This document shows, one piece after another, positions 1 through 64,000 of a DNA stretch of 64,000 nucleotides; position 1 is the stretch's first letter, and each line of letters starts with the position of its first letter. Where the stretch lies: IMG/VR virus record IMGVR_UViG_3300047489_000453, positions 1 to 64,000 of that record, one strand, 5' to 3'. Made by a program: the position numbers and the translations under genes. The notes under the pieces were generated by a model. The model saw only the letters and a program-made list of their open reading frames with translations. It did not search any database and was not told where the DNA came from. The DNA comes from a virus.

Positions 1-1518
1 GCCGGACACATCCAACGTATCTTTTTGAAAGTCTAAAGACAACCAGTCTCCAGGTCCTATGCCGCTTATAACGCCGCTTGTTGCTATGGTTAAAAACTTA
101 AAGCCATCCCAGTATAATATCTTTAAACGCTTTGAGGCAAAGTCTATAGTACCCATCATATAAGTGTTAACGTACTTATCGCAGCTGGCAACGTAGGCTG
201 TAGTGAAGTCTATAACAACTCCAGCTGCTCCCTGTGTAGATAGTGGTTTAAAAGCTATAGTAGCTGATACTCTTACTCCTATTGAAACTTGATCATTGTC
301 TTTAGGGTAGGAGTGGTCATAGTTTGCGTAGTCATTCCATATTGCCAAAAACCTTGATCCAGGATTTTTAACCAATAAGGCGTTAGATGAAAAACCTGAT
401 GGAAACTGCCTGCTGTAGTTGCTGTTTTCGTAAACGTAAGAACCTTTTAAGAATTGAAAACTAAACGGAGGCGGAGAGGCCGGCGCATAGGCTAGTGTAT
501 CTAAATAAGGAAGAGCTGACGTGGTCGCTATCTCGCTTGATATGCCTTGGTCCGCGTATACATCATTATTGGTACCGGCTATTGCGTCAGGATCTCCTTC
601 AGCTGCAGCTACGTCAGCACAGACATCGGCATATTGATTAGGCAGATTTCCATATTGGTCTGGAAGATAATCGTCCCTTGTACAGGCCTCTGCCAGTCCT
701 AGTGGCATTTCCAGAGCTATGCCTGTCATTGAGGTGTAAACTAGTTCTTTTTGCTTAATTCCATTTTGAGTAAAGTTTATGTCTATGTTTCCATAACAAT
801 CTGGCTGAATGTTGTTTATGTACTCTACGCTTATCTTTTTACACGAGTCGCTTTCTGGCCTGCCTTGGCACTTGCCTAGGTACTTTTTATAAAGGTTAGC
901 GTCGTCAGACGGGCTAAATAGCTGGAAAACCAGAGCATTAACTGTTCCTAATCCTCTTATGCTTCTCTGCTCGACTGCTACCCTAAGGTCTCCTATACCT
1001 CTTAATGATACGTCACCTATAAGTTTTATGCTGTTATCAATAGTAGACAGTGAAGTAACAGGATAAGACCCGTACGAATACGCTAGCCTTGGAGAGATAA
1101 GAGCCTGATCAGAGTTGCTGAACCTGCCTGAGAATCTTTTTTCTACCCCTTCTCCAAAAACTATCCACCCAAATACTCCGCTGGATAATGCCTTTAACTT
1201 ATAAGGAGTATTAGCTGTCAGCGGCTTAGCGGCTGATATGACGGCTAAGGGTTGGAAGTTTTCCATGGAGCCGGACACATTACTTACACTTGGGTGATTG
1301 TCGTGTCCTACGATTGTAACCGTTACTATTTTGTCTGTGCAATTTATGCTGCTAATTGATGCGAAGCTTCCCAAAGATCTTGGAAATCTAAGTCTTATAT
1401 CTGTGATAATGTCATTAGGAAGATCAAACCCTTCGTCAGACTCCCCAGTGGCAAAATCATCAACAGGGTAGCGTCTGGTCGAGTTTAGATTAAACCAGTT
1501 ATTATTGATAATTGCCAT
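1..1518 (-). CDS. Fibre/appendage-like structural protein, 3' end cut by window edge
   Basis: This frame is open from an ATG at 1518 to the left edge (506 codons), so the C-terminus is missing. The ATG overlaps the upstream stop as TAATG, which suggests translational coupling. The N-terminus has the pattern W-x-N-L-N-S-x-R-x-Y-P shared with the protein at 2871-3821, and around residue 250 there is a segment of the type INNIQPDxxGNIDINF, related to the IN-x-IKP-x-x-x-GNF-x-L repeat in the next two genes. Such NG-x-x-PD-x-x-GNV-like repeats are common in phage tail fibres. It is probably a distal tail or fibre component; the exact role is inferred only from these motifs and its place at the distal end of the tail operon. 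Confidence 0.6.
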   Translation of the reverse strand, partial: MAIINNNWFNLNSTRRYPVDDFATGESDEGFDLPNDIITDIRLRFPRSLGSFASISSINCTDKIVTVTIVGHDNHPSVSNVSGSMENFQPLAVISAAKPLTANTPYKLKALSSGVFGWIVFGEGVEKRFSGRFSNSDQALISPRLAYSYGSYPVTSLSTIDNSIKLIGDVSLRGIGDLRVAVEQRSIRGLGTVNALVFQLFSPSDDANLYKKYLGKCQGRPESDSCKKISVEYINNIQPDCYGNIDINFTQNGIKQKELVYTSMTGIALEMPLGLAEACTRDDYLPDQYGNLPNQYADVCADVAAAEGDPDAIAGTNNDVYADQGISSEIATTSALPYLDTLAYAPASPPPFSFQFLKGSYVYENSNYSRQFPSGFSSNALLVKNPGSRFLAIWNDYANYDHSYPKDNDQVSIGVRVSATIAFKPLSTQGAAGVVIDFTTAYVASCDKYVNTYMMGTIDFASKRLKILYWDGFKFLTIATSGVISGIGPGDWLSLDFQKDTLDVSG

Positions 1519-2849
1519 TAGTCTCTAAGCCCTATCGAGTACGGGTCGGCCGTTCCTAGCAAGTCTCCTCCAGATATATCGATTGAAGCGCTTGCGGATA
1601 TCGCTAAATAGTCTGAACTATCTCCGCCGTCAATACTTACAAAGAACTTAACTTTCGCAGACCTGCCTGGATTTATATTGTCCCATTTAAATACATAGTT
1701 AGGCCAGGAGCCTTCAGCCTCTATAGACAAAGGGCTTGCTCCGTTTGATGGATACCAGATAGTTGAGTTATCTAATAGAACGCCGGTCTTTGCACCGGCG
1801 CTTAAACTAACGTCTATCCTCACAGGTCCTATGCTTGAATTTGAAACGTTACAAAACGTAACTAAGGCAGATGCTGTTCCTGCGCTTGCTGGAAGGGCGA
1901 ATATCCTTACAGCAGCATTTTGTCTGCAAGTTTTTCCGTCTAGCCATCTTTGAGTATTGGCGTAGTGCTGAGTCCTTACTTTCATAGCCCTATCGCCTAG
2001 ATCTTTAAAGCTAGTGTATAGGTTCTGAATAGCCCTATAGGTGTAGACGTAATCATCACACTCGCAGCATGGGAGGCAGTTATTTTTTAAATAAAGAGTA
2101 CTGTCCTGAAACGGCTCGTATCTCGTCGAGTCGCTTTCGCCGTCAATTCCAAACCAGTAACAATCTGTAGCCGCTAATAAGAAATCGCCGTTGTAAGCAG
2201 GCTTTACCGCGTTTATAGATAGAATGGCGTCTGATATGCAGTCTACCGGGCACTCTGGGTACACTCCTTGCCCGGCTCCGGGCACGACGCTTATCTGAAC
2301 TCTATTTGTTTTTCTAGTACCTTCAACGTCCTCAGTAGGTAACACTGACAAGACCATGTTATATCCAGAAACAAGTGATATATTGCCTTGGTACTTTGTT
2401 GCTCCTAGTTTAAAACTATTAACCTTGTAGGTTTCTTTTTGATAAGCCCTGGCGTCAAGATACCCATTAACCGGTGAAAATGACGGGCTTTTGTCGTAGG
2501 AGCTACCGCCGCCATAATACTTTACAGCTGTAAGGTACTTTTCGTCTTTTTCCCATACATAGATAACTCTATCAGCCCCCCACGATCTTTGGTCGGTAGA
2601 TGTAGCCGTAGAGGAATCAAATACAACATTATTATCGCTGTCAGAGATTACTATGTCGCCTGTAGCGTAAGACGCATACTGAAAGCCGGTTACTGCGCTT
2701 ATTTTTAATGGATAAGTATATGTTTCTCTGTCATCAAACGAGAAAAATAAGTCTTCAAACAATCCTTTTACGTCGGAAGACGGAGATGCGAATGGAAAAT
2801 CAGATCCATTTGGAAATACTCCCGATCCGTAGTTTGCTGATACAGCCAT
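1518..2849 (-). CDS. Fibre/appendage-like structural protein with CxxCCxC motif
   Basis: 443 aa, no recognised enzyme domain. In the middle it carries ISDAILSINAVKPAYNGDFL followed after about 35 residues by a cysteine cluster NNCLPCCECDD and then a helical stretch. The same order (IN-x-I/V-KP repeat, acidic DC, Cys cluster, helix) occurs in the neighbour at 2871-3821, so the two share ancestry over this part. The C-terminal 100 residues look like a beta-sandwich (alternating hydrophobic, Gly/Ser-rich). The start ATG has only a weak Shine-Dalgarno, and 21 bases separate it from the previous stop. Probable tail fibre or baseplate appendage protein; the function is inferred from context. Confidence 0.65.
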   Translation of the reverse strand: MAVSANYGSGVFPNGSDFPFASPSSDVKGLFEDLFFSFDDRETYTYPLKISAVTGFQYASYATGDIVISDSDNNVVFDSSTATSTDQRSWGADRVIYVWEKDEKYLTAVKYYGGGSSYDKSPSFSPVNGYLDARAYQKETYKVNSFKLGATKYQGNISLVSGYNMVLSVLPTEDVEGTRKTNRVQISVVPGAGQGVYPECPVDCISDAILSINAVKPAYNGDFLLAATDCYWFGIDGESDSTRYEPFQDSTLYLKNNCLPCCECDDYVYTYRAIQNLYTSFKDLGDRAMKVRTQHYANTQRWLDGKTCRQNAAVRIFALPASAGTASALVTFCNVSNSSIGPVRIDVSLSAGAKTGVLLDNSTIWYPSNGASPLSIEAEGSWPNYVFKWDNINPGRSAKVKFFVSIDGGDSSDYLAISASASIDISGGDLLGTADPYSIGLRD

Positions 2850-2870
2850 TTAGACACCAGTTTAAAATTA

Positions 2871-3821
2871 TTAGCCTGAGCATGATTGTGGGCTGTCACC
2901 CAGCCTGCTTCCTAGTACAGTAAGGTTCATTCGGTTTACTGAGCCTTCAAGCCTGTTTAAAAAGTTTGTAAGGCTGGTTGCGGCATCCCCAAATCTGGCA
3001 AGATCGCTAGTAACGGCCTGCAACTCACTACACCCACAGCACGGCTTAGAGCATACGTCGTTTAGTTTTAACCCACTGTCAATATTATCTAATGTTATGC
3101 AGTCGTCGCCAACAAGTGTAAAGTTTCCGCTACCGTCAGGTTTTATACCGTTTATAGTCCTTATGCAGGCAGCTAAGTCATCGTCGTCTATACAGTTGCA
3201 GTCAACCGTAAGTCCAGCTCCACTTATAGCGTTAAACGTTATGCTGTAGTTTCCGGCTGAGCCTGCGGCGGTGATAGACATATTGGCCCCGGCCACAAAA
3301 CTTATATCACCTTGCAGTCTTTTTGAAGTTGCAGCGCCATTAACTAACGTAACACTGCTAACCCCTCTAATCATTGGCCTTATGGCGTCTGTATCAAGCT
3401 GCCCGGCTGAAAATGAAAAGTTGTAGGACCCGGCCGGTATTGAGTTTAGTTCATCAAGCTTACCAAAAACTATTTTACCAAAACAATCTATGAAGGTGCC
3501 TTCGCCTGCCAGCGAGTAAGTTTTGTATTCCGAATGCGCTGAGAAAGCTATTGTCGACGACGCCACCGTTATACCAGTAGCCCCGTCCCAATATCCTATT
3601 TCCACATTAAGACCGGTGGCAAATACCGATATAGATTTAACGTAAAAGTTTTCTGGATAAGCTACTATTCCTGAATGTATAGGAAGATACAGGCCTAATA
3701 TAAGGCTGTCAGGAATTGTAAACGTTCCAGTAGTGTCAACCTTGGTGGAAAACTCAGCCAAAGGGTAGCTTCTTTGGCTGTTAGCGTTTAACCACTCAAG
3801 ATTCCAAATACCTAGTGGCAT
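2871..3821 (-). CDS. Fibre/appendage-like structural protein, paralogue of neighbour
   Basis: 316 aa. The N-terminus has W-N-L-E-W-L-N-A-N-S-Q-R-S-Y-P-L, matching the start of the protein at 1-1518. Residues about 215-275 contain INGIKPDGSGNFTLVGDDC and the cysteine cluster CSKPCCGC, matching the middle of the protein at 1518-2849. It is therefore a compact member of a three-gene paralogous set. A GGAGG Shine-Dalgarno lies 9 bases before the ATG. The tail-fibre style repeat and distal position suggest a receptor-facing or baseplate-attached protein, but no enzymatic or known receptor domain is visible. Confidence 0.65.
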   Translation of the reverse strand: MPLGIWNLEWLNANSQRSYPLAEFSTKVDTTGTFTIPDSLILGLYLPIHSGIVAYPENFYVKSISVFATGLNVEIGYWDGATGITVASSTIAFSAHSEYKTYSLAGEGTFIDCFGKIVFGKLDELNSIPAGSYNFSFSAGQLDTDAIRPMIRGVSSVTLVNGAATSKRLQGDISFVAGANMSITAAGSAGNYSITFNAISGAGLTVDCNCIDDDDLAACIRTINGIKPDGSGNFTLVGDDCITLDNIDSGLKLNDVCSKPCCGCSELQAVTSDLARFGDAATSLTNFLNRLEGSVNRMNLTVLGSRLGDSPQSCSG

Positions 3822-3842
3822 TCAGAACGACCTCCATGTCGT

Positions 3843-5642
3843 TTATGTTAATACGCCTACGATTTCCAAAAGTCCAACTTCTCCGGCATAACCGTCTCCG
3901 CTGGCCCTTGATATCGTAAAAAATACTATATCCTCTCCGTCAACAGAGACAGGTCCGCTGTCTCTGCTAATATACTCGTCGGCGCTTATCGAGTAAGCAG
4001 TCGTTATACTTAGACTAGAATCTGTTGTAGGTAATGATTCGGCTGTATTTCCGTTAGGCTTTGGTACAACTCTATACGAAAGAGTAAGGGACGGCAAAGT
4101 ACCAGACGTCCTTCCCAGCACTCTAAGTCTTAACTTAAGTGTAGGCGTAGCCGACAAAGTATCAGCGTGCGGTACAAGTACTTTAAGTCTTAGCGAGCTT
4201 GCTTGGGACGGTGGAAGGGCCAGGTACATAACATCTTGATAATATCTTTCTTTGGCGTCGCTTAGTCTTACAACTTGAGGTTGAAGAAGTCTTTGGGATG
4301 TCTCTGACCCGGCAGATATTGTAACTATGCCTTGGTAGACAGTATCCGAATTAACATCGGACGGGTCTAAAAGACGAGTGTGAGTAGCCGTCATAGTGAC
4401 GCTGTTGTCGGCCGCCACCAGCCCTTCAAGAACACGGCCTCTTTTAAATTTGCTTGTTTCAACTTCTTTAAAAACAAGAGACCCCAAAGTTGTATCGTTG
4501 TCTATGGCTAGTCCAAGATCTAGGCCTATCTTAAGAGGTCCAGTATTGGCTGGCTTATTGTCATAGCACCCAACCACAGTTAAGCCAGATCCTTCAATAG
4601 GATCTAGACTGGTGACAACTGTTTTTTCAAGGCCGTAAGAGGCTTTAGCAAATCTCAGAATTAGTTTTCTTGTAATACTCCTGGGGCATTCTGGTGTCGC
4701 GCTTTGGGACATCGACGATGATCCCAGATAATTAGCCCACGGCACATCCTCATAGCAGTCTGACATCCACCATATGCCGTTGACATCAACCACAACCAGG
4801 CCAGTTTTACCTAATGGAAGCTCGACTCCGTTACCGTCTGACTCGCTTTTAAATAGAGTAAGGCTGGCTGACTCTGTCGGCATAGGCGGGAATACATTAT
4901 AAAGAGCTAGATGCTCTTTTATGTTATACCCAAATACGGCCCCTGTAGGCGCTAATCCATTAAAGGTAGAATGACTGGCAGGCAGCCATCCCCTTAAATT
5001 ATCGTCTGCGTTGATTACTGAATGTGTACCGCCAGGCCCAGGGCTAGGAGATTCTCCAGCAGGGTCTAGATCTAATTCAAACTCATAGTGTACATGATTG
5101 AACGGCCCGTCTCTAAGTTGGGGCTGGACATATACGTTACCGCTTTCGTCAGCGTGAAGGACAGCCACGTCGGCTATAGCCGGCTTTCTTGATAACTTGC
5201 CTTTAACTTTTCCAGAAAGAAAATATCTGCCTGCCGTTAGAGGTAGAGAATCATCTATTACAGATGCTATGTCGACAGCGTATCTGCCAAATAACACTAC
5301 GTCGGCTATAGTGGCTGTATGCTTATAACTAACTATACCTACGACATCAGAAAGTGGAGACGTCTCCAAAGCCCCATTTTCTCTATTAAATTTAAATTCC
5401 GCTAGAGCCCTCTCAAACCTTGAGGCGGCAGAGTTCCAGTAAACGGCCATTCCTATGGTTGCTTCTGATTCGATTGGAGCTTCAAATTGTACAAGGGCTT
5501 CCTTGCTTTCTATTCCGTCTATTCTATCTTTAAGATAACGGGACTGGTTTTCCAGAGCCCTAGTAGGACGGCTGTCTACTTTTGATTCTACTGCTTCTCC
5601 GTCCTTAACGTGCTCGACCTTATTTGTCCAAGATGATGCCAT
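3843..5642 (-). CDS. Structural protein, probable tail appendage
   Basis: 599 aa, no recognised catalytic motif. The first 40 residues are charged and helical. Next comes a region (about 50-160) with the pattern IGMAVYWNSAASRFERAL and GRYFLSGKVKGKLS, resembling the small beta domains used in phage fibre-attachment proteins. The rest is beta-rich and Ser/Thr-rich. GAGGTGA lies 7 bases before the ATG. One of the window's GGAGACGTCTCC palindromes sits in this gene at codons 92-97 and here, unlike elsewhere, is read in the frame ETSP. Probable virion protein of the baseplate periphery or fibre base; the assignment rests on context. Confidence 0.55.
   Translation of the reverse strand: MASSWTNKVEHVKDGEAVESKVDSRPTRALENQSRYLKDRIDGIESKEALVQFEAPIESEATIGMAVYWNSAASRFERALAEFKFNRENGALETSPLSDVVGIVSYKHTATIADVVLFGRYAVDIASVIDDSLPLTAGRYFLSGKVKGKLSRKPAIADVAVLHADESGNVYVQPQLRDGPFNHVHYEFELDLDPAGESPSPGPGGTHSVINADDNLRGWLPASHSTFNGLAPTGAVFGYNIKEHLALYNVFPPMPTESASLTLFKSESDGNGVELPLGKTGLVVVDVNGIWWMSDCYEDVPWANYLGSSSMSQSATPECPRSITRKLILRFAKASYGLEKTVVTSLDPIEGSGLTVVGCYDNKPANTGPLKIGLDLGLAIDNDTTLGSLVFKEVETSKFKRGRVLEGLVAADNSVTMTATHTRLLDPSDVNSDTVYQGIVTISAGSETSQRLLQPQVVRLSDAKERYYQDVMYLALPPSQASSLRLKVLVPHADTLSATPTLKLRLRVLGRTSGTLPSLTLSYRVVPKPNGNTAESLPTTDSSLSITTAYSISADEYISRDSGPVSVDGEDIVFFTISRASGDGYAGEVGLLEIVGVLT
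5355..5368. repeat. Palindromic site, perfect (TGGAGACGTCTCCA)
   Basis: Full 14-base palindrome, inside the 599-aa structural gene. It is the one strong member read in the VETSP-type frame. Confidence 0.8.
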
Positions 5643-5659
5643 TACTATTCACCTCAGTA

Positions 5660-6253
5660 TTATTTAAACTGCTCTGTCCAGCTTACTCCAATCTGGCTAG
5701 AAGCCTGCTTTAAGACCTGGTTCGCTGTCGGGTAATATTCTCTGGCGAATATAAGATCTTTTGTCCTGTCTTCCCACTTAGGCATAGCCACTAAAGCCAG
5801 CCCAAATACTTTACTGTTGGCGGCTACAGAAAACGTCTTGCCATGCACTCCTATGCTGCCGCTGGTTTGTGCAAAAAAAGTAAGCTGGTTTGTTAGCGTT
5901 GACGACCCCTCGTAACCGCTTATAAGCGAAGCTTTCGGAGATGATATAAGCTGTACTCTCAAAAAATCCCTGCTAGCGCTAGCTGACAAACCCGAGTAGT
6001 ACTCAATACCCTCTGACCTATCAAAAGACGGCGGAGTAACTGTGTCTCCTGAGGAGGCTAGGTTTTCAAACTCTATGTACATTCCCGACACCTTGTACTC
6101 AGTCAGCCCCTCTCCAAATAGCTTACATGCTATTTCCCCCCATCCCCATTGAATTTGATTGTGGAAAGAGCACTTAGGCGTCCATAGCCCGCTCTCTGAC
6201 ACCTCGTAGGTTTTTATAAACCCCTCTACATTTCCATTAAAGCCTGTGATCAT
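5660..6253 (-). CDS. Small structural protein of the baseplate/fibre region
   Basis: 197 aa from the ATG at 6253, which has AGGTAA 4 bases upstream. A longer reading from a GTG at 6268 would overlap the previous gene and lacks its own ribosome site, so I prefer the ATG. The protein is beta-rich with a Trp-rich start (GLWTPKCSFHNQIQWGWGEI) and no known catalytic residues. It lies 7 bases after the stop of the 493-aa gene, so the two are likely co-translated. Unknown function; the position suggests a tail or baseplate component. Confidence 0.6.
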   Translation of the reverse strand: MITGFNGNVEGFIKTYEVSESGLWTPKCSFHNQIQWGWGEIACKLFGEGLTEYKVSGMYIEFENLASSGDTVTPPSFDRSEGIEYYSGLSASASRDFLRVQLISSPKASLISGYEGSSTLTNQLTFFAQTSGSIGVHGKTFSVAANSKVFGLALVAMPKWEDRTKDLIFAREYYPTANQVLKQASSQIGVSWTEQFK

Positions 6254-6260
6254 TGTTACC

Positions 6261-7742
6261 TCACGCACATGAGCTGCTTATGGACTTTACACTTATAGCC
6301 GAATTTAAAAAATAAATGGCGTCAAAACCTTCAAAGGTTTCAGCGGCAGTATATTGGTCTTCGCTAGATGATTGTACATTAAATGCGCTGTCAATTGCGA
6401 GTGGAGCTTCAAAAATGAAGAACACTCCGTCCCCGAGCGCAACTAAGTCTGGAATAAGGCTTATTCTTGGCAGGGTTGTGGTAATTGCAGAAACTTTTAT
6501 TGTTACTAGGGTAAAGCCACCAGGTATCATTTCATCTACAAGAAATCTTAATGGATTTATCTGATAAGGCAGATCAACCTTAGAAGGCTGCCCAATCTTT
6601 TCTACTCTTTTATCAAGCCCTTCTGCTAAAGTTTTGCCGTATGATTCACTGTTATTGTTTATAAGTTCCCAGAACATATCAACATCAAGAGGGTGGCCTC
6701 CAACGTAAAACTTAGCCTCCGTCTTTTGCCCCTCTGTTTCTTTTACTTGTAGATCTACGCTTTTATTAACAAAGCCTAGATCGTACATAAAATCATTGCT
6801 TATAAACCCTTTAGTCAGGTTTATGGCATTTATGCTGGATATGTCGCTGTTTCTTTTAAGTTCTTTTAAAACAAGAGCATCAGTTAGCGACTGCCCTTCT
6901 ATAACGACCTCGTCTGTAGTTACAGCAGCTGTCGCTGTAGGCGGCACAAAATACACATTTTTATTGGTTACTATTACTTTTCTTATCGAGCCGTGAACTC
7001 TCTCCACCGTTTCTGTGCCGGCAGCCACAGGTAATCCAAGAGAGGTTCCAAGTATGTGCCCTAGCCTACCAGACGACATTCCTATCATTATTGAATCGTA
7101 GACGTTGTTTATAAACGCTTTGTATGAGTCGTTAGAATCGCCGTCTACGCCAACCGGTATGCCATATATGTCTTGAATTGACCTTTTATCTATTTTAGGC
7201 CTGAACATCCACATGGATAGCTGAAAGTCGCTTGTTCCGTCTTTATTATTTACGTTCGTCTTAGCCAGAGATTCGTTTAAGAATGGATCTGAATTAAACA
7301 CTATTTTATTTAGCTTACTGTCTATTACAAAATCTATTCCTTCTATTAGGGATAACGAAGGATCGGCAACCCTATTATATATTTGACTTACGGAGGCTAC
7401 CCCTGATGGTAAATCCCAGGCGTATCCTACAGATTTACCATATAAGAAAGCGGAATCGCCGTAGTGCCTGTAACCGCCATAATTATCTTTTGTCGACGTT
7501 CCGTTTGATTTTAGTATAGGGAAATACAACCAGCTTTTAGTGCTAAGCGGGTTTATTAGCTGCCTGCTTTTAGTTCTATAGATCTCTTCCCAGTAATCTC
7601 TTATCTGCTGCCATAAAGTATTCCTGGCCGATACTAGGTCTGAAACTTGGTCTTTTCCCTCGTAAACTTCGTTCCAATAGCCACCAACCAACGAAGTAGT
7701 TTTCGATGGAACATCTAGATCATCTTTTGGAAACTTAAACAT
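6261..7742 (-). CDS. Structural protein, baseplate-associated, unknown
   Basis: 493 aa, no family recognised. The N-terminal 70 residues are charged and rich in Trp/Tyr (WQQIRDYWEEIYRTKSRQL), suggesting a helical attachment segment; the remainder alternates beta-rich and charged stretches. GGGAG lies 7 bases before the ATG. It sits between the subtilisin-like protease and the small 197-aa structural gene. By position it is probably a baseplate or tail-fibre connector. Nothing visible supports an enzymatic role. Confidence 0.55.
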   Translation of the reverse strand: MFKFPKDDLDVPSKTTSLVGGYWNEVYEGKDQVSDLVSARNTLWQQIRDYWEEIYRTKSRQLINPLSTKSWLYFPILKSNGTSTKDNYGGYRHYGDSAFLYGKSVGYAWDLPSGVASVSQIYNRVADPSLSLIEGIDFVIDSKLNKIVFNSDPFLNESLAKTNVNNKDGTSDFQLSMWMFRPKIDKRSIQDIYGIPVGVDGDSNDSYKAFINNVYDSIMIGMSSGRLGHILGTSLGLPVAAGTETVERVHGSIRKVIVTNKNVYFVPPTATAAVTTDEVVIEGQSLTDALVLKELKRNSDISSINAINLTKGFISNDFMYDLGFVNKSVDLQVKETEGQKTEAKFYVGGHPLDVDMFWELINNNSESYGKTLAEGLDKRVEKIGQPSKVDLPYQINPLRFLVDEMIPGGFTLVTIKVSAITTTLPRISLIPDLVALGDGVFFIFEAPLAIDSAFNVQSSSEDQYTAAETFEGFDAIYFLNSAISVKSISSSCA

Positions 7743-7756
7743 GCGACTCCCTCTCC

Positions 7757-8818
7757 TTAGGGATTTTGATTATCGCATAATTTTTTAACAAAAGAAATGA
7801 GCTTCTCAAGGCCGTTCTTGGTAAAGTCAGCCGGGCTTAGAGTGATACTTGAGCCGGGGCCGAATTTTGATTTAGAACTGGTCTTATTTAATAGCTTCTT
7901 TGCTTCCCTTAGCGCGCTGTTGGGTTCTATTAAACCCCAGCCATAAGTCGTGTCTATTCCAGATTTTCCGGCATCTACTGCTGTTTTATAAAAAGTATCA
8001 GTAATCTTGCCAACAAGCGCCTTGTACTTTATGTTTTCTGCCTTTAAAGCTGACAAAACAAGGGCTAGAACCCCTGCTACAAATGGCGTCGCCATGGAGG
8101 TTCCTGACAGTTTGGCATATCCTTTGGGGGGCCAGCAAGAAGTAACGTCAACTCCTGGGGCCGCTATATTAACTTTTCCTCTACTAGAAAACTTAGCCGC
8201 TAAGTTAGACCTATCTACGGCTGCAACTGAAATGCACTCCTTCATATTAGCAGGATAGTCAGTTGTGTTTTCTCCAGGTCCTTCATTACCGGCGGCCGCT
8301 ACTAAATAACAACCTTTTGAGTAAGCGTATTTTATCGCCGCCATTATTGCTTTGTCTGCGGAGCTAGAGCCAAAGCTCATAGATATAATGTCAGCGCCGC
8401 TGTTAGCGGCCCATTTAATTCCTTCTGATATCCATGACGCACTTCCGGCACCTTCGTCGTTTAAAACTTTACCTACCAACAACTTACACTCAGGGGCCAC
8501 CCCTATTATGCCACTGTCGTTTTTATTGCCAGAAACAATACCGGCGCAGTGTGTACCGTGCCCGTTATTGTCATGCGGACCAGAGGAAGAGCCTGTAAAA
8601 TCTTTAGCTGTAAATATCTGCCCAATAAGGTCTGGATGATTAAGGGAAGCCCCTGTGTCTAATACCGCAACTTTTATGTTTTTTCCAGAGGTCGTCCTCC
8701 AGGCCTCAGGTATGTTAAACGCAGTAAGTCCCCAGTCTATTGTTTCTGAACAGGCTACGCTTAGGCTTTCAACATTAAAAGGAGGCAGTTTATAGGGAAG
8801 CTTATCCTTTCTTTTCAT
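7757..8818 (-). CDS. Subtilisin-like serine protease (peptidase S8)
   Basis: 353 aa from the ATG at 8818, preceded by GAGGG; a longer TTG start at 8851 lacks a ribosome site. The catalytic triad of the subtilase family is complete: Asp54 in VAVLDTGASLNHPDL, His87 in NNGHGTHCAGI and Ser241 in GTSMATPFVAG, with the oxyanion Asn178 in VAAAGNEG. Only about 30 residues precede the catalytic core, so there is no recognisable signal peptide or long propeptide. That fits a protein made in the host cytoplasm and assembled into the virion or released at lysis, rather than a secreted enzyme. It ends an array of small membrane proteins and follows a papain-like protease in the same operon. Likely roles, by inference, are cleavage of surface or S-layer protein during entry or lysis, or virion maturation. 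Confidence 0.9.
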   Translation of the reverse strand: MKRKDKLPYKLPPFNVESLSVACSETIDWGLTAFNIPEAWRTTSGKNIKVAVLDTGASLNHPDLIGQIFTAKDFTGSSSGPHDNNGHGTHCAGIVSGNKNDSGIIGVAPECKLLVGKVLNDEGAGSASWISEGIKWAANSGADIISMSFGSSSADKAIMAAIKYAYSKGCYLVAAAGNEGPGENTTDYPANMKECISVAAVDRSNLAAKFSSRGKVNIAAPGVDVTSCWPPKGYAKLSGTSMATPFVAGVLALVLSALKAENIKYKALVGKITDTFYKTAVDAGKSGIDTTYGWGLIEPNSALREAKKLLNKTSSKSKFGPGSSITLSPADFTKNGLEKLISFVKKLCDNQNP

Positions 8819-9182
8819 CTTTATTTCCCTCGGCAGGATAGTTATTTTCAATCCACTTTAAAAGTAATTTTATAAGGATGGGCAGCAGCCATACAGGAAT
8901 TGTAAAACTTGACGCTTTAATTCCGCTACTGTTTTGATTTATTACGCTCTCAAGAGTATCTGCTACAAGTTTTTTTGAGGCTTTAGGAGCTCTTACCGCT
9001 TTAAGACTATAGCTGTCAGCAGCATAGCTCATCATGTATGTTATCAGCTCCAAGGCAGCATGAGCCGCTTTCCACTTATCAAATGGAATTTTGCCCCTAA
9101 TCATGCCTATTAATAATGTGGCTGATGCCGTAGGAAAACCTATAGCGGTAACTTTAAAAGTTTTTGTATTCTTAGATGCCAT
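8802..9182 (-). CDS. Small protein with C-terminal membrane segment
   Basis: 126 aa from the ATG at 9182, which has GAAGAG just upstream and directly follows the preceding stop. The middle is helical (KAAHAALELITYMMSYAAD). Near the C-terminus a hydrophobic stretch IPVWLLPILIKLLLKWI is followed by a short charged tail, typical of a single membrane-spanning segment. It overlaps the protease gene by 17 bases. The size, topology and neighbours (two other small membrane proteins and proteases) make a holin or lysis-accessory role possible, but no holin family is recognised. Confidence 0.6.
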   Translation of the reverse strand: MASKNTKTFKVTAIGFPTASATLLIGMIRGKIPFDKWKAAHAALELITYMMSYAADSYSLKAVRAPKASKKLVADTLESVINQNSSGIKASSFTIPVWLLPILIKLLLKWIENNYPAEGNKDEKKG

Positions 9183-9183
9183 G

Positions 9184-9558
9184 TTACTCTTCCACTCCAT
9201 CTATAATTAAGTTTACGTCTTTCTTTGATAACTTTGATGCGGCTGAGCTAATAGCTTTCTCTATAAGCACAAGACCTTCGTCGGCTGCCTTTGTCCTGGG
9301 AAGTGTTATTTTATTTTCCTTTAGACTCGCCCTTATAGCCTTTCTAATTTTTATCTTATCAAGAACATTTGGAGACTTAATGTGCTCCAAAGCCTGTTCA
9401 GAGTCATACTTACACATTTTTGAAAGCTTTACTAGATTAACTATTATGGATACCAAGGCCGATATGACTACTATAGTAGGCACTATAAAGCCTTTGCCGT
9501 TAAGGTCTTCTTGAAGTTTTGGGGCTATCTTTTGAGCTATTTTTTCAATATCAGTCAT
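9184..9558 (-). CDS. Small membrane protein
   Basis: 124 aa from the ATG at 9558 (MTDIEKIAQKI). The upstream frame to 9627 overlaps the preceding gene by more than 70 bases and is less likely coding. The GGAG that could serve as ribosome site is part of the palindromic repeat at 9559-9572. Residues about 20-42 (GFIVPTIVVISALVSIIVNLV) form one membrane segment; the remainder is a charged helical cytoplasmic-type domain rich in Lys. It lies in a run of three small membrane proteins, which suggests a lysis or envelope-interaction cassette. Confidence 0.6.
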   Translation of the reverse strand: MTDIEKIAQKIAPKLQEDLNGKGFIVPTIVVISALVSIIVNLVKLSKMCKYDSEQALEHIKSPNVLDKIKIRKAIRASLKENKITLPRTKAADEGLVLIEKAISSAASKLSKKDVNLIIDGVEE

Positions 9559-9799
9559 TGGAGGCGTCTCCACTTTGTTTAAATTTGCAGTGGCTGCATT
9601 TACACTTATCACAACTGCACTTGCCACAGCAACTTACATCGAATGGGTCAGTTCCGCAACTCCTATCTACGCACTTATCTATGCGCCCCATAAAATATCC
9701 TACGCCCATTACAAATCCCATAATCATGCATATGGCGCAGGTGCCTAGCTCGTAAATCATTTTTTTCACCGTTTTAACCTCGTCGGCGACCGCCGACAT
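9551..9799 (-). CDS. Small membrane protein with cysteine-rich tail
   Basis: 82 aa. One membrane segment, about residues 17-38, contains glycines at regular spacing (GFVMGVGYFMG). After it come ten cysteines in under 30 residues (CVDRSCGTDPFDVSCCGKCS, then CDKCKCSHC). The spacing CxCxxCxCxxC looks metal-binding or multiply disulphide-bonded. It overlaps the next gene by 8 bases. No family is recognised; it may be an envelope-spanning accessory of lysis or a metal- or redox-sensing membrane protein. Both ideas are inference. Confidence 0.6.
   Translation of the reverse strand: MSAVADEVKTVKKMIYELGTCAICMIMGFVMGVGYFMGRIDKCVDRSCGTDPFDVSCCGKCSCDKCKCSHCKFKQSGDASND
9559..9572. repeat. Palindromic site, one mismatch
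   Basis: TGGAGGCGTCTCCA, in the end of the Cys-rich gene (SGDASND) and overlapping the ribosome site of the next gene. Confidence 0.75.
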
Positions 9800-9809
9800 G
9801 TTATTATCT

Positions 9810-10001
9810 TCAGCAATTACTGGATCTTATAGAATACCTTGCTCTTGTCGGCCTGGCTCCCTCAGAGGTTTGTTCTCTTACCTCTGCTGGCTTAGATGAG
9901 CTTATTATCATCTGTGGCGAAGAGCTTATAAGGTAAAACGAAGCCCTGTCAAGCTTTACGTCCTGACAGGGCATACAGATATACAAAATTAAAGATAGCA
10001 T
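9810..10001 (-). CDS. Possible small protein, unrecognised
   Basis: 63 aa open frame filling the gap between two well-supported genes. The N-terminus is hydrophobic (MLSLILYICM) and the C-terminus is Ser/Arg-rich. The ATG overlaps the end of the papain-like gene region but has no clear Shine-Dalgarno, so translation would depend on coupling. It could be a small membrane or secreted peptide, or the stretch could simply be untranslated spacer. Confidence 0.35.
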   Translation of the reverse strand: MLSLILYICMPCQDVKLDRASFYLISSSPQMIISSSKPAEVREQTSEGARPTRARYSIRSSNC

Positions 10002-10002
10002 T

Positions 10003-10947
10003 TTACACCAACATAAATAGGGCCTTATCTATAAGCTGCTCAGGGAATCCATCAAAGTTAGAGTAAGCGAATGTTTCTTGTTGTCTGATGTGCTTCTCCA
10101 TATCTTTTCTTCGAACTCTAAGAACGCCAACAGGCAAATCGTCGTTGGTATCAAAGTCCTTAAGGTGGCCGTGCGAATCTCCCCAGCTATTTAGAATTAT
10201 GGCGTATGGATCGCTGCCGTTTTTGTAGCCGTCATCTACGCCGATAACACACATTTGATGCCCCCAGCTAGTTGTCTGCCTGTGGAAACCATCGCTGCTG
10301 GGTTCCATATTATAACCTATGTCACTGGCTGTTGTACATGGATAGCCATTTACTACGGCATCAACTAAGTCGTCCCAGCTCTTAATAAGGGCCGCTGATT
10401 TTACTGGATGGGTTTTACCCTCGTCTACAAACTTCTTTTCAGGGCCTGGAGTGTCCCCCCATTTTTTTGCCACTCTACCTGAATATTTAGGAACGCCGTC
10501 AAAGTCGGCCCTAAGGACGCCGTATTTAATGACCGCGTCTGCCATCCAACTTCCAAGCGAGCCGTCGTCGCCATCGAACTGGCCTCGGCCAATTAGTACT
10601 CTACCGGTTCCGTATAAGTAAGGAGGGAATACTGGCGCCCACTTTTCTCTGTCGCCTTTCATAACTCTTTCTGCCGCCATAAGGTACTCGACGGCATTCT
10701 TCGCTCCAAAGCTAACGCAGTCGCCAATTTCTTGAGGATAATTATCTGTGTCCTTGCCTAGAACTTTACGAGTAACATCGTAAAGCATCATTTTTTTACC
10801 TTTAGAATCCCTGGTCTTGCTCCTAATAGAAAAGTCAAGAAACGAACCCTTGATAAGGTTAAACTGCTCTTCTACCAGCTCCGGGTTGTTTGTACCGAGC
10901 CAGCCATTAATATTTTTGTCTTGGTAAGCTTTTGCTATTTCGCTCAT
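10003..10947 (-). CDS. Papain-like cysteine protease (C1-type)
   Basis: 314 aa. The catalytic residues of the papain fold appear in order with the usual contexts: Gln72 and Cys77 in QEIGDCVSFGAKNA, His230 in SWGHQMCVIGVDDGY, and Asn253 in ILNSWGDSHG. There is no signal peptide. The first 70 residues could act as an inhibitory or attachment segment. AGGAGATGAC stands directly before the ATG. It is in the same operon as a secreted protein upstream and a subtilisin-like protease downstream, so two unrelated proteases are co-expressed late. Probable target is host surface protein or a virion precursor; the sequence does not decide between these. Confidence 0.8.
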   Translation of the reverse strand: MSEIAKAYQDKNINGWLGTNNPELVEEQFNLIKGSFLDFSIRSKTRDSKGKKMMLYDVTRKVLGKDTDNYPQEIGDCVSFGAKNAVEYLMAAERVMKGDREKWAPVFPPYLYGTGRVLIGRGQFDGDDGSLGSWMADAVIKYGVLRADFDGVPKYSGRVAKKWGDTPGPEKKFVDEGKTHPVKSAALIKSWDDLVDAVVNGYPCTTASDIGYNMEPSSDGFHRQTTSWGHQMCVIGVDDGYKNGSDPYAIILNSWGDSHGHLKDFDTNDDLPVGVLRVRRKDMEKHIRQQETFAYSNFDGFPEQLIDKALFMLV

Positions 10948-10955
10948 GTCATCTC

Positions 10956-11744
10956 CTATTTTACTGACTTAAGACCTGTTGCCACTTCTCTCCAAGCCTC
11001 GGCAAAATCGTTAGCGTTTACCATTTGTTTTTCTTCGTAAAGGGTATACAGCACGTCCTGCATATACTTAAAAAAAGGCTCCCAATCAGCCCTGTAGTTA
11101 CCGACAGCTGCTCTATTAGCCTCAGTCGTCTTCTTAAGAATATCGTCTACTTGATTAAGCGCCCCGGCCGAAACGGCTGAAGCTATAGACTCAAATGACT
11201 TGGCTATATTTTTAGCCCCAGATTTTCTAGCCTGGCTAGTTACTTTTGACATAGCGGCTTTATAGGCTTTTGAATTTAAATTGTACCTAGATTCAGGAAA
11301 AGTAGGCTCAGGGTCTACAGGTGTTGGGTCAGGCCCTGGCTCAGGTGTGTCGGCTCCTATTACAACAGGAGTCGACAAAAGAACTGTCTTGGTGCCTACC
11401 TCGCTTATTTTGTCGCCTTCTTTAACTACGTACAGGTAGGTAATAGCTACAAGAGCGGTCATCTTTTTATTAACGACGCCGGCTCCAAAGAATATGCCGT
11501 CTTGATATTCTCTTACCCTTTTTTCTTTATCACCATCAAAGACCTTCCACGCTAGACTATAAGACACAAAATGCTTTGGCGGGTCTTTGATAGGTGAAAC
11601 CGATAAATCTACGAGTTCACCAAGAGGTATTGGCGTCTCTGCTCCTACAATTTTTTGCTGCGGAACGATAAAGTCAGCTCCAAACAAAGAGTTTGCGCAG
11701 ATTGTAATCGTGACCGCAATAGTAGCTAAAATTCTAATAAGCAT
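10956..11744 (-). CDS. Exported protein with Pro-rich linker, unrecognised
   Basis: 262 aa from the ATG at 11744, which has GGAGG 8 bases upstream; a TTG six bases earlier lies too close to that site. Residues 1-22 are a classic signal peptide (short basic start, LATIAVTITICANSLFG, then A-D). A beta-rich domain follows to about residue 130, then a linker with repeated DxPxP, and a helical C-terminal domain ending in FAEAWREVATGL. The protein is probably exported to the periplasm or envelope. Its coupling to a papain-like protease 8 bases downstream suggests that the two work at the cell surface, perhaps at lysis. No family is recognised. Confidence 0.65.
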   Translation of the reverse strand: MLIRILATIAVTITICANSLFGADFIVPQQKIVGAETPIPLGELVDLSVSPIKDPPKHFVSYSLAWKVFDGDKEKRVREYQDGIFFGAGVVNKKMTALVAITYLYVVKEGDKISEVGTKTVLLSTPVVIGADTPEPGPDPTPVDPEPTFPESRYNLNSKAYKAAMSKVTSQARKSGAKNIAKSFESIASAVSAGALNQVDDILKKTTEANRAAVGNYRADWEPFFKYMQDVLYTLYEEKQMVNANDFAEAWREVATGLKSVK

Positions 11745-11771
11745 TATCAATACCTCCGGGTTATGTGTCTG

Positions 11772-12026
11772 TTACTTATTCAACGCTGCTGACACCAGCT
11801 TAATGGCGTCATCTTTACTGATCGGCTTTTCTGGAGAGAAGGCGTCGATAAGTGTTAAAACAAGTTCAGCAAACCAGGGCTGCTCTGCGAACTGTTTTAA
11901 AATTGCCACGATCTTGTCATCCAGATCGCCAGGAATAACCTTAGTCATAGATTCTGAGATCTTAACAATAAGATCGATAGATTTTTGAACCTTTTCCAGG
12001 CTCAACTCAGTCTTAGCTGTACTCAT
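11772..12026 (-). CDS. Small helical protein, unrecognised
   Basis: 84 aa, acidic and entirely helical in appearance (repeating hydrophobic heptads in KVQKSIDLIVKISESMTKV). A good ribosome site, AAGGAGAAATAAA, precedes the ATG. It separates the baseplate J-like gene from the exported protein. No domain is recognised. Confidence 0.6.
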   Translation of the reverse strand: MSTAKTELSLEKVQKSIDLIVKISESMTKVIPGDLDDKIVAILKQFAEQPWFAELVLTLIDAFSPEKPISKDDAIKLVSAALNK

Positions 12027-12065
12027 TTTATTTCTCCTTATGTAAGTACTTTGCCAGGTAATCTT

Positions 12066-13700
12066 TTATACACTTCTTACGGTTATTTCAATATCAGCCT
12101 TGTCTAAAAAGTAGCAGACTGTGTTAGGGGTAACCATGCTTGCAGGCTCGTCAGGTATATCAAGTCTCGTCTTCCCATTAATAAACCTTATACGGCCACT
12201 TGGATATATTATTCTTCCTCGCAGATCAATTGAGTGAATTGACTGATCATTAGTTAGGGTGTTTTGAATTACGGCTATGATATTAGACTCATAAAGACTA
12301 GCACCAAATCCTAGGTTGCTAACATAATTATATATGTTATCGCGTATTGTGTCAGTTAACACTGTGTAATCTTTATTTCTATTGTCTATAGTTATTGATA
12401 CGGCTACGTCAAATGGTATGGCCGCCTTTACAAGAATGTCAGAGCCTGACGGCCTAACACCCCTTCCACCAAGAAAAATTTGAAGGTCTGGTAAATTCTT
12501 TTGATACCTTAGCGTAAGTCTATAGTTAGCCTTTGCGCCTAACGCTACAGCCGCATCAGTGTCTGTATCTAAAAATTTGACTACGGCTGTTTGATAAGGT
12601 GAAAAAGCAGCTTCAACGCCCTTCTCTATTTCTGGAGAAAACCCGGTACCGTTGTCAGTAAGATCGTAAGCCCTGATAATACTTGTTACCTCGTAACCGT
12701 TTACTATAGATAGATTGTCTTTATCGGCCTCTCTAACTACCCTGGTTGCCTCGTAAAATCCAGGTGCTACGGTTCTAGGAAGAGACACCTGCCACGTGCC
12801 GCCCGCTATGCCCTGCTCTACAAGTGTAGCCACAACATCAGCATTTATTTTTGACGGCAGCCCTGTGTTTCTAATGTAGGCATCAACTCTTCCACCGTGA
12901 GCTACAGGAAACAGCCCATGATACCTGACCTGTTCTGGGTCGCCGTAGCCTATGCACGACACGTCATGAACTGAGGAGTAGTATGTCTTTATAAGAGATT
13001 CTAGTGCGTATTTATTAGAAAAGTTTTTACCGGCTATTCCTTCTTTGAGCCTGTTTATAAGCTCCAAGTTTGTCTCAGGACTAGTGCCTTCCGCAAAATC
13101 TACATTAACAGATGCATACAGGAATCCGGGTATTGGATTACTCATCTCAAGTCTATCGCCCTGTTTTAGGGCTGTATCTTCGCCCGTATTGACTGCCTCA
13201 ACATTTATATTAAATCCGTAAGTCCCATCTCCCAAAGAAAACATAAGTCTATCGGTAGGTATTACTAGGGATTGTGAGCTCAATTTAGCCGAGTACGTGG
13301 CCGTAGAAGCATATGACTTTCCAAAAGACGTAAACACAGCCCCTTCGGCTATCGATACGCTTTTAAACTCAGAAACAACTATGGTTATTTCACCGTTTGA
13401 TTTTGATCCTTCCTTTCTAGTTATAAGAAAATTGCTCAATACGGCGTCGACAAGAGCGTCGTCAGCAATAGTTGGATCTGCTTCAATGGCGCTTATAGAC
13501 CCAGCTTTTCTAAACTTGTCTGCGTACGTCTCCTGAGCCGCATGAACTACGCTCTCTAGGTATAAAAGCAGGTCATGTAAAACGCCTCGCCTGAAGTCCG
13601 CCGTCGGGCTTTTCTCCTGCAGCCTTTGAATAAGCAAAGCCCTAGCGGCAGTTACACTTGCCACGTCGAGATTAGTAAGTGACGGAAAACTTATGGCCAT
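12066..13700 (-). CDS. Baseplate wedge protein, J/gp6-like
   Basis: 544 aa. The overall pattern is that of baseplate J-like wedge proteins: an N-terminal helix with FRRGVLHDLLLYLESVVHAA, a beta-rich segment with IAEGAVFTSFGKSY, then EGTSPETNLELINRLKEGIA, and a C-terminal region built from alternating beta strands. In T4 the equivalent gp6 forms the ring around the hub and triggers sheath contraction. It follows the gp25-like gene by 5 bases, the usual gp25-gp6 order. GAGGTAA lies before the ATG. A frame-fitting family match could not be run, so the call rests on pattern and synteny. Confidence 0.75.
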   Translation of the reverse strand: MAISFPSLTNLDVASVTAARALLIQRLQEKSPTADFRRGVLHDLLLYLESVVHAAQETYADKFRKAGSISAIEADPTIADDALVDAVLSNFLITRKEGSKSNGEITIVVSEFKSVSIAEGAVFTSFGKSYASTATYSAKLSSQSLVIPTDRLMFSLGDGTYGFNINVEAVNTGEDTALKQGDRLEMSNPIPGFLYASVNVDFAEGTSPETNLELINRLKEGIAGKNFSNKYALESLIKTYYSSVHDVSCIGYGDPEQVRYHGLFPVAHGGRVDAYIRNTGLPSKINADVVATLVEQGIAGGTWQVSLPRTVAPGFYEATRVVREADKDNLSIVNGYEVTSIIRAYDLTDNGTGFSPEIEKGVEAAFSPYQTAVVKFLDTDTDAAVALGAKANYRLTLRYQKNLPDLQIFLGGRGVRPSGSDILVKAAIPFDVAVSITIDNRNKDYTVLTDTIRDNIYNYVSNLGFGASLYESNIIAVIQNTLTNDQSIHSIDLRGRIIYPSGRIRFINGKTRLDIPDEPASMVTPNTVCYFLDKADIEITVRSV

Positions 13701-13705
13701 AATTA

Positions 13706-14200
13706 TTACCTCGAGGGCACTACTGATACCGGTACAACAAATACTCTTGAAGCTCCGGCCAGACTATTAATACGAAGAGATATAGTTAACTTTGATCCTG
13801 CTACTACTTGAACTCCCAAAAGGTCTACGCTTCCATACTTCTCATCGTCTTGATAAGTAGTATTTAGATCCTCCTGCAGCAGGTTAAATTCAACTTCAGC
13901 TTTAGCTGAGTTAAATATTATTGCGGCGTCGAACTCTGTTCTTACCCTTCCTGATCTAACTAGGCTTAAAAACGATGATCCCCTGTCTGGAAGATACAGT
14001 AGCGATCCTTTTGGAGTTAAAAACTCAATAAGCCATCTTTGCACTAGCTTCTGTACACCTGAGCATACTTTTCCTGACGTATTATTTTTGCCGTACAAGT
14101 GCTGGTCGAGTTCAAATAGCTTGTCCGAAAACGTTCCGTCTAGGGCAAGAACATCCACCTTTCTATTTGTATAGTCAGTAGTTTTAGCGGTAGATGCCAT
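13706..14200 (-). CDS. Baseplate wedge protein, gp25/W-like
   Basis: 164 aa. The central motif GVQKLVQRWLIEFLTPKGS, with LYLPDRGSSFLSL, matches the gp25/GPW pattern of a helix leading into a short loop and a conserved acidic-Gly pair. In other phages this protein starts the sheath from the baseplate. It is directly upstream of the J-like gene (5-base gap), as is usual. The C-terminal 50 residues are beta-rich and longer than in the minimal family. Confidence 0.65.
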   Translation of the reverse strand: MASTAKTTDYTNRKVDVLALDGTFSDKLFELDQHLYGKNNTSGKVCSGVQKLVQRWLIEFLTPKGSLLYLPDRGSSFLSLVRSGRVRTEFDAAIIFNSAKAEVEFNLLQEDLNTTYQDDEKYGSVDLLGVQVVAGSKLTISLRINSLAGASRVFVVPVSVVPSR

Positions 14201-14212
14201 AACTCGCCCTCA

Positions 14213-14683
14213 CTATCTTTGCGACTTTTCAATTATTTTTTGGACGTAACCTAATACGCCGCTTGGACCTATAAAAGGTCCTTTTCCATCCCCTTGCCCT
14301 TTTCTTCTTCCTGCTGCCAGGGCTTCACTTTTGGCCAGTCCAGTGTATCTTAAATTCATCGCCCTTTCCATTGCCTGTAAATAAGCGGCCTGAAGCTTAA
14401 GAGCTTTTACGTCTCCGTCAGTTCCTGGAGACTCAACGTTAAATATTAGCCCGTAGTCCCTGTCTATTTTTTTTAATCTTGAGAATTCTTCTTTAGTATT
14501 AGCAGTGTTGTAAGGATTCTTTTTGTTTGTAAAAAGTAACGCCTGATTCCAGTCCCTAGACTCTCCTCCCTGAACCATATATTTGTGCATAGAGTCCGAC
14601 TGCTCTGACAGCTTTTTTATGTTGTCTTCAAAAGTTATGTCAGGGCCGCTTACTACAGACTTTCCGTAATATATTGAGCTCAT
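14213..14683 (-). CDS. Hypothetical baseplate-region protein
   Basis: 156 aa, overlapping the end of the sigma-like gene by 4 bases (ATGA), with GGTAGGGGTG upstream. It is helical and basic near the C-terminus (AAGRRKGQGDGKGPF), then ends in an amphipathic helix. No domain is recognised. It lies between the sigma-like factor and gp25-like protein and may be either a baseplate component or a partner of the sigma factor; translational coupling favours a partner slightly. Confidence 0.55.
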   Translation of the reverse strand: MSSIYYGKSVVSGPDITFEDNIKKLSEQSDSMHKYMVQGGESRDWNQALLFTNKKNPYNTANTKEEFSRLKKIDRDYGLIFNVESPGTDGDVKALKLQAAYLQAMERAMNLRYTGLAKSEALAAGRRKGQGDGKGPFIGPSGVLGYVQKIIEKSQR

Positions 14684-15744
14684 AGCACCCCTACCTTTTC
14701 TCTGCTATCAAGTTTCTTTTGAATTTCCGCTCTTATTTGACTTACTCTAGCCGGGGATATGCCCAGCTTCCTAGCTAAAGCCTCGTTGTCTAGTACTTCT
14801 TTTCCGTTCATACCAAACGTATGCTCCATGACCATTTGAGATCTTGGGTCAAGCCCGTCGTATACGAACCTTCTCCAAGCGTCTCCGCTGTCAGACGTCC
14901 CAGGAATGTTTACAGCTGGGTCATTAACATACTCGTCATCACCAGAAAACATAGCCTCAGTTGCGGCTCCTTCTGATATGCCTGGCTTAAATGACCTTAT
15001 GGTTTCTATTCTTTTTAGAGACATGCCAGTGTGGTCGGACAGCTCTTGGTCTGTAGGCTCTCTGCCAAGCTTATCCGTGAGCTCATTCATGGCCTGGTTT
15101 AAATGGTAACTGTCTATCTGCACTCTCTCTGGGACGTTTAAAATTTGGTTAGATTTAGCGTAAACCCTCCTAAGGCCTTGAAGGTGGGCCATAAGATGAG
15201 TCTTTAGCTTAGCTTGAGCAGGATCGTATGTATTTAAAGCCTCTAAAGCCATCCTATTGGCATGCAACCTTACACTTGGTGGGACATCTTGACCGACATA
15301 GCTTTTCAAAGCAGCTTCAATTATAGGCTGAATTTTTTGCAACATCATATCGTTGCTTTCTGGAGTTTGATTCTTCTTCCAGTTATTAAAAGACTCCTCA
15401 TATTCAGGCTCTATTTTGAGCTGGGATGATGGCTTCATATTAAATGGCTCATTTGCTTTTGAGCCATACGGGCTAGCTGGCTTGCTTGTACCGTCTTGAG
15501 GTTGGGCTGGAGCCATCAATGGAGGCTGTTGAGGCTGCGCCGGCGGCTGACCGAACATAGGGGCGGTGTTTTTAGGGGCTTCAGGCTCGCTAGAGGTGCC
15601 TGTAATAGCAGTATCGCTTAGGACAGAATTATTGTTATCGTCTGATGAGTCCAACAACGATTTAGGCTTGTTGGCCTGATTTTTTTGCCCCAAAGAAAAC
15701 ATAGTGGGGACGTCTCCAAAATTTTTCCTACCCATACTACTCAT
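14680..15744 (-). CDS. Sigma-70 family RNA polymerase sigma factor
   Basis: 354 aa. Residues 1-110 are low-complexity, rich in Pro and Gln. The rest follows the sigma-70 order. Region 2 (about 125-207) contains YDPAQAKLKTHLMAHLQGLRR followed by ILNVPERV, which parallels the YDP-x(4)-KF-x-TYA ... R-x-IRIP-x-H pattern of regions 2.3-2.4 to 3.0. Region 3 (about 212-250) has LTDKLGREPTDQELSDHTG. Region 4 (about 295-347) has LDPRSQMVMEHTFG and the helix-turn-helix ALARKLGISPARVSQIRAE. It probably gives promoter specificity to an RNA polymerase, either the phage enzyme encoded at 47.7-57.5 kb or the host core. Its place among baseplate genes is unusual. The palindromic repeat at 15705-15718 falls in codons 9-14. 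Confidence 0.85.
   Translation of the reverse strand: MSSMGRKNFGDVPTMFSLGQKNQANKPKSLLDSSDDNNNSVLSDTAITGTSSEPEAPKNTAPMFGQPPAQPQQPPLMAPAQPQDGTSKPASPYGSKANEPFNMKPSSQLKIEPEYEESFNNWKKNQTPESNDMMLQKIQPIIEAALKSYVGQDVPPSVRLHANRMALEALNTYDPAQAKLKTHLMAHLQGLRRVYAKSNQILNVPERVQIDSYHLNQAMNELTDKLGREPTDQELSDHTGMSLKRIETIRSFKPGISEGAATEAMFSGDDEYVNDPAVNIPGTSDSGDAWRRFVYDGLDPRSQMVMEHTFGMNGKEVLDNEALARKLGISPARVSQIRAEIQKKLDSREKVGVL
15705..15718. repeat. Palindromic site, one mismatch
   Basis: TGGGGACGTCTCCA, codons 9-14 of the sigma-70-like gene. Confidence 0.75.
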
Positions 15745-15753
15745 AAATCACCA

Positions 15754-17379
15754 TTACTTTTTATCTAGTTCAGACCCTATCCATACATTGTCATATAATG
15801 GATGCTCAGCTAATGTAAATGACGAATTAGCTTCCTCAGCGTGCGTTCTTATGTGGGCCACGTTATATACCGTGCTTGCAACCGAAGAGTTAGCATCTAT
15901 TGAATATGATACTCTAACAACTACTCCGTAAAAATACTTATTGTCGCCCGCGTCAGGCAGGTGGTAATCCTCTGGTATTTCAAATTTTATTTGACTGCCT
16001 ACCCCTATGTCGAACCTAAGAGGCCCGGATATGGTGCCCTGTCTTCCTTTTATGACTTCCAGGCCATATACGCATTTGGCATAAGCATCTCTAATTCCTT
16101 TGTATTCTTTTATCATCTCCCCAACTGATTTTTTTGATGGGGGCTGTAACTTTTGAGGATTAGGCGCCCCGCCCAAGCTGTTTTTATCAGCGCTGCCAGC
16201 AAAGTATGAGTAGTCGATACTTAGCCAGCTAGGAGGGTGCTTAAACAACATAGTGCCTTTACATCCTAGAGCCTGATTTATATACACGCCGCCCATAGTA
16301 AGATCAGGAGGAAGGGGCTGCTCATGCGGACCAGCAAACGGCTGCACATTCTGAGGGAATACTATGGCTACGCCTCTTAGTGTCCTGGGACAATCTCCCG
16401 ACACAGATATTGAGTCAGCTTGGTCAGCTGTTATTGTTTTAAATGGTTTTTTGTTTTTACCGACCGCAACTGGGCAAAATGGCACCACCTCCGCCGATTC
16501 GACGTGCGGTATGACCGCAAACATATAGTTACCGCTGCAGGCTATAAGACAGTCCCACAATGTCTGGCCTGCTAGATTTTCCAAGTAAACATTAGATATG
16601 TCATTTACTATTGATCTGCCAACGTCAGATGCCTGGGCATCTAGTAAGGTTATTTTAAGCGGGGCGCCCGTACTAGTTATTTTTTTAAGAGCGCTGCTGG
16701 CCGCTTTGTTAAGTATATCGGCCTCGGTACAAGACCCTAGAGTTTGCCTATTTAGATCAGCCAGATTATCTGTGGTGGCTGCTGTGTTTAATATTTTTTT
16801 AAGACCACTTTCCCAAAAATCATCACACAAACCTCCAACACCGTCAGCAGCATTTATCATCCAGCTTGCCGCTAAAAACGCAGGCTTACCTCCTTGAGTG
16901 AATTCTGCTGAAGGACCATTTTTAAAAAGGGCGGCCCTTTGAAGATCAGCTGGAGTAGCGTAGTGCGTGCCAGTGCTTAACATCGTGGAAGCCGATAAGT
17001 CTGAAAGCCAGTGCTCCATTGATATGGTTAAAACAGCCGCTCCTGCTGTTCTTTGAAAACCAAACCCAGCTATATACCCGTCAAATATTAGTTTGCTATC
17101 AAATTGAGGTATTGGGTTAGTTACGCCCGAAGTGCTCTGCTCTTTGTAAGCGGCATATATTTTTATACCTTTTCTAAATAAAAATTTATCATTTATGGCG
17201 GCCGCCACGGCTTTATTTGAGTTTACGTCCCTGCCTAAAGCCAACGTAGCCGTAGCCGCTGGTATTCCATTAAGAGTAAACTCAGCATTAATATTAACGA
17301 CGTCAAGGACGTCGCTACTGCCGTCTATAACGGCATAGCATTTAACCAGCCTTTTAGAAAACGATTGATCTCTAAGCAC
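15754..17379 (-). CDS. Baseplate hub-like protein (gpD/gp27-like)
   Basis: 541 aa. It begins with a GTG that overlaps the upstream stop (TAGTG) and has GGAAGG 7 bases before. The N-terminal segment VVNINAEFTLNGIPAATATLALGRD is the typical opening of late-control gene D and related hub proteins, which form the tube-like ring between tail tube and spike. Large middle and C-terminal parts are beta-rich with DLTMGG-type loops. The order tape measure - small tail proteins - hub - baseplate wedge supports this. No lysozyme domain is present. Confidence 0.6.
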   Translation of the reverse strand: MLRDQSFSKRLVKCYAVIDGSSDVLDVVNINAEFTLNGIPAATATLALGRDVNSNKAVAAAINDKFLFRKGIKIYAAYKEQSTSGVTNPIPQFDSKLIFDGYIAGFGFQRTAGAAVLTISMEHWLSDLSASTMLSTGTHYATPADLQRAALFKNGPSAEFTQGGKPAFLAASWMINAADGVGGLCDDFWESGLKKILNTAATTDNLADLNRQTLGSCTEADILNKAASSALKKITSTGAPLKITLLDAQASDVGRSIVNDISNVYLENLAGQTLWDCLIACSGNYMFAVIPHVESAEVVPFCPVAVGKNKKPFKTITADQADSISVSGDCPRTLRGVAIVFPQNVQPFAGPHEQPLPPDLTMGGVYINQALGCKGTMLFKHPPSWLSIDYSYFAGSADKNSLGGAPNPQKLQPPSKKSVGEMIKEYKGIRDAYAKCVYGLEVIKGRQGTISGPLRFDIGVGSQIKFEIPEDYHLPDAGDNKYFYGVVVRVSYSIDANSSVASTVYNVAHIRTHAEEANSSFTLAEHPLYDNVWIGSELDKK

Positions 17380-18134
17380 TATGATACCTTCCTTATAACT
17401 GGCGTTTTAAGAATCTCTTTTGCCAGCACCAGGCTTATAGCCCCTAGCTTTTCGGGAAGAAAATCAGATGTTCTCCACAACTCTCTTAAATCTTTGTTAT
17501 CCGCAAATAGTAACAGCTCAACATCAGAGTCTTTTATAAGGTCGCAATCTACAGCAATCTGTCCAAGATCTTTTTGCGGTCTTCCGTAAGCAACTAACCT
17601 CCAGCTGCCATTTCCTATAACTAGCCTTATATCGTTTCCAAGGTCGTAGTAGCTTCCGCTTATATTAATTATCTTTGATTTCTTTGTAGCTTCGTCAACC
17701 AGTGTGCAGGTTCCGTTAGAAACAGCCAACTCATATATAAACTGAGACCTTCCGAGTGAATCATCAGCTACTGGTGTCTTTAAATACGAGTAGTCTGGAA
17801 CAGCTGAATTGTTTAGAGCTTCTACTGTAAGAGAGCCAAACTTAGACATATCAGCGGCATATTGGTTAGGCCAATAGGTTAATCTAGTATCCTGATCGGT
17901 TGCTACCTCGTTAAGTAGGCTATCGTGCCATAGAGTTGTAATCTGGCGCAGTCTATAGTTAATGTAGGCTCTGTCAGGCTGCTCGCCAAAAATAAGTCTT
18001 CTTACTGTGTTTAGGTGGGACGGCAGCGTCCTAGTCGCATAGAGCGGGTCAACTAGCTCTTCTCCTGGAAATTCAAGACCAGGCCAGTTAGATCCGCTTA
18101 TGTTTAACAAGGCTGTTCTGTAGTGATTTATCAT
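17379..18134 (-). CDS. Tail/baseplate protein, unrecognised
   Basis: 251 aa from the ATG at 18134, immediately after the preceding stop; a TTG reading from 18158 would overlap that gene. The first half is rich in Arg and Tyr (RAYINYRLRQITTLWHDSLL), the second half beta-rich. It sits between the 160-aa tail protein and the hub-like protein, and its stop overlaps the hub start. By synteny it could link tube and hub, as gp48/gp54-type proteins do. No sequence motif proves this. Confidence 0.5.
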   Translation of the reverse strand: MINHYRTALLNISGSNWPGLEFPGEELVDPLYATRTLPSHLNTVRRLIFGEQPDRAYINYRLRQITTLWHDSLLNEVATDQDTRLTYWPNQYAADMSKFGSLTVEALNNSAVPDYSYLKTPVADDSLGRSQFIYELAVSNGTCTLVDEATKKSKIINISGSYYDLGNDIRLVIGNGSWRLVAYGRPQKDLGQIAVDCDLIKDSDVELLLFADNKDLRELWRTSDFLPEKLGAISLVLAKEILKTPVIRKVS

Positions 18135-18135
18135 T

Positions 18136-18618
18136 TTACACCGTAGTCTTAGGGACAACAGCCAAAGTCATAGTAAACTGCCCAAGAGATGTTTGAGCAT
18201 CCGCTATACCAAAGTTAAATCCAAGTATGAATGTTTTAAGTGTTATGCTTTTTCCAATCTGTACAACGACTGGATTAGGATTACCAACTGCATTTTTCTG
18301 AGTAAAGTAGTTATAAAATTTATCCAAACCACCATCCTGCTTTCCGCCGCCGGCAATACAAACGTCGCCTAAAAAAATTATTCCAGACAATGTCATCTGC
18401 CCTATTCTGTTACCAAATACATTTATGTAGATAGTGTCCCTAAGGGTATGCATAAACTGAACATTAGTCTCTTGACCAAATGTCACACCAGTAACTATTC
18501 CTTTTATAGTTTCATTATTTAAAGCTGCGTTATCCACGCTAATTGCAAACGGAACCGGAGCATTTCCAGCTGGATTTATAATACTTACTGTTCCTTGTGA
18601 TGATTCTAGTAGTTTCAT
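18136..18618 (-). CDS. Small beta-rich tail protein downstream of tape measure
   Basis: 160 aa, beta-rich, with the central motif TLRDTIYINVFGNRIGQMTL and GIIFLGDVC. Size and composition resemble tube-fold proteins that cap the tail tube at the baseplate (tail tube initiators such as LysM-less gp53-like or gpU-like proteins). It follows the tape measure gene by 12 bases. AAGAGAAACC precedes the ATG. The assignment to the tube-fold group is inference. Confidence 0.55.
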   Translation of the reverse strand: MKLLESSQGTVSIINPAGNAPVPFAISVDNAALNNETIKGIVTGVTFGQETNVQFMHTLRDTIYINVFGNRIGQMTLSGIIFLGDVCIAGGGKQDGGLDKFYNYFTQKNAVGNPNPVVVQIGKSITLKTFILGFNFGIADAQTSLGQFTMTLAVVPKTTV

Positions 18619-18630
18619 GGTTTCTCTTGG

Positions 18631-21600
18631 CTACGTGGTAGCCTTGTTAGGAACGTCGGTAGTCATTGACCCGTCAACTTTTCCTGAGAATGCCAGCTTT
18701 CCTGTTATTTCAAATTTAGTATTCTTAGGAAGCACGGCGACTATTTCTTTTGGCTGTCCAGGTTGCGAAGGATCACCTGGCTTTCCTGTCAAAGACGCCG
18801 ACTTAGGCATTCCCTTCTGTGCTTCAGACACTAGATTTTTAAGGCCTGTAGTGCTAAATCCACCGCTTCCGGCAAATATCTTATCTGTTATCCCTTCCTT
18901 CTCTAAACCTTGTTTAAACGCCTTTTCTTCTGCCGTTAGCTTGCTATCTTCTTTGCTTAGAACAGTTCTAAGTTGTTTAAGCTTATCTTCGTCTGAAGCC
19001 TTAGCGTCTAACTTGCCTAACTTAGCGGCTTGGTTGGCGGCAGCATTGATATCGCTAGCCACTTTCATTAAAGCCGGCTGGTCACCTTGGGTAAATTTGC
19101 TCTGGTCGACGCCTATGTTTCTTAAGTAAGCCGTACCTATTCCGCCGGTATTGTTCCTAATAAATAACTTTTCTTTTTCTTCATCACTCAACTTAGCGCC
19201 TGAAGGAGAGGTAAGAGCGCCTGATAGTTTGCCGGTAAGGTCAATCATGCTTTTCTTGCTTGCTTCAATTAGTTGTTTAAACCCGCCTTCTCCCATTTTT
19301 GATAAAAGGTTAGTTGGGTCGTATTTATCTAATGCAGCAATTGACCCCGAGACTCTAACAGCAGCTTTATCTGATTCTTTTTTGGCGTCTATCAGCTTCT
19401 TAGCGTTATCGGCACCAATCCTTTTTTCTTGTGTCGATACCGCGTCTTCATGCCTATTAGCGGCATCCAGTGACGTCTGCCCGGCTTTCTTTGTAAGCTC
19501 AAAAGTTTTTCTAACGTCAGCCTCTGACTGCTTAGACTTATCGACTATTGTCTTGATACCTTCATCAAACTGTTTGCTCTTAAGCTCATAGTCCTCGGCT
19601 GAGCTGGCACCTGACTTACTAATAAGTTCTTGGGCCCTAGCTTGCTTAGAACGATCACCTTTTATTCCCTTAAGTTCTTTAGCCTCGTCTTCTGATAGCT
19701 TAGTAAATGATTTATTAAGCTCTTGGAGCTGACCGTATTCAGCCCCAGCTTTTGATTTTATGGACTCTTCTGATTTAAGTAACCGCTTAGTTTCAGCCCT
19801 TTCATCCGCAGTTAGCTTATGCTCCTGGGTGAACATATTAATATTGCCGGCAATATCAGTGATACCAGTAGTCTTTGATATATTCTTAATCAAAGAGTCT
19901 AACTGAGTATCAGCTTTCTTTTGGGTATCCAGGCTATCAGTAAATTCTTTAACAGCCGAGTCTATTACTCCGCTTTCAAGTTCTTTTAAAGTTTTTTCTG
20001 TGCCTTCTCTCTTTGTCTTAAGCTGATCCTTTGACATGCCGGATATTGATTTTAATTCCGATATCCTTTGCTCATTTCTTGCCTTTAACGCTGGCTTAGT
20101 TTTTATTTCTTCTTCTAAATTTTTTATAGATACGTTTTCTATGTTTTCTCTGGCTACCTGAGCCCTAGACTTCTTTACGCTTATAGTTTTCTTGGGGTCG
20201 TTAGGGTCTGGTACGTCTACGTCTATAGTATCTTTTTCATTTAAAAGATCGTTTATAAGGCCTATGTCGCCCTTTTTAACGCCTTTTAGATACTCAGTAT
20301 CTACCCCTACCATAGTCTCAGGAGTTTTCCCGGACATTAAATCGGTTATACTTGAACCCGTAGCTCCCGCAAGGTTGTATAACACATCGGTTATTCCCCT
20401 TGCCTGGTTCATAGCGCGAGCGCCTTCTACGCCGCCTGTTTCTATCATTTGTTTTGACGAGCCGTAGATATCTGTAAATCTTCTAAGGGCCTCTATACCA
20501 TACTGAGTGTCTTGGCTTTCAGTCGAAGTTAGCTGGTTATAAGCCTCGTTTAGCTCTTTAAATCTTGACCCACCTTGAGCAGTTTTACCAAACTTATCAA
20601 GAACCTCAAACCCGCTACTTGACGCTGCTTTACGTAAAGTGTCTAAAGCATTAGCTCTTCCAGCTGTAGTTAAATCGTTAAGATCAAGGTCTCTGGCCTG
20701 CTTGGCAGTAACCCCGTGTCTCTTTTGAAAATCTTGCAATATTTCTTTTGATCTGGTTCTGGCTTCTTCTTTGGTTCCAACGCCCTTGTATTCTTCCTTG
20801 TACTTACTGTAGTCGGCGAATTCTGAAAATCTCTTTTCAGCGTCATCCATATCCTTTGCTAATCCAGCCTGAACTATTTGAGTTTTTATATTTTCCTTAT
20901 TTTCCTGGTTTTGTTTCTTCTGGTCTTCAGTAAGATTCTGCTGCTCAGAATCCAACTTGTTTTCTACGGCAGCGTTTCTTATGTAAGCTTCTTTTACTTT
21001 TCTTGCATCAAATGATGAGAATATTCTAGAAGCCTCTCCCATAGCCTCTATCTCTGGCCCTAATAACCCTAGCATTTCATCTTTATTTTGGAATCCAAGT
21101 ATGGCGGCAGCCCCTTCTTTGAATTCAGTATTGGGCCCGGCTGTCTTAATAAAATCTACTAATCTTTGAGTAACATCTGTCTTAGCTACTCCTCTTAGAG
21201 TTTCTTGGAATTGACTTTCCTGCTCAACTTGTGCCCCGGTTACAGCGGCTTCTTTTAATATCCTAGGACTTAGCGTGGCTTGCATATTTGATAAGTATTG
21301 GAACCCGGCTCGGTTAGCATAGCTCTTGGCGTTGTCTGCCAGGCCTGCCGACATGCTATTAACTAGCTGCTTATCCTTATCGCTAAGAACAAGGCCTTTT
21401 GATTTGAAGTGGGCTTCCAGAGACTTCTTTACAACGTCCTCAGGGTTATTAAGCTCTTCCTTACTTGCATTCATAAGGGCTCTGGCCGATATCTCGCTTA
21501 GCTTTCCAGAGTTTTCTTCCATCTCTTTTTTCAACCCAGCGGACGCGTCTCCGGCGTCCTTGGCGTATCTTCCTACGACGTTTCTTCCAAACCCAGTCAT

Positions 21601-23193
21601 TTCAACCACAGCCCTTTCAGCCTGTAAGTTTCTGCCTATTTTGTTGCCTATATCGTATTTACTTATAAATTCAGCGTTAGCTGACTGATTAGCCGCCAAG
21701 TCCTGTATTACGGCGCCTGATACGCCCTGGTCCTTTAGAAACGCGGCCATTCCGCCTGGTCTCATATGGATGCCCATTATCATTTTTGTATCAGCTTCAG
21801 TGGCCGGCTTTTTACCAGTTATAACGTCGTATACCTTGGAAAGCTCAGACCCTTGCTTAGGCTGAAACTTATACTGATCAACCAGTCTGGCTATAGCCCC
21901 AAGTTGCTGGGTTCTAAAATCTTTTACAGAATCCACGCCAAGCTGTTGTTGTATATTCATTAACTTATCGTGCGAGGCCAGGCCAAAAGCTCTAGCCCCT
22001 CCAAACATGCGCTTAGATGCCTCGTTTTCTCTCATTGCCTGCATGGTAATTTCTGGGGCAAATATTCTATCTACGCCGGCTCTATCGGTCATAGCCGCAG
22101 TTGCGCCCATCAACTTAAACGTAGTAGGCATGTCTATGCCTACAGCTTTAGCTGTATTAGAGGTATTACGTATCATCCTTTCTAGTTTTGCGGGCTCCAT
22201 AGAAGGTATATTAGCCTGGGTTAGAGACTCTATAGCTCCCACTAATTCCTGTATTGGGGCGTCTGGCTGGCCCATCTCTCCAAATATCTCTTTCATGGCA
22301 GAGACTGCCTTGGACATGTCCTTAAGTCGACCAGATATTCTGTCGGCGTCTATTTCTCGTATCTTTGTATCCACTTCTGGCAAGGCAGTAGCCTCTGCCA
22401 CAGTTATATTCATATCCTTCGCTATCTTTTGTATTGCTTCTGACCTAGGTCTAGCTCCGCCCATTAAGCCGCGTCTTTGCATATCGTCGTACAGAGCCCC
22501 AGCCTCGCCGGCCCTTAATCCGCCCATTTGCGAAATATCTTTACCAGGCCCGTACAAGTTTTCAAATACTCTTGTTGTTATGGCCGAGGTTGACTCTGGC
22601 GTAAGACCTCGTCTACCAGTTAAAGGGTCGGTAGCGTATCTGCCGCCCATGTACATGTTCTGAGCCATGACAGTAGCAGACCCTGTAGATCCTCCGAGCC
22701 TGTCCACTAAGTCTGGGTTGGTAGCGGCTATAAAAGGTAAAAATCCACTAGCCGATGAAGCAAAAGCTCTGGCAGCTTCTTGTTGTCTAGGCCCAAACTC
22801 GGAGCCTGTCATCCTAGCTGAGCCGCGAATCATCTCATATATGGTTCGACTGTCGGCCTTAGAAGCATCCCCTACTGACTTACGAAACCCGCCTAAGGCT
22901 TCCCTTGCCCTCATCTGGTTATGCATATTTACGCCTGGCGTGAAGTTGGCAGGAACGAAATTATTACCTACCATGCTTTGAAGCACGCCGCCCATAACCA
23001 TATCTATGATCATCTTTGTTCCAGGATCACTTATACCTACTAATCCTGAAATATTGGCAACCCCGTACTGCATACCTTGCTGAAGTGGGTATCCTCCAGC
23101 TAAAGGGGGCTGCGCTATGGCGTTGGCAAATGAATTAGGGAATGGTGAAAATTCACCAAACGTCATAGGTCTAGGAAATGTTAATGCTGACAA
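18631..23193 (-). CDS. Tape measure protein
   Basis: 1520 aa, the longest gene here. After a Gly/Met-rich N-terminal 200 residues, it is nearly all charged, helical sequence (runs such as LTEDQKKQNQENKENIKTQI), as expected of a tape measure protein that sets tail length and is ejected into the cell envelope. Using the usual rough rule of 0.15 nm per residue, the tail would be about 230 nm. The start is a TTG with GGAGGG 7 bases before. It directly follows the frameshifted chaperone pair, the universal position. No lytic transglycosylase or peptidase motif was seen. Confidence 0.85.
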   Translation of the reverse strand: MSALTFPRPMTFGEFSPFPNSFANAIAQPPLAGGYPLQQGMQYGVANISGLVGISDPGTKMIIDMVMGGVLQSMVGNNFVPANFTPGVNMHNQMRAREALGGFRKSVGDASKADSRTIYEMIRGSARMTGSEFGPRQQEAARAFASSASGFLPFIAATNPDLVDRLGGSTGSATVMAQNMYMGGRYATDPLTGRRGLTPESTSAITTRVFENLYGPGKDISQMGGLRAGEAGALYDDMQRRGLMGGARPRSEAIQKIAKDMNITVAEATALPEVDTKIREIDADRISGRLKDMSKAVSAMKEIFGEMGQPDAPIQELVGAIESLTQANIPSMEPAKLERMIRNTSNTAKAVGIDMPTTFKLMGATAAMTDRAGVDRIFAPEITMQAMRENEASKRMFGGARAFGLASHDKLMNIQQQLGVDSVKDFRTQQLGAIARLVDQYKFQPKQGSELSKVYDVITGKKPATEADTKMIMGIHMRPGGMAAFLKDQGVSGAVIQDLAANQSANAEFISKYDIGNKIGRNLQAERAVVEMTGFGRNVVGRYAKDAGDASAGLKKEMEENSGKLSEISARALMNASKEELNNPEDVVKKSLEAHFKSKGLVLSDKDKQLVNSMSAGLADNAKSYANRAGFQYLSNMQATLSPRILKEAAVTGAQVEQESQFQETLRGVAKTDVTQRLVDFIKTAGPNTEFKEGAAAILGFQNKDEMLGLLGPEIEAMGEASRIFSSFDARKVKEAYIRNAAVENKLDSEQQNLTEDQKKQNQENKENIKTQIVQAGLAKDMDDAEKRFSEFADYSKYKEEYKGVGTKEEARTRSKEILQDFQKRHGVTAKQARDLDLNDLTTAGRANALDTLRKAASSSGFEVLDKFGKTAQGGSRFKELNEAYNQLTSTESQDTQYGIEALRRFTDIYGSSKQMIETGGVEGARAMNQARGITDVLYNLAGATGSSITDLMSGKTPETMVGVDTEYLKGVKKGDIGLINDLLNEKDTIDVDVPDPNDPKKTISVKKSRAQVARENIENVSIKNLEEEIKTKPALKARNEQRISELKSISGMSKDQLKTKREGTEKTLKELESGVIDSAVKEFTDSLDTQKKADTQLDSLIKNISKTTGITDIAGNINMFTQEHKLTADERAETKRLLKSEESIKSKAGAEYGQLQELNKSFTKLSEDEAKELKGIKGDRSKQARAQELISKSGASSAEDYELKSKQFDEGIKTIVDKSKQSEADVRKTFELTKKAGQTSLDAANRHEDAVSTQEKRIGADNAKKLIDAKKESDKAAVRVSGSIAALDKYDPTNLLSKMGEGGFKQLIEASKKSMIDLTGKLSGALTSPSGAKLSDEEKEKLFIRNNTGGIGTAYLRNIGVDQSKFTQGDQPALMKVASDINAAANQAAKLGKLDAKASDEDKLKQLRTVLSKEDSKLTAEEKAFKQGLEKEGITDKIFAGSGGFSTTGLKNLVSEAQKGMPKSASLTGKPGDPSQPGQPKEIVAVLPKNTKFEITGKLAFSGKVDGSMTTDVPNKATT

Positions 23194-23216
23194 CTTTCAG
23201 CCCTCCTGGCTAGTTA

Positions 23217-23507
23217 TTAGCTGTCTTTTTCTCGCCAAGGTAGGGCCGATTCCATATAGTTTTCAAAAAGACCTGTCATGCCGTCCCAAGCCTCATTAAA
23301 CATTTCTGCGGTACCGTAGCCCAGGGCTCCAGTATACCTTAAGATTGCCAGCTTAACCACATCAGCGTTCTTACGCGCCATGTAAGATTTTGCCAGCCAT
23401 TTTAATCTAAGCTGCCACTTGCGATCGAGTAAATTGGCGTTTTTAAAGTCTACAACGCCATTGGCTGATAGCTCAACAAGTAGAGCGGCTACGCGATCGC
23501 TTTCCAA
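23217..23507 (-). CDS. Tail assembly chaperone C-terminal extension, -1 frame
   Basis: 96 codons open in the -1 frame relative to the gene before it, from the slip site to a stop 23 bases before the tape measure start. There is no ATG near its beginning: the first possible start codon is the TTG that directly follows the slip, and the same frame is closed by TGA TAA shortly upstream. It is therefore probably made only as a fusion to the 409-aa protein by programmed frameshifting, as lambda gpG-gpGT is. The predicted fusion is about 500 aa. The sequence is helical and Trp/Leu-rich (WQLRLKWLAKSYMA). Confidence 0.75.
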   Translation of the reverse strand: MESDRVAALLVELSANGVVDFKNANLLDRKWQLRLKWLAKSYMARKNADVVKLAILRYTGALGYGTAEMFNEAWDGMTGLFENYMESALPWREKDS

Positions 23508-24718
23508 AAATTTGGCGACTCCGCCATAACTTGAAGCTTATCACACAATGATTGGAACTCAAAGTACGCATGTCCTATTACGGACCTTGTACTTTCTAGC
23601 GGTAAAAATGTATCTAAAACATAATTGAGGAATGGAATAAGCCTGGCTTGAGCATCTTTTCCCGAGACGCCATCTAACTCGGCCTCTGCCAAGGTAGGAA
23701 TTTCAAGAGTACCGTACTCTACAGAAGTTATGCTTTCTAAAGACATTACCATTCTGTAAGCCTGGAGATTTCTCCAGTAAAAATCTGTACCAGCCAAGGC
23801 TCTGTCTTGAAAGTCTTTTTGCCCGTCTAAAACTATTTGCCTAAAAGCCATGTCTGATTCTTTAGACGTAAGTGCCCTAAATACGATCTTATACTTACCG
23901 TTAAACATGTCGTAGGATTTTTTAAATCTTATGTTGCCTAGTATTGATTGAACAAAGTCGTATTTATCGTCATCAGAAGGCTCGGTCAGGTCTGTCTTCT
24001 TTAGATCCCATCCGCAATGAGGGCAATTATCTAATATGCTTATGGTTTGCGTTGGATCGGGCGGGTTAGGCATAGGATCATAAGCAAAGCTTTGCTGCTG
24101 GTTTACCGGCTCTTCTTTTGGTTTCATAGCTTCCTTAGCAGGAGACGATATATCATTTATGAACGTAAGCTTATCGGCAGGATTCTCTGTGTTAGGTTTT
24201 TGAGGGGCTGCCGGAGCCTCAATAGGTTTTGGCTTTGCTTCTTCTTTTTTAACAATTATGGGGACGTCTCCACTTTTCTCTTCGGCATCTGGCATCATAA
24301 GTTCAGGGGGCAACACAGGCTTTTTTATAACAGAAGCCCCTTCAGACTTTTCAAACGCAGCCATGTGTACTTTTCTTAATTCTTCTAGCTTTTCTTTATC
24401 ATCCAGTATGGACTTAAGAAGGCTGATTCCCTCTTCTATCTCGGCCCTATATTTGGGCGGCACTTGGTCCATAGGTATAGGGTTACTGATGGACTGCCTA
24501 ATTTGCTCGTATGACCGCATTTCCTCTTCGGTCATTCCGACCTGGGCTGGCGGCTCTTCTTCTTTAACTTCTTTTATAAGACCTCTACGCTCTATTTCTT
24601 TTTGGACTTCGTCGCCTTTTCCTTCTTTTTGAAGTTTTAAGGCTTTTATTTCAAAGTCGGTCAAGGACGACACCTTAGGCTTATCAGCCAATGGTGGGTC
24701 CTTTTCGTTATCAGCCAT
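23489..24718 (-). CDS. Tail assembly chaperone (gpG-like)
   Basis: 409 aa. The N-terminal half is charged and Pro/Glu-rich and probably disordered; it includes the palindromic repeat at 24259-24272. A CPHCGW motif (about residue 235) is a single half of a zinc-binding pair. The C-terminal half (about 250-409) is a compact helical domain. Immediately before the stop, codons CCA-AAT-TTT-TGG contain the slippery heptamer A-AAT-TTT, and the -1 frame continues for 96 codons. Position directly upstream of the tape measure gene and the frameshift together mark it as the tail assembly chaperone; sequence similarity alone would not. Confidence 0.7.
   Translation of the reverse strand: MADNEKDPPLADKPKVSSLTDFEIKALKLQKEGKGDEVQKEIERRGLIKEVKEEEPPAQVGMTEEEMRSYEQIRQSISNPIPMDQVPPKYRAEIEEGISLLKSILDDKEKLEELRKVHMAAFEKSEGASVIKKPVLPPELMMPDAEEKSGDVPIIVKKEEAKPKPIEAPAAPQKPNTENPADKLTFINDISSPAKEAMKPKEEPVNQQQSFAYDPMPNPPDPTQTISILDNCPHCGWDLKKTDLTEPSDDDKYDFVQSILGNIRFKKSYDMFNGKYKIVFRALTSKESDMAFRQIVLDGQKDFQDRALAGTDFYWRNLQAYRMVMSLESITSVEYGTLEIPTLAEAELDGVSGKDAQARLIPFLNYVLDTFLPLESTRSVIGHAYFEFQSLCDKLQVMAESPNFWKAIA
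23507..23513 (-). other. Programmed -1 ribosomal frameshift site (A AAT TTT)
   Basis: On the minus strand the heptamer AAATTTT lies in the zero frame as A-AAT-TTT, the canonical X-XXY-YYZ arrangement. It is six codons before the 409-aa stop. After a one-base backward slip the next codon is TTG and the frame stays open for 96 codons. Confidence 0.75.
23763..23776. repeat. Palindromic site, degenerate (two mismatches)
   Basis: TGGAGATTTCTCCA in the chaperone gene. It is in a conserved part and in another frame (WRNLQ), so it may be coincidence. Confidence 0.35.
24259..24272. repeat. Palindromic site, one mismatch
   Basis: TGGGGACGTCTCCA in the disordered half of the chaperone gene, reading SGDVPII. 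Confidence 0.75.
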
Positions 24719-24734
24719 CGTATCCTCTTTTCTT

Positions 24735-27353
24735 TTATCCTATGATTTTATAATTACCATCAGGAGGCGTACCGTTTTCAGACCCAGGGTTTTTTTGATC
24801 TTCTATTCTTTGAGAAGGTTTTAAGTCATAAAACATTAAATCAACTTCTTTCATAGAAGGATCTTCCGTCCAGGCCTGCCTACCAGGATAAGGATAAGTA
24901 TCTTCGCTTAAATACACAACAGGATTTTCCGTCCATGCGGACCCTCCTCCGCCAAACAGCCTATCTCTTTGTTGCCACCTGCTTTCGTATAGTTTGAATG
25001 CAGTCGCCTTGTACTCTTCTGTAGATTTAAATTTAAAGGCGTTTTTACCCCATCCACCAGACGTATCAGCGTCTCCTATTTGACCACCTTCTGTAAATGG
25101 ATTTTTTATAAAGGCCTCATATAGATCATCTCCAAGCTTATTAATGTTCTCAACATACTCTTTTATCTTCTCAAGAGAGTCCTGAGCCTTTTGTTTGGCC
25201 GAAGTTCCAGAGTCATCTACTTCGTCGCTAAGTTCGCCGACAAAATAGTTGAAGGTCTTGGCCTGGCCTGTGGCTATGTGGCCTTCTACAGCTATTACGT
25301 ACCGTTTACATATAAGGTTTCCAAGCCCACCAATATCTCCGTCTGCGTATATTGGAGAACCGGTAACAGTAGTTGTCCCTGTAAAAGAGTTAGACGAGGT
25401 GGCCGCCCCAGGAGATCCAAAGAAGTCATATCTGCCTTGGTTAACAAATACCCCCATTCTTTCTGAGGATATGCACACGTCGCCACTTCCTTCACTACCA
25501 GCATCTATAATTACATTTCTAGCTGAGCCGTCGGCGCCTGATCTTAAATAAAGGTCTTCAACTGATAAGAGATTGATGCCCCCAGCGGACCTCAGCACTA
25601 TGCCCTTTTCTACCCTGCTTTTATTTTCAATTATAAGGTTGCCTTCAGATTCTCCATTACCGGCCAGTATCATAGTATTCTTTTCAGCTTTTAACCTGAC
25701 ATCGGCGTCTGTAGAGCTTACGTCTATATCTTCTTTGGATCTTATGGCCGTAGACCTACCGGCTAGGGATATAAGATTTCTTCCTGGTCTAAGTTGAATG
25801 TCGCCTGGGCAGCTTATCTCTATAGATCCGCCCACCATTCTTATTTCTTCGCCATGCGGGCCAGCTATTACTATGGCTCCGTCAGGCATAATCTTAAAAT
25901 AAGACAGCAGATTATTGTATTTAGCGTCGTATCTGTGATCCACTTTCTTAGTGGTTCCAGTGGGAGGAGTTATATACCATTGCCCTGAAAGCTGGCCGTA
26001 AGCCGGTGAGTCTTCTGTCTCAGGGTCTTCATAGGTTATAAAGTCATTTTGATGGTAGACAAACGGATGTTCGTTTCTCCATGCAAAAGAGTACGCAACA
26101 TCGTCATCGGCTATTAATACTCTTGCTGGAAATTCTTGGGCGTCTATTGGAGTGTCGGTAATCTTGTGATCCTCGCCGCCGCCTACCGAACCAGAAAACT
26201 TATAATTATCCTTGGTATCTCCGCTTTCCTCGTCCTCCATTCTTCTAACTCTAGCTGGAGATTTGTATAGAGGCGAGTGAGCTATGGTGATTCCTTGGGA
26301 GGACCTTATATGGTAATTGCCGTCAAGCGCAAGGTGCTGCTCCCAGGCTATATCTCCGCCTCTTTTACCTAGCTCATTAATGCCGCCGCCCTCAGGAGGT
26401 AGCCTCAAAAACTGCCTAAACCCTTGGCCTAGGTATCCTGTAAATGATTGCAGCCTGTGATATGGCACTTGGGTTTCTAGGCCTATGTCTTTAGCCGCAT
26501 CCGTATATCCGTCATCTTTTAACTGGGCGGTCCTTGTACCGCTTTCCAGAGCACCAAGTCCTTCCCACGGGTATGTAGCATACCCTACGTATCCAACGCA
26601 CTCAGAAGTGTCATTAAAGAACTCTTGCTCATGGGCGCACGACCTTATCTGTATGTTGTGGCCTTGCATTCTGGCTACTTGGTCAAAGTGAAAGGCCCAG
26701 AAGCCGCAATTCTCGTCTGACTTTATAAATGACATAAACGGGTCTATGAATATAGCTGTGCCAGTTTCACATACCCAACCTCTTTCTCCAACTAAGGTAG
26801 AATCTACAGGGGAACCTCTGGAGAAATCTCCCAAGCATTCTTTGTCAAATAAAGTAAGACTATTATTGGTGCCTTCAGCCGTTGTGAAAAAATTAGTGGC
26901 CATCGATATCACTTCTGGAATAACATCGCCCATGTAGGGCATGGCGTCTGGCTCTACGCCTATTATGGTTCCAGTAGTGCCGCTATATGGCTTAATGTAA
27001 TGCACTTTTGTATGCGGCTGAATACTACCTATTCTTCTGGCGCCAATAGGAGTATTTGAGCAATCCGACATTAGGTTACATACGACGGCATGGCCACCAT
27101 TAAAAGATATAACCTTATACCATCCATAAAACGGAAGCACCTCGGCAACTATACCGAGATATACGTTATTTGAGTTAGACAGATCTTGATAGCTTACAGC
27201 AGTAGACGAATAAGGGTCTGAGTTAGACTTTGTAGGCCTAATAGGATTATCGCGTGAAATAATGGAAGCTACGTTTCTTACGGCCTCGTTTACTTTTGGA
27301 AAAAACGAATTAACTATGTCACCAAAATTAAACTCGTCTGGGGAATGCGACAT
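24735..27353 (-). CDS. Baseplate central spike protein (gp5/VgrG-like)
   Basis: 872 aa from the ATG at 27353; GGAG lies 5 bases before it, while the earlier ATGs at 27356 and 27368 have poorer spacing. The N-terminal part contains an OB-fold-like stretch (YLGIVAEVLPFYGWYKVISF). Residues about 500-640 are repeats of short beta strands with Gly/Asp turns (DGAIVIAGPHGEEIRMVGGS, GDIQLRPGRNLISLAG), as in the triple-stranded beta-helix of T4 gp5 and VgrG spikes. The last 200 residues are charged and Gly-rich. No lysozyme motif is visible. It forms, by inference, the membrane-piercing tip below the hub. A terminator directly upstream separates it from the tube genes, so it probably has its own promoter or read-through supply. 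Confidence 0.7.
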   Translation of the reverse strand: MSHSPDEFNFGDIVNSFFPKVNEAVRNVASIISRDNPIRPTKSNSDPYSSTAVSYQDLSNSNNVYLGIVAEVLPFYGWYKVISFNGGHAVVCNLMSDCSNTPIGARRIGSIQPHTKVHYIKPYSGTTGTIIGVEPDAMPYMGDVIPEVISMATNFFTTAEGTNNSLTLFDKECLGDFSRGSPVDSTLVGERGWVCETGTAIFIDPFMSFIKSDENCGFWAFHFDQVARMQGHNIQIRSCAHEQEFFNDTSECVGYVGYATYPWEGLGALESGTRTAQLKDDGYTDAAKDIGLETQVPYHRLQSFTGYLGQGFRQFLRLPPEGGGINELGKRGGDIAWEQHLALDGNYHIRSSQGITIAHSPLYKSPARVRRMEDEESGDTKDNYKFSGSVGGGEDHKITDTPIDAQEFPARVLIADDDVAYSFAWRNEHPFVYHQNDFITYEDPETEDSPAYGQLSGQWYITPPTGTTKKVDHRYDAKYNNLLSYFKIMPDGAIVIAGPHGEEIRMVGGSIEISCPGDIQLRPGRNLISLAGRSTAIRSKEDIDVSSTDADVRLKAEKNTMILAGNGESEGNLIIENKSRVEKGIVLRSAGGINLLSVEDLYLRSGADGSARNVIIDAGSEGSGDVCISSERMGVFVNQGRYDFFGSPGAATSSNSFTGTTTVTGSPIYADGDIGGLGNLICKRYVIAVEGHIATGQAKTFNYFVGELSDEVDDSGTSAKQKAQDSLEKIKEYVENINKLGDDLYEAFIKNPFTEGGQIGDADTSGGWGKNAFKFKSTEEYKATAFKLYESRWQQRDRLFGGGGSAWTENPVVYLSEDTYPYPGRQAWTEDPSMKEVDLMFYDLKPSQRIEDQKNPGSENGTPPDGNYKIIG

Positions 27354-27371
27354 CATGTCTCCAATCATGTA

Positions 27372-27420
27372 TAAAACAAAAAATCTGCCGCACAGTATTT
27401 TGCGCTGTACGGCAGATTAA
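27372..27420 (-). terminator. Rho-independent terminator after tail tube genes
   Basis: On the minus strand a stem of AATCTGCCG plus CAGT-type extension pairs across a short loop with its complement (27382-27395 with 27405-27418, one bulge) and is followed by TTTTTTGTTTT. It lies after the second tube gene and before the spike gene, so it should reduce transcription of the baseplate genes relative to sheath and tube. Confidence 0.8.
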
Positions 27421-27461
27421 TTCAATACATTAATAGGCTAAGTATTACTAATACTTATATT

Positions 27462-27926
27462 TTAGGTGTATTCCAGTTCAGTCATCATGCCCTGAACTTG
27501 TGAATTAATAAGATTGTCCTGAGACGCTACTGTAAATCCTACGCTCTGCAATAGTACGCCCTTAAGAGTAAGGCTTAAGCTTTCTCCCCCGCCGCCGCCT
27601 TTTCTACAGAAAGAATTTGGAAAAGTAACTACCATAGTTCTGTCGCCAGTACACGGATCAGCTAGCGTAGTTACTTGAGACAATACTTGCTTACCAAATC
27701 CAAGTATTTGGGCTATAGAAAAGGTTCCACTTGGTTTGCCTAAAACATAGTATCTTTTATTTGAGCCTACTTCAAACAAGTTCTGAATAGGCTGCTGATG
27801 AGATACCTGCAGATTTTGAATGAGCGATACCCCATCTTGCTGCCCATTAAAGGTTACGCCTTTACCTGCGACTGTTCTAAAAGTGCCCTGGTAATCAGCC
27901 GTATTTTGACCAAAAATAGCTGCCAT
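27462..27926 (-). CDS. Tail tube protein, copy 2
   Basis: 154 aa. It aligns with the 158-aa neighbour over its whole length with well over half the residues identical: shared blocks are LIQNLQVSH, LFEVGSNKRYYVLGK, GTFSIAQILGFG, and VGFTVASQDNLINS. Beta-rich with no enzymatic motif, at the size and position (after the sheath) of contractile tail tube proteins. GAGAGGTGA lies before the ATG. A Gly-rich loop (RKGGGGGES) is the main difference from copy 1. Two tube paralogues may both polymerise, or one may form the tube end. Which is major cannot be seen here. Confidence 0.7.
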   Translation of the reverse strand: MAAIFGQNTADYQGTFRTVAGKGVTFNGQQDGVSLIQNLQVSHQQPIQNLFEVGSNKRYYVLGKPSGTFSIAQILGFGKQVLSQVTTLADPCTGDRTMVVTFPNSFCRKGGGGGESLSLTLKGVLLQSVGFTVASQDNLINSQVQGMMTELEYT

Positions 27927-27938
27927 TTATCACCTCTC

Positions 27939-28415
27939 TTACTTAAAGGCGACTGTGGAGTATTCAAGGTCGACCATTACGCCTGAAAGATTAGAATTAA
28001 TAAGGTTATCCTGAGCTGCAACGCTGAATCCGACCTGCTGCAGAAGGGTGCCCTTAAGGGAAAGACTTAAAGTACCGCCGTTAGAGCCACCTAATTTACA
28101 GAATGAATTAGGGATAACAAGATTGAGCTGCCTGTCGCCTTGGCATGGATTAGCCAAGTCAGTTACGCCGCTCAAGGTTTCGTTGCCGAAGCCGAGGATT
28201 TGGCCAATGGTAAAAGTACCACCAGCTTTGCCTACCACATAAAACCTCTTCTGTGAACCTACTTCGAAGAGAGGCTGAACAGGCTGAGAGTGCGATACCT
28301 GAAGGTTTTGGACAAGGGTAACGTCCTTGCCTGCAAACCTAAGTGCGGTGCCTGCCGTTGAACGGAAGGCACCTTGATAATCACCTCTTGTTGCGTCGCC
28401 AAAAATAGAAGCCAT
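27939..28415 (-). CDS. Tail tube protein, copy 1
   Basis: 158 aa, paralogue of the next gene along its full length. Directly downstream of the sheath gene with CGGAGG before the ATG. Beta-rich, with the conserved GTFTIGQILGFG and VGFSVAAQDNLINS blocks. Codons are more strongly optimised than in copy 2 (more G/C at third positions), which suggests this is the more abundant protein and so probably the main tube subunit. Confidence 0.75.
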   Translation of the reverse strand: MASIFGDATRGDYQGAFRSTAGTALRFAGKDVTLVQNLQVSHSQPVQPLFEVGSQKRFYVVGKAGGTFTIGQILGFGNETLSGVTDLANPCQGDRQLNLVIPNSFCKLGGSNGGTLSLSLKGTLLQQVGFSVAAQDNLINSNLSGVMVDLEYSTVAFK

Positions 28416-28433
28416 AATTAACCTCCGATTGGG

Positions 28434-31199
28434 TTATACAACCAACTTAAGTTCAATGTTATTAAGAGGATAAGGAATAGTAAGGTTAACGATAGCAACA
28501 ACGTGGTCCTTAAGAACAGCGTGCTGCCTGAGTTCTACGATTTCGTATTCAAGCAGCTGAGGCCCAATGCTATTGGTAGCAACATCTGTCTTAAACCCAT
28601 CGCCAATTCCCCTGAGGGTAATTTCGATGTTAGTCAAAGTTGTAGGGGTTACGTTGCTTCTTCCGATATAAGGCACGAGACCTCGACGGAAAGCGTAGCT
28701 CATGTTATCAACGTTGCTGCGGACCTGTTCTTCACGACGATTAAGGTCAGTGTTGTCGGTCGTTACAGCGTGCCTGTTAATAAAGCTACCGTCTTCAGCC
28801 TTCATAATAATCCAGCCGCCATCTCCAGCGATAGAGTTAAGCTGGGATACGTTGAAGCCGTTGACTGCGTCGCCTACATAGTCGATACCAGACAATGAGA
28901 CACTGGTGAGGCCTTGGTGAGGATTAACACCGGACCTTAGGCCTGCTACGGCTGCAGCAGCGTAGTAGCTTGGCTGGCTGGTATACGCGCTCAGAGTTAA
29001 GTAGTCGTTTGCTACAGCTACAACTCGCCTTGAGCTATACTTACCGCACTTTTCGCCGATAAGGTTGGAGTACTCAGTGTTATTCTGGCTTCTCCAAATT
29101 TCGACTTTTTGTGCGACAGCCACTGGGATAGCTGGGCCCGATTTAAGCCTAATAGAGTTTTCTGAAATAACAGCGTCGACTGTGTATTCAGTGTAAGTTA
29201 CTCGGCTAAAACCGTCAGTGGTGTAGAAGTATCTTACTTTATCGCCAGCCCTTACAGCGTTGGTCACAAATCTAGCGTTATTGGCTGGAACGCTAAGTCT
29301 TGTGTACTGGGTGCCGCTTGTTAAAGGATCATCGGAAATAGTCGCCAAAACTTCTTCTTTATCGGTTGAAGTAGATGCGTCGATTACGGCGATGTCCCGT
29401 GCTACTCTTACGCCAAAAACAACTGCTCGCCATCGACCTACTTCTTCGCCTGACTGATCTTCAGCATGGGCTTTATATGCATCCAAAACAGTCTGGTTGA
29501 AAGTAAGGGGCACAAGGTTGTACAGATCTTCACGATCAGCGACAACATCAAGCGCTACTAGCCAAGCGTCTGGGTCATTAGGGTTAGATATGGCAGTAAA
29601 CTTGACGTCCTGACCATTTGAATTTTGAAGCGCCATGTAAACGCCCCAAGCTAAAGGATTGTCAGGATGCAAGGTTCCAAGGGTAGATGGGATGTCGGCG
29701 GTGTCATTGATACTGCCAAAATCGCCAACGTAGGTCTGCAACCAGGTTCTGTAGTTAAGATAAAGAGTCGCTGATTCGATTGGCAGAGCTACTTTTACTC
29801 CGCCATCAGTCCACTCAGAATCAAACGCTGTGGCATTTTCTTTAGTTATGAACTCAGTGGTGCTTGCCACATAGTTAACATTAGGAGCGCTTTCTTCACG
29901 ATATCGTGGAATTTCCAAGTTCCTAATGATAAATAGCTTGATATCAAGGTCAGCGGCAGACTGAATCTCGGTAGGAAGGTCATCGGCAAGAACCAAAGTT
30001 CTGATATACCCTTCAGCTACAGCAGTAACAGTGATGTAGTACTTGTCGCCTTTGCACAAGCCTGTTCCGCTAAAACTTACGGTAACTCCTTCGTTGCCGA
30101 CGTTAAAAGCAGTGCTAGCAGCGTTTACCACCAGCGGGGCTGCAAAGTCTACACCGTTAGTCGAAGAAACAGTAATCTCAGGTGAAGCGGCAAAAGCGCC
30201 ACCTTTTGATACTTCTACGATATAGGTGGTGTTTTTGGTTCCCGTATAAGTTCCGCCAGAAGTAGCGGTTGATGGAGAGAACAGTTGTACTACGTGAATT
30301 CTCCACTTTTGACCTACAACCAAGTCATTAGCGCTAACATCGCCAAGGCTGGCTGCGGACGAAGCGGAGGCTGTAGCGTTGATATCGAACTCAACTTTAA
30401 GACCTCTTGTCCCAATCAAGGTGTAGCCACCTGCGCCGGCTGGAGTCACAGATGCAACGTTATCAAGACCAGAGCTAGTGGTAACGCGAAGCTTACCAGT
30501 AGTAAGGTCGCCATCTCTTGAGCTCTGAATTACTTCGACGGTATAGTACTCGTCGATTGCTCCGTCTTCCCTGCCGTCATAGTCAGTGGCGTCTGCTGTG
30601 ACAGTTATGGTATTTTTAACCGAACCAAGGTCATCTACGCTTATAGCAAAAGATTGAGAGGCCTTATTAGTTGATGCAGCAGAAGCAGAGTCTACTGTAG
30701 CAGCAACTGAGTCTCCTATGAATCCAGAAATCTTGGTGTTCAACTCATAAGTGGTACCGCCACTTACGCCACGAATGTAAACTCCGTCACCAATCTTTGC
30801 TCCCCTGTCTTTAAACGCAGCTGACTTAGGGTAGCTGGAGCCGTTGCTTGTGAAGGCAACTCCGCTAGCTCTTACTCGATTAGTATGACCGGACACTGGC
30901 TCTACAACTCCGCCGACACCGGCGTCGTTTTGATAATATTTAAGCTTTACGTCTTCTCCATAAAGCTTAACGTAATCAAGGTCTACCAAGCCGCCAGTAG
31001 GATTACCAGGCCAGCTGAAAGACGTGTCATTTAAGTAGTCATAAGAGCCGATAAGAATCGACTGCTTCTCAGTTGCGTCTGAGTAGCGGAAAAGTTCGGC
31101 ATGGCCGCCGCTAATATGAGCGTTAAGCACGCCAGCAGTAGCTACTGGTGCAATTCTGAATTCTTGAAAAACTTTAACTTGTGGCAGAACATACGCCAT
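28434..31199 (-). CDS. Contractile tail sheath protein
   Basis: 921 aa, longer than T4 gp18 (659 aa). The C-terminal third has features of sheath proteins: DLNRREEQVRSNVDNMSYAF, the segment GLVPYIGRSNVTPTTLTNIE, and a beta-rich end NNIELKLVV, which in other sheaths forms the interlocking strand. The middle (about 500-620) is the conserved sheath core with LHPDNPLAWGVYMAL. The insertion at about 130-420, rich in Ser/Thr/Ala beta repeats, probably forms surface domains. GGAGGCC lies before the ATG. Strong codon optimisation is expected for such an abundant protein. Confidence 0.85.
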   Translation of the reverse strand: MAYVLPQVKVFQEFRIAPVATAGVLNAHISGGHAELFRYSDATEKQSILIGSYDYLNDTSFSWPGNPTGGLVDLDYVKLYGEDVKLKYYQNDAGVGGVVEPVSGHTNRVRASGVAFTSNGSSYPKSAAFKDRGAKIGDGVYIRGVSGGTTYELNTKISGFIGDSVAATVDSASAASTNKASQSFAISVDDLGSVKNTITVTADATDYDGREDGAIDEYYTVEVIQSSRDGDLTTGKLRVTTSSGLDNVASVTPAGAGGYTLIGTRGLKVEFDINATASASSAASLGDVSANDLVVGQKWRIHVVQLFSPSTATSGGTYTGTKNTTYIVEVSKGGAFAASPEITVSSTNGVDFAAPLVVNAASTAFNVGNEGVTVSFSGTGLCKGDKYYITVTAVAEGYIRTLVLADDLPTEIQSAADLDIKLFIIRNLEIPRYREESAPNVNYVASTTEFITKENATAFDSEWTDGGVKVALPIESATLYLNYRTWLQTYVGDFGSINDTADIPSTLGTLHPDNPLAWGVYMALQNSNGQDVKFTAISNPNDPDAWLVALDVVADREDLYNLVPLTFNQTVLDAYKAHAEDQSGEEVGRWRAVVFGVRVARDIAVIDASTSTDKEEVLATISDDPLTSGTQYTRLSVPANNARFVTNAVRAGDKVRYFYTTDGFSRVTYTEYTVDAVISENSIRLKSGPAIPVAVAQKVEIWRSQNNTEYSNLIGEKCGKYSSRRVVAVANDYLTLSAYTSQPSYYAAAAVAGLRSGVNPHQGLTSVSLSGIDYVGDAVNGFNVSQLNSIAGDGGWIIMKAEDGSFINRHAVTTDNTDLNRREEQVRSNVDNMSYAFRRGLVPYIGRSNVTPTTLTNIEITLRGIGDGFKTDVATNSIGPQLLEYEIVELRQHAVLKDHVVAIVNLTIPYPLNNIELKLVV

Positions 31200-31233
31200 G
31201 ATAGTTGGCCTCCATGCCTTTGTTAGTTACCCT

Positions 31234-31857
31234 TTAGGGTAGGTAAGAAGATAAGTTAATCCTCTTGAGAACCGGTCCTTGTTGCGCTATAGTCCAAACT
31301 TCCTGTCCAGTGTACTGTACAACTATGGGTGCTGCATAGTTCTCTTTTCCTTCTTCAACCTGAAAAATAGCACCTAGCTCCACTGCTTCAAATTTAACTA
31401 AATTTAGAATATTTGCAATAACCAATCCATAAGTATTTAAGTCCTTGAAAACTTCGCCGGCTAATACCTCGGCCTGTATGCCTGAATTTGCTATGCAGAA
31501 CAAAGTATGAGAACCCGTCATTAACCTGCCAAACTTCTTTGACCCTAGGAATTCATTGTCAGTATTTGAGAAGTCGTTAAGCACCAATCTGCTTGAAGTC
31601 CAGTTTCCTCTTTTAATTATTATTGCCGGCCTAGTCTCGGTTGTTTCAGGCTTCCATCTGGTAATTGACTCTATAAGAATTCCGGTAGGTTGAGTAGCCT
31701 TCCAGATCAACCCTCTAAACTTCTCGTTCTCTATATTGTTTTCATCGGAGAACCTGTTTGTCAACCAATCTCTTAAAAATCCAGTAACCAAATGAGGCAT
31801 TATCCCTAATGCATTAAGGTTATTGCATTCTTCAAATGCTGGTTGCGGATCTGACAT
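31234..31857 (-). CDS. Tail terminator/neck-like protein
   Basis: 207 aa, directly upstream of the sheath gene, where tail terminators (T4 gp15/gp3 types) are commonly found. It has a helical N-terminus (MPHLVTGFLRDWLTNRF) and a beta-rich core (RPAIIIKRGNWTSSRLVLND), the fold order of terminator proteins. The neighbour order is neck - this gene - sheath - tube. No decisive motif. Confidence 0.5.
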   Translation of the reverse strand: MSDPQPAFEECNNLNALGIMPHLVTGFLRDWLTNRFSDENNIENEKFRGLIWKATQPTGILIESITRWKPETTETRPAIIIKRGNWTSSRLVLNDFSNTDNEFLGSKKFGRLMTGSHTLFCIANSGIQAEVLAGEVFKDLNTYGLVIANILNLVKFEAVELGAIFQVEEGKENYAAPIVVQYTGQEVWTIAQQGPVLKRINLSSYLP

Positions 31858-31868
31858 TAAATATGCCC

Positions 31869-32108
31869 TTATTTAAATTTGTGCATTTTATAAGGTTTAA
31901 GCGGCTCCATAGGCTCCTGCCCGTCATGCATTTTATATGGCTTAGGAGGCTCTACGGGGTTTTGATTTATGTTAGTGTCTTTCTTTTTGGAGACGTCTCC
32001 ACCATGTAATTCTTTTACGTGGTTAGCTATCTTGTCAAAAGTTGGAACGTGGTCTCTTAAAGACATTTTTTCCATAAACACTGGTGACGGGGCTCTTTTT
32101 TCCATCAT
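31869..32108 (-). CDS. Small basic protein with repeated PKPYKMH peptide
   Basis: 79 aa. The C-terminal 30 residues contain two copies of EP-P/L-KPYKMH, 15 residues apart, matched by a 45-base repeat in the DNA at about 31882-31937. It overlaps the preceding gene by 4 bases and carries the perfect palindrome 31988-32001 in its middle. Probably a disordered linker or attachment peptide in the neck region; function unknown. Confidence 0.5.
   Translation of the reverse strand: MMEKRAPSPVFMEKMSLRDHVPTFDKIANHVKELHGGDVSKKKDTNINQNPVEPPKPYKMHDGQEPMEPLKPYKMHKFK
31988..32001. repeat. Palindromic site, perfect
   Basis: TGGAGACGTCTCCA inside the 79-aa gene, reading HGGDVSKK. Confidence 0.8.
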
Positions 32109-32911
32109 ATGCCATTCTCCGGTATAAGGTATACAGCGTCAGAAAAAGGTGCCAGTCTTATATTAACATTAGTTACTATATTGAAGCTTCTTACAGTAAC
32201 TACTTCTGATGTCTCGTGAACTATGTACCTTCTGCCGCTACCTTTGTCCCAGATGACATCCTGGCTTACAACTGGGTCACCTATAACTCTACAGTTTTGA
32301 GTGGTCCCTTGGCTAGTCATTCCAGCGTAATCCACGTTTATTTTCTCTATTTCATTTGAAATAGGAAACTCTACTAGTAAGGGGATAGCGCTAAAATAGC
32401 CGTTAACTTTACCTGTGCCCAGGCATACAGGGCACCTTCCATCGATAGGCTCATCTAGTAATGGGTCGGCACATCTTGTGCATTTAGGCCCAAATCTTTT
32501 TCTTTTAAATAAATAGGCCTCTGGTACTCCTACGTACTTTGAAAGCCTAAGTTTCTCTTTTCTAAGAATCTCCCTGGCTATTCTCCAAGTCCTGTAATCT
32601 ACTTTTGAATCAAGCGTTATTGATGGGGAATAGTATGTGCGAATACCAGTCTGTAGTTTTATTCTATAAAACCAGTCCAGCTCTTTTCCAAATAATCTGG
32701 TCTCGTCATCTATAAGAAAATAAGCATTAATTACCGGCGGCCCTATGTCTACAAAACTTGCCGTCTCTACCGGATGGTTTGACCCTTGTAGTGTGAATAT
32801 GTATGGACCTTTATCAGTAAATAAAGGATTAAGATCCCATTCTACCTTGCTAACTCCTAGCGGGGAGTATGATGCAGTCAGCTTCTCAAACGGCTCTATA
32901 CCGTATGGCAT
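32105..32911 (-). CDS. Neck-region protein with zinc finger
   Basis: 268 aa. In the middle (about 140-170) four cysteines in the arrangement CTRCADPLL ... CPVCLGTGK form a probable zinc ribbon, set in an otherwise beta-rich structural protein with IRTYYSPSITLDS in the first half. Phages of the T4-like and SPO1-like groups encode head-tail connector proteins of this size at this position. The zinc ribbon is probably structural. It overlaps the HNH gene upstream by 16 bases. Confidence 0.55.
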   Translation of the reverse strand: MPYGIEPFEKLTASYSPLGVSKVEWDLNPLFTDKGPYIFTLQGSNHPVETASFVDIGPPVINAYFLIDDETRLFGKELDWFYRIKLQTGIRTYYSPSITLDSKVDYRTWRIAREILRKEKLRLSKYVGVPEAYLFKRKRFGPKCTRCADPLLDEPIDGRCPVCLGTGKVNGYFSAIPLLVEFPISNEIEKINVDYAGMTSQGTTQNCRVIGDPVVSQDVIWDKGSGRRYIVHETSEVVTVRSFNIVTNVNIRLAPFSDAVYLIPENGI

Positions 32912-33207
32912 GGTCTGCTCCTGACCTTTTTCAGGTGCTCTTCACAATCCTTTCTAACGTTATCGTTCCAGGATACATAGGAATGAAGGTGACCAAATAC
33001 AAAATGACAAGTTCCACACAAAGTCATGCAGTTGGTCTCTTCAAGCTCTTTAGTACTATCGACACTTACCGGTATTATATGGTGTACTGTAAGTTTTTTC
33101 TTTGTACCACAGGCGCAGCAAGTAGGGTTCTTTTCTAAAAATTCTTTTCTAAATTTAGGCCATCTGCTGGATCTGTCACTTAATATCCAGGCGAACATCT
33201 TAAACAT
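32896..33207 (-). CDS. HNH endonuclease, free-standing
   Basis: 103 aa. HNH motif: CCACGTKKKLTVHHIIPV, with the catalytic His pair, then NCMTLCGTCHFVFGH, the Asn/His and second zinc CxxC. Both CxxC pairs that hold the fold are intact, so the enzyme is probably active. It is inserted between two neck genes and overlaps the downstream one by 16 bases. GAGGCTACC precedes the ATG. Free-standing HNH enzymes in phages are usually homing endonucleases, though some assist terminase. Position in the neck block favours homing. Confidence 0.85.
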   Translation of the reverse strand: MFKMFAWILSDRSSRWPKFRKEFLEKNPTCCACGTKKKLTVHHIIPVSVDSTKELEETNCMTLCGTCHFVFGHLHSYVSWNDNVRKDCEEHLKKVRSRPCHTV

Positions 33208-33231
33208 GGTAGCCTCTTTAATGGTTTAGTC

Positions 33232-34173
33232 TTATCTGTATCTTCCAAAACCATCGTAGGTAGATCCAAAAGAGCCGTCCCAGGCTTCTTTGTTGATGGC
33301 CACTTTGGTCATCTTACACCATTTAAGGTAGTCCTGTAACATTCTATCGCCTGTTACTTCATATTCTTGGGCCTTGTTCTTATCATCAACAGATAATCCA
33401 CCAGCACTGTAGGTCAACTGGTTTCGTCTGTAATGCTTAGCCGCTATAAGGTAAAGCTCGCCTATTACACCGTTAATTAGGGCGGTTGGATTGAAGAAGT
33501 TGTTGGTGTTAAAGAATCTTCTAACTGTAGGCTGCATAGTATTCCAATGCTCTACGCATTTGAGCATACATAAGATTATTTCTGAGTCATCAAACTCAAA
33601 GGTATTTAACAATGGATTATCTTCTGGAGCATTATCTCTAAGTGCTATTCTTATTGCGGATATCTGAGGCACGCCGGATGCTTTACCTGATATAGCTGTA
33701 ACTGAACCAAATTGGCTCTTGTCAACCAAGACGTAAAGCCTTGATACATGAATAAGTTCGCCAATAGTGGAGACAACTCCACAATTTAGTTCAAGTATCT
33801 GATGAAGACTTGTGGCAGTGGCTGGAATCTTTGCCCTTACAACTCCTGCCGCTGCGTCAATAAACGCAGCCTCGGTGTCTACAATGTAGATACCGTTAGA
33901 CGTGTCTAAGGCTTCTCTGCCCTTTAATAATACCTTTCCGCTTGGAGACCCAGACGACGAGCTCAATGAGCTTGACGTTATGCTAGAAAACCCACAGGTT
34001 TCAAAGTTTATAGGCCTGCCGCGATCGTCCCGCAATACTAGTTCTACTACTGGGGCAGTGCCCTGAGGTATGGCTACAGCCGGTACTTTGGCCAAAATAG
34101 GTCTGTTGTCTACTGTCGTTACCGCAGGCCTTACTACCAGCTGGTCAGAGCATTCTATTATTGAGGGGTCCAT
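33232..34173 (-). CDS. Head-tail connector/neck protein
   Basis: 313 aa. The first half is beta-rich with a Ser-only run (SSITSSSLSSSSGSPSG); the second half is helical with YLIAAKHYRRNQLTYSAGGL and a basic end, resembling head-completion proteins that bind the portal. It is the first neck gene after the glycosyltransferase fusion. The degenerate palindrome at 33767-33782 lies in it, reading CGVVSTIG. The role is inferred from position. Confidence 0.5.
   Translation of the reverse strand: MDPSIIECSDQLVVRPAVTTVDNRPILAKVPAVAIPQGTAPVVELVLRDDRGRPINFETCGFSSITSSSLSSSSGSPSGKVLLKGREALDTSNGIYIVDTEAAFIDAAAGVVRAKIPATATSLHQILELNCGVVSTIGELIHVSRLYVLVDKSQFGSVTAISGKASGVPQISAIRIALRDNAPEDNPLLNTFEFDDSEIILCMLKCVEHWNTMQPTVRRFFNTNNFFNPTALINGVIGELYLIAAKHYRRNQLTYSAGGLSVDDKNKAQEYEVTGDRMLQDYLKWCKMTKVAINKEAWDGSFGSTYDGFGRYR
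33767..33782. repeat. Palindromic site, two mismatches in the centre
   Basis: GTGGAGACAACTCCAC: outer arms intact, centre changed. In the neck gene, reading CGVVSTIG. Confidence 0.6.
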
Positions 34174-34181
34174 GCCGGCTC

Positions 34182-35444
34182 CTATATTTTACATATACCT
34201 GGTTGGTGCTGTCCTTTCAAAGCACATAGGTCTGCGTAAACATACAAAATGTTGTGAGCCCTATGAAATTCCGATGGATGAGAAGTCCAAACTCTTACAT
34301 CCTGGAACCTACACTCTATCTCAGGCACAAACTTTGAGTAGTTCCTGTCTGTATAGTACCAGAAAGAGTTTTGATTGATAAAGTTAATATGTGTTGGATC
34401 TTGGTAAGCTCCTCTGCCGTCAGAACTTGGAGTCCCAGAAAGTATCCAACCACCAGGGGCTAGTACCCTATAAAAGTCATTCATGCACTGGACAAATTTT
34501 TCTCTTGGAAGATGCTCAAAGAAATCAAACGCCCTTAATATACCGACGGAATTATCGTCAAACGGTAGAGGAGATTCTCCTACTCTGTGAATAATCTCAG
34601 CGTTTCTAATATCCAGGCTTTTGTACTGCTTTGGAGAATTAAAGCCTCCTCCAAGGTCTATCATTAAAAGCTTTTCTCTTCGGCTCCATTCTTCGCACAT
34701 TCTATGTAAGAATCTATTGAAGGTATTGTTTTGAGTCTTGGCTATTAGTTCTCTCTTTTTAACAAACGAGTTGCTCTTTTTGGGGTCTAATATCCTTCGG
34801 TACAAGTATAGGCACTCTGGGTGATGCACAAACTTGCACCCGGCCAAATAAGTACGGCATACAAGATCATGATCATCTCCAACTTCCAAAGTAGCATCAT
34901 GCCCGCCTGCAGCGTAATAGACATCTCTGTGCCAGGCCCTTACGTGGTTAGGCGCGTACCATATCTCGCCCAGAGCCCTAGGAGTAGCAGCGAATGCCCT
35001 GTGAGCGGCGTATTTCTTGTCGTCTAAAGTAAAGTCATAAGTCTTCCAGCCATGCTGGTGATTGTAAAGCTCTGGAGACCCGTTTGGAAAAAAGCTAGCA
35101 AAGTCAGAATAATGAAAGGCTGGTCCTATCTCTTGATGCTTGTCGTAGATCTTTTCCAGGGCTGTAGGCACCAGCATATCATCATGGTCTAGCTCTACAT
35201 AAATGTCACCGGTTGCTTGGTTACATGCATAGTTTTTTAGATAACCTATTTTATCGCTAGATACCGGTCTGATTAAAACCCTAGGGTCGTTAACTATTTC
35301 AGCCGGCATCTGGAGGCTTTCCGCCCCGTTTGGGACTATTACCCACTCCCAGTCTTTATAGGTTTGTTTTAATAAGCTTTTATATGTTTCAAGAATCCAA
35401 GTTGGGTCATTTGTTGGCGTGAATACGCTAAACTTTATCGACAT
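34182..35444 (-). CDS. Glycosyltransferase (GT2)-methyltransferase fusion
   Basis: 420 aa with two domains. Residues 1-215 form a family 2 glycosyltransferase: VFTPTNDPTWILETYKSLL, the acidic metal site VELDHDDMLVPTALEKIYD and the later GDDHDLVCRTYLAG. Residues about 235-400 form a Rossmann SAM-dependent methyltransferase: LLMIDLGGGFNSPKQYKSLDI, then LPFDDNSVGILRAFDFFEHL and DFYRVLAPGGWIL. It is the first gene after the head-module terminator. It could glycosylate and methylate virion protein or modified bases, or alter host surface sugars. Substrates cannot be read from sequence. Confidence 0.8.
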   Translation of the reverse strand: MSIKFSVFTPTNDPTWILETYKSLLKQTYKDWEWVIVPNGAESLQMPAEIVNDPRVLIRPVSSDKIGYLKNYACNQATGDIYVELDHDDMLVPTALEKIYDKHQEIGPAFHYSDFASFFPNGSPELYNHQHGWKTYDFTLDDKKYAAHRAFAATPRALGEIWYAPNHVRAWHRDVYYAAGGHDATLEVGDDHDLVCRTYLAGCKFVHHPECLYLYRRILDPKKSNSFVKKRELIAKTQNNTFNRFLHRMCEEWSRREKLLMIDLGGGFNSPKQYKSLDIRNAEIIHRVGESPLPFDDNSVGILRAFDFFEHLPREKFVQCMNDFYRVLAPGGWILSGTPSSDGRGAYQDPTHINFINQNSFWYYTDRNYSKFVPEIECRFQDVRVWTSHPSEFHRAHNILYVYADLCALKGQHQPGICKI

Positions 35445-35506
35445 ATTTTCCTTCTTTCTGTGTTAGACAATAACAACGAAGTAAGGATAACTATATTGAA
35501 AAAAAG

Positions 35507-35521
35507 TTTCTAGTGTAGAAA
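35507..35521. promoter_or_regulatory. Inverted repeat in leader of the neck-tail operon
   Basis: TTTCTAGTGTAGAAA has 6-base arms around a 3-base centre, between the head-module terminator and the glycosyltransferase fusion. On the minus strand TATAGT follows 11 bases downstream, so it may be an operator or part of a promoter for the next operon. Weak evidence. Confidence 0.3.
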
Positions 35522-35522
35522 T

Positions 35523-35553
35523 AAAAAAGCCCCGGACTGCTCCGGGGCTTTTT
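35523..35553 (-). terminator. Strong bidirectional Rho-independent terminator, end of head module
   Basis: AAAAGCCCCGGA pairs perfectly with TCCGGGGCTTTT around a CTGC loop, with T-runs on both strands. On the minus strand it lies 15 bases after the last head gene, so it ends the capsid transcript. Confidence 0.9.
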
Positions 35554-35567
35554 AGTACAAGCCAAGC

Positions 35568-35900
35568 TTAGATTGAGCTTGAGTATGTTACGCCGCAAGG
35601 ATCTGCGACAGTTACGCTGCCATTGTCGATAGCCACGGTTTTCGTGACGTCAAGGGTAGCGTCATACAGGAAGGGCGTTGGGCTGCTAACTACAACAATA
35701 TCACCATTCTGAAGAGCGTTTTGAAACGCAGTTCGCTTCCTTTTGGAAGTAATAGCCTGCAGCAGAGCTGGTAGGCTACCGAAGAAGGTGTATTCTTGAC
35801 CAGCAGTCAAAGTCTTACCATGAGGAGGCAAAAAACCAAAAGTGGCAGTTGCTCCAGTCATGTTACGAACTTTGGTTTCCAAACAAGTAGTGTTAGCCAT
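35568..35900 (-). CDS. Small head-module protein
   Basis: 110 aa, beta-rich, last gene before the terminator and two genes after the major capsid protein. It has GATATFGFLPPHGKTLTAGQ and a Val/Thr-rich C-terminus. CGGAGG precedes the ATG and codons are optimised, suggesting high expression. Possible head decoration or vertex protein; no family recognised. Confidence 0.55.
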   Translation of the reverse strand: MANTTCLETKVRNMTGATATFGFLPPHGKTLTAGQEYTFFGSLPALLQAITSKRKRTAFQNALQNGDIVVVSSPTPFLYDATLDVTKTVAIDNGSVTVADPCGVTYSSSI

Positions 35901-35917
35901 TTTAAATTAAACCTCCG

Positions 35918-36310
35918 TTATTCAGCAGCCATCTGCTTAGCGATAGCGCCGTGATATGTGAGGACGGCATTAATCAAGTCTTCCCTATTGGCAAGCTCGT
36001 TAGATGCTTGCTTAATAGTCTGCTGCAAGTGTACATCTCCCGCAGGTCCACCTACCAAATTACCCAATTGCTGATTTGCAGCCTTAAGGAAGTTGGTTTG
36101 AGTGGAGGCGCTCTTTACTTGCTCCTGTGCATGGGCTTCGCCAAGACGGGCAGCAATTTCAAGGAGGCTGCCGACTTCTTCATCATTTTGTGGAACGATG
36201 CCGTAGTCGCTTGCGAGCTTTTCCAAGAAAACGGGAACAAAGACTTCCCGAATAAGAGTTGCATGTGCAGCTTGAGCCTGATTAAGCTCGTCGTGCGTCA
36301 AATTAGCCAT
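35918..36310 (-). CDS. Small helical head-module protein
   Basis: 130 aa, helical and acidic, without recognised domain (AQAAHATLIREVFVPVFLEK). It is directly downstream of the major capsid gene and separated from it by a GC-rich hairpin. Codon use is optimised. Likely a virion or assembly component. Confidence 0.55.
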   Translation of the reverse strand: MANLTHDELNQAQAAHATLIREVFVPVFLEKLASDYGIVPQNDEEVGSLLEIAARLGEAHAQEQVKSASTQTNFLKAANQQLGNLVGGPAGDVHLQQTIKQASNELANREDLINAVLTYHGAIAKQMAAE

Positions 36311-36336
36311 GATAGCCTCCGAAGCCTATTGAAATT

Positions 36337-36356
36337 GGGGCCTCGTTAGAGGCCCC
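36337..36356 (-). promoter_or_regulatory. Stem-loop after the major capsid gene
   Basis: GGGGCCTC and GAGGCCCC form a perfect 8-bp GC-rich stem with a GTTA loop, 8 bases after the capsid stop. No T-run follows on the minus strand, so it is more likely an mRNA-stabilising or partial-attenuation hairpin that raises capsid mRNA relative to downstream genes. Confidence 0.7.
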
Positions 36357-36363
36357 ATGCCCA

Positions 36364-37293
36364 TTACGCAAAGTCAGCTCTAGCGATTGCGTTGGTGTTA
36401 CCAATTGCACCGCCGAGGGTTTCATAGGCGAAAAATTCGAGCATATACGCCTTACGATCGATATAAAGCGTGGTATCCTCTAAAATGAAACTTTTGCCTA
36501 CAAATTTAGGGTCAGCGAACATAAAGATGCTGTCCGTAGGAACCAAATCCTGCTTGATGGAGATAATCCAACGAGCATTCATGAAGTTCTGTTCGGTCCA
36601 ACCGTTCTTGAATACGTCCTGGCTGAAGTCACCGCCCATTTCTTCACGACCGAATTTCATCAGTTCGCGAATAGTAAGGTTGTTGATCAAGCAGGTGCCT
36701 ACTTCAAGGCGGCTGATGGTGCGAGGCAGAATCTTGAAAGCATCTTGAAGGGTATCACGAGTGATACCGCCGTAGATGGTTTCCCACTGTACCAAACCGG
36801 ACTGGGATACAGTAGTGTTAGCTGCGCTGCCCATAGCTGCGTTGCAAGCGGCGATGAACTTGCGATCTTCTTCCGCTAACATGTCCTTTATGGCGTTATC
36901 AGACAGGATCTGCCTGATGTCCATACGATAAGTGCGAAGTTCATCAACGTCCTTCGTGAATCGTGGGGTCACGATTCGGTCAAAGGTAACGCGATACTTC
37001 TGGCCACGAACATAGAGGTTCATAGGCAGAGTAGCGAAGGGAATGGAGATAGCAGCTGGGCTATCAGGTTCCCTTTCGATGATCTTAACAGGCTTATCGG
37101 TATCTACCTGTTGATCGAGATCGTCGTTGCTTACCTGGATTGGAGGAAGAATTCGTCGATAGAATCCTTCTTCACGCATCCTGTACCTGGTGTAGTCGAC
37201 CACTGCGTCGAGTGCTCGCTTTTCCATTCCAGGGGTTTCAAGGTAGCTGAGGAATGTTTCGTTCATCAGCTTAGTGTCGTTGTCGTAAGACAT
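36364..37293 (-). CDS. Major capsid protein
   Basis: 309 aa. Position after the protease, scaffold-like and small head genes, strong codon optimisation (Arg mostly CGN while tail genes use AGA/AGG) and a flanking stem-loop mark the most expressed head gene. The sequence has the HK97-fold layout: charged helical N-arm (MNETFLSYLETPGMEKRALD), an extended loop-like stretch around VDTDKPVKIIEREPDS, a long helix (DIRQILSDNAIKDMLAEEDR), then a beta/alpha A-domain with GRTIS-type TISRLEVGTCLINNLTIREL. It is shorter than many jumbo-phage capsid proteins. A cleaved N-terminal part is not obvious. The family match is by pattern, not by search. Confidence 0.8.
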   Translation of the reverse strand: MSYDNDTKLMNETFLSYLETPGMEKRALDAVVDYTRYRMREEGFYRRILPPIQVSNDDLDQQVDTDKPVKIIEREPDSPAAISIPFATLPMNLYVRGQKYRVTFDRIVTPRFTKDVDELRTYRMDIRQILSDNAIKDMLAEEDRKFIAACNAAMGSAANTTVSQSGLVQWETIYGGITRDTLQDAFKILPRTISRLEVGTCLINNLTIRELMKFGREEMGGDFSQDVFKNGWTEQNFMNARWIISIKQDLVPTDSIFMFADPKFVGKSFILEDTTLYIDRKAYMLEFFAYETLGGAIGNTNAIARADFA

Positions 37294-37316
37294 TTTGTAT
37301 GGCCTCCTTATGCCTA

Positions 37317-37874
37317 TTAGTATCCGGTCTTACCTGGTTTGTAAATAGGCCAGAACGCCAACACGTTGTTGCGATCTGACTGGCGCTTACGGACGCCTCT
37401 GGAAACTACGCCTACGATAGCGGTGGGGTTAGAGCCACCATCTTCGAGGACAGAAACGCTGGCGTTGGTCAGGAGACCGCCGTCTGTGCTGCTGTTCGAG
37501 CTGCTCTTGCAACGAAGATATTCGTTAGGAGCATAGGTATTGGCAGAGTCGAACTCGGTAGTTTCGAGTTCATAGGCACCTTTAGCGACCAAACCGGTAA
37601 TATTACCAGCAGGCCCGATTGGATACCAACGAGTGCCCCCAGAATTGGAGACGTCGTTGTCGTCACTGTTCTGCAGCAAGAAGATCGGCATCTGGGAACC
37701 AGTGCAGCCGAGCTCGAACTCACCGCTAGAGTTGAGATGAACGCAGCGGCCTGCGTACACAACGTCAACAGTAACGTTGCTTGACAGCTTGGCGGTAAAG
37801 TCCAGAGCTGCCATGTGGAACCAACCCTTGATTGCGTCTAGGGTATGGTCAAACATTTGGCGTGTAGTTGCCAT
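37317..37874 (-). CDS. Head decoration-like protein
   Basis: 185 aa, beta-rich, directly upstream of the major capsid gene, with optimised codons. Motifs: YAGRCVHLNSSGEFELGCTG and GPAGNITGLVAKGAYELETTEF, typical of small trimeric beta decoration folds, though no family is recognised. Its GGAGG ribosome site lies in the loop of a small hairpin (37879-37896). The weak palindrome member at 37646-37659 is inside it. Decoration or cement role is inferred. Confidence 0.55.
   Translation of the reverse strand: MATTRQMFDHTLDAIKGWFHMAALDFTAKLSSNVTVDVVYAGRCVHLNSSGEFELGCTGSQMPIFLLQNSDDNDVSNSGGTRWYPIGPAGNITGLVAKGAYELETTEFDSANTYAPNEYLRCKSSSNSSTDGGLLTNASVSVLEDGGSNPTAIVGVVSRGVRKRQSDRNNVLAFWPIYKPGKTGY
37646..37659. 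repeat. Palindromic site, half-intact member
   Basis: TGGAGACGTCGTTG keeps the left arm and centre; the right arm is lost. In the decoration-like gene, reading NDVSNSG. Confidence 0.35.
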
Positions 37875-37878
37875 TCTT

Positions 37879-37896
37879 AAAGACCTCCGTGTCTTT
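37879..37896 (-). promoter_or_regulatory. Hairpin presenting the ribosome site of the gene before the capsid gene
   Basis: AAAGAC-CTCCGT-GTCTTT: a 6-bp stem whose loop on the minus strand is ACGGAG, the Shine-Dalgarno of the 185-aa gene. It could control or protect ribosome access. Confidence 0.4.
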
Positions 37897-37918
37897 TAAA
37901 CTATCAACCTAGCGCGAG

Positions 37919-38308
37919 TTATGCCAAACCAAGATGTTGGCGGAAACGACGATCGGACTCGCGCTCGGAAGTAGTCCGTCGTCCTACATAAGGATCATTC
38001 ATAGAGTCTGATGCACTGGCTGATTTCTCAGTTTTGCCGATAGCTTTCGGCCTCACAGTGCGGTTAACGTCAGCTGCCTTGATAAGGATCTCCAAGGCTT
38101 TAGCATGATTTGTAAGGGCTTCAGCAGCCTTTTCCCTGTCGGCTGGGTCGATCCTATCGAATTGGATAAGAGCGTCTACAGCTTTAGGAAGCAAGTCGTT
38201 GACTTTAGCGTCGCTGGCTTGCTTTTCATTCAACTGCTTATCAGCAGCAGCCAAGGCTGCCTCGACACATTGAACGTAGTCAATTGTCTTTTCGTACAAG
38301 TTAGACAT
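37919..38308 (-). CDS. Small helical head-assembly protein
   Basis: 129 aa, helical with alternating Ala/Lys/Asp (CVEAALAAADKQLNEKQASDAK), then a Ser/Arg-rich basic end. Between the scaffold-like gene and the decoration-like gene. No family recognised; by place and composition a scaffold accessory or head protein. Confidence 0.5.
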   Translation of the reverse strand: MSNLYEKTIDYVQCVEAALAAADKQLNEKQASDAKVNDLLPKAVDALIQFDRIDPADREKAAEALTNHAKALEILIKAADVNRTVRPKAIGKTEKSASASDSMNDPYVGRRTTSERESDRRFRQHLGLA

Positions 38309-38323
38309 TAAAGTGGCCTCCTA

Positions 38324-39622
38324 TTAACCAATTATGTCACGAATGCATGATTTAATCTGGTCACGGAGAGCCCTCTGCTGAGCAGTCTTGGCTTCTGTAA
38401 CCCTAAACTTACCAGCTTTAATCTGGTTGTCCCTAACAGACTTGGCTTGCTTAATTAACTTAATAAGCCCAACTGTTTCGGGGTCAGATTTTTTAGCTGA
38501 TCCCATTTTAGGCATTGCTGCGGCGTCTGCGCCTGCTTCTGGCCCGCCTGCACCGCCTTCAACCATTTGAAGCAACTGGGCAGGGTCGACGCCTTGTTCC
38601 TGAAGAGCCATAAGAAGTTCTTGAACAGCGTCTCCTTCTGGAGCGCCTTCAGGCATACCGCCAGGAGCGGCTTCTTCGCCGGCCATCTGAGAAAGTAGCG
38701 CTGGATCAATGTCCATGCCGCCTTCTTCAGAAGCGTGCTCAGCGGCTTCTTCTTCTGGGCTTTCAGAGCTTTCTTGTTCTGGCGATTCATGGGTCTCTTC
38801 GCTAGAGCCACCGGCTGCCTCGCCCTCAGCGGCGGCTTTGTAAAAAGACTGGAGGTATGCTCCTACCATTGCAGCCTTTTCAAGCCCATCAGCGATAGTC
38901 GACTCTAAAGAACCAGATACAGCGGCATGAGCAGCTTTAACTAGCTCAGCTTGATCTTGTTCTGTCAAAGAAGCGGCGGCCTGGCCAGCTCTAGCAGCTG
39001 CCATCTTAGGTTCTTCTTTCTTCTTGCCTGCCCTGAGTGCAGCAAGGTCAGAACCTTCGATTTTGCCGTTATTATTCACGTCGAGCTTGGGCTGATCGCC
39101 TTTAAGCTCTTTTTTTTCTTCTGCCTTTTCTTCTGCAGCAGATTCTTCAGCGCTCTTGATGATATCAGCAAGAATGTTGTTGGCCTTATCTGCGGCTAAT
39201 TTTCGAAGTTGACCGTAGCTAAGCGAGCTATATTTTTCGCCTTCGCCAGCCTTGGCAGCATGATCAGTGCCTGGGTCATCTTTCTTTTCTTTATAGTTAT
39301 CTTCGTTAGAAGGATCTTCACCAGTAGCGGTGCTGGTAATACCAACATTGTGCTGCTGGTCTGCTTGGGCAGGAGCCTTGTCTGCAGCAGAGTCTACTCC
39401 GCCTGCAGGAATGGTGTCCTTAACGTCACCAGTATTTTCTTGTGACCTTTTTCCTTCCGAGGCTGGAAGGGTACCGTCGTCCTGGCTTTTGCTAGGATGA
39501 GTAGTAGGTCCGCCTTGAGCGGTTGTCTCGGTGTTGGCCTCTGCACGTTTCTTAACAGAAGCTTGTTTTTCATTTTCAACTTCTGCTAAAAAATCTCGCA
39601 GCTGATCGAATAGCTGAGGCAT
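38324..39622 (-). CDS. Scaffold-like protein, acidic, with EF-hand-like loop
   Basis: 432 aa, strongly acidic and Ala/Glu/Gly-rich, with long disordered and helical stretches: the composition of phage scaffolding proteins. Residues about 185-200 (LDVNNNGKIEGSDLAALR) match the calcium-binding loop of dockerin/EF-hand motifs, with Asp/Asn at the ligand positions. The C-terminal 60 residues are basic (KKSDPETVGLIKLIKQAKSV), as in scaffolds that bind the capsid protein. It lies between protease and capsid gene, the usual place. AGGAGTAAATTTAAC precedes the ATG. Confidence 0.65.
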   Translation of the reverse strand: MPQLFDQLRDFLAEVENEKQASVKKRAEANTETTAQGGPTTHPSKSQDDGTLPASEGKRSQENTGDVKDTIPAGGVDSAADKAPAQADQQHNVGITSTATGEDPSNEDNYKEKKDDPGTDHAAKAGEGEKYSSLSYGQLRKLAADKANNILADIIKSAEESAAEEKAEEKKELKGDQPKLDVNNNGKIEGSDLAALRAGKKKEEPKMAAARAGQAAASLTEQDQAELVKAAHAAVSGSLESTIADGLEKAAMVGAYLQSFYKAAAEGEAAGGSSEETHESPEQESSESPEEEAAEHASEEGGMDIDPALLSQMAGEEAAPGGMPEGAPEGDAVQELLMALQEQGVDPAQLLQMVEGGAGGPEAGADAAAMPKMGSAKKSDPETVGLIKLIKQAKSVRDNQIKAGKFRVTEAKTAQQRALRDQIKSCIRDIIG

Positions 39623-39661
39623 GTTAAATTTACTCCTATATCGTCGCCGGCATGACCTAAC

Positions 39662-39679
39662 GTTAAGGGTTCCCTTAAC
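39662..39679. promoter_or_regulatory. Inverted repeat in leader of the scaffold-capsid operon
   Basis: GTTAAGGG-TT-CCCTTAAC, 8-base arms. On the minus strand it lies in the untranslated leader 40 bases before the scaffold start. Could be an operator or an mRNA hairpin. Confidence 0.5.
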
Positions 39680-39685
39680 TTATTG

Positions 39686-39713
39686 CTAGTACTGTAATGT
39701 CACGCCTTTTCAA
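39686..39713 (-). promoter_or_regulatory. Candidate promoter for the scaffold-capsid operon
   Basis: On the minus strand TTGAAA (39713-39708) and TACTAG (39691-39686) are 16 bases apart, a fair sigma-70-type pair. An inverted repeat AGTACTGTA ... TACAGTACT (39688-39696 and 39720-39728) brackets it. Speculative: the phage enzyme may use other signals. Confidence 0.35.
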
Positions 39714-39736
39714 ATTGTGTACAGTACTTCAAAAGT

Positions 39737-39762
39737 GTGCAAGACCATCTTGCACTTTTTTT
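39737..39762. terminator. Terminator-like hairpin between protease and scaffold genes
   Basis: GTGCAAGA-CCA-TCTTGCAC forms an 8-bp stem; the T-run (7 T) is on the plus strand, while on the minus strand ACTTTTG follows. It may act in both directions, weakly on the minus strand after the protease gene. Confidence 0.5.
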
Positions 39763-39775
39763 GGTGCTTTTGATG

Positions 39776-41215
39776 CTATTGCATATTATTGTAAGCCACG
39801 ACAGCCCTTCCGAAACCTAATTCTTGGTCTTCGGATTTAGCTGCGGCTTTGATCCATTGTAGCTGATTAATAGCGTATGCCTTGGCTAATTCAGCGTATT
39901 TCTCAGAGTATTCAGCTTCTTTTTCTAAACCTGTGTTAGCCTTTGGAGCTGAAGTTCCCGACAATATCAGTTTAGATATACCGGCTGACAGGGCTGCTGT
40001 CTTTATAGAAAGAGAATTAGATGCCTTAGCGGCTTCTAATTGCTGCCTTTCACTGGAAATAAGATTATATGGGTTAGATCTCCTGTCCGAAGCCGCCTTC
40101 TCAATAGTGGAGACGTCTCCAATAAGCTTGCTAAAAATATTAGGAAGATATTTTTTAACTTCAGACGCTACTTTTTCGTGTCCTTTAGCTAGCAGCCAGT
40201 CCTCTAAGGAAATCATAATACCGTTCGAGGCACAAGCAGCCCAGGGGTAGGAAACGCTTGCTGAGGCTTGTTTCCAGAAAGTTATAGGCTTAATTCTGTC
40301 TTTGATGGCGCTGTAAAAGGCCGAATGACCTTCCATGCACTTCTTTTCAAGCTCAGCGAGCTTTCTTGACAGGCTGGCTAGTTTTATTGATTCGCCGGTA
40401 AGATCACTTGCCCAAACTCCATCAGGAGCTTCTATTCCAGCCATTTCGGCCAGCTCAGCTCCGCCAGCTACATATAACCCAGAAGCTGCCTTATAATGAC
40501 CAACAACCCAAGCGATTCTATCAGCAGGCCTATAAACATCGCTGATATCAAACCAAGTAGGGTTAGGGTTGTCGACATGCAGTACATGACCGTCTTCGGC
40601 GACTTTTGTGAGGTTAATCCTGCAACCACCATAATCGCAATTATCTTCAGTACAGTACTCATCCCTATTTCTCGCCTTGTTTCCACAGCCTGAACATACG
40701 TCGTAGGCTACTTTACAAGCCATACTTACGCCCCAGTTATCATCACCTGAGGCAATCTTCTGCATTTCTTTATCTGCTAATAAGCCACCATTTCTAGCTG
40801 CCGCTTCTTTTGTGGCGTTTAAAGCAACTATCAGCTCAACTCTTTTCATCTTATCGTTGAACATCGAGGCTTTAACTAAGCCATAACTTGTTTTAGGGTC
40901 TTTATTCTTATGGTTTCTATACCACCTGGCGTGCTTTACAAAAGTGTCGTGGTATTTACGGCAGGTAGCTTCTTTGAACCCGTCGCCATTACGATTAGGG
41001 CCGTAGGCCTCTGTAGCACCGATGGCGATCATATGAATAGGCTGTTCGCCTGGCTTAAACTCTATACCTTTAAGCATGTGGGCGGCTTCTGCTCCGGCTC
41101 TTTTTACAAAGCTGGACAAGTCTGTTCCTACCAAACCTTTTGATGATACTTTTATCAACGAGCTTACAGAGTCACCAAAGTCTTGTGAATGAGGCGTTAT
41201 AACCTTGATCATCAT
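39776..41215 (-). CDS. Probable prohead protease with zinc-finger insertion
   Basis: 479 aa. The N-terminal 200 residues have the order seen in phage prohead proteases of the His/Ser type: GATEAYGPNRNGDGF, then NHKNKDPKTSYGLV (candidate catalytic His), RVELIVALN and WGVSMACKVAYDV (candidate catalytic Ser). Directly after it comes a Cys-rich segment CSGCGNKARNRDEYC ... CDYGGC, likely a zinc site. The C-terminal half is helical and Ala/Lys-rich, as expected for a self-cleaved scaffold-like tail. It sits just before scaffold and capsid genes. AGGAGACACC precedes the ATG. The palindrome at 40108-40121 lies in the C-terminal half, reading IGDVSTIE. Confidence 0.6.
   Translation of the reverse strand: MMIKVITPHSQDFGDSVSSLIKVSSKGLVGTDLSSFVKRAGAEAAHMLKGIEFKPGEQPIHMIAIGATEAYGPNRNGDGFKEATCRKYHDTFVKHARWYRNHKNKDPKTSYGLVKASMFNDKMKRVELIVALNATKEAAARNGGLLADKEMQKIASGDDNWGVSMACKVAYDVCSGCGNKARNRDEYCTEDNCDYGGCRINLTKVAEDGHVLHVDNPNPTWFDISDVYRPADRIAWVVGHYKAASGLYVAGGAELAEMAGIEAPDGVWASDLTGESIKLASLSRKLAELEKKCMEGHSAFYSAIKDRIKPITFWKQASASVSYPWAACASNGIMISLEDWLLAKGHEKVASEVKKYLPNIFSKLIGDVSTIEKAASDRRSNPYNLISSERQQLEAAKASNSLSIKTAALSAGISKLILSGTSAPKANTGLEKEAEYSEKYAELAKAYAINQLQWIKAAAKSEDQELGFGRAVVAYNNMQ
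40108..40121. repeat. Palindromic site, perfect
   Basis: TGGAGACGTCTCCA in the protease gene, reading IGDVSTIE. Confidence 0.8.
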
Positions 41216-41244
41216 GGCGGTGTCTCCTTTTGATACCTATTTAA

Positions 41245-41967
41245 TTAGTAAGGAAGTCCTATAAAATCTATGCCAGGGTTTCGTTTACTTGGCTTAGTAA
41301 TGTCTATAGGTTCAGGAGGCGCGACCAACTTATTATTTTTTTTAATTACTGGCGGAAGCATATTATTGCCTCGACGACCGAGTTTATTTGGAGGCAAATC
41401 GTCGGCTGTAAAAGGATCAGCAGTGTCTGGGTTTTGACCTAGTAATTTACCTCTAGACGGATTGCCTTCTGGTAAATTTTTGTATTTATCACTAATTTCT
41501 TGTTTTTGAGTTTCTTTTCGTATTTTCTCAGCTTCTTCCTGCATTTTCTCATTAGTGTCAAATTTCTTTGGAGGAGGTGTTTCTTCTGGTTCCTTTTTCT
41601 CGAACAATGACTTCTTTAATTCTTTTGCTTTTTCTCTTAGTTTACTAAACCCAGAAGTAATTTCTGAGCCTGGGTCAATATTGAATAAAGACTTAGACAT
41701 GTATCCAGCTGTAGCGCCTGGAACTGCGCCCAATAAGGCCCCTTTTAATATATCATTAATTGTAACTTTGTTACGGTTCTTTGCTGCAGAAATGGCGCCC
41801 CCAATTCCTCCAGCGCCTGACCCTAGCAAAGCGCCAACTAAGGCAGCCTTAAGATCTGGATTGCTTAGAATAGAAAGGTCTAGAGCTTGCTTCTCAGCGT
41901 AAGCCTCATTAATAATCCTAATAGCCTCTTCAGGAGTTTTATCGACAATCTTGTCAACCAGGCTCAT
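41245..41967 (-). CDS. Glycine-zipper protein, internal virion-like
   Basis: 240 aa. Residues about 40-105 contain two glycine-zipper membrane segments (AALVGALLGSGAGGIGGAI and LKGALLGAVPGATAGY). The remainder is very charged and Pro/Lys-rich (EPEETPPPKKFDTNEKMQEE). Similar zippers occur in four other proteins of the window. Such segments insert into membranes and are common in proteins ejected with phage DNA. CGGAGACTGAC precedes the ATG. Confidence 0.55.
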   Translation of the reverse strand: MSLVDKIVDKTPEEAIRIINEAYAEKQALDLSILSNPDLKAALVGALLGSGAGGIGGAISAAKNRNKVTINDILKGALLGAVPGATAGYMSKSLFNIDPGSEITSGFSKLREKAKELKKSLFEKKEPEETPPPKKFDTNEKMQEEAEKIRKETQKQEISDKYKNLPEGNPSRGKLLGQNPDTADPFTADDLPPNKLGRRGNNMLPPVIKKNNKLVAPPEPIDITKPSKRNPGIDFIGLPY

Positions 41968-42002
41968 GTCAGTCTCCGTTAAATAAATTAGAACTTGTAG
42001 TT

Positions 42003-43427
42003 CTATCTTCTGAACTTGGGTCTAATAGTTCTTACTGGGTAGGCCGCTTCTCTTTCCGGTCTCTTGTAAGACTCCATCTCTAACATCTGGCTTACATCAA
42101 ATGGATCAATAGCGGCAGTTCCGCCTTCTAGTCTTTTTCTAAGAAGGGGGCGCATAATAGCAGTGTTATGGATCGACTCAGGCATTATTTTGCCTATTTC
42201 ATTAAAATGAAAAGTAACATCTTCTGGATGATGAGACGATATGATTTCATCGTTTGTAAGAAGATCTGCTAATGCTGAGGTCGCCCTAATATTTTTAAGG
42301 GCCTGGTTTTGCATAAGCTGATCAACATCGAACTTATAATCGTCTGCATCTTTACCGGAATTGCTGTCTAGTTTAGAAGTCATACCTGTCAGGCCTTTAA
42401 AGGCACCGCCATATATCTTGTTAAGGCCTCTATTATACTTACTTTCACTACCAAACGTGTCAGTAAGTTCTGGATAAATTTTCCTATTTTCGGTGCCGTA
42501 TTCCCACCATGTTCGTTCTCGTGGTCGTCGTCTGGCTTCTTTATTAATTCCGTCTAATACGGACCCATTGCTATCAAGGTCAGGCAAAGAGTCTTTATAC
42601 CCCTCGGTAAGGGCAGATTTAGCCAATCCGTTTAAAAACTCTGATGAGGCTTTTTTATTTACATAAACATCAGCGGTTTCTATGCAGTTCTTAATTGATT
42701 TATATGGCTCTTCGTCAATGTTTACAGGAGCCATAATATCATTAACTGTGCCTGCTTGCTTTTTTAGATGCCTATTAGACGACTCAATAATATCAAGCAA
42801 GGACGAAGCTTTCTTTCCAAATAGCCTTTGGCTGTTATCTTTTACCACTAGAAATGGCTTAGATCCAAATGATCTAAAATAACTGGCAAGCTTGGATATG
42901 CCCTCCATTATCTTGTCTCTTTCCCTGGCAGACTCAGATCTCATCTTATCTGCCGCGCTTCCAAGCTTTTCTATTAATGAATTAATTGTTCTGATGTTAA
43001 CTTCGTCTGCTTGAATTTCTTTTTTGGCCGCTTCTTTTACCAATGGAGGTAAGTTAGGAAGAGTATGGCTTGCTGTTTTTTCTGGCGGCCTGCTGTACGC
43101 ATCTGATACAGATTTATCTTTTAAAGCCTCTGCAGCAGATTTGATTTTGGAAGGATACATGATATCCATAACGGTCTTTGGATCGGCTAGCTCAAATTCA
43201 GCTAGCTTTTCATGCGGCTCGGCGCCAGATTGCCTTTGGGCCTCGCTTCTTCCAACGTTAAAAGCCCTAACCATGAGCTCCACGTGGCCCACGGGAATTC
43301 CGTTTGCCGAAGCTGTTTTGGCTATTGCCTCATTAGGGTTTTCGCCAGAGTTTACAAGCTCGGCTACCTCACTTAATGAGTTGGTAATTTTAACTTCCGC
43401 TTCCTTGCTGAGCCTAGATGTTGCCAT
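42003..43427 (-). CDS. Large helical head-module protein
   Basis: 474 aa from the ATG at 43427 with GGAGG 9 bases upstream; a TTG reading ten codons longer lacks a ribosome site. Charged and helical, with KKAS/EKTAS-like stretches and an Arg-rich middle (ARRRPRERTWWEYGTEN). It overlaps the HTH gene by 14 bases. No family recognised; place in the head block suggests an internal or head-assembly protein. Confidence 0.55.
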   Translation of the reverse strand: MATSRLSKEAEVKITNSLSEVAELVNSGENPNEAIAKTASANGIPVGHVELMVRAFNVGRSEAQRQSGAEPHEKLAEFELADPKTVMDIMYPSKIKSAAEALKDKSVSDAYSRPPEKTASHTLPNLPPLVKEAAKKEIQADEVNIRTINSLIEKLGSAADKMRSESARERDKIMEGISKLASYFRSFGSKPFLVVKDNSQRLFGKKASSLLDIIESSNRHLKKQAGTVNDIMAPVNIDEEPYKSIKNCIETADVYVNKKASSEFLNGLAKSALTEGYKDSLPDLDSNGSVLDGINKEARRRPRERTWWEYGTENRKIYPELTDTFGSESKYNRGLNKIYGGAFKGLTGMTSKLDSNSGKDADDYKFDVDQLMQNQALKNIRATSALADLLTNDEIISSHHPEDVTFHFNEIGKIMPESIHNTAIMRPLLRKRLEGGTAAIDPFDVSQMLEMESYKRPEREAAYPVRTIRPKFRR

Positions 43428-44352
43428 CGGCCTTGGCCTCCGGTAATTTAATGCCAACTAATTTATCCAAAACCTCTTCGTTTCCGTTAGCGATCATTAG
43501 TGCTTCGCTAGCTCTCGGTTCTGCGGCATTGCTGTCATTAGCAATCCAGTCAATCGCAGAGTTCTCTTTAACCTGAGATCCAGTAGTAACCACTGACGAT
43601 ATAGCGTCCATAAAGCTTCCAAGGATATTAGCGTTAGAAGCTTTTGAGCTAATAGAAGGCGCAGTGAGTGTAATCTCTTTATTTTTTTGATGTAACTGCA
43701 ATATCTGAACTTGGTTCCAGCTATTAGTGGAAACAATTTTAGAGCTTTGCAGTGCTTTTCTAAGCATGTTCACATCAATTTCCTTTTCGGCCCAGGCTAT
43801 GGCTTCGTCACTATCTTTAGAGTGTAGCAGCCAATCTAACTTTTCAGAGCCGTGAAAGTATCCGCATAGCTTCCAAATAATATCCAAATCTCTTTCAGTA
43901 GCACCTATAAACGCCGCCTTGCCCATGGCGTGGTGTACAATCCATGACGCATTGTCCAGTCTATCAGAAACATTAAAGAATAAACTCTCAAACCACTTTA
44001 TAACTTTCTTGGATAAAGACATATGCCTGCTTATGGTAGCTATATCTTCTCTGGCAAGAATGCGGGCCTCTAATTCCCATCTTGTTAATCTACCGTCTGG
44101 TTGGGAATAAATGGCGTAGGCGTCGGCAAGGCTCTGATTAAATATGCATTTTGTAACATATTCCCATGGGCTATCGACGTCATTCATTAGGTGAATAAAC
44201 TTCCAGGCTGCAGCAACCAGCTTATCTTCTGAAAACCTGTCTGGAGTTCTACCGGCTTCTATAATTGCTGAAGCGCGCCGCCAGCGCCAATCTACCGGCC
44301 TTAACGGGCTAGACTTCCTATAGTTACCAAGTTCAGCTACTACTACTTCCAT
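43414..44352 (-). CDS. HTH DNA-binding protein (possible small-terminase-like)
   Basis: 312 aa from the ATG at 44352, which overlaps the preceding stop as TAATG; a longer TTG start at 44391 is unlikely. An N-terminal helical region contains a helix-turn-helix-like segment (ELEARILAREDIATISRHMS, then LSKKVIKWFESLFFNVSDRL). The WFESLFFNVSDRL element recurs in phage DNA-binding proteins. Size and position near the head genes would fit a small terminase subunit or a late regulator; neither is proven. Confidence 0.5.
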   Translation of the reverse strand: MEVVVAELGNYRKSSPLRPVDWRWRRASAIIEAGRTPDRFSEDKLVAAAWKFIHLMNDVDSPWEYVTKCIFNQSLADAYAIYSQPDGRLTRWELEARILAREDIATISRHMSLSKKVIKWFESLFFNVSDRLDNASWIVHHAMGKAAFIGATERDLDIIWKLCGYFHGSEKLDWLLHSKDSDEAIAWAEKEIDVNMLRKALQSSKIVSTNSWNQVQILQLHQKNKEITLTAPSISSKASNANILGSFMDAISSVVTTGSQVKENSAIDWIANDSNAAEPRASEALMIANGNEEVLDKLVGIKLPEAKADGNI

Positions 44353-44783
44353 TAACCAACGTCGCTCCAGCCTGACAGAGTTATATCCCAAGTAGCTTCT
44401 CCGCTACCTTCTGGCGCAATAGATAGATAAATCTTTCTTTTTCTATCAGATAGCGGGCCGTCCTGATTCTTATAGGCTCGGCCGAACTCGTCTATAAGAG
44501 TTAAATACTCGCCTGCGGTGCCTGCAACACTATTAAAAACTTTATAGGATTCCGGGTCAGCCGAGTAATTGCCTTCTGTGTCAAGGCCGCCAGAAGACGA
44601 GGCTGCTAGAAAGGCCTTCTTAGAATTAAATACGTTTAGTGTAAAGTTTTGAAGGCTATCTCCGCCTACTTGCTTTACTACTATCTTTTTTATGAATCCT
44701 TCTGAAAAGAATCCAAGCTCTAAGTCGGTAGATTCTCCCAACCGGGCAGGAATACTTCTATAGGTTTTTTCATATATACGCAT
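44352..44783 (-). CDS. Small beta-rich structural protein
   Basis: 143 aa, beta-rich (FIKKIVVKQVGGDSLQNFTL, ATWDITLSGWSDV). GGGGTAAATC precedes the ATG. Between the 792-aa virion-like protein and the HTH gene. Resembles capsid decoration or spike-type small proteins in composition only; no family recognised. Confidence 0.5.
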   Translation of the reverse strand: MRIYEKTYRSIPARLGESTDLELGFFSEGFIKKIVVKQVGGDSLQNFTLNVFNSKKAFLAASSSGGLDTEGNYSADPESYKVFNSVAGTAGEYLTLIDEFGRAYKNQDGPLSDRKRKIYLSIAPEGSGEATWDITLSGWSDVG

Positions 44784-44799
44784 GATTTACCCCTATTTG

Positions 44800-47178
44800 T
44801 TAGTCTGCTTCCAAGCTGATGCCTTCATCAGGATAGGCATCGATAGTTTTTTGTTTTAAGAACAACATAAGGTCGCCTAGCTGCTCAAATGAATTTCTTA
44901 GGCTGTCTTCTAGCTCTGGAAGGTCTTTCTTTCCGTATCTGTCTTCAAACTTGTCTTTATGCCAGTAGAAACTAAACAGTATACGGCCTATTTTATCAAG
45001 ACCTTTCATAAGATCGCCAAGATGATTATCTACCATCGAATCGTCTCTTACAGACTTTACTAAAGATCCGATCATAGAGGTATCAAATACATCTTTCTGG
45101 CCTGCTGTGGCCGCGTTGTATCCGATAGCCATAGTCTTAGGATCAGGAATTTTAGGGTCATACACCGCCGAGTTAGCCTGTAAAGACTGGCTGGACATGG
45201 CTGGAAGAGCTTGCTGCAGAGGATAAGTTGACTTAACGCTGCCAAGCAAGGTCTGCTCCATGCCAGTAGGTTCTACTGGGAATGCCGGGGAAGCGGTTCC
45301 GCCGATCATACTAGGATCGATATTGTCACCCGGCGCTGCTGACTTAATAAGGTCACCAGCATCCTCTTTGATCGGTTTATGTACTCTGTATTCGGCTACT
45401 TTATTAGCCTTAGCTTCGTCCAAAATAATCCTGGCTTGTTTTTCTGTTAACGATACGTCTCTGACTAGGTGAATTAGAGCGCTTTGAGGATCTAATACCC
45501 TGCCGTTAACGTTTACTTCTGACCCAGTATGTCTGACGTTCAAGGACGCTGTTTTTTGATAAATAGCGTGCTGAAGGTCTGTGAGACTTCCTGGAGTTAT
45601 AGAGCCGTTGCCGCAGCAATCATCGTCGTTAAGTTTAATTACCTTAAAATTACCTGGAATATAGAGTTCGCCCTTTATAGCTTTAATTCTTACTCCGGGC
45701 TTATCGGTAACGTAAAGCTTTTTGCCGCCGCCAATAACGCTAAGGTTATCCATATTAAAGTCGCCGTAGGACCCTTTTCGAATCACATGCGGCAAATAGC
45801 TAGGTTTTGACTGAGAAGCCCAGTCATAATACTTAACTCTAAAATTGTTTGTTCCGTCAGAGTTTCCTTCGACTTTTAGAACTTCAAAAGGCACTGAGGC
45901 ATCGCCGCTTTCGCTTACTGCCATGTATACGTTGCCTTTGGTCATAGATTTGATTTCAGACAGGCCTTCAAAGAACTTTTCATAGCTTTGGCCGCTAGTC
46001 TTACTCTCTGGAGCATCTTGCCCCTTATCCCTTGGAGGACGGGTAAAAAGGTTACCTGGGTGACTGTTTATCCAGTTCTTTTCGCCTTCGTAGCTTACAA
46101 CAGTGGCAAATTCCTGTCTGCCTGTTGGGCCGTGCGGCATTAGGAATATTACTGTTTTGAGCATAGAGAAAGGCGAAATAAGAAGATCGTATACGCCAGT
46201 AGTTGGAGGGTTTTCAAGGCTGGTAGGCGCCTGAACTCTATAAGCTATAGCGGTGTCGTCTTTTGTTCTAGCGTCTTGAAAAATTACTCCATCAGTCAAA
46301 AGCTTTTGCTTATCAGCTTCTGGAGAGTCCATTACGCCGTCTGAGGAGGCCGAAAAACTTCTTACTACGATCGTAAGGGCTTTCTTTTCTACATGGCCTA
46401 CAGATGCTGCGCCGTCTAATACGCCTGGGTTCTTAAGTGACTTAAACGTATCTACCGCTTTCTTAAGGAAGTCTTTTCCATAGAACTTATCAATAGCCTC
46501 TGCAATTTTAGGAAACTGCTGGCATGTTTCGATAAGGGCGGTTACCGCTTTTTTATAGCCTTCTTTGCCTCTATTAGCCTCTTTCTTAAAGAAAGAATCT
46601 AAAGTAGTAAGGTTTTTATACTTGGCGTCGTGTTCAGGGTTAGAGCAGGCGTGTTTTGCAAGCTGCCTAAGGCCTTCTCTCATTTCTTTTAAATCGTCAT
46701 TAACAGACGCAAACTTGGCCGGAGGACGGCTAAATGCCTGGAGATCTGGGGAAAGAAATCCAAGTCGAGCCATATTCTGATCGGTTTTCTTGCCTAGGCT
46801 GGCTGGTTTTCTTCGCAGAATATAATTGAGCCAGTTTTCTTTGAGGGGGACAAACTGATCTTGGTCTTTAAGATATAAAAGCTCATGGCCTTTAAGGTCA
46901 CCATTAGAAAAGAAGACAGGAGCATACAGCCACTGTGATCCTACCTTAAACCCAAATATGCCTACAGCCTTGGTGTTATCTTCGTTTCTTTCGAGAAGTT
47001 CAAATCCAACTTCGTAATCTAAAAGGCCTGGCGCTTTATCTTTTAGATAAGCGTGAGCCAGATTGCTAAACGATTGTTCAAATTGCGTATCATTACCTAA
47101 ATCACTTCCGCCCGCTTTTTTTACGAATCCATTAATTGGAGGAAGCTCTACTAAAAACTTATCAGTGTTCTGGCTCAT
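44800..47178 (-). CDS. Large virion-like protein
   Basis: 792 aa, unrecognised. The first 130 residues form a compact alpha/beta domain (YEVGFELLERNEDNTKAVGI, FKVGSQWLYAPVFFSNGD). A charged helical part, a beta-rich part (about 380-520) and a helical end follow. The length and head-block position make a portal conceivable, but portal stem/crown helical patterns are not seen, so I do not assign it. Packaged internal protein is another option. A candidate promoter lies just upstream (47218-47246). Confidence 0.5.
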   Translation of the reverse strand: MSQNTDKFLVELPPINGFVKKAGGSDLGNDTQFEQSFSNLAHAYLKDKAPGLLDYEVGFELLERNEDNTKAVGIFGFKVGSQWLYAPVFFSNGDLKGHELLYLKDQDQFVPLKENWLNYILRRKPASLGKKTDQNMARLGFLSPDLQAFSRPPAKFASVNDDLKEMREGLRQLAKHACSNPEHDAKYKNLTTLDSFFKKEANRGKEGYKKAVTALIETCQQFPKIAEAIDKFYGKDFLKKAVDTFKSLKNPGVLDGAASVGHVEKKALTIVVRSFSASSDGVMDSPEADKQKLLTDGVIFQDARTKDDTAIAYRVQAPTSLENPPTTGVYDLLISPFSMLKTVIFLMPHGPTGRQEFATVVSYEGEKNWINSHPGNLFTRPPRDKGQDAPESKTSGQSYEKFFEGLSEIKSMTKGNVYMAVSESGDASVPFEVLKVEGNSDGTNNFRVKYYDWASQSKPSYLPHVIRKGSYGDFNMDNLSVIGGGKKLYVTDKPGVRIKAIKGELYIPGNFKVIKLNDDDCCGNGSITPGSLTDLQHAIYQKTASLNVRHTGSEVNVNGRVLDPQSALIHLVRDVSLTEKQARIILDEAKANKVAEYRVHKPIKEDAGDLIKSAAPGDNIDPSMIGGTASPAFPVEPTGMEQTLLGSVKSTYPLQQALPAMSSQSLQANSAVYDPKIPDPKTMAIGYNAATAGQKDVFDTSMIGSLVKSVRDDSMVDNHLGDLMKGLDKIGRILFSFYWHKDKFEDRYGKKDLPELEDSLRNSFEQLGDLMLFLKQKTIDAYPDEGISLEAD

Positions 47179-47217
47179 ATTCGCAACCTTCCGTGGTTTG
47201 GAAAATGTTATAGAGCT

Positions 47218-47246
47218 ATTATGCTCTTAATTTTTCAATTGCGCAA
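47218..47246 (-). promoter_or_regulatory. Candidate promoter before the 792-aa gene
   Basis: On the minus strand TTGCGC and CATAAT are 17 bases apart, in the 82-base gap between two genes; an AGAGC-ATAAT-AGCTCT hairpin overlaps the -10. Plausible sigma-70-type site, low confidence. Confidence 0.3.
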
Positions 47247-47260
47247 CGATTACGGCGACT

Positions 47261-47680
47261 TTAAGAGTCATAATCCGTAATATTTACATTTAGCAGGCTT
47301 CTAGCCGCTACTCCGCTCTTTATAAAATTTAGGAAGTTTTGAAGATTCCTAATTTCAGCCATCTTAGCATAATTAGTTTGTGAATTAATAGTGGAGACAT
47401 CTCCACGATTAATTTGTTGTACAGGAGAAGGAGGCTGAATGACTGGCTGGGGATTATTAGATTGGGTCGTCACTATAGGCTGACTCTGTACTCTAGGCTG
47501 TATATTAGGGCTAGTATCTACTGACTTTACAGCCACTTCAGAAGGCGGCTTACCCTTAGTGGCCTCGTTTACTTGCAAAGGTTTTAGTGTTTCTTTTTCT
47601 GTTTTAGACTGGGACCCTTCAAGTTTTAAAGACTTGTCGGCCTGCTTCCAGGTAGCCCACTTTTCTAAAAAGGTTTGCAT
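47261..47680 (-). CDS. Small linker-rich protein, RNAP-operon neighbour
   Basis: 139 aa. Residues 40-95 are Pro/Gln/Ser-rich and disordered; the last 40 are helical (MAEIRNLQNFLNFIKSGVAA). Its ATG overlaps the stop of the beta-prime C-terminal gene as TAATG, implying coupled translation. The fully symmetric palindrome variant 47391-47406 reads RGDVSTIN here. Could be an accessory of the polymerase or an internal virion protein. Confidence 0.5.
   Translation of the reverse strand: MQTFLEKWATWKQADKSLKLEGSQSKTEKETLKPLQVNEATKGKPPSEVAVKSVDTSPNIQPRVQSQPIVTTQSNNPQPVIQPPSPVQQINRGDVSTINSQTNYAKMAEIRNLQNFLNFIKSGVAARSLLNVNITDYDS
47391..47406. repeat. Palindromic site, 16 bases with one central substitution
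   Basis: GTGGAGACATCTCCAC, in the 139-aa linker-rich gene, reading RGDVSTIN. Arms are complete over 7 bases each. Confidence 0.8.
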
Positions 47681-49590
47681 TATAGTACGCCCTTGCTCTG
47701 TTCAGGCACTTTGCCAAGCTCATTAACGTCAAATCCTTTTACCTTACCTTTACGACCAAAATCAACAGCTTTTGCCAATGATGGCACATATGATGTGCCA
47801 GCTTCGTCGCTTATGGCGCCTCTATGCACAGCTTGTAAGGTAGATTTTCTTAGATTGCTCCCCAGCATTCTAGTCATCCAGTCAGGGTCATGCTGAAGAT
47901 TTTCTAGACCTCTGACAAAATGGGGCTCAAACGGTGGAGGTTCTTTGTGGACTGTAATATCTTTTATGCCAAATTTTTCAAACTCTCTAACCATAGACGG
48001 CCTTATAGGCGTGCCTATCGTATAGTGAAGAACAGGTTTTTCCAAATAGCTTCCTACTCCTTGATTAGGCTTAACCGTTCTACTGTCTTGTCTAGGCTCC
48101 CATACGCTTTCAACTGAGTCATAAGGTATGACGTCGTCAGGGTTAAACTGATTATATTCGTCATTCATGATGACATGGTTGATAAGGCCTTTGGACATTA
48201 CCTCTATATTTCTGCGATGGCCGTACATGCCGGCCTCTTTCATTGCAGTCCTAAAAGAATTAACGAATTGGCGACGGCCCTCGCCTATTCCCCTAAACTT
48301 AGTAAATTGAGCAGGGTTGGGAATACCAGAGGATATGACATCTCCGGCTTCTACAGTATCGCCTACCTTTACTGAAGCGGAAGCCTCAGGGCTGACGTAA
48401 TGTTCTACGCCGTCTATAGTTACAAATACACCACCAGTAGGCGCAGGTTTAATATTTGATACTCTACCGTCCTTTTGTGCATGAGTAGCCCAGAATGGAG
48501 ACTGCTTAGGGATTTGCACTAATTGATTGAGGTGCCTAAAACCAGACACAGACGCGGACGCTCCTGCGATACCGCCAGTGTGTTTAGAGTTTAGCTGCCC
48601 TTGAGAAATGGGCTCTGATAAAGCCTGCATAGCAGCAATTCCAACAGCATCTCCTATAGGTGCAAGACCTGATCTTTCTCTAATTCCTAGGTCCCTTGCA
48701 TATAGCCCTCCACCGGCAGCTCCCGACGCTATTGGGCTCCTGATGACTATTCTGTCTATGTTCTTTGATTTTAAATCTTTAAGAACTCTAGGCGTGAGCA
48801 CAGTGTTTCTTCCGTAACCTCCGGCAGGCATTCCTAATAGTGCGCCTTCGTTTTCCTCGTCATCCGTGTCTACCGGCATCCCCCTGTTCTCTATTGATTT
48901 AGGGTCGTCAGCATCTTCGCCAGTAACTATCATCCTGTGGCCGATTTGATTTAATTGCTTGGAAAAGAAGCCTGCGTCCATAACTGAGAACTTGGTATCT
49001 GTGATACCTTTTCGTGTACCAAAGCTCCCTGCGAAGTATTCAGACGGAGTTAGTCCTTTTGAATAAGAGTTAAATACTGGTATTGGTATTTCTCTATCGT
49101 GATGATCGGTATATAAAATGTCGCCGCCTCTAAGGCTTTTGAGGTTTTTAGGCTTACCTCTGGACCCGGACTGAATTTGCCTAGCTAACTGATTTCCTTC
49201 AGCGCTAGCTTCATCAAATATACCTTTTTCTAGATCTTTTTGAGAATTAGCTAAGATAGCTACAATTTGTTTATTCTTATCGTCATCAGTGAGCTGTCTA
49301 TTTGAAATAATTGAGTCTATAGCTGCTTTAAGTTTTAGTTTTCTGTCGTGATAAAATTTTGATTCCCTAAGATCGCTAAGACCAAAAGAGAAGCCACCAG
49401 AGTTATATGACACGTCTCTACCGACGTCCATAAGCCCTTTGGCTATCTGTCTGTATTTGTCTGGGTGATTTTCTGCTACCGTCTGAAGAATACCTTGAAC
49501 TGCTTTGGTATCTAGAACTCTAGAGTAGTCCTTAAGCTCGTCAGGAAGCGCGTCATTAACCATGATTTGACCTATAGTGGTCTTTAACAT
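47680..49590 (-). CDS. RNA polymerase beta-prime subunit, C-terminal part
   Basis: 636 aa. It begins with the beta-prime segment KTTIGQIMVNDALP ... DVGRDVSYNSGGFSFGLSDL, which parallels the TTxGR ... GF-x-YATRSG-x-S-x-x-x-DDM stretch of cellular beta-prime. Bridge helix: SKGLTPSEYFAGSFGTRKG, residues about 177-215. Trigger-loop helices: GDAVGIAAMQALSEPISQ with HTGG, about 312-340. Between them the usual zinc-binding segment RSPLTC ... GVCxxCYGxDL is present as RSPIASGAAGGGLYARDL: all four cysteines are gone. It complements the N-terminal beta-prime part fused to beta at 53006-57457; together they make a full catalytic core without alpha or omega genes in sight. TATAGGAGAG precedes the ATG. 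Confidence 0.9.
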   Translation of the reverse strand: MLKTTIGQIMVNDALPDELKDYSRVLDTKAVQGILQTVAENHPDKYRQIAKGLMDVGRDVSYNSGGFSFGLSDLRESKFYHDRKLKLKAAIDSIISNRQLTDDDKNKQIVAILANSQKDLEKGIFDEASAEGNQLARQIQSGSRGKPKNLKSLRGGDILYTDHHDREIPIPVFNSYSKGLTPSEYFAGSFGTRKGITDTKFSVMDAGFFSKQLNQIGHRMIVTGEDADDPKSIENRGMPVDTDDEENEGALLGMPAGGYGRNTVLTPRVLKDLKSKNIDRIVIRSPIASGAAGGGLYARDLGIRERSGLAPIGDAVGIAAMQALSEPISQGQLNSKHTGGIAGASASVSGFRHLNQLVQIPKQSPFWATHAQKDGRVSNIKPAPTGGVFVTIDGVEHYVSPEASASVKVGDTVEAGDVISSGIPNPAQFTKFRGIGEGRRQFVNSFRTAMKEAGMYGHRRNIEVMSKGLINHVIMNDEYNQFNPDDVIPYDSVESVWEPRQDSRTVKPNQGVGSYLEKPVLHYTIGTPIRPSMVREFEKFGIKDITVHKEPPPFEPHFVRGLENLQHDPDWMTRMLGSNLRKSTLQAVHRGAISDEAGTSYVPSLAKAVDFGRKGKVKGFDVNELGKVPEQSKGVL

Positions 49591-49599
49591 GGTACTCTC

Positions 49600-49812
49600 C
49601 TATAAATTAATCTTCCTGATAACTGGTTTATCCAGCCCGTGATCTTCTAGAACTTTTAAAAAATCATCATCGCCTGCAGTGGCGCAGACGATGATGTTTT
49701 TATCATTCTCAATAAAAACAGCTATAGGATTATTCATATTGTCGTAAACCACCAGCCTGGTAGCGGGCGACAGCCTATGATTTAAAAGATTATTATGATA
49801 ATCCAATAACAT
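49600..49812 (-). CDS. Small protein in RNA polymerase island
   Basis: 70 aa, start overlaps the preceding stop (TAATG). Alpha/beta character (LVVYDNMNNPIAVFIENDKN). Next to the beta-prime C-terminal gene, 9 bases upstream. Could be a polymerase accessory; no family recognised. Confidence 0.5.
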   Translation of the reverse strand: MLLDYHNNLLNHRLSPATRLVVYDNMNNPIAVFIENDKNIIVCATAGDDDFLKVLEDHGLDKPVIRKINL

Positions 49813-50456
49813 TATTTTTTCTTTCTAAGCAAGTACATCATTCCAGCGGCTTTCTCAGCTACAGAGATTTTAGCCGACTTAATTGGAGAGGTGTCTTGCG
49901 AAGAAGCGCTCGTAGCATCTTCACCATCTTTAGCTGGCGACGATACGTCATCTAGAATGTCATGAGGAAGGTTAAGCCCTAACGATGAATACAGGTGTGT
50001 CAAAAGCTTCTGTATTCTATGCATGTACAGCTCAACTTGCCCATTATCGTTTTTCTTTGAGGCTTTACCGGTGCCTTTGGCCCCGGCTAAAGCTTTTTGA
50101 AGCTCTTCCTGTACCACAGTTCTAATTTGCTCAGTAGGATCAGCTGGAGGGGATGCTCCGGCCGCAGCTGGATCCATAGGAGGCGCTCCGCCCATCATAG
50201 CTGGGTCCATAGGAGGCGCTCCGCCCATCATGGAGGGGTCCATAGGAGGTGCGCCGCCTGGAGGCATGCCGCCCATCATGGAGGGGTCCATAGGGGCTCC
50301 ACCTGGAGGCATGCCCCCCATCATAGATGGATCCATAGGAGGCGCTCCGCCCGGAGGCATACCGCCCATAGCTGCTGGGTCGCCGCCTTGGGTAGGAACA
50401 AAAGCACTTTTAATGCTATTTTTTGCTGATTGAAGCAGGAATCTATTAACTGCCAT
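49812..50456 (-). CDS. Low-complexity Met/Gly/Pro repeat protein
   Basis: 214 aa. Residues 30-99 are five imperfect repeats of MGGMPPGGAPPMDPSM. A helical charged part follows (EQIRTVVQEELQKALAGAK) and a basic end (KISVEKAAGMMYLLRKKK follows in that part). CGGAGATAAAATACA precedes the ATG. Such Pro/Gly/Met repeats are disordered and flexible. It is located between the two RNA polymerase genes; role unknown, either virion linker or polymerase accessory. Confidence 0.55.
   Translation of the reverse strand: MAVNRFLLQSAKNSIKSAFVPTQGGDPAAMGGMPPGGAPPMDPSMMGGMPPGGAPMDPSMMGGMPPGGAPPMDPSMMGGAPPMDPAMMGGAPPMDPAAAGASPPADPTEQIRTVVQEELQKALAGAKGTGKASKKNDNGQVELYMHRIQKLLTHLYSSLGLNLPHDILDDVSSPAKDGEDATSASSQDTSPIKSAKISVAEKAAGMMYLLRKKK
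50160..50369 (-). repeat. Tandem repeats encoding MGGMPPGGAPPMDPSM
   Basis: About five units of 33-48 bases in tandem inside the low-complexity gene; units lose the MPPGG part toward the C-terminus, which suggests expansion and contraction by slippage. Confidence 0.85.
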
Positions 50457-50500
50457 TGTATTTTATCTCCGTTTTAAGCCCCAGTATATGCATCGCGTGT

Positions 50501-51397
50501 TTATATTTTTCCAGAATCGTCAGTATGCATTTTGTCGAATAGTATTGGGCTATCTCCAATATTATCAGAAGTATGACTAAAGTCAGGTTGCACAAGTTGT
50601 TTATATGGATCGTGCAATCCAGTAGAACCTGGAAACTTACCAGTATAAGGATTAGGCCTTACAGGTATAAGAGGAGCAGAGTTTTTAGCTGCTTCTCTTT
50701 CTGCTAACATTTTGCCTAAAATAGAGCTTAAACTTCCAGCTCCTGCACCTATTACACCGCCGCCCAGCGCGCCTGTTGCAAATCTGTTTAACATCCCTTT
50801 TCTTTTGCTGCCTAAAGCTAAGTTTCCTACGCCGCCTACACCGGCTCCAATTAGAGAACCCATAATAGCTTTTTGAACTCTTGGGTCTAATTGTCCATAA
50901 GCCGACATAATATCAGATACCGCAGCACTTTTATTAAAGGCTCTGAGAACATGATTAGCGTTATTAAAGCCTGATTCTTTTATGCTCATTTCTTCAACTC
51001 CTAAAGTATCTGCGCTTCCGCATTTCCATTTTCTTAAAGACTTGTTAATCCTGCTGTCCGGGTCATTAGCCGTCTCAGATGAAGTAAGTTTTGACTTCAT
51101 GCCTTTCATTCTGGCGCAGAAGCTATCTTTGCGCGCCCCGCCTTCCGGCTGAGGCCTCTTTATATCATGCCCTTGCGCCTTTAAGCTAGCCCTGCCTTTT
51201 TCGTTTAATCCGCCTTCTGGATTCTTACCTTCGGCTTTTTGCCAGGCGGCTGTGCCTTTTTTCTCTGATATTGATGTTACTTTCTTCCAGTTTTTTGCAT
51301 CTGGATAGTCTTTATCGCCTGGCTTGGCTGGAGCCTCGCCTCTCTCTTTTTTAGCGTGAATATTAGCCCACAACCCCGGCTTAGACTTATCTGCCAT
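50501..51397 (-). CDS. Glycine-zipper protein with CARM-KWKC N-terminal domain
   Basis: 298 aa. Residues 1-125 are a basic phage domain with KPGLWANIHAKKERGEAPAK, GLNEKGRASLKAQGHD and SFCARMKGMKSKLTSSETAN ending RKWKC; this pattern recurs as a small free-standing protein in many phages, function unknown. Residues about 170-225 are glycine-zipper membrane segments (IMGSLIGAGVGGVGNLALG, ALGGGVIGAGAGSLSSILG). The combination of a basic domain and membrane-inserting segment suggests an internal virion protein ejected with DNA. Confidence 0.6.
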   Translation of the reverse strand: MADKSKPGLWANIHAKKERGEAPAKPGDKDYPDAKNWKKVTSISEKKGTAAWQKAEGKNPEGGLNEKGRASLKAQGHDIKRPQPEGGARKDSFCARMKGMKSKLTSSETANDPDSRINKSLRKWKCGSADTLGVEEMSIKESGFNNANHVLRAFNKSAAVSDIMSAYGQLDPRVQKAIMGSLIGAGVGGVGNLALGSKRKGMLNRFATGALGGGVIGAGAGSLSSILGKMLAEREAAKNSAPLIPVRPNPYTGKFPGSTGLHDPYKQLVQPDFSHTSDNIGDSPILFDKMHTDDSGKI

Positions 51398-51521
51398 TTT
51401 TAACTCCTTTTAAAACCAGTTAAAAGCCTTCATCTACTCTGTCGCACTTCCGCTTCGAGTGATGATTAGTCCCAGGAAAGTGCTAAAACGGGCCCTAGGC
51501 TTTCAACTGGATCTATAGATA
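51398..51521. other. Gap without a recognised gene
   Basis: 124 bases between the ATPase stop and the start of the 298-aa gene. I see no convincing hairpin terminator or promoter. It is the longest featureless gap inside the RNA polymerase island. Confidence 0.5.
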
Positions 51522-53009
51522 CTAACGCTTAGAGCCTATCTCTTTAAGCAAATTCAAGAACTTTTCATTAAGTTCTTGCTTCTTTTGTGCTGCTGCCATC
51601 AAGTATTCGTCAGTGGCAGGATCGCCTTCAGGTTTAAACCCTATTAGTCCTAGCAGCGATTTTAGCCTACTTGGAGCCGTTCTCGCCAGATATCTTTCTA
51701 TTTTTACTTTTCTCTCTTCAGGTGGAAGGTGCTCATGGCTGTCAAACCTTAAAGCTCTTCCTTCGCTTTGCGACCCTCTGCTGGTATTCCAGTGCGGGTC
51801 CAGTAGCTGCACTAGCTTTGTGCCTTTAAACGATAGCCCCTCTGTTCCGGCTGGGCCTAGCAGAGCCACCTTTAACTTATCAGCATTAAAATCATCTACT
51901 AGTTTTTTCCTTTCCTTGTCGCTTAACGCCCCTGTAAAGGAGGCGGCAGGTATACCAGCTTTATTTAATGCAGCCAGGTAAGGAGACAAGCCGGCGTCAA
52001 CAAAATTAGAAAATACTAACGCCTTGCCTCTTGGGTCTGTCTTAAGAAGGGTATTAAGCCTATTAAACGCCTCGTTTAGTTTTGGAGACTCTTTGAACGC
52101 CTTCATAGGGTCGGCATTATCTTTCATAAATGGAAGAGTGGATAAGCCTACTTGTCTTGGTCCTGTTAAAAAGCTTACTAACTTTTTTGACTCCTCATCT
52201 GTGAGAGGGTAGTTAAGTTGTAGCTTCCATTTAAGAAGAGTCGGCAGCTTTCCAAACAATTGATTATATAAATCTGTCTGGTCTCTGCTCATCTCTACTA
52301 TTACGTCTTCTCTGTTAATGTCAGCTCTTGGTTTTAAAGGAGCAAAGTAATCTACCTTACCTTTTAATGATTTTTTTAGCTCTTCCACGTTTTTTAATTC
52401 TGGGTCGTGGGCTTTTACATTTAGAAGCAGCTTATACCATGGGGCCTTTTCTGGTTTGCTTACGTACCTTTCAGAGAAGGCCTCAGGCGTCATTTCGCTA
52501 TCGGTAAGTACGTTATAAGGTACGGCAAAGTCGGCTGGGCTATTAACTATGGGGGTTCCAGTAAGAAGAACAGCTTGTCTAGCCTTCCTTGCTGCCTCTA
52601 AGAGATTCTTAGTCTGGGCTGACTCCATATTTCTAAATCTATGAGCCTCGTCTACTAATAAAGATTCGGGATGCTCTATAGGCTTGCCCATAGCCAGTCC
52701 CGTATGGCTCATTATTGATGACGGGGTAGCAGTTGCAGGATCTATAAATTTTTCCTGCTCTTTTTTAAGATTAGTTCTAAGAGCTGCCGGCACTATGGCC
52801 GTGTAAGGAATTTTAGTAGCATCAGCGGCCGCCAGACCGCTTAAAGTCTTGCCCGACCCAAGACTATGATAGAGCAGCATTCTAGCTCTATCTTTTTTAT
52901 CTATCTGTTCTTGAACCTTGTCTACAACGGCCTGCTGATGCGGCTGTAGATTTACGCCTTGAGCTAAGTCGGCCTGCTTACAAATTGTGGAGACGTCGAC
53001 ACTACTCAC
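51522..53009 (-). CDS. Superfamily 2 helicase/ATPase, NPH-I/D6-like
   Basis: 495 aa, starting with a GTG that overlaps the polymerase stop (GTGA). Helicase motifs in order: Walker A LLYHSLGSGKT, Walker B VDEAHRFRN, motif III LLTGTPIVNSP, then GKALVFSNFV, GTEGLSFKGTKLVQLLDP and motif VI QSEGRALRFDSHEHLPPEER. The last motif, with SHEHLP, is closest in appearance to transcription-associated ATPases of poxviruses and related viruses (NPH-I/D6-like) and SNF2-like helicases, rather than to recombination or replication helicases. Its coupling to the RNA polymerase gene suggests a role in initiation, elongation or termination by the phage enzyme. Translocation could also be along DNA in the virion. 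Confidence 0.85.
   Translation of the reverse strand: MSSVDVSTICKQADLAQGVNLQPHQQAVVDKVQEQIDKKDRARMLLYHSLGSGKTLSGLAAADATKIPYTAIVPAALRTNLKKEQEKFIDPATATPSSIMSHTGLAMGKPIEHPESLLVDEAHRFRNMESAQTKNLLEAARKARQAVLLTGTPIVNSPADFAVPYNVLTDSEMTPEAFSERYVSKPEKAPWYKLLLNVKAHDPELKNVEELKKSLKGKVDYFAPLKPRADINREDVIVEMSRDQTDLYNQLFGKLPTLLKWKLQLNYPLTDEESKKLVSFLTGPRQVGLSTLPFMKDNADPMKAFKESPKLNEAFNRLNTLLKTDPRGKALVFSNFVDAGLSPYLAALNKAGIPAASFTGALSDKERKKLVDDFNADKLKVALLGPAGTEGLSFKGTKLVQLLDPHWNTSRGSQSEGRALRFDSHEHLPPEERKVKIERYLARTAPSRLKSLLGLIGFKPEGDPATDEYLMAAAQKKQELNEKFLNLLKEIGSKR
52987..53002. repeat. Palindromic site, two mismatches
   Basis: GTGGAGACGTCGACAC at codons 3-8 of the SF2 ATPase gene, reading SVDVSTIC. Confidence 0.65.
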
Positions 53010-56000
53010 TTTCCTGTCTCCATTATCACGACTCTATCGTTAATATCTATGTCGCCAGATCTGTAAGCTCTTATAGCGTCAGCTTTGGTCTTAAAGTATT
53101 TCTCTGGTCTTTTTGAAGGAGCAGCGGATGCAGCGTATAGCCCGCCCTGATACTCGTTAGCTGGAAGCTGATGAACTTTAAATGACTTAGCTGCCATAAG
53201 GTTACGACTTGGCAACATCTTTTCCATCGCGTCTTTTACAGCCTCGTCCGTGCTTGGAACGTGATAGTTCATGGCATCGCCATCAAAGTCGGCATTAAAA
53301 CCTTTTACTATTATTGGAGACACCTGTAGCGTGCTACCTTTTACCAGCTTAGGCTTAAACGCCATTACACCATATCTGTGAAGAATAGGCGCCCTTGTCA
53401 CTATTACGGGCCTTGCGTCCATCTCGGCAACCATGGCGTCTCTGGCCATGTTGTCTTTCTTATCAATCATGTCGGCAGCTTTAAACCTATCAACGCCTCT
53501 ACGAATAAGACGCCTCATTATAAACGGTTTATATACTGACCAGGCTCTATCCTCTGGAAGGCCTACTTCGTCCATGTCCAGATCAGGGTTAGGAGTAATT
53601 GCCGCCCTTCCTACCATATCAACTTGAGAGCCTAAAAGTTTTCTTTGAACAACGCCAAACTTAGGATTATCTCCGAATACTTGCTTTAATATTCCTTTTA
53701 CGTTTTTCTTTTCAAGCTTTGGATTAACAGAATCTCCAAGGCCAGTTATAGCCTTAAATGAGTCATAAAGAGCTAGTCTGTGTTGAGACAAGTCAGAAAA
53801 TGACTTTGAAGCTTCTCTGAACTCATTATTAACGTCGATAAGTTCCTTGTATAGGTAGTTAGCATCTCCGACCATCGGTAGACCGTTGTTAGACATTATA
53901 CTTACAGGTCTAAACACTGGAGGCAAAACGGGTACTTTTGTAAGCATCCATTCTGATGGGTGTATCTTAAGGTTCTTAGCGCTCTTAAGATAACTAAGCT
54001 TTCTTACAGCGTCGTCCCTGTACGACTTTTTACCGGACGCAATTATAGCTCTGGCTTTGGCTATTTCTTGATCCACGTTCATGGATTTGAGCGCATTAGC
54101 TATGGCTGAGGGCCCAGAGGCACCTCCAAGCTGCTCTTTTCCAGCTAGTACGTCTCTAAATTTATTCTCAGTTAGACCTAGAACTCTTCTTATAGGGTCT
54201 TCCATAACAGGGTTAGGCATTGCCTCGTGAAGCTTTATATGGCTCCACATGTTGCCGCCATGCCCGCCTGTAAGAGATACGTCAAATAGACCGCCACCAG
54301 CAGGCTCAAGACCTTTGCCCCAGTCTACTGTATCTGATTTTTTGATTTCCCTATTTCCTGACAGGGAATCTATATCCTTGTCAGTAAGGGCCATAAGTTG
54401 TGTCTTAGTTCCACTTCTTACAGGGTTTATTCCAGACGCCTGGAGCTGAGCCATGAACTTTCTGTAAGTCAGTGGGACTCTAGGTATTGGAAGAGGTCCG
54501 CCTGTCATAAAGGACGCCCAGTAATCTTCGTTCTTCTGGCCCCTTATAGCGCCGGCATCCCTAAGTACTTCGTGAGCGCCGTGTGACAATAAAGCGTTAA
54601 CGTCCATTAATGATACGCGCTTGCTTCCTTCTTCACCGCCCTTGGCCGGAGTCTCTTCAGAGGTATATCCGCCGCTGCCTATACCTCTACCCTGGCCTTT
54701 AGACTCCGAGGTATGGTGTAGCTTTAAAAAGAACCTGTTTCCTGTGAATATGCCTTTTATTTTTCTTCCAGTCTCCGGGTCTTCAATATCTTCCTTGTCG
54801 CTCATGTTATTTTTTTTAAGTTCATTAAGAGCAAACTCGGTAAGATCCTGGATGTTTTCAAAATCTTTTACCGCGTACCTTTTTCCAGTCTTTGCAGCTA
54901 TCTTTCCTAGAGCAGCCTCAATCATCTGACTTGGGTTTGTTCTAGATATAACGCCAAGGGGATTAAGAAGAATGTCAAAAGGATTGCCCTCTGAATCTCT
55001 AGGCATTTTTGAATCTGGAATAACGGCGGATATAACTCCCTTATCGCCATATCTACCTGACAGCTTGTCGCCTTCTTTTGAACTGCTAAGGCTTTTTACA
55101 GTTACTGATACTCCCTTATTTGTCTTGGTAACATCTGTAACTACGCCATCGTTTTCGTGGTCCCAGGTAATAGATGCATTACTAAACCCAGTCTTTGACC
55201 TGCCTATCTGTTGATTGTGTGACCTTGAAAGAATTTTGGCCTGTAAAAATAAAGGGTCTCCCTTTCTTACTACAGTGCCTGGCTTTATGGCGCCGTCATC
55301 GTCCAGAGAGTCAACTACCTGTCTAGAATAGTCTGAAGGAAATAATGTTAGAAATCCTCTTTTGCCTTCTTTAGTTTCCTTGCCAAATTCAGCTTGGTGC
55401 TGATACATGTGCTCTGACGTTAATTTTTTAGCGGCGCTTTCAGATATAACTACAGCGTCTTCAAAGTTATAGCCTTTATAAGGAATGTAGGCGGTTCTAA
55501 GATTAATGCCCAGAGCAGCTGTACCTTTTTCATCGGTATAGTTTGACCTTGCTAACAGCCCGCCTTTTTTTACCATATCGCCAACTTTTACAGTTGGAGT
55601 GTTGTGTAAAAAGGTTTTTCTATTAAAAGGTAAATTGTTGTATATCTCTTGCTTGTAAAGCTTTCCGTCTGTTCCTCTAATTCTAACCTCGTCGTTGTCG
55701 GCATAAATTACTTGGCCATCAACATCAGAGTAGGCTGCGCCCATATGCTTGCCGTATTCCTCTTCATATGATTTATCCTCTTCGCCAAGCTTACCGGACT
55801 GCACAAGTGGGGCCTCTGGATTTTTCAGAGGCAGAGCCTGGGTAAGCATTCTTGAACCCATCACTACTCTTTGGCCAAATGTAGCGCTCTTAAGCGGAAC
55901 CATGTTGGCAAGGTGATTAAAGGCGCTGTCCATTCTAGGCAGTTCGAAGTCAACATCTTGTCTATCAACATATTTAATCTTACCGCCGGCCATAGCGGCT

Positions 56001-57457
56001 ACTTTAGTCTTTGATTTATCTATGAGCTGGTTTGGAAACGCTATTACTGACTGGGCCATCTCTTGCGGAGTTTTCCAAACTTCATCACCTGTTCTTACAT
56101 CTCTAAACTTAGAATAAACTTTTCCGTCTACGCCTTTGCGGGCGTTTGTAGCTATTCTGCTATCAATACCCACCTTAAGTGACTCTGGCGTAAGCAGAGG
56201 ATCTATGTAGCCAAAGTGAGATGGCTGAACGTTTCTAGCTTCTTCTGGAACAGCTTGCAAGGAAGGAATGCCGCCTTCGCCGAGACGACTTACTCTGGTG
56301 ATTTGATTTAATAAATCAGCTGGATTTACTTCTTCAAGAGGCTGGCCCAAGCCGCTTTTCATAATAGCGGAATTAACCTGTGAAGATAAAAATCCAGGAG
56401 CAAATGGCGATAAGTTTTGTTTAAAGCTGGCCTTCCACAGCAGAGGGCGCATAACTTTATAAGCAGCCCTAATTCTTTCAGTAAATAAATCTTCAGGGCC
56501 ATACAGATTCTGATAGGCCATGGCGTCTCTGTCGTCTGGATCTGCCTCTTTTCTATGCACAGCTAATATTCTTTTTGTGGCTGCCAACACTGAATCAACT
56601 GACAAGTTAGAGAAGCCTTTACCTAAAGTTGCAGCCGTAACTTCTGGATCAAGCTCCATTTTTGTCATGGCAGCTGCTACGGCTTTAGCTTTACTTTCTT
56701 CGGTCATGGCCTCGCCAGGCTGTAGTCTTCCTATCTTTTTGAAGATCTTGTCTAGGTATTGAGGATCATTTTTAACTGCGTTTGAAGCGTATATCTCATT
56801 TCCCCACGCTTCCCTAATCTGCTTATCGCTAGCGCCCATAGCTTTAAGAACTGGCATAAGAGGCACATTAGACTGGCCAAATGAAATATTAAACACGCCC
56901 TTTTCTGGGCTTAAAGAGTATCTATGAGATAGCCCCTTGCCAGGCATTACGTTTACGTGGCTTTCAACGTCGCCGCTATTTGTTATTCTTGTAAATACAC
57001 CCGGCCTTAGCCTCATCTGGTTAGCCAAGGTATACTCAGTGCCGTTTACTATATAAGTTCCTCTATCTGTTAGGTAGGGAATCTTAGCTATAGTTGTCCT
57101 CTTGCTTTCAAGCACCTTGCCCGTACTATTATCGATTAGATTTATTGTACCTTTGAGGCCGCGACTGAGAGTTTCGCCTTTTAATATGGCTTCTTTTTGA
57201 GTCTTTATAGGCTTTACCTCTTCAGGGTCGCCCCAGCCTACATCTGTAATTGATAGAGTGTGTCTCTGGTTACTGAGAGGCTGTAACGACGAGGCTGCTG
57301 TCTGAACTCCGTTAAATATTGCAGCTCTAGTAGCCTTTATGTCATCAAACCCTCTCATGGAAGGGGCTTGCATAGAAGGAACTAAGCCGACCATTTTATT
57401 GGCCGGCTTAGGAATGAGGCCGCTGCTATCTGGCTGATCGGGAAGTACGCCGGCCAT
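53006..57457 (-). CDS. RNA polymerase beta subunit fused to N-terminal beta-prime
   Basis: 1483 aa. The beta part covers about residues 1-1050: GTYIVNGTEYTLANQMRLRPGV (fork/lobe), GYNFEDAVVISES at 662, GDKLSGRYGDKGVIS at 796, NPLGVISRTNPSQMIEAALG at 832, then LKLHHTSESKGQGRG at 911. The beta-prime part follows directly: MWSHIKLHEAMPNPV (about 1070), the clamp-like HPSEWMLTKVPVLPPVFRPV (1166), LLGSQVDMVGRAAITPNPDL (1274) and RAPILHRYGVMAFKP, ending with NADFDGDAMNYHVP at 1388-1401, whose three Asp hold the catalytic magnesium. The protein stops 82 residues later. The rest of beta-prime is a separate gene. No zinc-ribbon cysteines were seen at the start of beta-prime. GGGAGATAAGC precedes the ATG. 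Confidence 0.93.
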   Translation of the reverse strand: MAGVLPDQPDSSGLIPKPANKMVGLVPSMQAPSMRGFDDIKATRAAIFNGVQTAASSLQPLSNQRHTLSITDVGWGDPEEVKPIKTQKEAILKGETLSRGLKGTINLIDNSTGKVLESKRTTIAKIPYLTDRGTYIVNGTEYTLANQMRLRPGVFTRITNSGDVESHVNVMPGKGLSHRYSLSPEKGVFNISFGQSNVPLMPVLKAMGASDKQIREAWGNEIYASNAVKNDPQYLDKIFKKIGRLQPGEAMTEESKAKAVAAAMTKMELDPEVTAATLGKGFSNLSVDSVLAATKRILAVHRKEADPDDRDAMAYQNLYGPEDLFTERIRAAYKVMRPLLWKASFKQNLSPFAPGFLSSQVNSAIMKSGLGQPLEEVNPADLLNQITRVSRLGEGGIPSLQAVPEEARNVQPSHFGYIDPLLTPESLKVGIDSRIATNARKGVDGKVYSKFRDVRTGDEVWKTPQEMAQSVIAFPNQLIDKSKTKVAAMAGGKIKYVDRQDVDFELPRMDSAFNHLANMVPLKSATFGQRVVMGSRMLTQALPLKNPEAPLVQSGKLGEEDKSYEEEYGKHMGAAYSDVDGQVIYADNDEVRIRGTDGKLYKQEIYNNLPFNRKTFLHNTPTVKVGDMVKKGGLLARSNYTDEKGTAALGINLRTAYIPYKGYNFEDAVVISESAAKKLTSEHMYQHQAEFGKETKEGKRGFLTLFPSDYSRQVVDSLDDDGAIKPGTVVRKGDPLFLQAKILSRSHNQQIGRSKTGFSNASITWDHENDGVVTDVTKTNKGVSVTVKSLSSSKEGDKLSGRYGDKGVISAVIPDSKMPRDSEGNPFDILLNPLGVISRTNPSQMIEAALGKIAAKTGKRYAVKDFENIQDLTEFALNELKKNNMSDKEDIEDPETGRKIKGIFTGNRFFLKLHHTSESKGQGRGIGSGGYTSEETPAKGGEEGSKRVSLMDVNALLSHGAHEVLRDAGAIRGQKNEDYWASFMTGGPLPIPRVPLTYRKFMAQLQASGINPVRSGTKTQLMALTDKDIDSLSGNREIKKSDTVDWGKGLEPAGGGLFDVSLTGGHGGNMWSHIKLHEAMPNPVMEDPIRRVLGLTENKFRDVLAGKEQLGGASGPSAIANALKSMNVDQEIAKARAIIASGKKSYRDDAVRKLSYLKSAKNLKIHPSEWMLTKVPVLPPVFRPVSIMSNNGLPMVGDANYLYKELIDVNNEFREASKSFSDLSQHRLALYDSFKAITGLGDSVNPKLEKKNVKGILKQVFGDNPKFGVVQRKLLGSQVDMVGRAAITPNPDLDMDEVGLPEDRAWSVYKPFIMRRLIRRGVDRFKAADMIDKKDNMARDAMVAEMDARPVIVTRAPILHRYGVMAFKPKLVKGSTLQVSPIIVKGFNADFDGDAMNYHVPSTDEAVKDAMEKMLPSRNLMAAKSFKVHQLPANEYQGGLYAASAAPSKRPEKYFKTKADAIRAYRSGDIDINDRVVIMETGK

Positions 57458-57459
57458 GC

Positions 57460-58560
57460 TTATCTCCCTAGATGTGCGATAGGATTATTATTTTCTTGTT
57501 TTTTAGCACTAGGAATAGGCGTAGGAGTGACGTAAATAGGAGACCCTTGCTCCTGCTGCCTTTGCAGAAACTCAGCTAAATACCTATTAGATTCGTACGG
57601 CTCTGTATCTTCTGCTTTAGCTCTTCTTAGACCATGGTATGTGCCTATTCCACCACCAATGAGCCCTAATGCCCCAGTCAAGCCTAAAGCGGCTCTTCCT
57701 TGTTGAGTACCTAGAAGAAAGTTATTAGTTCTGCCAGCTACGTCCATAAGAGCCTTAATCCCTTTAGACAGGCCTGTGCTAGCTAGGTCCCATGGCGACA
57801 TTCCATTTCTCGCTATATCATCTATTTCTTGCTGGCTCTTTCCGGCTAGGCCGAGCCGCCCAGCCCACCGTTCAAGCGTAGGAGCGCCTGCTAAAGGGTC
57901 ATTAGACACATCTACGACCCCTTTACCGCCAGCAGCTTTCTCTATGTACAATTCTGATAGTTCGTCTAAATCATTAATTATCTCTTCAGAGACGGAAGCA
58001 GCTTTTGCTCGAACGGCCTCAACTGGATTATTTAACTTACTGGCACTAGTCTCCACTAGAGTCTTATTAAACGCCTCTCTAGCTATGTCTTGGTCATCTT
58101 GTACGTCTTTTTTTCGTTTATTTTTTAAAAGTTGGCTTAAGGTCAAGTAGCTAAGTAGTCCTGGTCCGCCCATAGCAGTGACGACGCCAGGTAAAAAATA
58201 TGGATTAGTAAGATTCTTCCAGTCGTATAAGTTAGAGACTGGAGCAGATGCAGTGTCTCCTGCCTTCTTTTCATTTTTAGGTTTAACTTCGTAGTCTTCC
58301 CCTGGACTAAAGTCTCTTAATTTATCAGATCTTTTGTCTGGTTTTCTCCCCATTTCTTTGGAAAGGTCGACTCCTTCTGGCTCAGAATCCATTCCAACAA
58401 CAGGAAGATACGCAGAATACCCTAAAGATTCCGGTAAAACAGCTGGGGTGGACCCGCGCAGTAAATGCTTAATAGCAGGTATACTAGACCCTACTCCAAG
58501 AGATATAAGGCCAAGCTTTTTAAGATAATCCCACTGCTGCGGCGTATACATGTCAGACAT
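57460..58560 (-). CDS. Membrane-segment protein, internal virion-like
   Basis: 366 aa. Hydrophobic segments at about 15-30 (LGLISLGVGSSIPAI), 120-145 (PYFLPGVVTAMGGPGLLSYL) and a glycine zipper near 300 (AALGLTGALGLIGGGIGTY), with charged helical stretches between. Two bases before the RNA polymerase gene. The pattern suggests a protein packaged in the head and inserted into the host membrane at ejection. AATAGGTGATCTA precedes the ATG. Confidence 0.55.
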   Translation of the reverse strand: MSDMYTPQQWDYLKKLGLISLGVGSSIPAIKHLLRGSTPAVLPESLGYSAYLPVVGMDSEPEGVDLSKEMGRKPDKRSDKLRDFSPGEDYEVKPKNEKKAGDTASAPVSNLYDWKNLTNPYFLPGVVTAMGGPGLLSYLTLSQLLKNKRKKDVQDDQDIAREAFNKTLVETSASKLNNPVEAVRAKAASVSEEIINDLDELSELYIEKAAGGKGVVDVSNDPLAGAPTLERWAGRLGLAGKSQQEIDDIARNGMSPWDLASTGLSKGIKALMDVAGRTNNFLLGTQQGRAALGLTGALGLIGGGIGTYHGLRRAKAEDTEPYESNRYLAEFLQRQQEQGSPIYVTPTPIPSAKKQENNNPIAHLGR

Positions 58561-58568
58561 TAGATCAC

Positions 58569-58919
58569 CTATTTCCTATTAACAATTTGACCCTTAACTT
58601 CTGCCCATTCCATATGAACGGATATCGTTTTATTATCCTCTGATATTAGCTTGGTTCTATCAAGCTGAATACAGGCCTTATTGGCTATGAGGTCCCTAAC
58701 CTTAGTATACTCGTCAAGGTCCTCTTTCTTAGTTAAATCAAATATCCTTACCTTAACGTCCAACTGCAACGGAATATTTTCATACTCCTCTTGCGTCGTA
58801 TTAGGCGCCATAGGTCCGCCTAATATAGGATACCCCTGGGATGTAGTTCCTGTTTTCTGCCTGTACTTAACTCCAACTCCGCCCAGGCCAAATTGGTTAA
58901 GTATTCCTAATTCCCTCAT
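58569..58919 (-). CDS. Hypothetical protein
   Basis: 116 aa. The first 50 residues are Gly/Pro-rich; the remainder is alpha/beta (PLQLDVKVRIFDLTKKEDLD). Followed by the membrane-segment gene after 8 bases. No family recognised. Confidence 0.5.
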   Translation of the reverse strand: MRELGILNQFGLGGVGVKYRQKTGTTSQGYPILGGPMAPNTTQEEYENIPLQLDVKVRIFDLTKKEDLDEYTKVRDLIANKACIQLDRTKLISEDNKTISVHMEWAEVKGQIVNRK

Positions 58920-58933
58920 GTTTTAGCGTCTTT

Positions 58934-59842
58934 CTAATATCTGGTTATGCCGGATATATTCTTAGATCTTTCTTTTCTTCTTTTAGCTAGTTCCGTGTTC
59001 TTTTTGAGCATGTCAGCTTGTCTTTCATACTCTCTAGTCAGCTCTTCTTTTAGTATTTCATCCCTGTTTGGCAGGTTGGGCTTAGTTACATTATGGATCA
59101 TGGGGCCTAGTCCGTAGTAGCCAGCGGCGGTAGGGAGAGCTATAGCGCCTAGCCCGAAAAGACCGTACGCCTTTCCAAGAGTCTTTAAAACGTCAGCTCC
59201 AAACCCTATTAAGTCTGTAAGAGCTTTCTTTTCAAAAGAAGCTTTAACTTTTGCAGTATGAAGGGCTGTTTTAACTCTCTCAGAAATCTGGTCTATGCTA
59301 AGGCCGTCTTCAACACACTTAGCTAAAAAGGCTGCTTTAAACATTTGTTTTTCGTCCATAGCACTCCCCTGCTTACGAGAAAGCCCAGGCTGAGCTGTAG
59401 TCGTGCCCATTTGAGGCTGCCCGCCAGTCCTGGTTATAGTACCCTTGTTCAAATCAACAGTTGCTCCGCCTTGAACAGGCTTGATCTGTGCGCCTGACAT
59501 AGATGTCAAAGGAAGACCAGACAGGCCTCCAGTAGAAGCTCCTAACATATTTCCTACAAAGCTGCCGACATTAGTTGAGGCCGTTGTGGCTCTAGGGTCT
59601 ACGGTAGGCTTAAGCCTTCCTTGTGCAGCCATTTGCTTTACTGCCGGCAAAGGATACCTGTTAACAGCTTCCCTTAGGTTAGCTGGCTGCTGCATCCAAT
59701 TGGTGCCTTTTTGGTCGACTCCAAAGTTCTCTACCAAGTACTTTTGGGTGCTTGGATGAAGCTGGTTCCAGCTGCCTACCGGGTTAGTATTCCTAACTCC
59801 AGGAGATATATTAATTGATTCGTACGGGCCTGGTTGTGGCAT
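58934..59842 (-). CDS. Virion-like protein with membrane segment
   Basis: 302 aa. The first half is disordered and Gly/Thr/Gln-rich. A helical motif follows, MFKAAFLAKCVEDGLSIDQI, of a type repeated in phage internal proteins. A hydrophobic Gly-rich segment then lies at about 225-255 (LFGLGAIALPTAAGYYGLGP). The C-terminal helix is strongly basic (AKRRKERSKN). Fits an ejected or envelope-interacting protein. Confidence 0.55.
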   Translation of the reverse strand: MPQPGPYESINISPGVRNTNPVGSWNQLHPSTQKYLVENFGVDQKGTNWMQQPANLREAVNRYPLPAVKQMAAQGRLKPTVDPRATTASTNVGSFVGNMLGASTGGLSGLPLTSMSGAQIKPVQGGATVDLNKGTITRTGGQPQMGTTTAQPGLSRKQGSAMDEKQMFKAAFLAKCVEDGLSIDQISERVKTALHTAKVKASFEKKALTDLIGFGADVLKTLGKAYGLFGLGAIALPTAAGYYGLGPMIHNVTKPNLPNRDEILKEELTREYERQADMLKKNTELAKRRKERSKNISGITRY

Positions 59843-59844
59843 GA

Positions 59845-60207
59845 TTACCCCAGAATAATACCTGACTTAGTGACACCTTTTACAGCGCCTGATGACCATA
59901 TTTTACGGTTATCGTGTGCAAGCTGCTCGGCCACCTTTGGGTCAGTAGGATCGCCTTGTTCTTTAGCTTCTTGAATGCAGAGCATGATGTCTCTGGCTGC
60001 TTCAATAAGCTTCTTCTTCTCATCCTGGTAGGTGGCCCTTGAAGCCTCTTCAAACAAGGCTTTGGCCCTAGGCCTCATAACAGAGGTAAGCTCTGCTTTT
60101 TGTGAGCCATCCCTTCCGTCATATATCTGCACAAACCCATCTTCTGCCCAGAATTCAATCTGGTTGTACTTGTAAATCTTCTTCGTATGAATCTGCGGCG
60201 CTTCCAT
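59845..60207 (-). CDS. Hypothetical protein
   Basis: 120 aa. N-terminal beta stretch (IYKYNQIEFWAEDGFVQIYD), then a helical, charged middle. CTGGAAGGACC precedes the ATG. Just upstream of the 302-aa gene (2-base gap). No family recognised. Confidence 0.5.
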   Translation of the reverse strand: MEAPQIHTKKIYKYNQIEFWAEDGFVQIYDGRDGSQKAELTSVMRPRAKALFEEASRATYQDEKKKLIEAARDIMLCIQEAKEQGDPTDPKVAEQLAHDNRKIWSSGAVKGVTKSGIILG

Positions 60208-60281
60208 GACGGTCCTTCCAGGTTAATACTAACAATATTAATATAATGCAGCCACGCTGTCATCTGATCTTTTGACTAAGC

Positions 60282-60309
60282 ATTATAATGTTTGCTACTG
60301 GCCGAACAA
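60282..60309 (-). promoter_or_regulatory. Candidate promoter before the 120-aa gene
   Basis: On the minus strand TATAAT (60287-60282) lies 16 bases after TTGTTC, in an AT-rich 87-base gap between genes. The -10 is perfect, the -35 poor. It lies inside the self-complementary CATTATAATG. Confidence 0.35.
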
Positions 60310-61821
60310 GCCCGGAACAACTGATTTAACAGCCCCGGCTATAACTCCAGCTGTTTGTAACGTTTTTTGAGCTTCTGGAGTGAGCCCGGCTAGAGCCCCC
60401 AAGACTTTTCCGCCAATCGTAGCCTGTACGTATCCTGCGCCCATTCCAAGACCTATTCTGGCTATGTCCATAGGACTTACGTATCTAGACGGACCGCCTA
60501 TATTGCTGGCAGCGTTTACAACTCCAAGTGTAGCCGCCTGCATTGGAGGTGCTATAAATGGGTCGTTTAAAACTAGCCTATTAAACGCGTCTACAGGAAT
60601 GGGCTCAAGGCTTATTGAAGGCGCGCCAAACCCGCCGCCGAAGCCTCCACCAAACATGTCGGCCGCTTTTTGCATCTCTTCTGATATCTCAGGCTGAATA
60701 GCTTTTAGGCAGGCACTTGCTTTGTTTATAAATGAATTGCCTTGGGCATTAACTGGATTGCCGTATATAACGTTAGGTCGTATAAACGCTCTCCAGCTTC
60801 CTTTGTCCCTTTCGGGATTATATTTACTATCCCAGGTAGAGACGCCTAAAGCGCCTAGCCCGGCTCCAGGTAGAGTTCCAAGAGCGCCAGCCAGCATAGC
60901 CAGCCTCTTTCTTGATTTGTTCTTTTCAAACACGCCTGGAGCTAAGGATTCGGCTATAGTGCCTGCTCCATATCCTACTCCTGCGGATAAAAGTCCGCCT
61001 GCTAGCATAGCAGCTAGTGGGGTAGGTCCTCCTATGGCGTTTGAGAACCTAGACGGCTTAAGCATAAGCATTTTGGCAGCCGGGCCAAATACGTCTGACA
61101 TTAACAAGTCTCTGGCGCTCTTGACCATGATCCATGGTGGGCCTTCAGTAAGACTGTCTTCAGGCTGACAAATATCGTGAGCTATGGCTTCTTTCTCAAG
61201 ACAAGTGGAGACGTGTCCACTTTTCTCTACGACTACCCTGCTATCGAACGGATTAATCCAGGCGTATGTCCCTGGCAGCAAAGCATTTGCGACTTTATAG
61301 TAGGTGTCTCTTACAGCATTGGCATACACCAAAACCTGGTCTGGTACATCATCCCAAGTTAAATTATTTGCAGATTTCATTGTTGGTACTTGCCACTTTA
61401 CGGAAGGCGGAATAATATTCCTAGGTACATGAATTTTAAAAGACGTAGGTACGTGAGTTATGCCAACATATTTGTTATTCAATACTGAATCAATTACAAA
61501 CTCATCAGGGTACTGTTCCATCATACCCCTTAGTATCTTGTTCTTTTCCTCGTAGTTTTTCTCATCAGAAAACTTTTTTGCCTTAAGCAAAATATTAAGT
61601 GCTGATTTGGGGTCTCTTTTTTTAGATTCCTCAGAGGCAGGCTCAGGTAACGGCTGTTGCTCAGTCTGTTGCTCAGTGCCTGGTTGGCTGACTGGTTTTG
61701 GTGGATCTAGTGGTTCTGGCGGAGGTTCTTGTTGTGTTACGGGAAGAGGAGGTTCCTCAGGCTTAGGTGGCGCCGTGGGTACTGGCGGGGTAGACGGTGG
61801 TAACGGTAGTTCTGCCTGCAT
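60295..61821 (-). CDS. Pro-rich/glycine-zipper protein, internal virion-like
   Basis: 508 aa from the ATG at 61821, which has GGAGG 6 bases upstream; a 21-codon longer reading has none. Residues 1-60 are Pro/Glu/Gln repeats. Residues about 70-250 are a mixed domain with KFSDEKNYEEKNKILRGMMEQ. Glycine-zipper membrane segments occur at about 265-325 (LAAMLAGGLLSAGVGYGAG, LAMLAGALGTLPGAGLGALG), and a second Gly/Ala-rich region ends the protein. First gene of the minus-strand block and divergent from the reductase. Palindrome at 61205-61220 reads SGHVSTCL. Likely packaged and ejected. Confidence 0.6.
   Translation of the reverse strand: MQAELPLPPSTPPVPTAPPKPEEPPLPVTQQEPPPEPLDPPKPVSQPGTEQQTEQQPLPEPASEESKKRDPKSALNILLKAKKFSDEKNYEEKNKILRGMMEQYPDEFVIDSVLNNKYVGITHVPTSFKIHVPRNIIPPSVKWQVPTMKSANNLTWDDVPDQVLVYANAVRDTYYKVANALLPGTYAWINPFDSRVVVEKSGHVSTCLEKEAIAHDICQPEDSLTEGPPWIMVKSARDLLMSDVFGPAAKMLMLKPSRFSNAIGGPTPLAAMLAGGLLSAGVGYGAGTIAESLAPGVFEKNKSRKRLAMLAGALGTLPGAGLGALGVSTWDSKYNPERDKGSWRAFIRPNVIYGNPVNAQGNSFINKASACLKAIQPEISEEMQKAADMFGGGFGGGFGAPSISLEPIPVDAFNRLVLNDPFIAPPMQAATLGVVNAASNIGGPSRYVSPMDIARIGLGMGAGYVQATIGGKVLGALAGLTPEAQKTLQTAGVIAGAVKSVVPGLFGQ
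61205..61220. repeat. Palindromic site, one mismatch, complete 16-base arms
   Basis: GTGGAGACGTGTCCAC in the 508-aa gene, reading SGHVSTCL. Confidence 0.75.
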
Positions 61822-61909
61822 AGTATCCTCCAACACAAATAGTACCAATTCTTGAGGGTCCAATCTATAGTTTAGGTTTAACAATTTTACCTTTAGGAGG
61901 GTAGTTTCA
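61822..61909. promoter_or_regulatory. Divergent intergenic region
   Basis: 88 bases separate the divergent late block (minus) and the reductase gene (plus). It holds ribosome sites on both sides. TATAGT on the plus strand is a possible -10 but lacks a matching -35. It is the only place in the window where strand changes, so promoters for both directions are expected here. Confidence 0.4.
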
Positions 61910-64000
61910 ATGTCGAGTTCAAAGAAGTCAAGTGCCGTGGCAACTCAAAAAGTAAAAAAGAGAGACGGCAGAATAGACGAGTTCAACGAAAACAAGATAG
62001 CATCTGCAATCGAGAGATGCTTTAAAAACGGGCTAGGTTGGTCAGACGACGACGCTGCCACGGCTACTGCCAAGGTAACCAAGTCAGTTGTCAACATTCT
62101 CAGCAAAAAAACTGACTCTAATTACGAAGTCGAGGACATCCAAAAGGTAATAATTCAGCAGTTATGGGCCAGAGGATACGACGACGCAGCCACTCAATAC
62201 ACTTTGTTTAAAGAAAAAAGGCGCAATGAGCGACTAGAGACTCCGGTAGATCCCGAGCTTAGAAAAATGGTCGATGACGACAATAAATACTTTCCATCAG
62301 CCCTTCAGTATTACCAGTTTTTAAGTAAGTTTGCCAAATGGAACGAAGAGCTTGGCAGGCGTGAAACGTGGGGCGAGTGTGTTGATAGGGTCATGGATTT
62401 CTTTGCCAAGAACAACTTTTACAAAAAGCTATCAGAGCAAGACAAGAAAGACCTTAAAGAATACCTTCATAGAATGGATGCGACTCCAGCCATGCGCGTC
62501 ATTCAAATGGCAGGACCAGCCTTGGACAGGTGTAACGTAGGTGTTTATAACTGCAGCTATCTTACCATCTCTGACACCAAGTCATTCAGCGAACTGCTTT
62601 ATATCCTAATGCAAGGTACTGGTGCAGGCTTTTCAGTCGAGCGTCAATACGTTAATCAGCTTCCTCCTGTCAGGCGGCAAACTGGCAAGGCTCCAAAGAA
62701 GCTGACTATTATTGACGACACTGAGGGATGGTGTGACGCCCTGACCGCTGGTATTGATGCCTGGTTCAATGGCGAAGACATTGAGTTTGATTACTCAAAA
62801 ATTCGACCAGCTGGAACAAGGCTCAAAACCAAAGGCGGCAGGGCTAGTGGGCCTGGTCCACTTATGGAGCTTATGTCATTCGCTCGTAACCTTATCCTGT
62901 CTAGACAGGGCCAGTCCCTTACTGACATCGACTGCCATGATCTTGCTTGCAAGGTAGGCAAGATAGTACAGGTGGGAGGTGTAAGGCGTGCCAGTGAGAT
63001 CTCTTTAAGTGATCTAAACTCTGTGGAAATGCGTAACGCCAAGGCTGGTTCCTGGTGGACGAATAACCTGCAGAGGACGATGGCTAATAACTCTGCCGTG
63101 TATACAAAGAAGCCGGGAACTATTGAGTTCGTGGAGGAGTGGCTTGCGCTGGCTAAAAGCGGTTCAGGCGAACGAGGTATCTTTAATAGGGAAGGTGTTA
63201 ATAAGGCCCTTCCTGAAAGAAGGAAGCCTTGGACTTTCGGAACAAATCCCTGCGCCGAAATAATTTTGAGACCTTACCAGTTTTGCAACCTTTCCATTGT
63301 AGTTGCCAGGGAAAACGACACGCCTGAAAGCCTTGCTAAAAAGGTTCGTATCGCAACTATCTTTGGAACCATGCAGTCTTGCCTGACAAACTTCAAGTAC
63401 ATTCGTAAAGAATGGAAAGACAACTGTGAGGAAGAAAGACTTCTTGGCGTGGACATTACTGGTCAAATGGACTGCCCTATACTTAGGCCTGGCGCCAAGG
63501 GAAGGGCTGAGCTGCTTGAGAAGCTTAGAGGTATCGTCAACAAGACCAACGAAGAGTACGCAAAGAAGTTCGGTATTCCCAAGTCAGCAGCCGACACATG
63601 CGTTAAGCCGTCAGGTGATAGCGCTGTTATGTTCGGATGCTCTTCGGGTATTCACGCCAGGTTCGCCCAGTACTACATAAGACGCGTTCGTGAGCGAGCA
63701 GACAGCCCAATTGCACATATGCTTATTGACGCTGGTGTGCCTTGGATTGTGGCTCCAGAAGATGCTTCGCTTGTTGCTTTTGAGTTTCCCTGCGCTTCAC
63801 CTAAGGGCGCTATTATCAAGACTCAGCAGACCGCTATTGATCAGCTTGATAATTGGCTTGATTGGAAGCGCCACTGGGCTGAGCATTCTGTGTCTGCTAC
63901 TGTCTATATGGAACAGGATGAATGGCTAGACGCTGGCACCTGGGTTTATAAAAACTTTGATGAGATCTCTGGTATAAGCTTCTTGCCTAGGGACAACGGA
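61910..64000 (+). CDS. Adenosylcobalamin-dependent ribonucleotide triphosphate reductase (class II), 3' cut
   Basis: 697 codons are open to the right edge, so the C-terminus is missing. AGGAGGG lies 8 bases before the ATG. An ATP-cone-like N-terminus (KRDGRIDEFNENKIASAIER) is followed by the class II monomeric reductase body: RMDATPAMRVIQMAGPAL, VGVYNCSYL (Cys215), LMQGTGAGFSVERQYVNQLP, KVGKIVQVGGVRRASEISLS, GTNPCAEIILRPYQFCNLS. Cys448 and Cys459 are 11 apart, the spacing of the thiyl-radical and partner cysteines in the Lactobacillus enzyme, and Cys215 is the third active-site Cys. It makes deoxynucleotides for phage DNA and needs vitamin B12 from the host. The opposite orientation from the late block suggests early or middle expression. 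Confidence 0.93.
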   Translation, partial: MSSSKKSSAVATQKVKKRDGRIDEFNENKIASAIERCFKNGLGWSDDDAATATAKVTKSVVNILSKKTDSNYEVEDIQKVIIQQLWARGYDDAATQYTLFKEKRRNERLETPVDPELRKMVDDDNKYFPSALQYYQFLSKFAKWNEELGRRETWGECVDRVMDFFAKNNFYKKLSEQDKKDLKEYLHRMDATPAMRVIQMAGPALDRCNVGVYNCSYLTISDTKSFSELLYILMQGTGAGFSVERQYVNQLPPVRRQTGKAPKKLTIIDDTEGWCDALTAGIDAWFNGEDIEFDYSKIRPAGTRLKTKGGRASGPGPLMELMSFARNLILSRQGQSLTDIDCHDLACKVGKIVQVGGVRRASEISLSDLNSVEMRNAKAGSWWTNNLQRTMANNSAVYTKKPGTIEFVEEWLALAKSGSGERGIFNREGVNKALPERRKPWTFGTNPCAEIILRPYQFCNLSIVVARENDTPESLAKKVRIATIFGTMQSCLTNFKYIRKEWKDNCEEERLLGVDITGQMDCPILRPGAKGRAELLEKLRGIVNKTNEEYAKKFGIPKSAADTCVKPSGDSAVMFGCSSGIHARFAQYYIRRVRERADSPIAHMLIDAGVPWIVAPEDASLVAFEFPCASPKGAIIKTQQTAIDQLDNWLDWKRHWAEHSVSATVYMEQDEWLDAGTWVYKNFDEISGISFLPRDNG

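Follow-up and report, generated by a model that had tools for sequence, protein, structure and literature searches.

The locus examined here raises the question of what a sigma-like protein encoded among the baseplate genes of a phage would do, and in particular whether it may serve an RNA polymerase of the phage itself, redirect the host core enzyme or form part of the particle. The window, meaning the whole stretch analyzed, comprises 64,000 nt (positions 1 to 64,000) of the IMG/VR virus record IMGVR_UViG_3300047489_000453. The full record measures 137 kb and is probably a fragment, close relatives being 181-190 kb, and many other IMG/VR records may likewise be fragments.

The gene is an unbroken reading frame of 354 aa on the minus strand (14680..15744). 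Searched as a single sequence, it matched Pfam Sigma70_r3 above the cut-off (1.6e-9) and Sigma70_r4 below it (0.0024), and no match to Sigma70_r2 (PF04542) was found with Pfam in this frame or elsewhere in the genome. PHROG 351, annotated as RNA polymerase sigma factor, was also matched (1.6e-10). A profile built from 28 relatives aligned to SigA across regions 2-4 (E=2.5e-19), with region 3 matched in all 28 relatives and PF04542 in only two. AlphaFold2 predicted three domains, mostly with pLDDT >90, on the minus strand: sigma2 (residues 113-201; 15142..15408), sigma3 with an LGREPTDQEL motif (residues 206-251; 14992..15129) and a helix-turn-helix sigma4 (residues 286-351; 14692..14889). In the model the N-terminus is flexible, as is the linker at the place expected for the sigma finger. 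The top 50 Foldseek matches to this model were all sigma chains, with no baseplate protein among them, and their global TM-scores were low because domain placement differs. Region 2 was missed by Pfam because it is so altered, though the family profile and the model indicate that it is real. The original prediction, that full regions 2, 3 and 4 are visible, was therefore too strong for the single sequence, where only region 3 passed its cut-off; at the level of the family, regions 2 and 4 do match a sigma profile, though the Pfam region 2 model does not match. The Pro/Gln-rich N-terminal extension that it described is present (approximately residues 50-110), is modeled with low confidence or as disordered, and is peculiar to the window phage, being much shorter or absent in the relatives. 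Profile comparison and structure prediction together confirm the frame as a sigma-70-family protein with a predicted sigma2-sigma3-sigma4 order.

The divergence of this family shaped how relatives were found. The window sigma used as a single protein returned no match in IMG/VR and alignments were needed, and the scan was run with two sub-alignments, the 28-member alignment being too divergent as one. The top match in a phage database, labeled "Bacteriophage sp.", was rejected as a bacterial contig carrying sporulation-type sigma genes. Several records labeled as phage, such as MT835749, OR844998 and AFYI01000006, appear to be bacterial, with sporulation sigma genes and host rpoBC, and pollute similarity searches.

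The gene was said to lie between baseplate wedge and hub genes, and this is borne out by PHROG, Pfam, AlphaFold2 and Foldseek. On the minus strand the order is hub, sigma, a 156-aa partner, a gp25-like protein and a J-type wedge protein. The hub (15754..17379) was assigned from its AlphaFold2 model, which in Foldseek matched contractile injection system hubs, VgrG, Mu gp44 and T4 gp27. The gp25-like gene (13706..14200) was assigned from PHROG 975 (E=1.7e-5) and synteny, and the wedge gene (12066..13700) from PHROG 6 (8e-18) and Pfam Baseplate_J (6e-14). The conserved partner gene (14213..14683) shares 4 nt at its start with the end of the sigma gene, and the two are translationally coupled; its product carries the consensus YLxxMERAFRxRH and is possibly a sigma partner or a part of the wedge. 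In the isolated relative Arash, a Salmonella phage, and in Vibrio phage D69 the sigma occupies the same baseplate slot, and Arash Gp11, which is detected in virions, occupies the slot of the 156-aa partner. Searching by sigma alone gave 79 loci, some of them in records that had been found before, and 72 of these had a hub, gp25 or J gene within approximately 4 kb on the same strand. Weak matches (HMM E 1e-14 to 1e-15) resembling ordinary sigma factors account for four of the seven loci lacking a nearby baseplate gene. As a functional need, however, the baseplate placement does not hold up, since 9 of the 26 relatives with both sigma and J have them 9-131 kb apart (distances on linear records) and the polymerase is still present.

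The window also encodes a multisubunit RNA polymerase on the same strand. The larger gene (53006..57457, minus) encodes a 1483-aa protein in which beta is fused to the N-terminal part of beta', with an intact catalytic motif, NADFDGD; it is a homologue of Arash Gp206. Pfam matches of the phage polymerase were Rpb2_6 (2e-54), Rpb1_2 (2e-24) and Rpb1_5 (1e-17). The C-terminal part of beta' is a separate 636-aa protein (47680..49590, minus; homologue of Arash Gp216), so the polymerase described at the outset as fused is fused only as far as the beta' N-terminus. An SNF2/DEAD-type helicase gene (51522..53009, minus; homologue of Arash Gp217) lies directly after the larger polymerase gene. The window polymerase lacks the beta' zinc-binding domain and retains the coiled coil of the clamp. 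Related polymerases were found in 297 IMG/VR stretches, and full-length relatives occur in the named isolates Arash and Vibrio D69, D181 and D148. Most of the distant relatives have a single beta-beta' polypeptide of approximately 2,000-2,200 aa that also lacks the zinc-binding domain. In one close relative (G048, 33.7-44.9 kb) several insertions break up the polymerase gene and carry domains for intein splicing and LAGLIDADG endonucleases, and similar interruptions appear in other relatives.

Sigma and polymerase were found together from either direction. Strong sigma matches were observed in 27 of 47 polymerase records of at least 50 kb, and in 17 of 18 polymerase-found records of at least 150 kb. 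Conversely, the polymerase was present in 26 of 29 sigma-found records of at least 150 kb, as also in three first found by sigma. Where sigma is absent, the baseplate DNA is mostly missing as well, as indicated by sigma occurring in 26 of 31 J-positive polymerase records and in 1 of 16 J-negative ones; one 171-kb relative has polymerase and J with sigma missing. The nine relatives with a distant J gene and a retained polymerase imply that sigma goes with the polymerase more closely than with J. Other phage polymerase lineages (YerA41, Carin-5, RHph_Y65, Va2, 1.031.O) gave at most weak, HTH-only sigma matches. Sigma and polymerase distances were correlated (r=0.925; partial given J 0.83), although gp25 and sigma distances correlate nearly as well (0.906), so this correlation may reflect common descent and lends weak support. 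A second, canonical sigma with a DLIQAG-type motif and a WW pair was observed in some relatives, including Arash (gp196, 25657-26694) and the contig G035.

If the sigma serves the phage enzyme, the residues through which sigma factors usually meet beta' are of interest. In E. coli, sigma2 of the holoenzyme meets beta' at its clamp helices, with R275 and E295 in the interface with D77 and E81 of sigma32 (PMC10216364), and the beta' substitutions R275Q, E295K and A302D impair holoenzyme formation (PMC8321222). The clamp coiled coil, whose absence from the phage beta' would have spoken against a sigma partner, could be aligned in each of the 18 phage polymerases compared, and its contact residues are changed: R275 is kept in none, E295 in two and A302 in four. 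On the sigma side, across 28 phage sigmas and with some uncertainty in the very divergent region 2.2 columns, D403 and Q406 of sigma70, core contacts that not every sigma-70 protein strictly needs, are kept in none and W434 in two. Y430 is replaced by H in 22, which together with the loss of W434 in 26 implies a different -10 pocket. Canonical clamp-contact and -10 residues are thus mostly replaced in sigma2, while R441 (R193 in the window sigma) is invariant in all 28. Two host-directed controls behave differently, T4 gp55 having E/D at positions 403/407 and a cyanophage sigma keeping DDLFQEG. In these alignments the usual contact between sigma2.2 and the beta' clamp is thus changed on both sides in a coordinated manner. 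Counting against a sigma-core pairing, the window clade has a truncated beta flap tip, where sigma4 would dock. Loss of this tip from every phage core was considered and rejected, as the shortening is limited to the window clade and most cores keep a related segment.

Published proteomics of Arash virions (PMC10585845) bears on the suggestion that the sigma may be packaged. Gp10, the Arash homologue, was identified by 24 unique peptides with 100% coverage and is named as the polymerase sigma subunit in the particle list, so its presence in one virion is already published. The same data list 128 unique peptides for the core subunit Gp206, which is the most detected of all the particle proteins, 40 for Gp216 and 38 for the helicase Gp217; Gp11 is listed too, and the canonical second sigma, Gp196, is missing from the list. 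As spectrum counts partly track protein length, unique peptides per residue were used to rank the 72 Arash proteins of available length. Gp10 ranked first (0.103), ahead of the capsid (0.098) and Gp206 (0.084), and the core subunits and the helicase were also within the top ten. Ligase, primase and ribonucleotide reductase were at the bottom of the ranking; evident carry-over enzymes had 0.002-0.03 unique peptides per residue, with ligase, primase and uracil glycosylase at 0.002-0.007. The suggestion of packaging is thus supported for the relative Arash and would extend to the window phage by analogy.

Other sequence features of the phage were also examined. A promoter motif was sought in the intergenic regions and none was convincing. 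The sole strong repeat is a perfect 16-bp palindrome, GTGGAGACGTCTCCAC, with approximately 23 copies (at most 3 mismatches) along the 137-kb phage; it was rejected as a promoter motif, being mostly intragenic and not promoter-like. Ten copies fall in the window (5354, 9558, 15704, 24258, 31987, 33767, 40107, 47391, 52987, 61205) against 0.04 expected, and the copy at 15704..15719 (2 mismatches) lies 32 nt inside the sigma gene. The copies are approximately 6 kb apart, with a regularity far beyond what chance would give (coefficient of variation 0.39; 0 of 200,000 simulations). Among 2.9 million viral contigs, exact copies of GTGGAGACGTCTCCAC were limited to a small set, several of which are close relatives with many copies each. 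The palindrome resembles a site for partition or condensation, or one of the stoperator type. Separately, an N-terminal tag resembling AEEFGRMMGRMA is common to at least six proteins encoded at 79-87 kb of the record, and distant relatives carry F..DELEKIA near the N-terminus. Its enrichment at this particular position hints that it may direct sorting or capsid targeting. As a possible mark of head cargo, this tag was tested on the window sigma and core and is absent from both.

The reading that we consider probable is that the sigma is dedicated to the multisubunit RNA polymerase encoded by the phage, as its promoter-specificity subunit, and is packaged and injected as a holoenzyme with core and helicase. 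The core (the fusion of beta with the N-terminal part of beta' and the separate C-terminal part), the sigma and the SNF2-type helicase would be made alongside the structural genes and packaged into the particle, and a ready holoenzyme would then enter the next cell with the DNA and start at phage promoters without a host sigma. The parts of this reading differ in strength. Comparative sequence evidence strongly supports assignment of the sigma to the phage core, to which it would bind directly. Packaging together with the core is supported in Arash and presumed for the window phage, and the injection of the holoenzyme and its use on early genes may follow. The original prediction had offered two roles, serving the phage enzyme or redirecting the host core. 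The former is favored because of the two-way co-occurrence and the changed contact residues on both sides.

That second role, in which the protein would send the host core to phage promoters as T4 gp55 does, is the way most known phage sigma factors work, and the modeled retention of a three-domain sigma fold would suit it. We regard it as very unlikely here, since the acidic D403 residue is lost in all 28 phage sigmas while the host-directed controls keep theirs, sigma and phage polymerase go together in both directions, and Arash and G035 have a separate canonical sigma. Slightly less probable still is that the protein has become a structural component of the baseplate with no role in transcription. 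Its proximity to hub, gp25 or J in most of the independently found loci and the translational coupling to its neighbor agree with such a role, and the protein found in Arash particles could be bound to the baseplate there. Against this stand the nine relatives in which the gene lies far from J and the polymerase is kept, a sigma region 3 recognizable in every relative together with the invariant R441, and structure matches that include only sigma factors in the top 50.

The remaining alternative keeps the sigma with the phage polymerase and confines its use to the producing cell as a late factor, its presence in particles being carry-over. The gene does belong to a structural block of late type that shares its strand with the polymerase, and the window sigma lacks the packaging tag. 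The Arash authors themselves considered both early transcription and carry-over, noting that abundant enzymes may co-purify (PMC10585845). This explanation appears unlikely, given that Gp10 has the highest unique-peptide density of the proteins ranked, that core and helicase are also in the top ten while evident carry-over enzymes have low values, and that the second Arash sigma went undetected in particles. The packaged and injected holoenzyme is thus retained as the preferred reading.

The closest known proteins are Arash Gp10 (WGL32461.1) and VPHD69_0011 of Vibrio phage D69, which are homologous to the window sigma (28% and 26% over sigma2-3) and come from phages with the same baseplate slot and the same fused polymerase (32%). 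Unlike the window sigma, they have no Pro/Gln extension and their region 4 is degenerate. Gp10 is annotated as RpoS by similarity and the D69 protein as hypothetical, and neither was tied to a holoenzyme or a lineage. By its sequence features, the window phage resembles the mReC phages that Weinheimer and Aylward described in 2020 (PMC7481178), which are Caudovirales from IMG/VR whose beta and beta' are easily recognized; that study uses the polymerase as a phylogenetic marker and the word sigma appears nowhere in it. T4 gp55 is, like the window sigma, a divergent phage-encoded sigma for phage genes, but it acts on the host core, keeps the acidic clamp contacts and shows no sigma3 or sigma4 recognizable in alignment, and the window phage, unlike phages with a host-directed sigma of this type, encodes its own core.

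The specificity proteins of phiKZ/AR9-type polymerases had been described as unrelated to sigma, which is not wholly so, as the structures of AR9 gp226 and phiKZ gp68 resemble sigma (PMC9209446). They share with the window sigma the role proposed here, that of a phage specificity subunit of a phage multisubunit polymerase, and a sigma2-like domain. They differ in having no sequence similarity to sigma and in belonging to a non-virion enzyme, whereas the window sigma is recognizable by sequence, has the sigma2-sigma3-sigma4 order and has a relative found in virions. AR9 gp226-type proteins also have extra N- and C-terminal domains, in contrast to the plain three-domain layout and clear sigma match observed here. 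The phiKZ/AR9 virion RNA polymerases are multisubunit and particle-borne, like the polymerase in Arash, but consist of several split subunits, belong to another lineage and have no sigma homologue according to reviews (PMC13282480, PMC7598289).

More broadly, it is about an even prospect that these phages form a deep tailed-phage lineage in which each particle carries a complete sigma-70-type holoenzyme (beta-beta' core, its own sigma and an SNF2-type helicase) that would begin transcribing the injected genome independently of the host, its sigma and clamp having diverged together from the bacterial interface so that host sigma factors do not exchange with its own. A tractable system for asking how a viral holoenzyme is packaged, whether it passes through a contractile tail, which promoters it reads and how the interface evolves away from that of the host is offered by Arash with its laboratory host. 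What is new here is the sigma family, the finding that it accompanies the core across the lineage, and the altered interface, for which we found no earlier report in the open-access literature. Reviews to 2026 separate phages with multisubunit polymerases, which lack sigma homologues, from sigma-bearing jumbo phages, which lack polymerases and use their sigma on the host enzyme (PMC7598289, PMC13282480). The family described here breaks this split, pairing a recognizable sigma with a phage core across tens of genomes, with both found in the particle of one isolate.

What the first reader, a model, noticed from the sequence alone, without database searches (positions are those of the whole stretch)
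47680..57457. Fused beta-beta-prime RNA polymerase with beta-prime split before the bridge helix
One gene encodes all of beta followed directly by beta-prime up to and just past NADFDGD. A second gene carries the TTxGR segment, bridge helix and trigger loop. Known phage multisubunit enzymes (phiKZ, PBS1/AR9 types) split beta and beta-prime into separate genes; cellular beta-beta-prime fusions (Helicobacter, Wolbachia) keep beta-prime whole. Fusion and split together are, as far as I know, unusual. No alpha or omega was seen.
Basis: partly seen in the sequence, partly recalled or inferred. Interest (0 to 1): 0.9.

Follow-up and report, generated by a model that had tools for sequence, protein, structure and literature searches.

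The report
Phage polymerase with shifted subunit border
A little-known group of large bacterial viruses builds a bacterial-type RNA polymerase from two proteins whose border lies in an unusual place, and in one cultured relative both proteins were found in purified virus particles together with a sigma factor.

Summary
ORF 53006-57457(-), 1483 aa, is a beta subunit joined without a linker to beta-prime up to 95 residues past the start of NADFDGD. ORF 47680-49590(-), 636 aa, is the rest of beta-prime (TTxGQ, bridge helix, trigger loop, C-terminus). About 13 residues are missing between them (near E. coli beta-prime 552-564), a loop that is also missing or short in whole phage beta-primes. It is neither an artefact nor unique: 85 of 85 distinct loci showing both parts keep them in separate ORFs at the same border. 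Salmonella phage Arash and three Vibrio phages share it; these four are also the only ones of 50,697 named phage records with a relative of this phage's head protein. Alpha: 0 of 29 genomes; omega: none over cut-off. Published mass spectrometry of Arash virions lists both RNAP proteins, this sigma and the helicase. Most likely reading: an alpha-less, two-polypeptide virion RNA polymerase with its own sigma, distinct from phiKZ/AR9 enzymes and from mReC-type phages. Activity is untested and deep phylogeny unresolved. New variant of a known kind.

The parts
53006..57457 (-). Fused RNAP gene, 1483 aa: beta joined to the N-terminal part of beta-prime
54404..57457 (-). Beta part (fused residues 1 to about 1018; border approximate)
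53009..54403 (-). Beta-prime N part (fused residues about 1019-1483): clamp coiled coil, active site; zinc site 1 absent
53276..53296 (-). Active-site motif NADFDGD (fused 1388-1394)
47680..49590 (-). Beta-prime C gene, 636 aa, equivalent to E. coli beta-prime from residue 569 on
48943..49056 (-). Bridge helix (beta-prime C residues about 179-216)
   Evidence: name recalled
48562..48645 (-). Trigger loop (beta-prime C residues about 316-343; His337 = E. coli His936)
   Evidence: name recalled
51522..53009 (-). Swi2/Snf2-type helicase, 495 aa, GTG start overlapping the fused gene by 4 nt; relative of Arash Gp217 (32.5%, 2.7e-68)
14680..15744 (-). Sigma70-family protein, 354 aa; relative of Arash virion sigma Gp010
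50501..51397 (-). DUF6321 protein between the RNAP genes; role unknown
49812..50456 (-). Pro/Met-rich low-complexity ORF; similar ORFs lie between the RNAP genes in several relatives
49600..49812 (-). 70-aa ORF just before beta-prime C; homolog at that place in 55 of 83 lineage loci
36364..37293 (-). Major head protein candidate, the lineage's capsid marker (not part of the enzyme)

Best explanation
The two genes encode one bacterial-type RNA polymerase core made of two polypeptides: beta continued covalently by the N-terminal part of beta-prime (clamp coiled coil, active-site aspartates), and the C-terminal part of beta-prime (bridge helix, trigger loop), held together by folding against each other. 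The covalent beta/beta-prime joint probably takes over the scaffold role of alpha (inferred). A phage sigma70-family protein (14680-15744) probably gives promoter specificity, and the adjacent Swi2/Snf2 helicase may assist. The enzyme is most likely made with the structural proteins, packaged, and delivered with the DNA to transcribe early genes. Shown here: both genes, the border, the fold, its conservation, the sigma homology, co-occurrence with one capsid type. Shown by others in Arash: relatives of all four proteins are detected in purified particles. Inferred: activity, assembly without alpha, packaging in the window's own phage, the early-gene role.
For: Full set of catalytic elements across the two proteins; same border in 85 of 85 loci; alpha 0 of 29, controls 13 of 14; omega none over cut-off in 29, controls 14 of 14; sigma relatives in 20 of 21 genomes, 19 of 19 aligned members match Sigma70_r3, profile finds SigA structures at 2e-17; sigma-binding coiled coil kept in the 8 rows shown; Arash virion LC-MS: Gp206 3516 spectra/128 unique peptides, Gp216 1210/40, Gp217 1148/38, Gp010 467/24 (PMC10585845), peptide density at or above that of the portal.
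Against: No activity or complex has been measured. Packaging rests on a relative with only 32% (fused) and 24% (beta-prime C) identity. The Arash authors also offer carry-over of abundant enzymes; their table of 116 proteins holds metabolic enzymes, some with many spectra on 2 unique peptides. Sigma region 2 is weak: 1 of 19 members. The helicase lies in the same locus in only 7 of 86 distinct loci, so its tie to the RNAP is not general. One weak omega-like hit below cut-off (G021, E 0.0155). Trigger-loop Arg933 and Phe935 are replaced.
Confidence: 0.68

Rival explanations
1. The same two-polypeptide enzyme, but a non-virion RNAP for middle or late genes that merely co-purifies with particles.
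For: Arash authors' own alternative; phiKZ-type phages have a non-virion RNAP (PMC7598289, passages); only one beta in the record.
Against: Fused protein is the most detected protein in Arash particles, with peptide density above the portal's; the genes sit among co-directed head and baseplate genes.
Confidence: 0.22
2. An ordinary member of the mReC phages (Weinheimer and Aylward 2020).
For: Cell-like phage RNAP; a fused protein could satisfy that paper's two COG criteria; its full contig list was not available to me.
Against: Capsid family PF07068 in 0 of 21 lineage genomes, present in controls; contigs from the metagenome named for two mReC examples have whole separate genes; the lineage is one side of a branch in both trees.
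Confidence: 0.06
3. The two halves are rejoined into one beta-prime by intein trans-splicing or recoding.
For: Split inteins do occur in this gene in L022/L167 and L120, near fused residue 945.
Against: No intein sequence at the beta-prime ends of the window's proteins (read by eye); gap of 854-7142 nt in 85 of 85 loci; in Arash reverse-strand genes lie between; Arash peptides are listed for two separate proteins.
Confidence: 0.02
4. Assembly error or pseudogene.
For: The window comes from an environmental virus record of 136,787 bases.
Against: Same structure in 85 of 85 distinct loci and in deposited Arash and Vibrio phage genomes; open frames, 74-81% identity to the nearest relatives L005-L008.
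Confidence: 0.01

Closest known systems
RNAP of Salmonella phage Arash (Gp206 + Gp216, PMC10585845) and its relatives in Vibrio phages D69, D181, D148
   Same: Same fusion and same beta-prime border, sigma and head-protein relatives; D181 has an extra break in beta beside an annotated homing endonuclease. D148 was seen only as tblastn hits.
   Different: 32% and 24% identity; second zinc site kept in Arash and D69; helicase follows beta-prime C in Arash, not the fused gene; a second, more usual sigma (gp196 in Arash). The paper section read calls the proteins beta and beta-prime.
mReC phage RNAPs (PMC7481178)
   Same: Cell-like multisubunit RNAP in tailed phages
   Different: The type found in that paper's source metagenome has whole, separate beta-prime then beta (79 of 80 loci), keeps zinc site 1, and a different capsid family
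phiKZ/AR9-type virion and non-virion RNAPs (PMC7598289, passages)
   Same: Phage multisubunit RNAP without alpha or omega; beta-prime cut after the catalytic barrel; Snf2-type helicase near RNAP genes (PMC7824862, passages)
   Different: There beta and beta-prime are each cut into two or more chains, and no recognisable sigma is reported
Cyanobacterial and plastid split beta-prime (RpoC1/RpoC2)
   Same: Beta-prime cut between catalytic barrel and bridge helix
   Different: Beta not fused; phage cut lies about 11-17 residues earlier
Fused RpoBC of Helicobacter/Wolbachia (recalled)
   Same: Beta joined to beta-prime
   Different: Beta-prime there is not cut
Phages IME392 and L202
   Same: Beta-prime cut in the same region (E. 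coli about 514-527)
   Different: The annotated beta-prime genes are not joined to a beta; another branch of the beta-prime tree

Membership tests
Cell-type multisubunit RNAP core | Two catalytic barrels with NADFDGD, bridge helix, trigger loop | tested here: met
   in the 8 lineage rows shown the motif varies (GADFDGD, AADYDGD, TMDFDGD) but keeps the three aspartates
Cell-type multisubunit RNAP core | Alpha and omega subunits | tested here: not met
   0 of 29 alpha; 0 of 29 omega over cut-off, one weak hit; many records may be fragments
mReC | Major capsid protein of family PF07068 (reported for the 8 of 97 mReC contigs with an MCP) | tested here: not met
   0 of 21. Controls: over cut-off in 4 and below it in 1 of 5 other RNAP phages; in L205 but not L203, L204, L206, L207, whose records are 25-97 kb
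mReC | RNAP inside the mReC clade | tested here: inconclusive
   Separate from mReC-type rows in both trees; unrooted, deep order conflicts, original contig list not seen
phiKZ/AR9-type RNAP | Beta and beta-prime each split into two or more chains | tested here: not met
   Beta is whole and fused
Cyanobacterial/plastid split beta-prime | Same cut position | tested here: not met
   RpoC2 starts at about residue 12-18 of the phage protein
Fused RpoBC of Helicobacter/Wolbachia | Whole beta-prime in the fusion | tested here: not met
   definition recalled
Virion RNAP | RNAP present in the particle | not testable with these tools
   Published for the relative Arash only
Sigma70 family | Region 3 and region 4 homology | tested here: met
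   Region 3 over cut-off in the window protein and matched in 19 of 19; region 4 in 8 of 19 at E<=0.01; SigA profile match
Sigma70 family | Region 2 (-10 recognition) | tested here: inconclusive
   Pfam region 2 in 1 of 19; the PDB profile alignment begins upstream of region 3

The most novel reading that the evidence does not exclude
A separate class of phage multisubunit RNA polymerase, fixed in a widespread and barely described lineage of large tailed phages (Arash-like): an alpha- and omega-less two-chain core with its own subunit border, packaged as a near-complete holoenzyme with a dedicated sigma70-family factor (and in some members a Swi2/Snf2 helicase), so that the phage injects a bacterial-style holoenzyme. 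The many inteins in these genes, some of them split, would fit mobile elements as a driver of gene fission in phage RNAPs.
Probability: 0.55. Interest if true: 0.85.

Novelty: new variant of a known kind. Interest (0 to 1): 0.74.

Why it matters
How an RNAP core assembles without alpha is called unknown for jumbo phage enzymes (PMC7598289, passages); a natural beta/beta-prime fusion suggests a direct, testable answer. The border shows where beta-prime tolerates a break, and a second phage group has a nearby cut while grouping with unsplit relatives. A recognisable sigma sets this enzyme apart from phiKZ/AR9 types, for which that review reports no recognisable initiation factor. A cultured member (Arash) with published virion proteomics makes the idea testable now.

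Tried and rejected
The sigma was first missed: PF04542 gave 9 of 29 genomes at E<=1, 5 over cut-off, none in the window's record; searching with the Arash virion sigma found it.

Deep placement is unresolved. In the beta-prime tree the lineage and the sampled bacteria lie on one side of a 96/96 branch, mReC-type rows with Carin-5 and GN1 on the other; in the beta tree the lineage sits with Carin-5 and GN1, and mReC-type rows with bacteria. Neither tree is rooted, bacterial sampling is 4-5 rows, and I claim no origin. Left out of the trees: L074 and L082 (no beta-prime C in view), L085 and L089 (interrupted), L094 (2 stops).

Window 60295-61884 versus the Arash portal: no similarity. Upstream k-mers: ribosome-binding-like words and a weak CATAATT, not pursued. 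NCBIfam intein models hit L026 and L029 but none of the L017 or L022 ORFs at 0.001; the split inteins are read by eye.

Limits of the counts. One search examined 178 sequences: 85 with both parts, 76 duplicates, 12 with one part, 5 with neither end. Vibrio phages D69 and D181 fall outside the 85 because their fused match ends early; their structure is.

Literature: no description of this fusion plus split was seen in searches (two returned nothing, the exact phrase 'Salmonella phage Arash', also nothing; listings only, except papers named here). Subscription papers and bioRxiv are not held; supplements could not be read. PMC10159854 (passages) mentions a phage gene 'RNAP beta and beta prime' and a second, non-homologous RNAP fragment; that this is the same architecture is my guess.

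Full report
WHAT IS THERE. The window is bases 1-64000 of a 136,787-base virus record. ORF 53006-57457(-), 1483 aa, carries Rpb2 domains followed by Rpb1 domains; ORF 47680-49590(-), 636 aa, carries Rpb1 domain 5. Between them lie a Swi2/Snf2-type helicase whose GTG start overlaps the fused gene by 4 nt, a DUF6321 protein, a Pro/Met-rich ORF and a 70-aa ORF. No second beta was found in the record, and neither protein matched elsewhere in it.

WHERE THE BORDERS LIE. Two AlphaFold models built from lineage alignments of 43 and 45 sequences are fairly confident (pLDDT 83.7 and 83.8). Fused residues 560-1483 align in their first part with E. coli beta 702-1341, so beta ends near fused residue 1016-1021; fused 1020 already aligns with RpoC 21, so there is no linker. 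The second protein aligns over residues 1-630 with E. coli beta-prime 569-1372 (Z 27.3). In the alignment with Salmonella RpoC, fused 1478 matches 550 and Met1 of the second protein 569; about 13 residues are missing, near 552-564. The same stretch is missing in Rhizobium phage RHph_Y65 and shorter in two mReC-type beta-primes that are whole, so its absence is no argument against function. Solvent exposure of the cut ends was not computed. Cyanobacterial RpoC2 begins at about residue 12-18 of the phage model: a neighbouring but different cut.

CATALYTIC FEATURES. In the 8 lineage rows shown the three active-site aspartates, the bridge helix and the trigger-loop histidine (E. coli 936) are kept; the first letters of NADFDGD vary, and L092 reads TMDFDGD. 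Trigger-loop Arg933 is replaced and Phe935 is Lys. Zinc site 1 is deleted in all 8. The Cys pattern of the second zinc site is visible in L080, L092, Arash and D69 but not in the window, L006, L013 and L009. The sigma-binding coiled coil is kept (its role in bacteria is recalled).

HOW WIDESPREAD. Of 178 sequences examined, 85 distinct loci show both parts, all 85 in separate ORFs with 854-7142 nt between them. The second ORF aligns from residue 1-6 of the window's protein in all 85; in the 75 where the motif was matched, the first ORF stops 92-97 aa after it. Salmonella phage Arash is among them. Vibrio phages D69 and D181 show the same structure, and D148 by its hits. Five contigs in metagenome-assembled bacterial genomes also belong here, weak host evidence.

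A LINEAGE OF ITS OWN. The window's head-protein candidate has relatives in 21 of 21 lineage genomes and 0 of 3 other RNAP phages. Among 50,697 named phage records it hits four: Arash, where it is annotated as major capsid protein, D69, D181 and D148. The lineage is one side of a branch at 100/100 in the beta-prime tree and 100/99 in the beta tree (15 rows each). Deeper order conflicts between the trees and stays open.

NOT mReC, ON PRESENT EVIDENCE. mReC phages (PMC7481178; abstract, parts 1-3 of 6 of the text and search passages read) were defined from metagenomes. Two contigs from the metagenome named there for two mReC examples have whole, separate genes (L221, L222). That type keeps beta-prime whole, followed by beta, in 79 of 80 loci. 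The capsid family reported for mReC is absent from 21 of 21 lineage genomes. It rings over cut-off in 4 of 5 other RNAP phages and in 1 of 5 mReC-type records, the other four being shorter fragments of 25-97 kb. The published contig list was not available, so overlap cannot be excluded.

SIGMA. Pfam region 2 found no sigma in the window's record. The Arash virion sigma Gp010 did: 20 of 21 lineage genomes match, the window at 14992-15396 inside ORF 14680-15744 (E 9.6e-17; G022 did not match). That ORF passes the Sigma70_r3 cut-off, 19 of 19 aligned members match region 3, 8 match region 4 and 1 matches region 2, and the family profile finds SigA structures at 2e-17. Arash, D69 and D181 also carry a second, more usual sigma; the Arash one (gp196) is not in the virion table. 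Alpha was found in 0 of 29 genomes, omega in none over cut-off.

IN THE PARTICLE. The Arash paper (PMC10585845; abstract, passages and the whole genome/proteome section read) reports LC-MS of sucrose-gradient particles. Gp206, the fused protein, is the most detected of 116 proteins; Gp216, helicase Gp217 and sigma Gp010 are also listed. Unique peptides per 100 aa are 8.4, 6.6, 8.1 and 10.3, against 5.5 for the portal. The authors suggest early transcription or carry-over; the table includes metabolic enzymes, so carry-over is real for some. The section names Gp206 beta and Gp216 beta-prime and does not mention a fusion or a shifted cut. Packaging in the window's phage is inferred from homology and from gene position among co-directed head and baseplate genes.

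MECHANISM. Most likely: a two-chain core in which joining beta to beta-prime stands in for alpha, guided by the phage sigma, packaged and injected for early transcription. Assembly, activity and injection are inferred. The helicase is less certain: Arash Gp217 is in the particle, but the helicase lies near the RNAP genes in only 7 of 86 distinct loci.

WHY THE CUT. Large inserts are common in these genes: 42 distinct junctions in 25 of 178 sequences, 34 in frame; NCBIfam intein models hit L026 and L029 but not the L017 or L022 ORFs. In L022/L167 and L120 the fused gene is broken near residue 945, with what reads by eye as an N-intein at the end of one ORF and a 41-residue C-intein before the next exon. 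None sits at the fixed beta-prime cut, so a mobile-element origin of that cut is only a suggestion, made earlier for jumbo phages (PMC7598289, passages). IME392 and L202 carry another beta-prime cut near E. coli 514-527 and group with unsplit Rhizobium and Vibrio phages.

VERDICT. Real and conserved; I saw no description of this architecture in the searches listed. A new variant of phage multisubunit RNAP with an unusually direct route to experiment.

Noticed in passing
L022 9851-13024 and 14938-16698; L167; L120 2624-5758 and 5997-7907: Fused RNAP gene broken near residue 945 with apparent split-intein halves at the two ends (read by eye), so the chain is probably rejoined by trans-splicing.
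   Followed up: partly
L026, L028, L029, L085, L024 and others: Up to several large in-frame inserts per RNAP gene, often at conserved motifs: 42 distinct junctions in 25 of 178 sequences; intein profile hits in L026 and L029. The window has none.
   Followed up: partly
L003 7950-13521 (Vibrio phage D181): Fused gene interrupted between two ORFs by an annotated homing endonuclease; an intron is possible but untested.
   Followed up: no
L185 (Escherichia phage IME392) and L202: Beta-prime cut near E. coli 514-527 in phages whose nearest sampled relatives have it whole: an apparently independent split.
   Followed up: partly
window 49600-49812: 70-aa ORF directly before beta-prime C, with a homolog at that place in 55 of 83 lineage loci and 0 hits in mReC-type loci.
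   Followed up: partly
L033 3820-7029 (record bases about 124820-128029): One 1069-aa ORF with a uracil-DNA glycosylase domain followed by exonuclease and family A DNA polymerase domains.
   Followed up: no
record bases 121702-121818(-), outside the window: Second, partial match to the head protein, residues 236-274 at 87% identity.
   Followed up: no
window 61910-64000(+): Ribonucleotide reductase large subunit with ATP cone, on the opposite strand to the structural block.
   Followed up: no
L001 and L002 records: Arash and D69 carry a second sigma factor besides the virion type.
   Followed up: no
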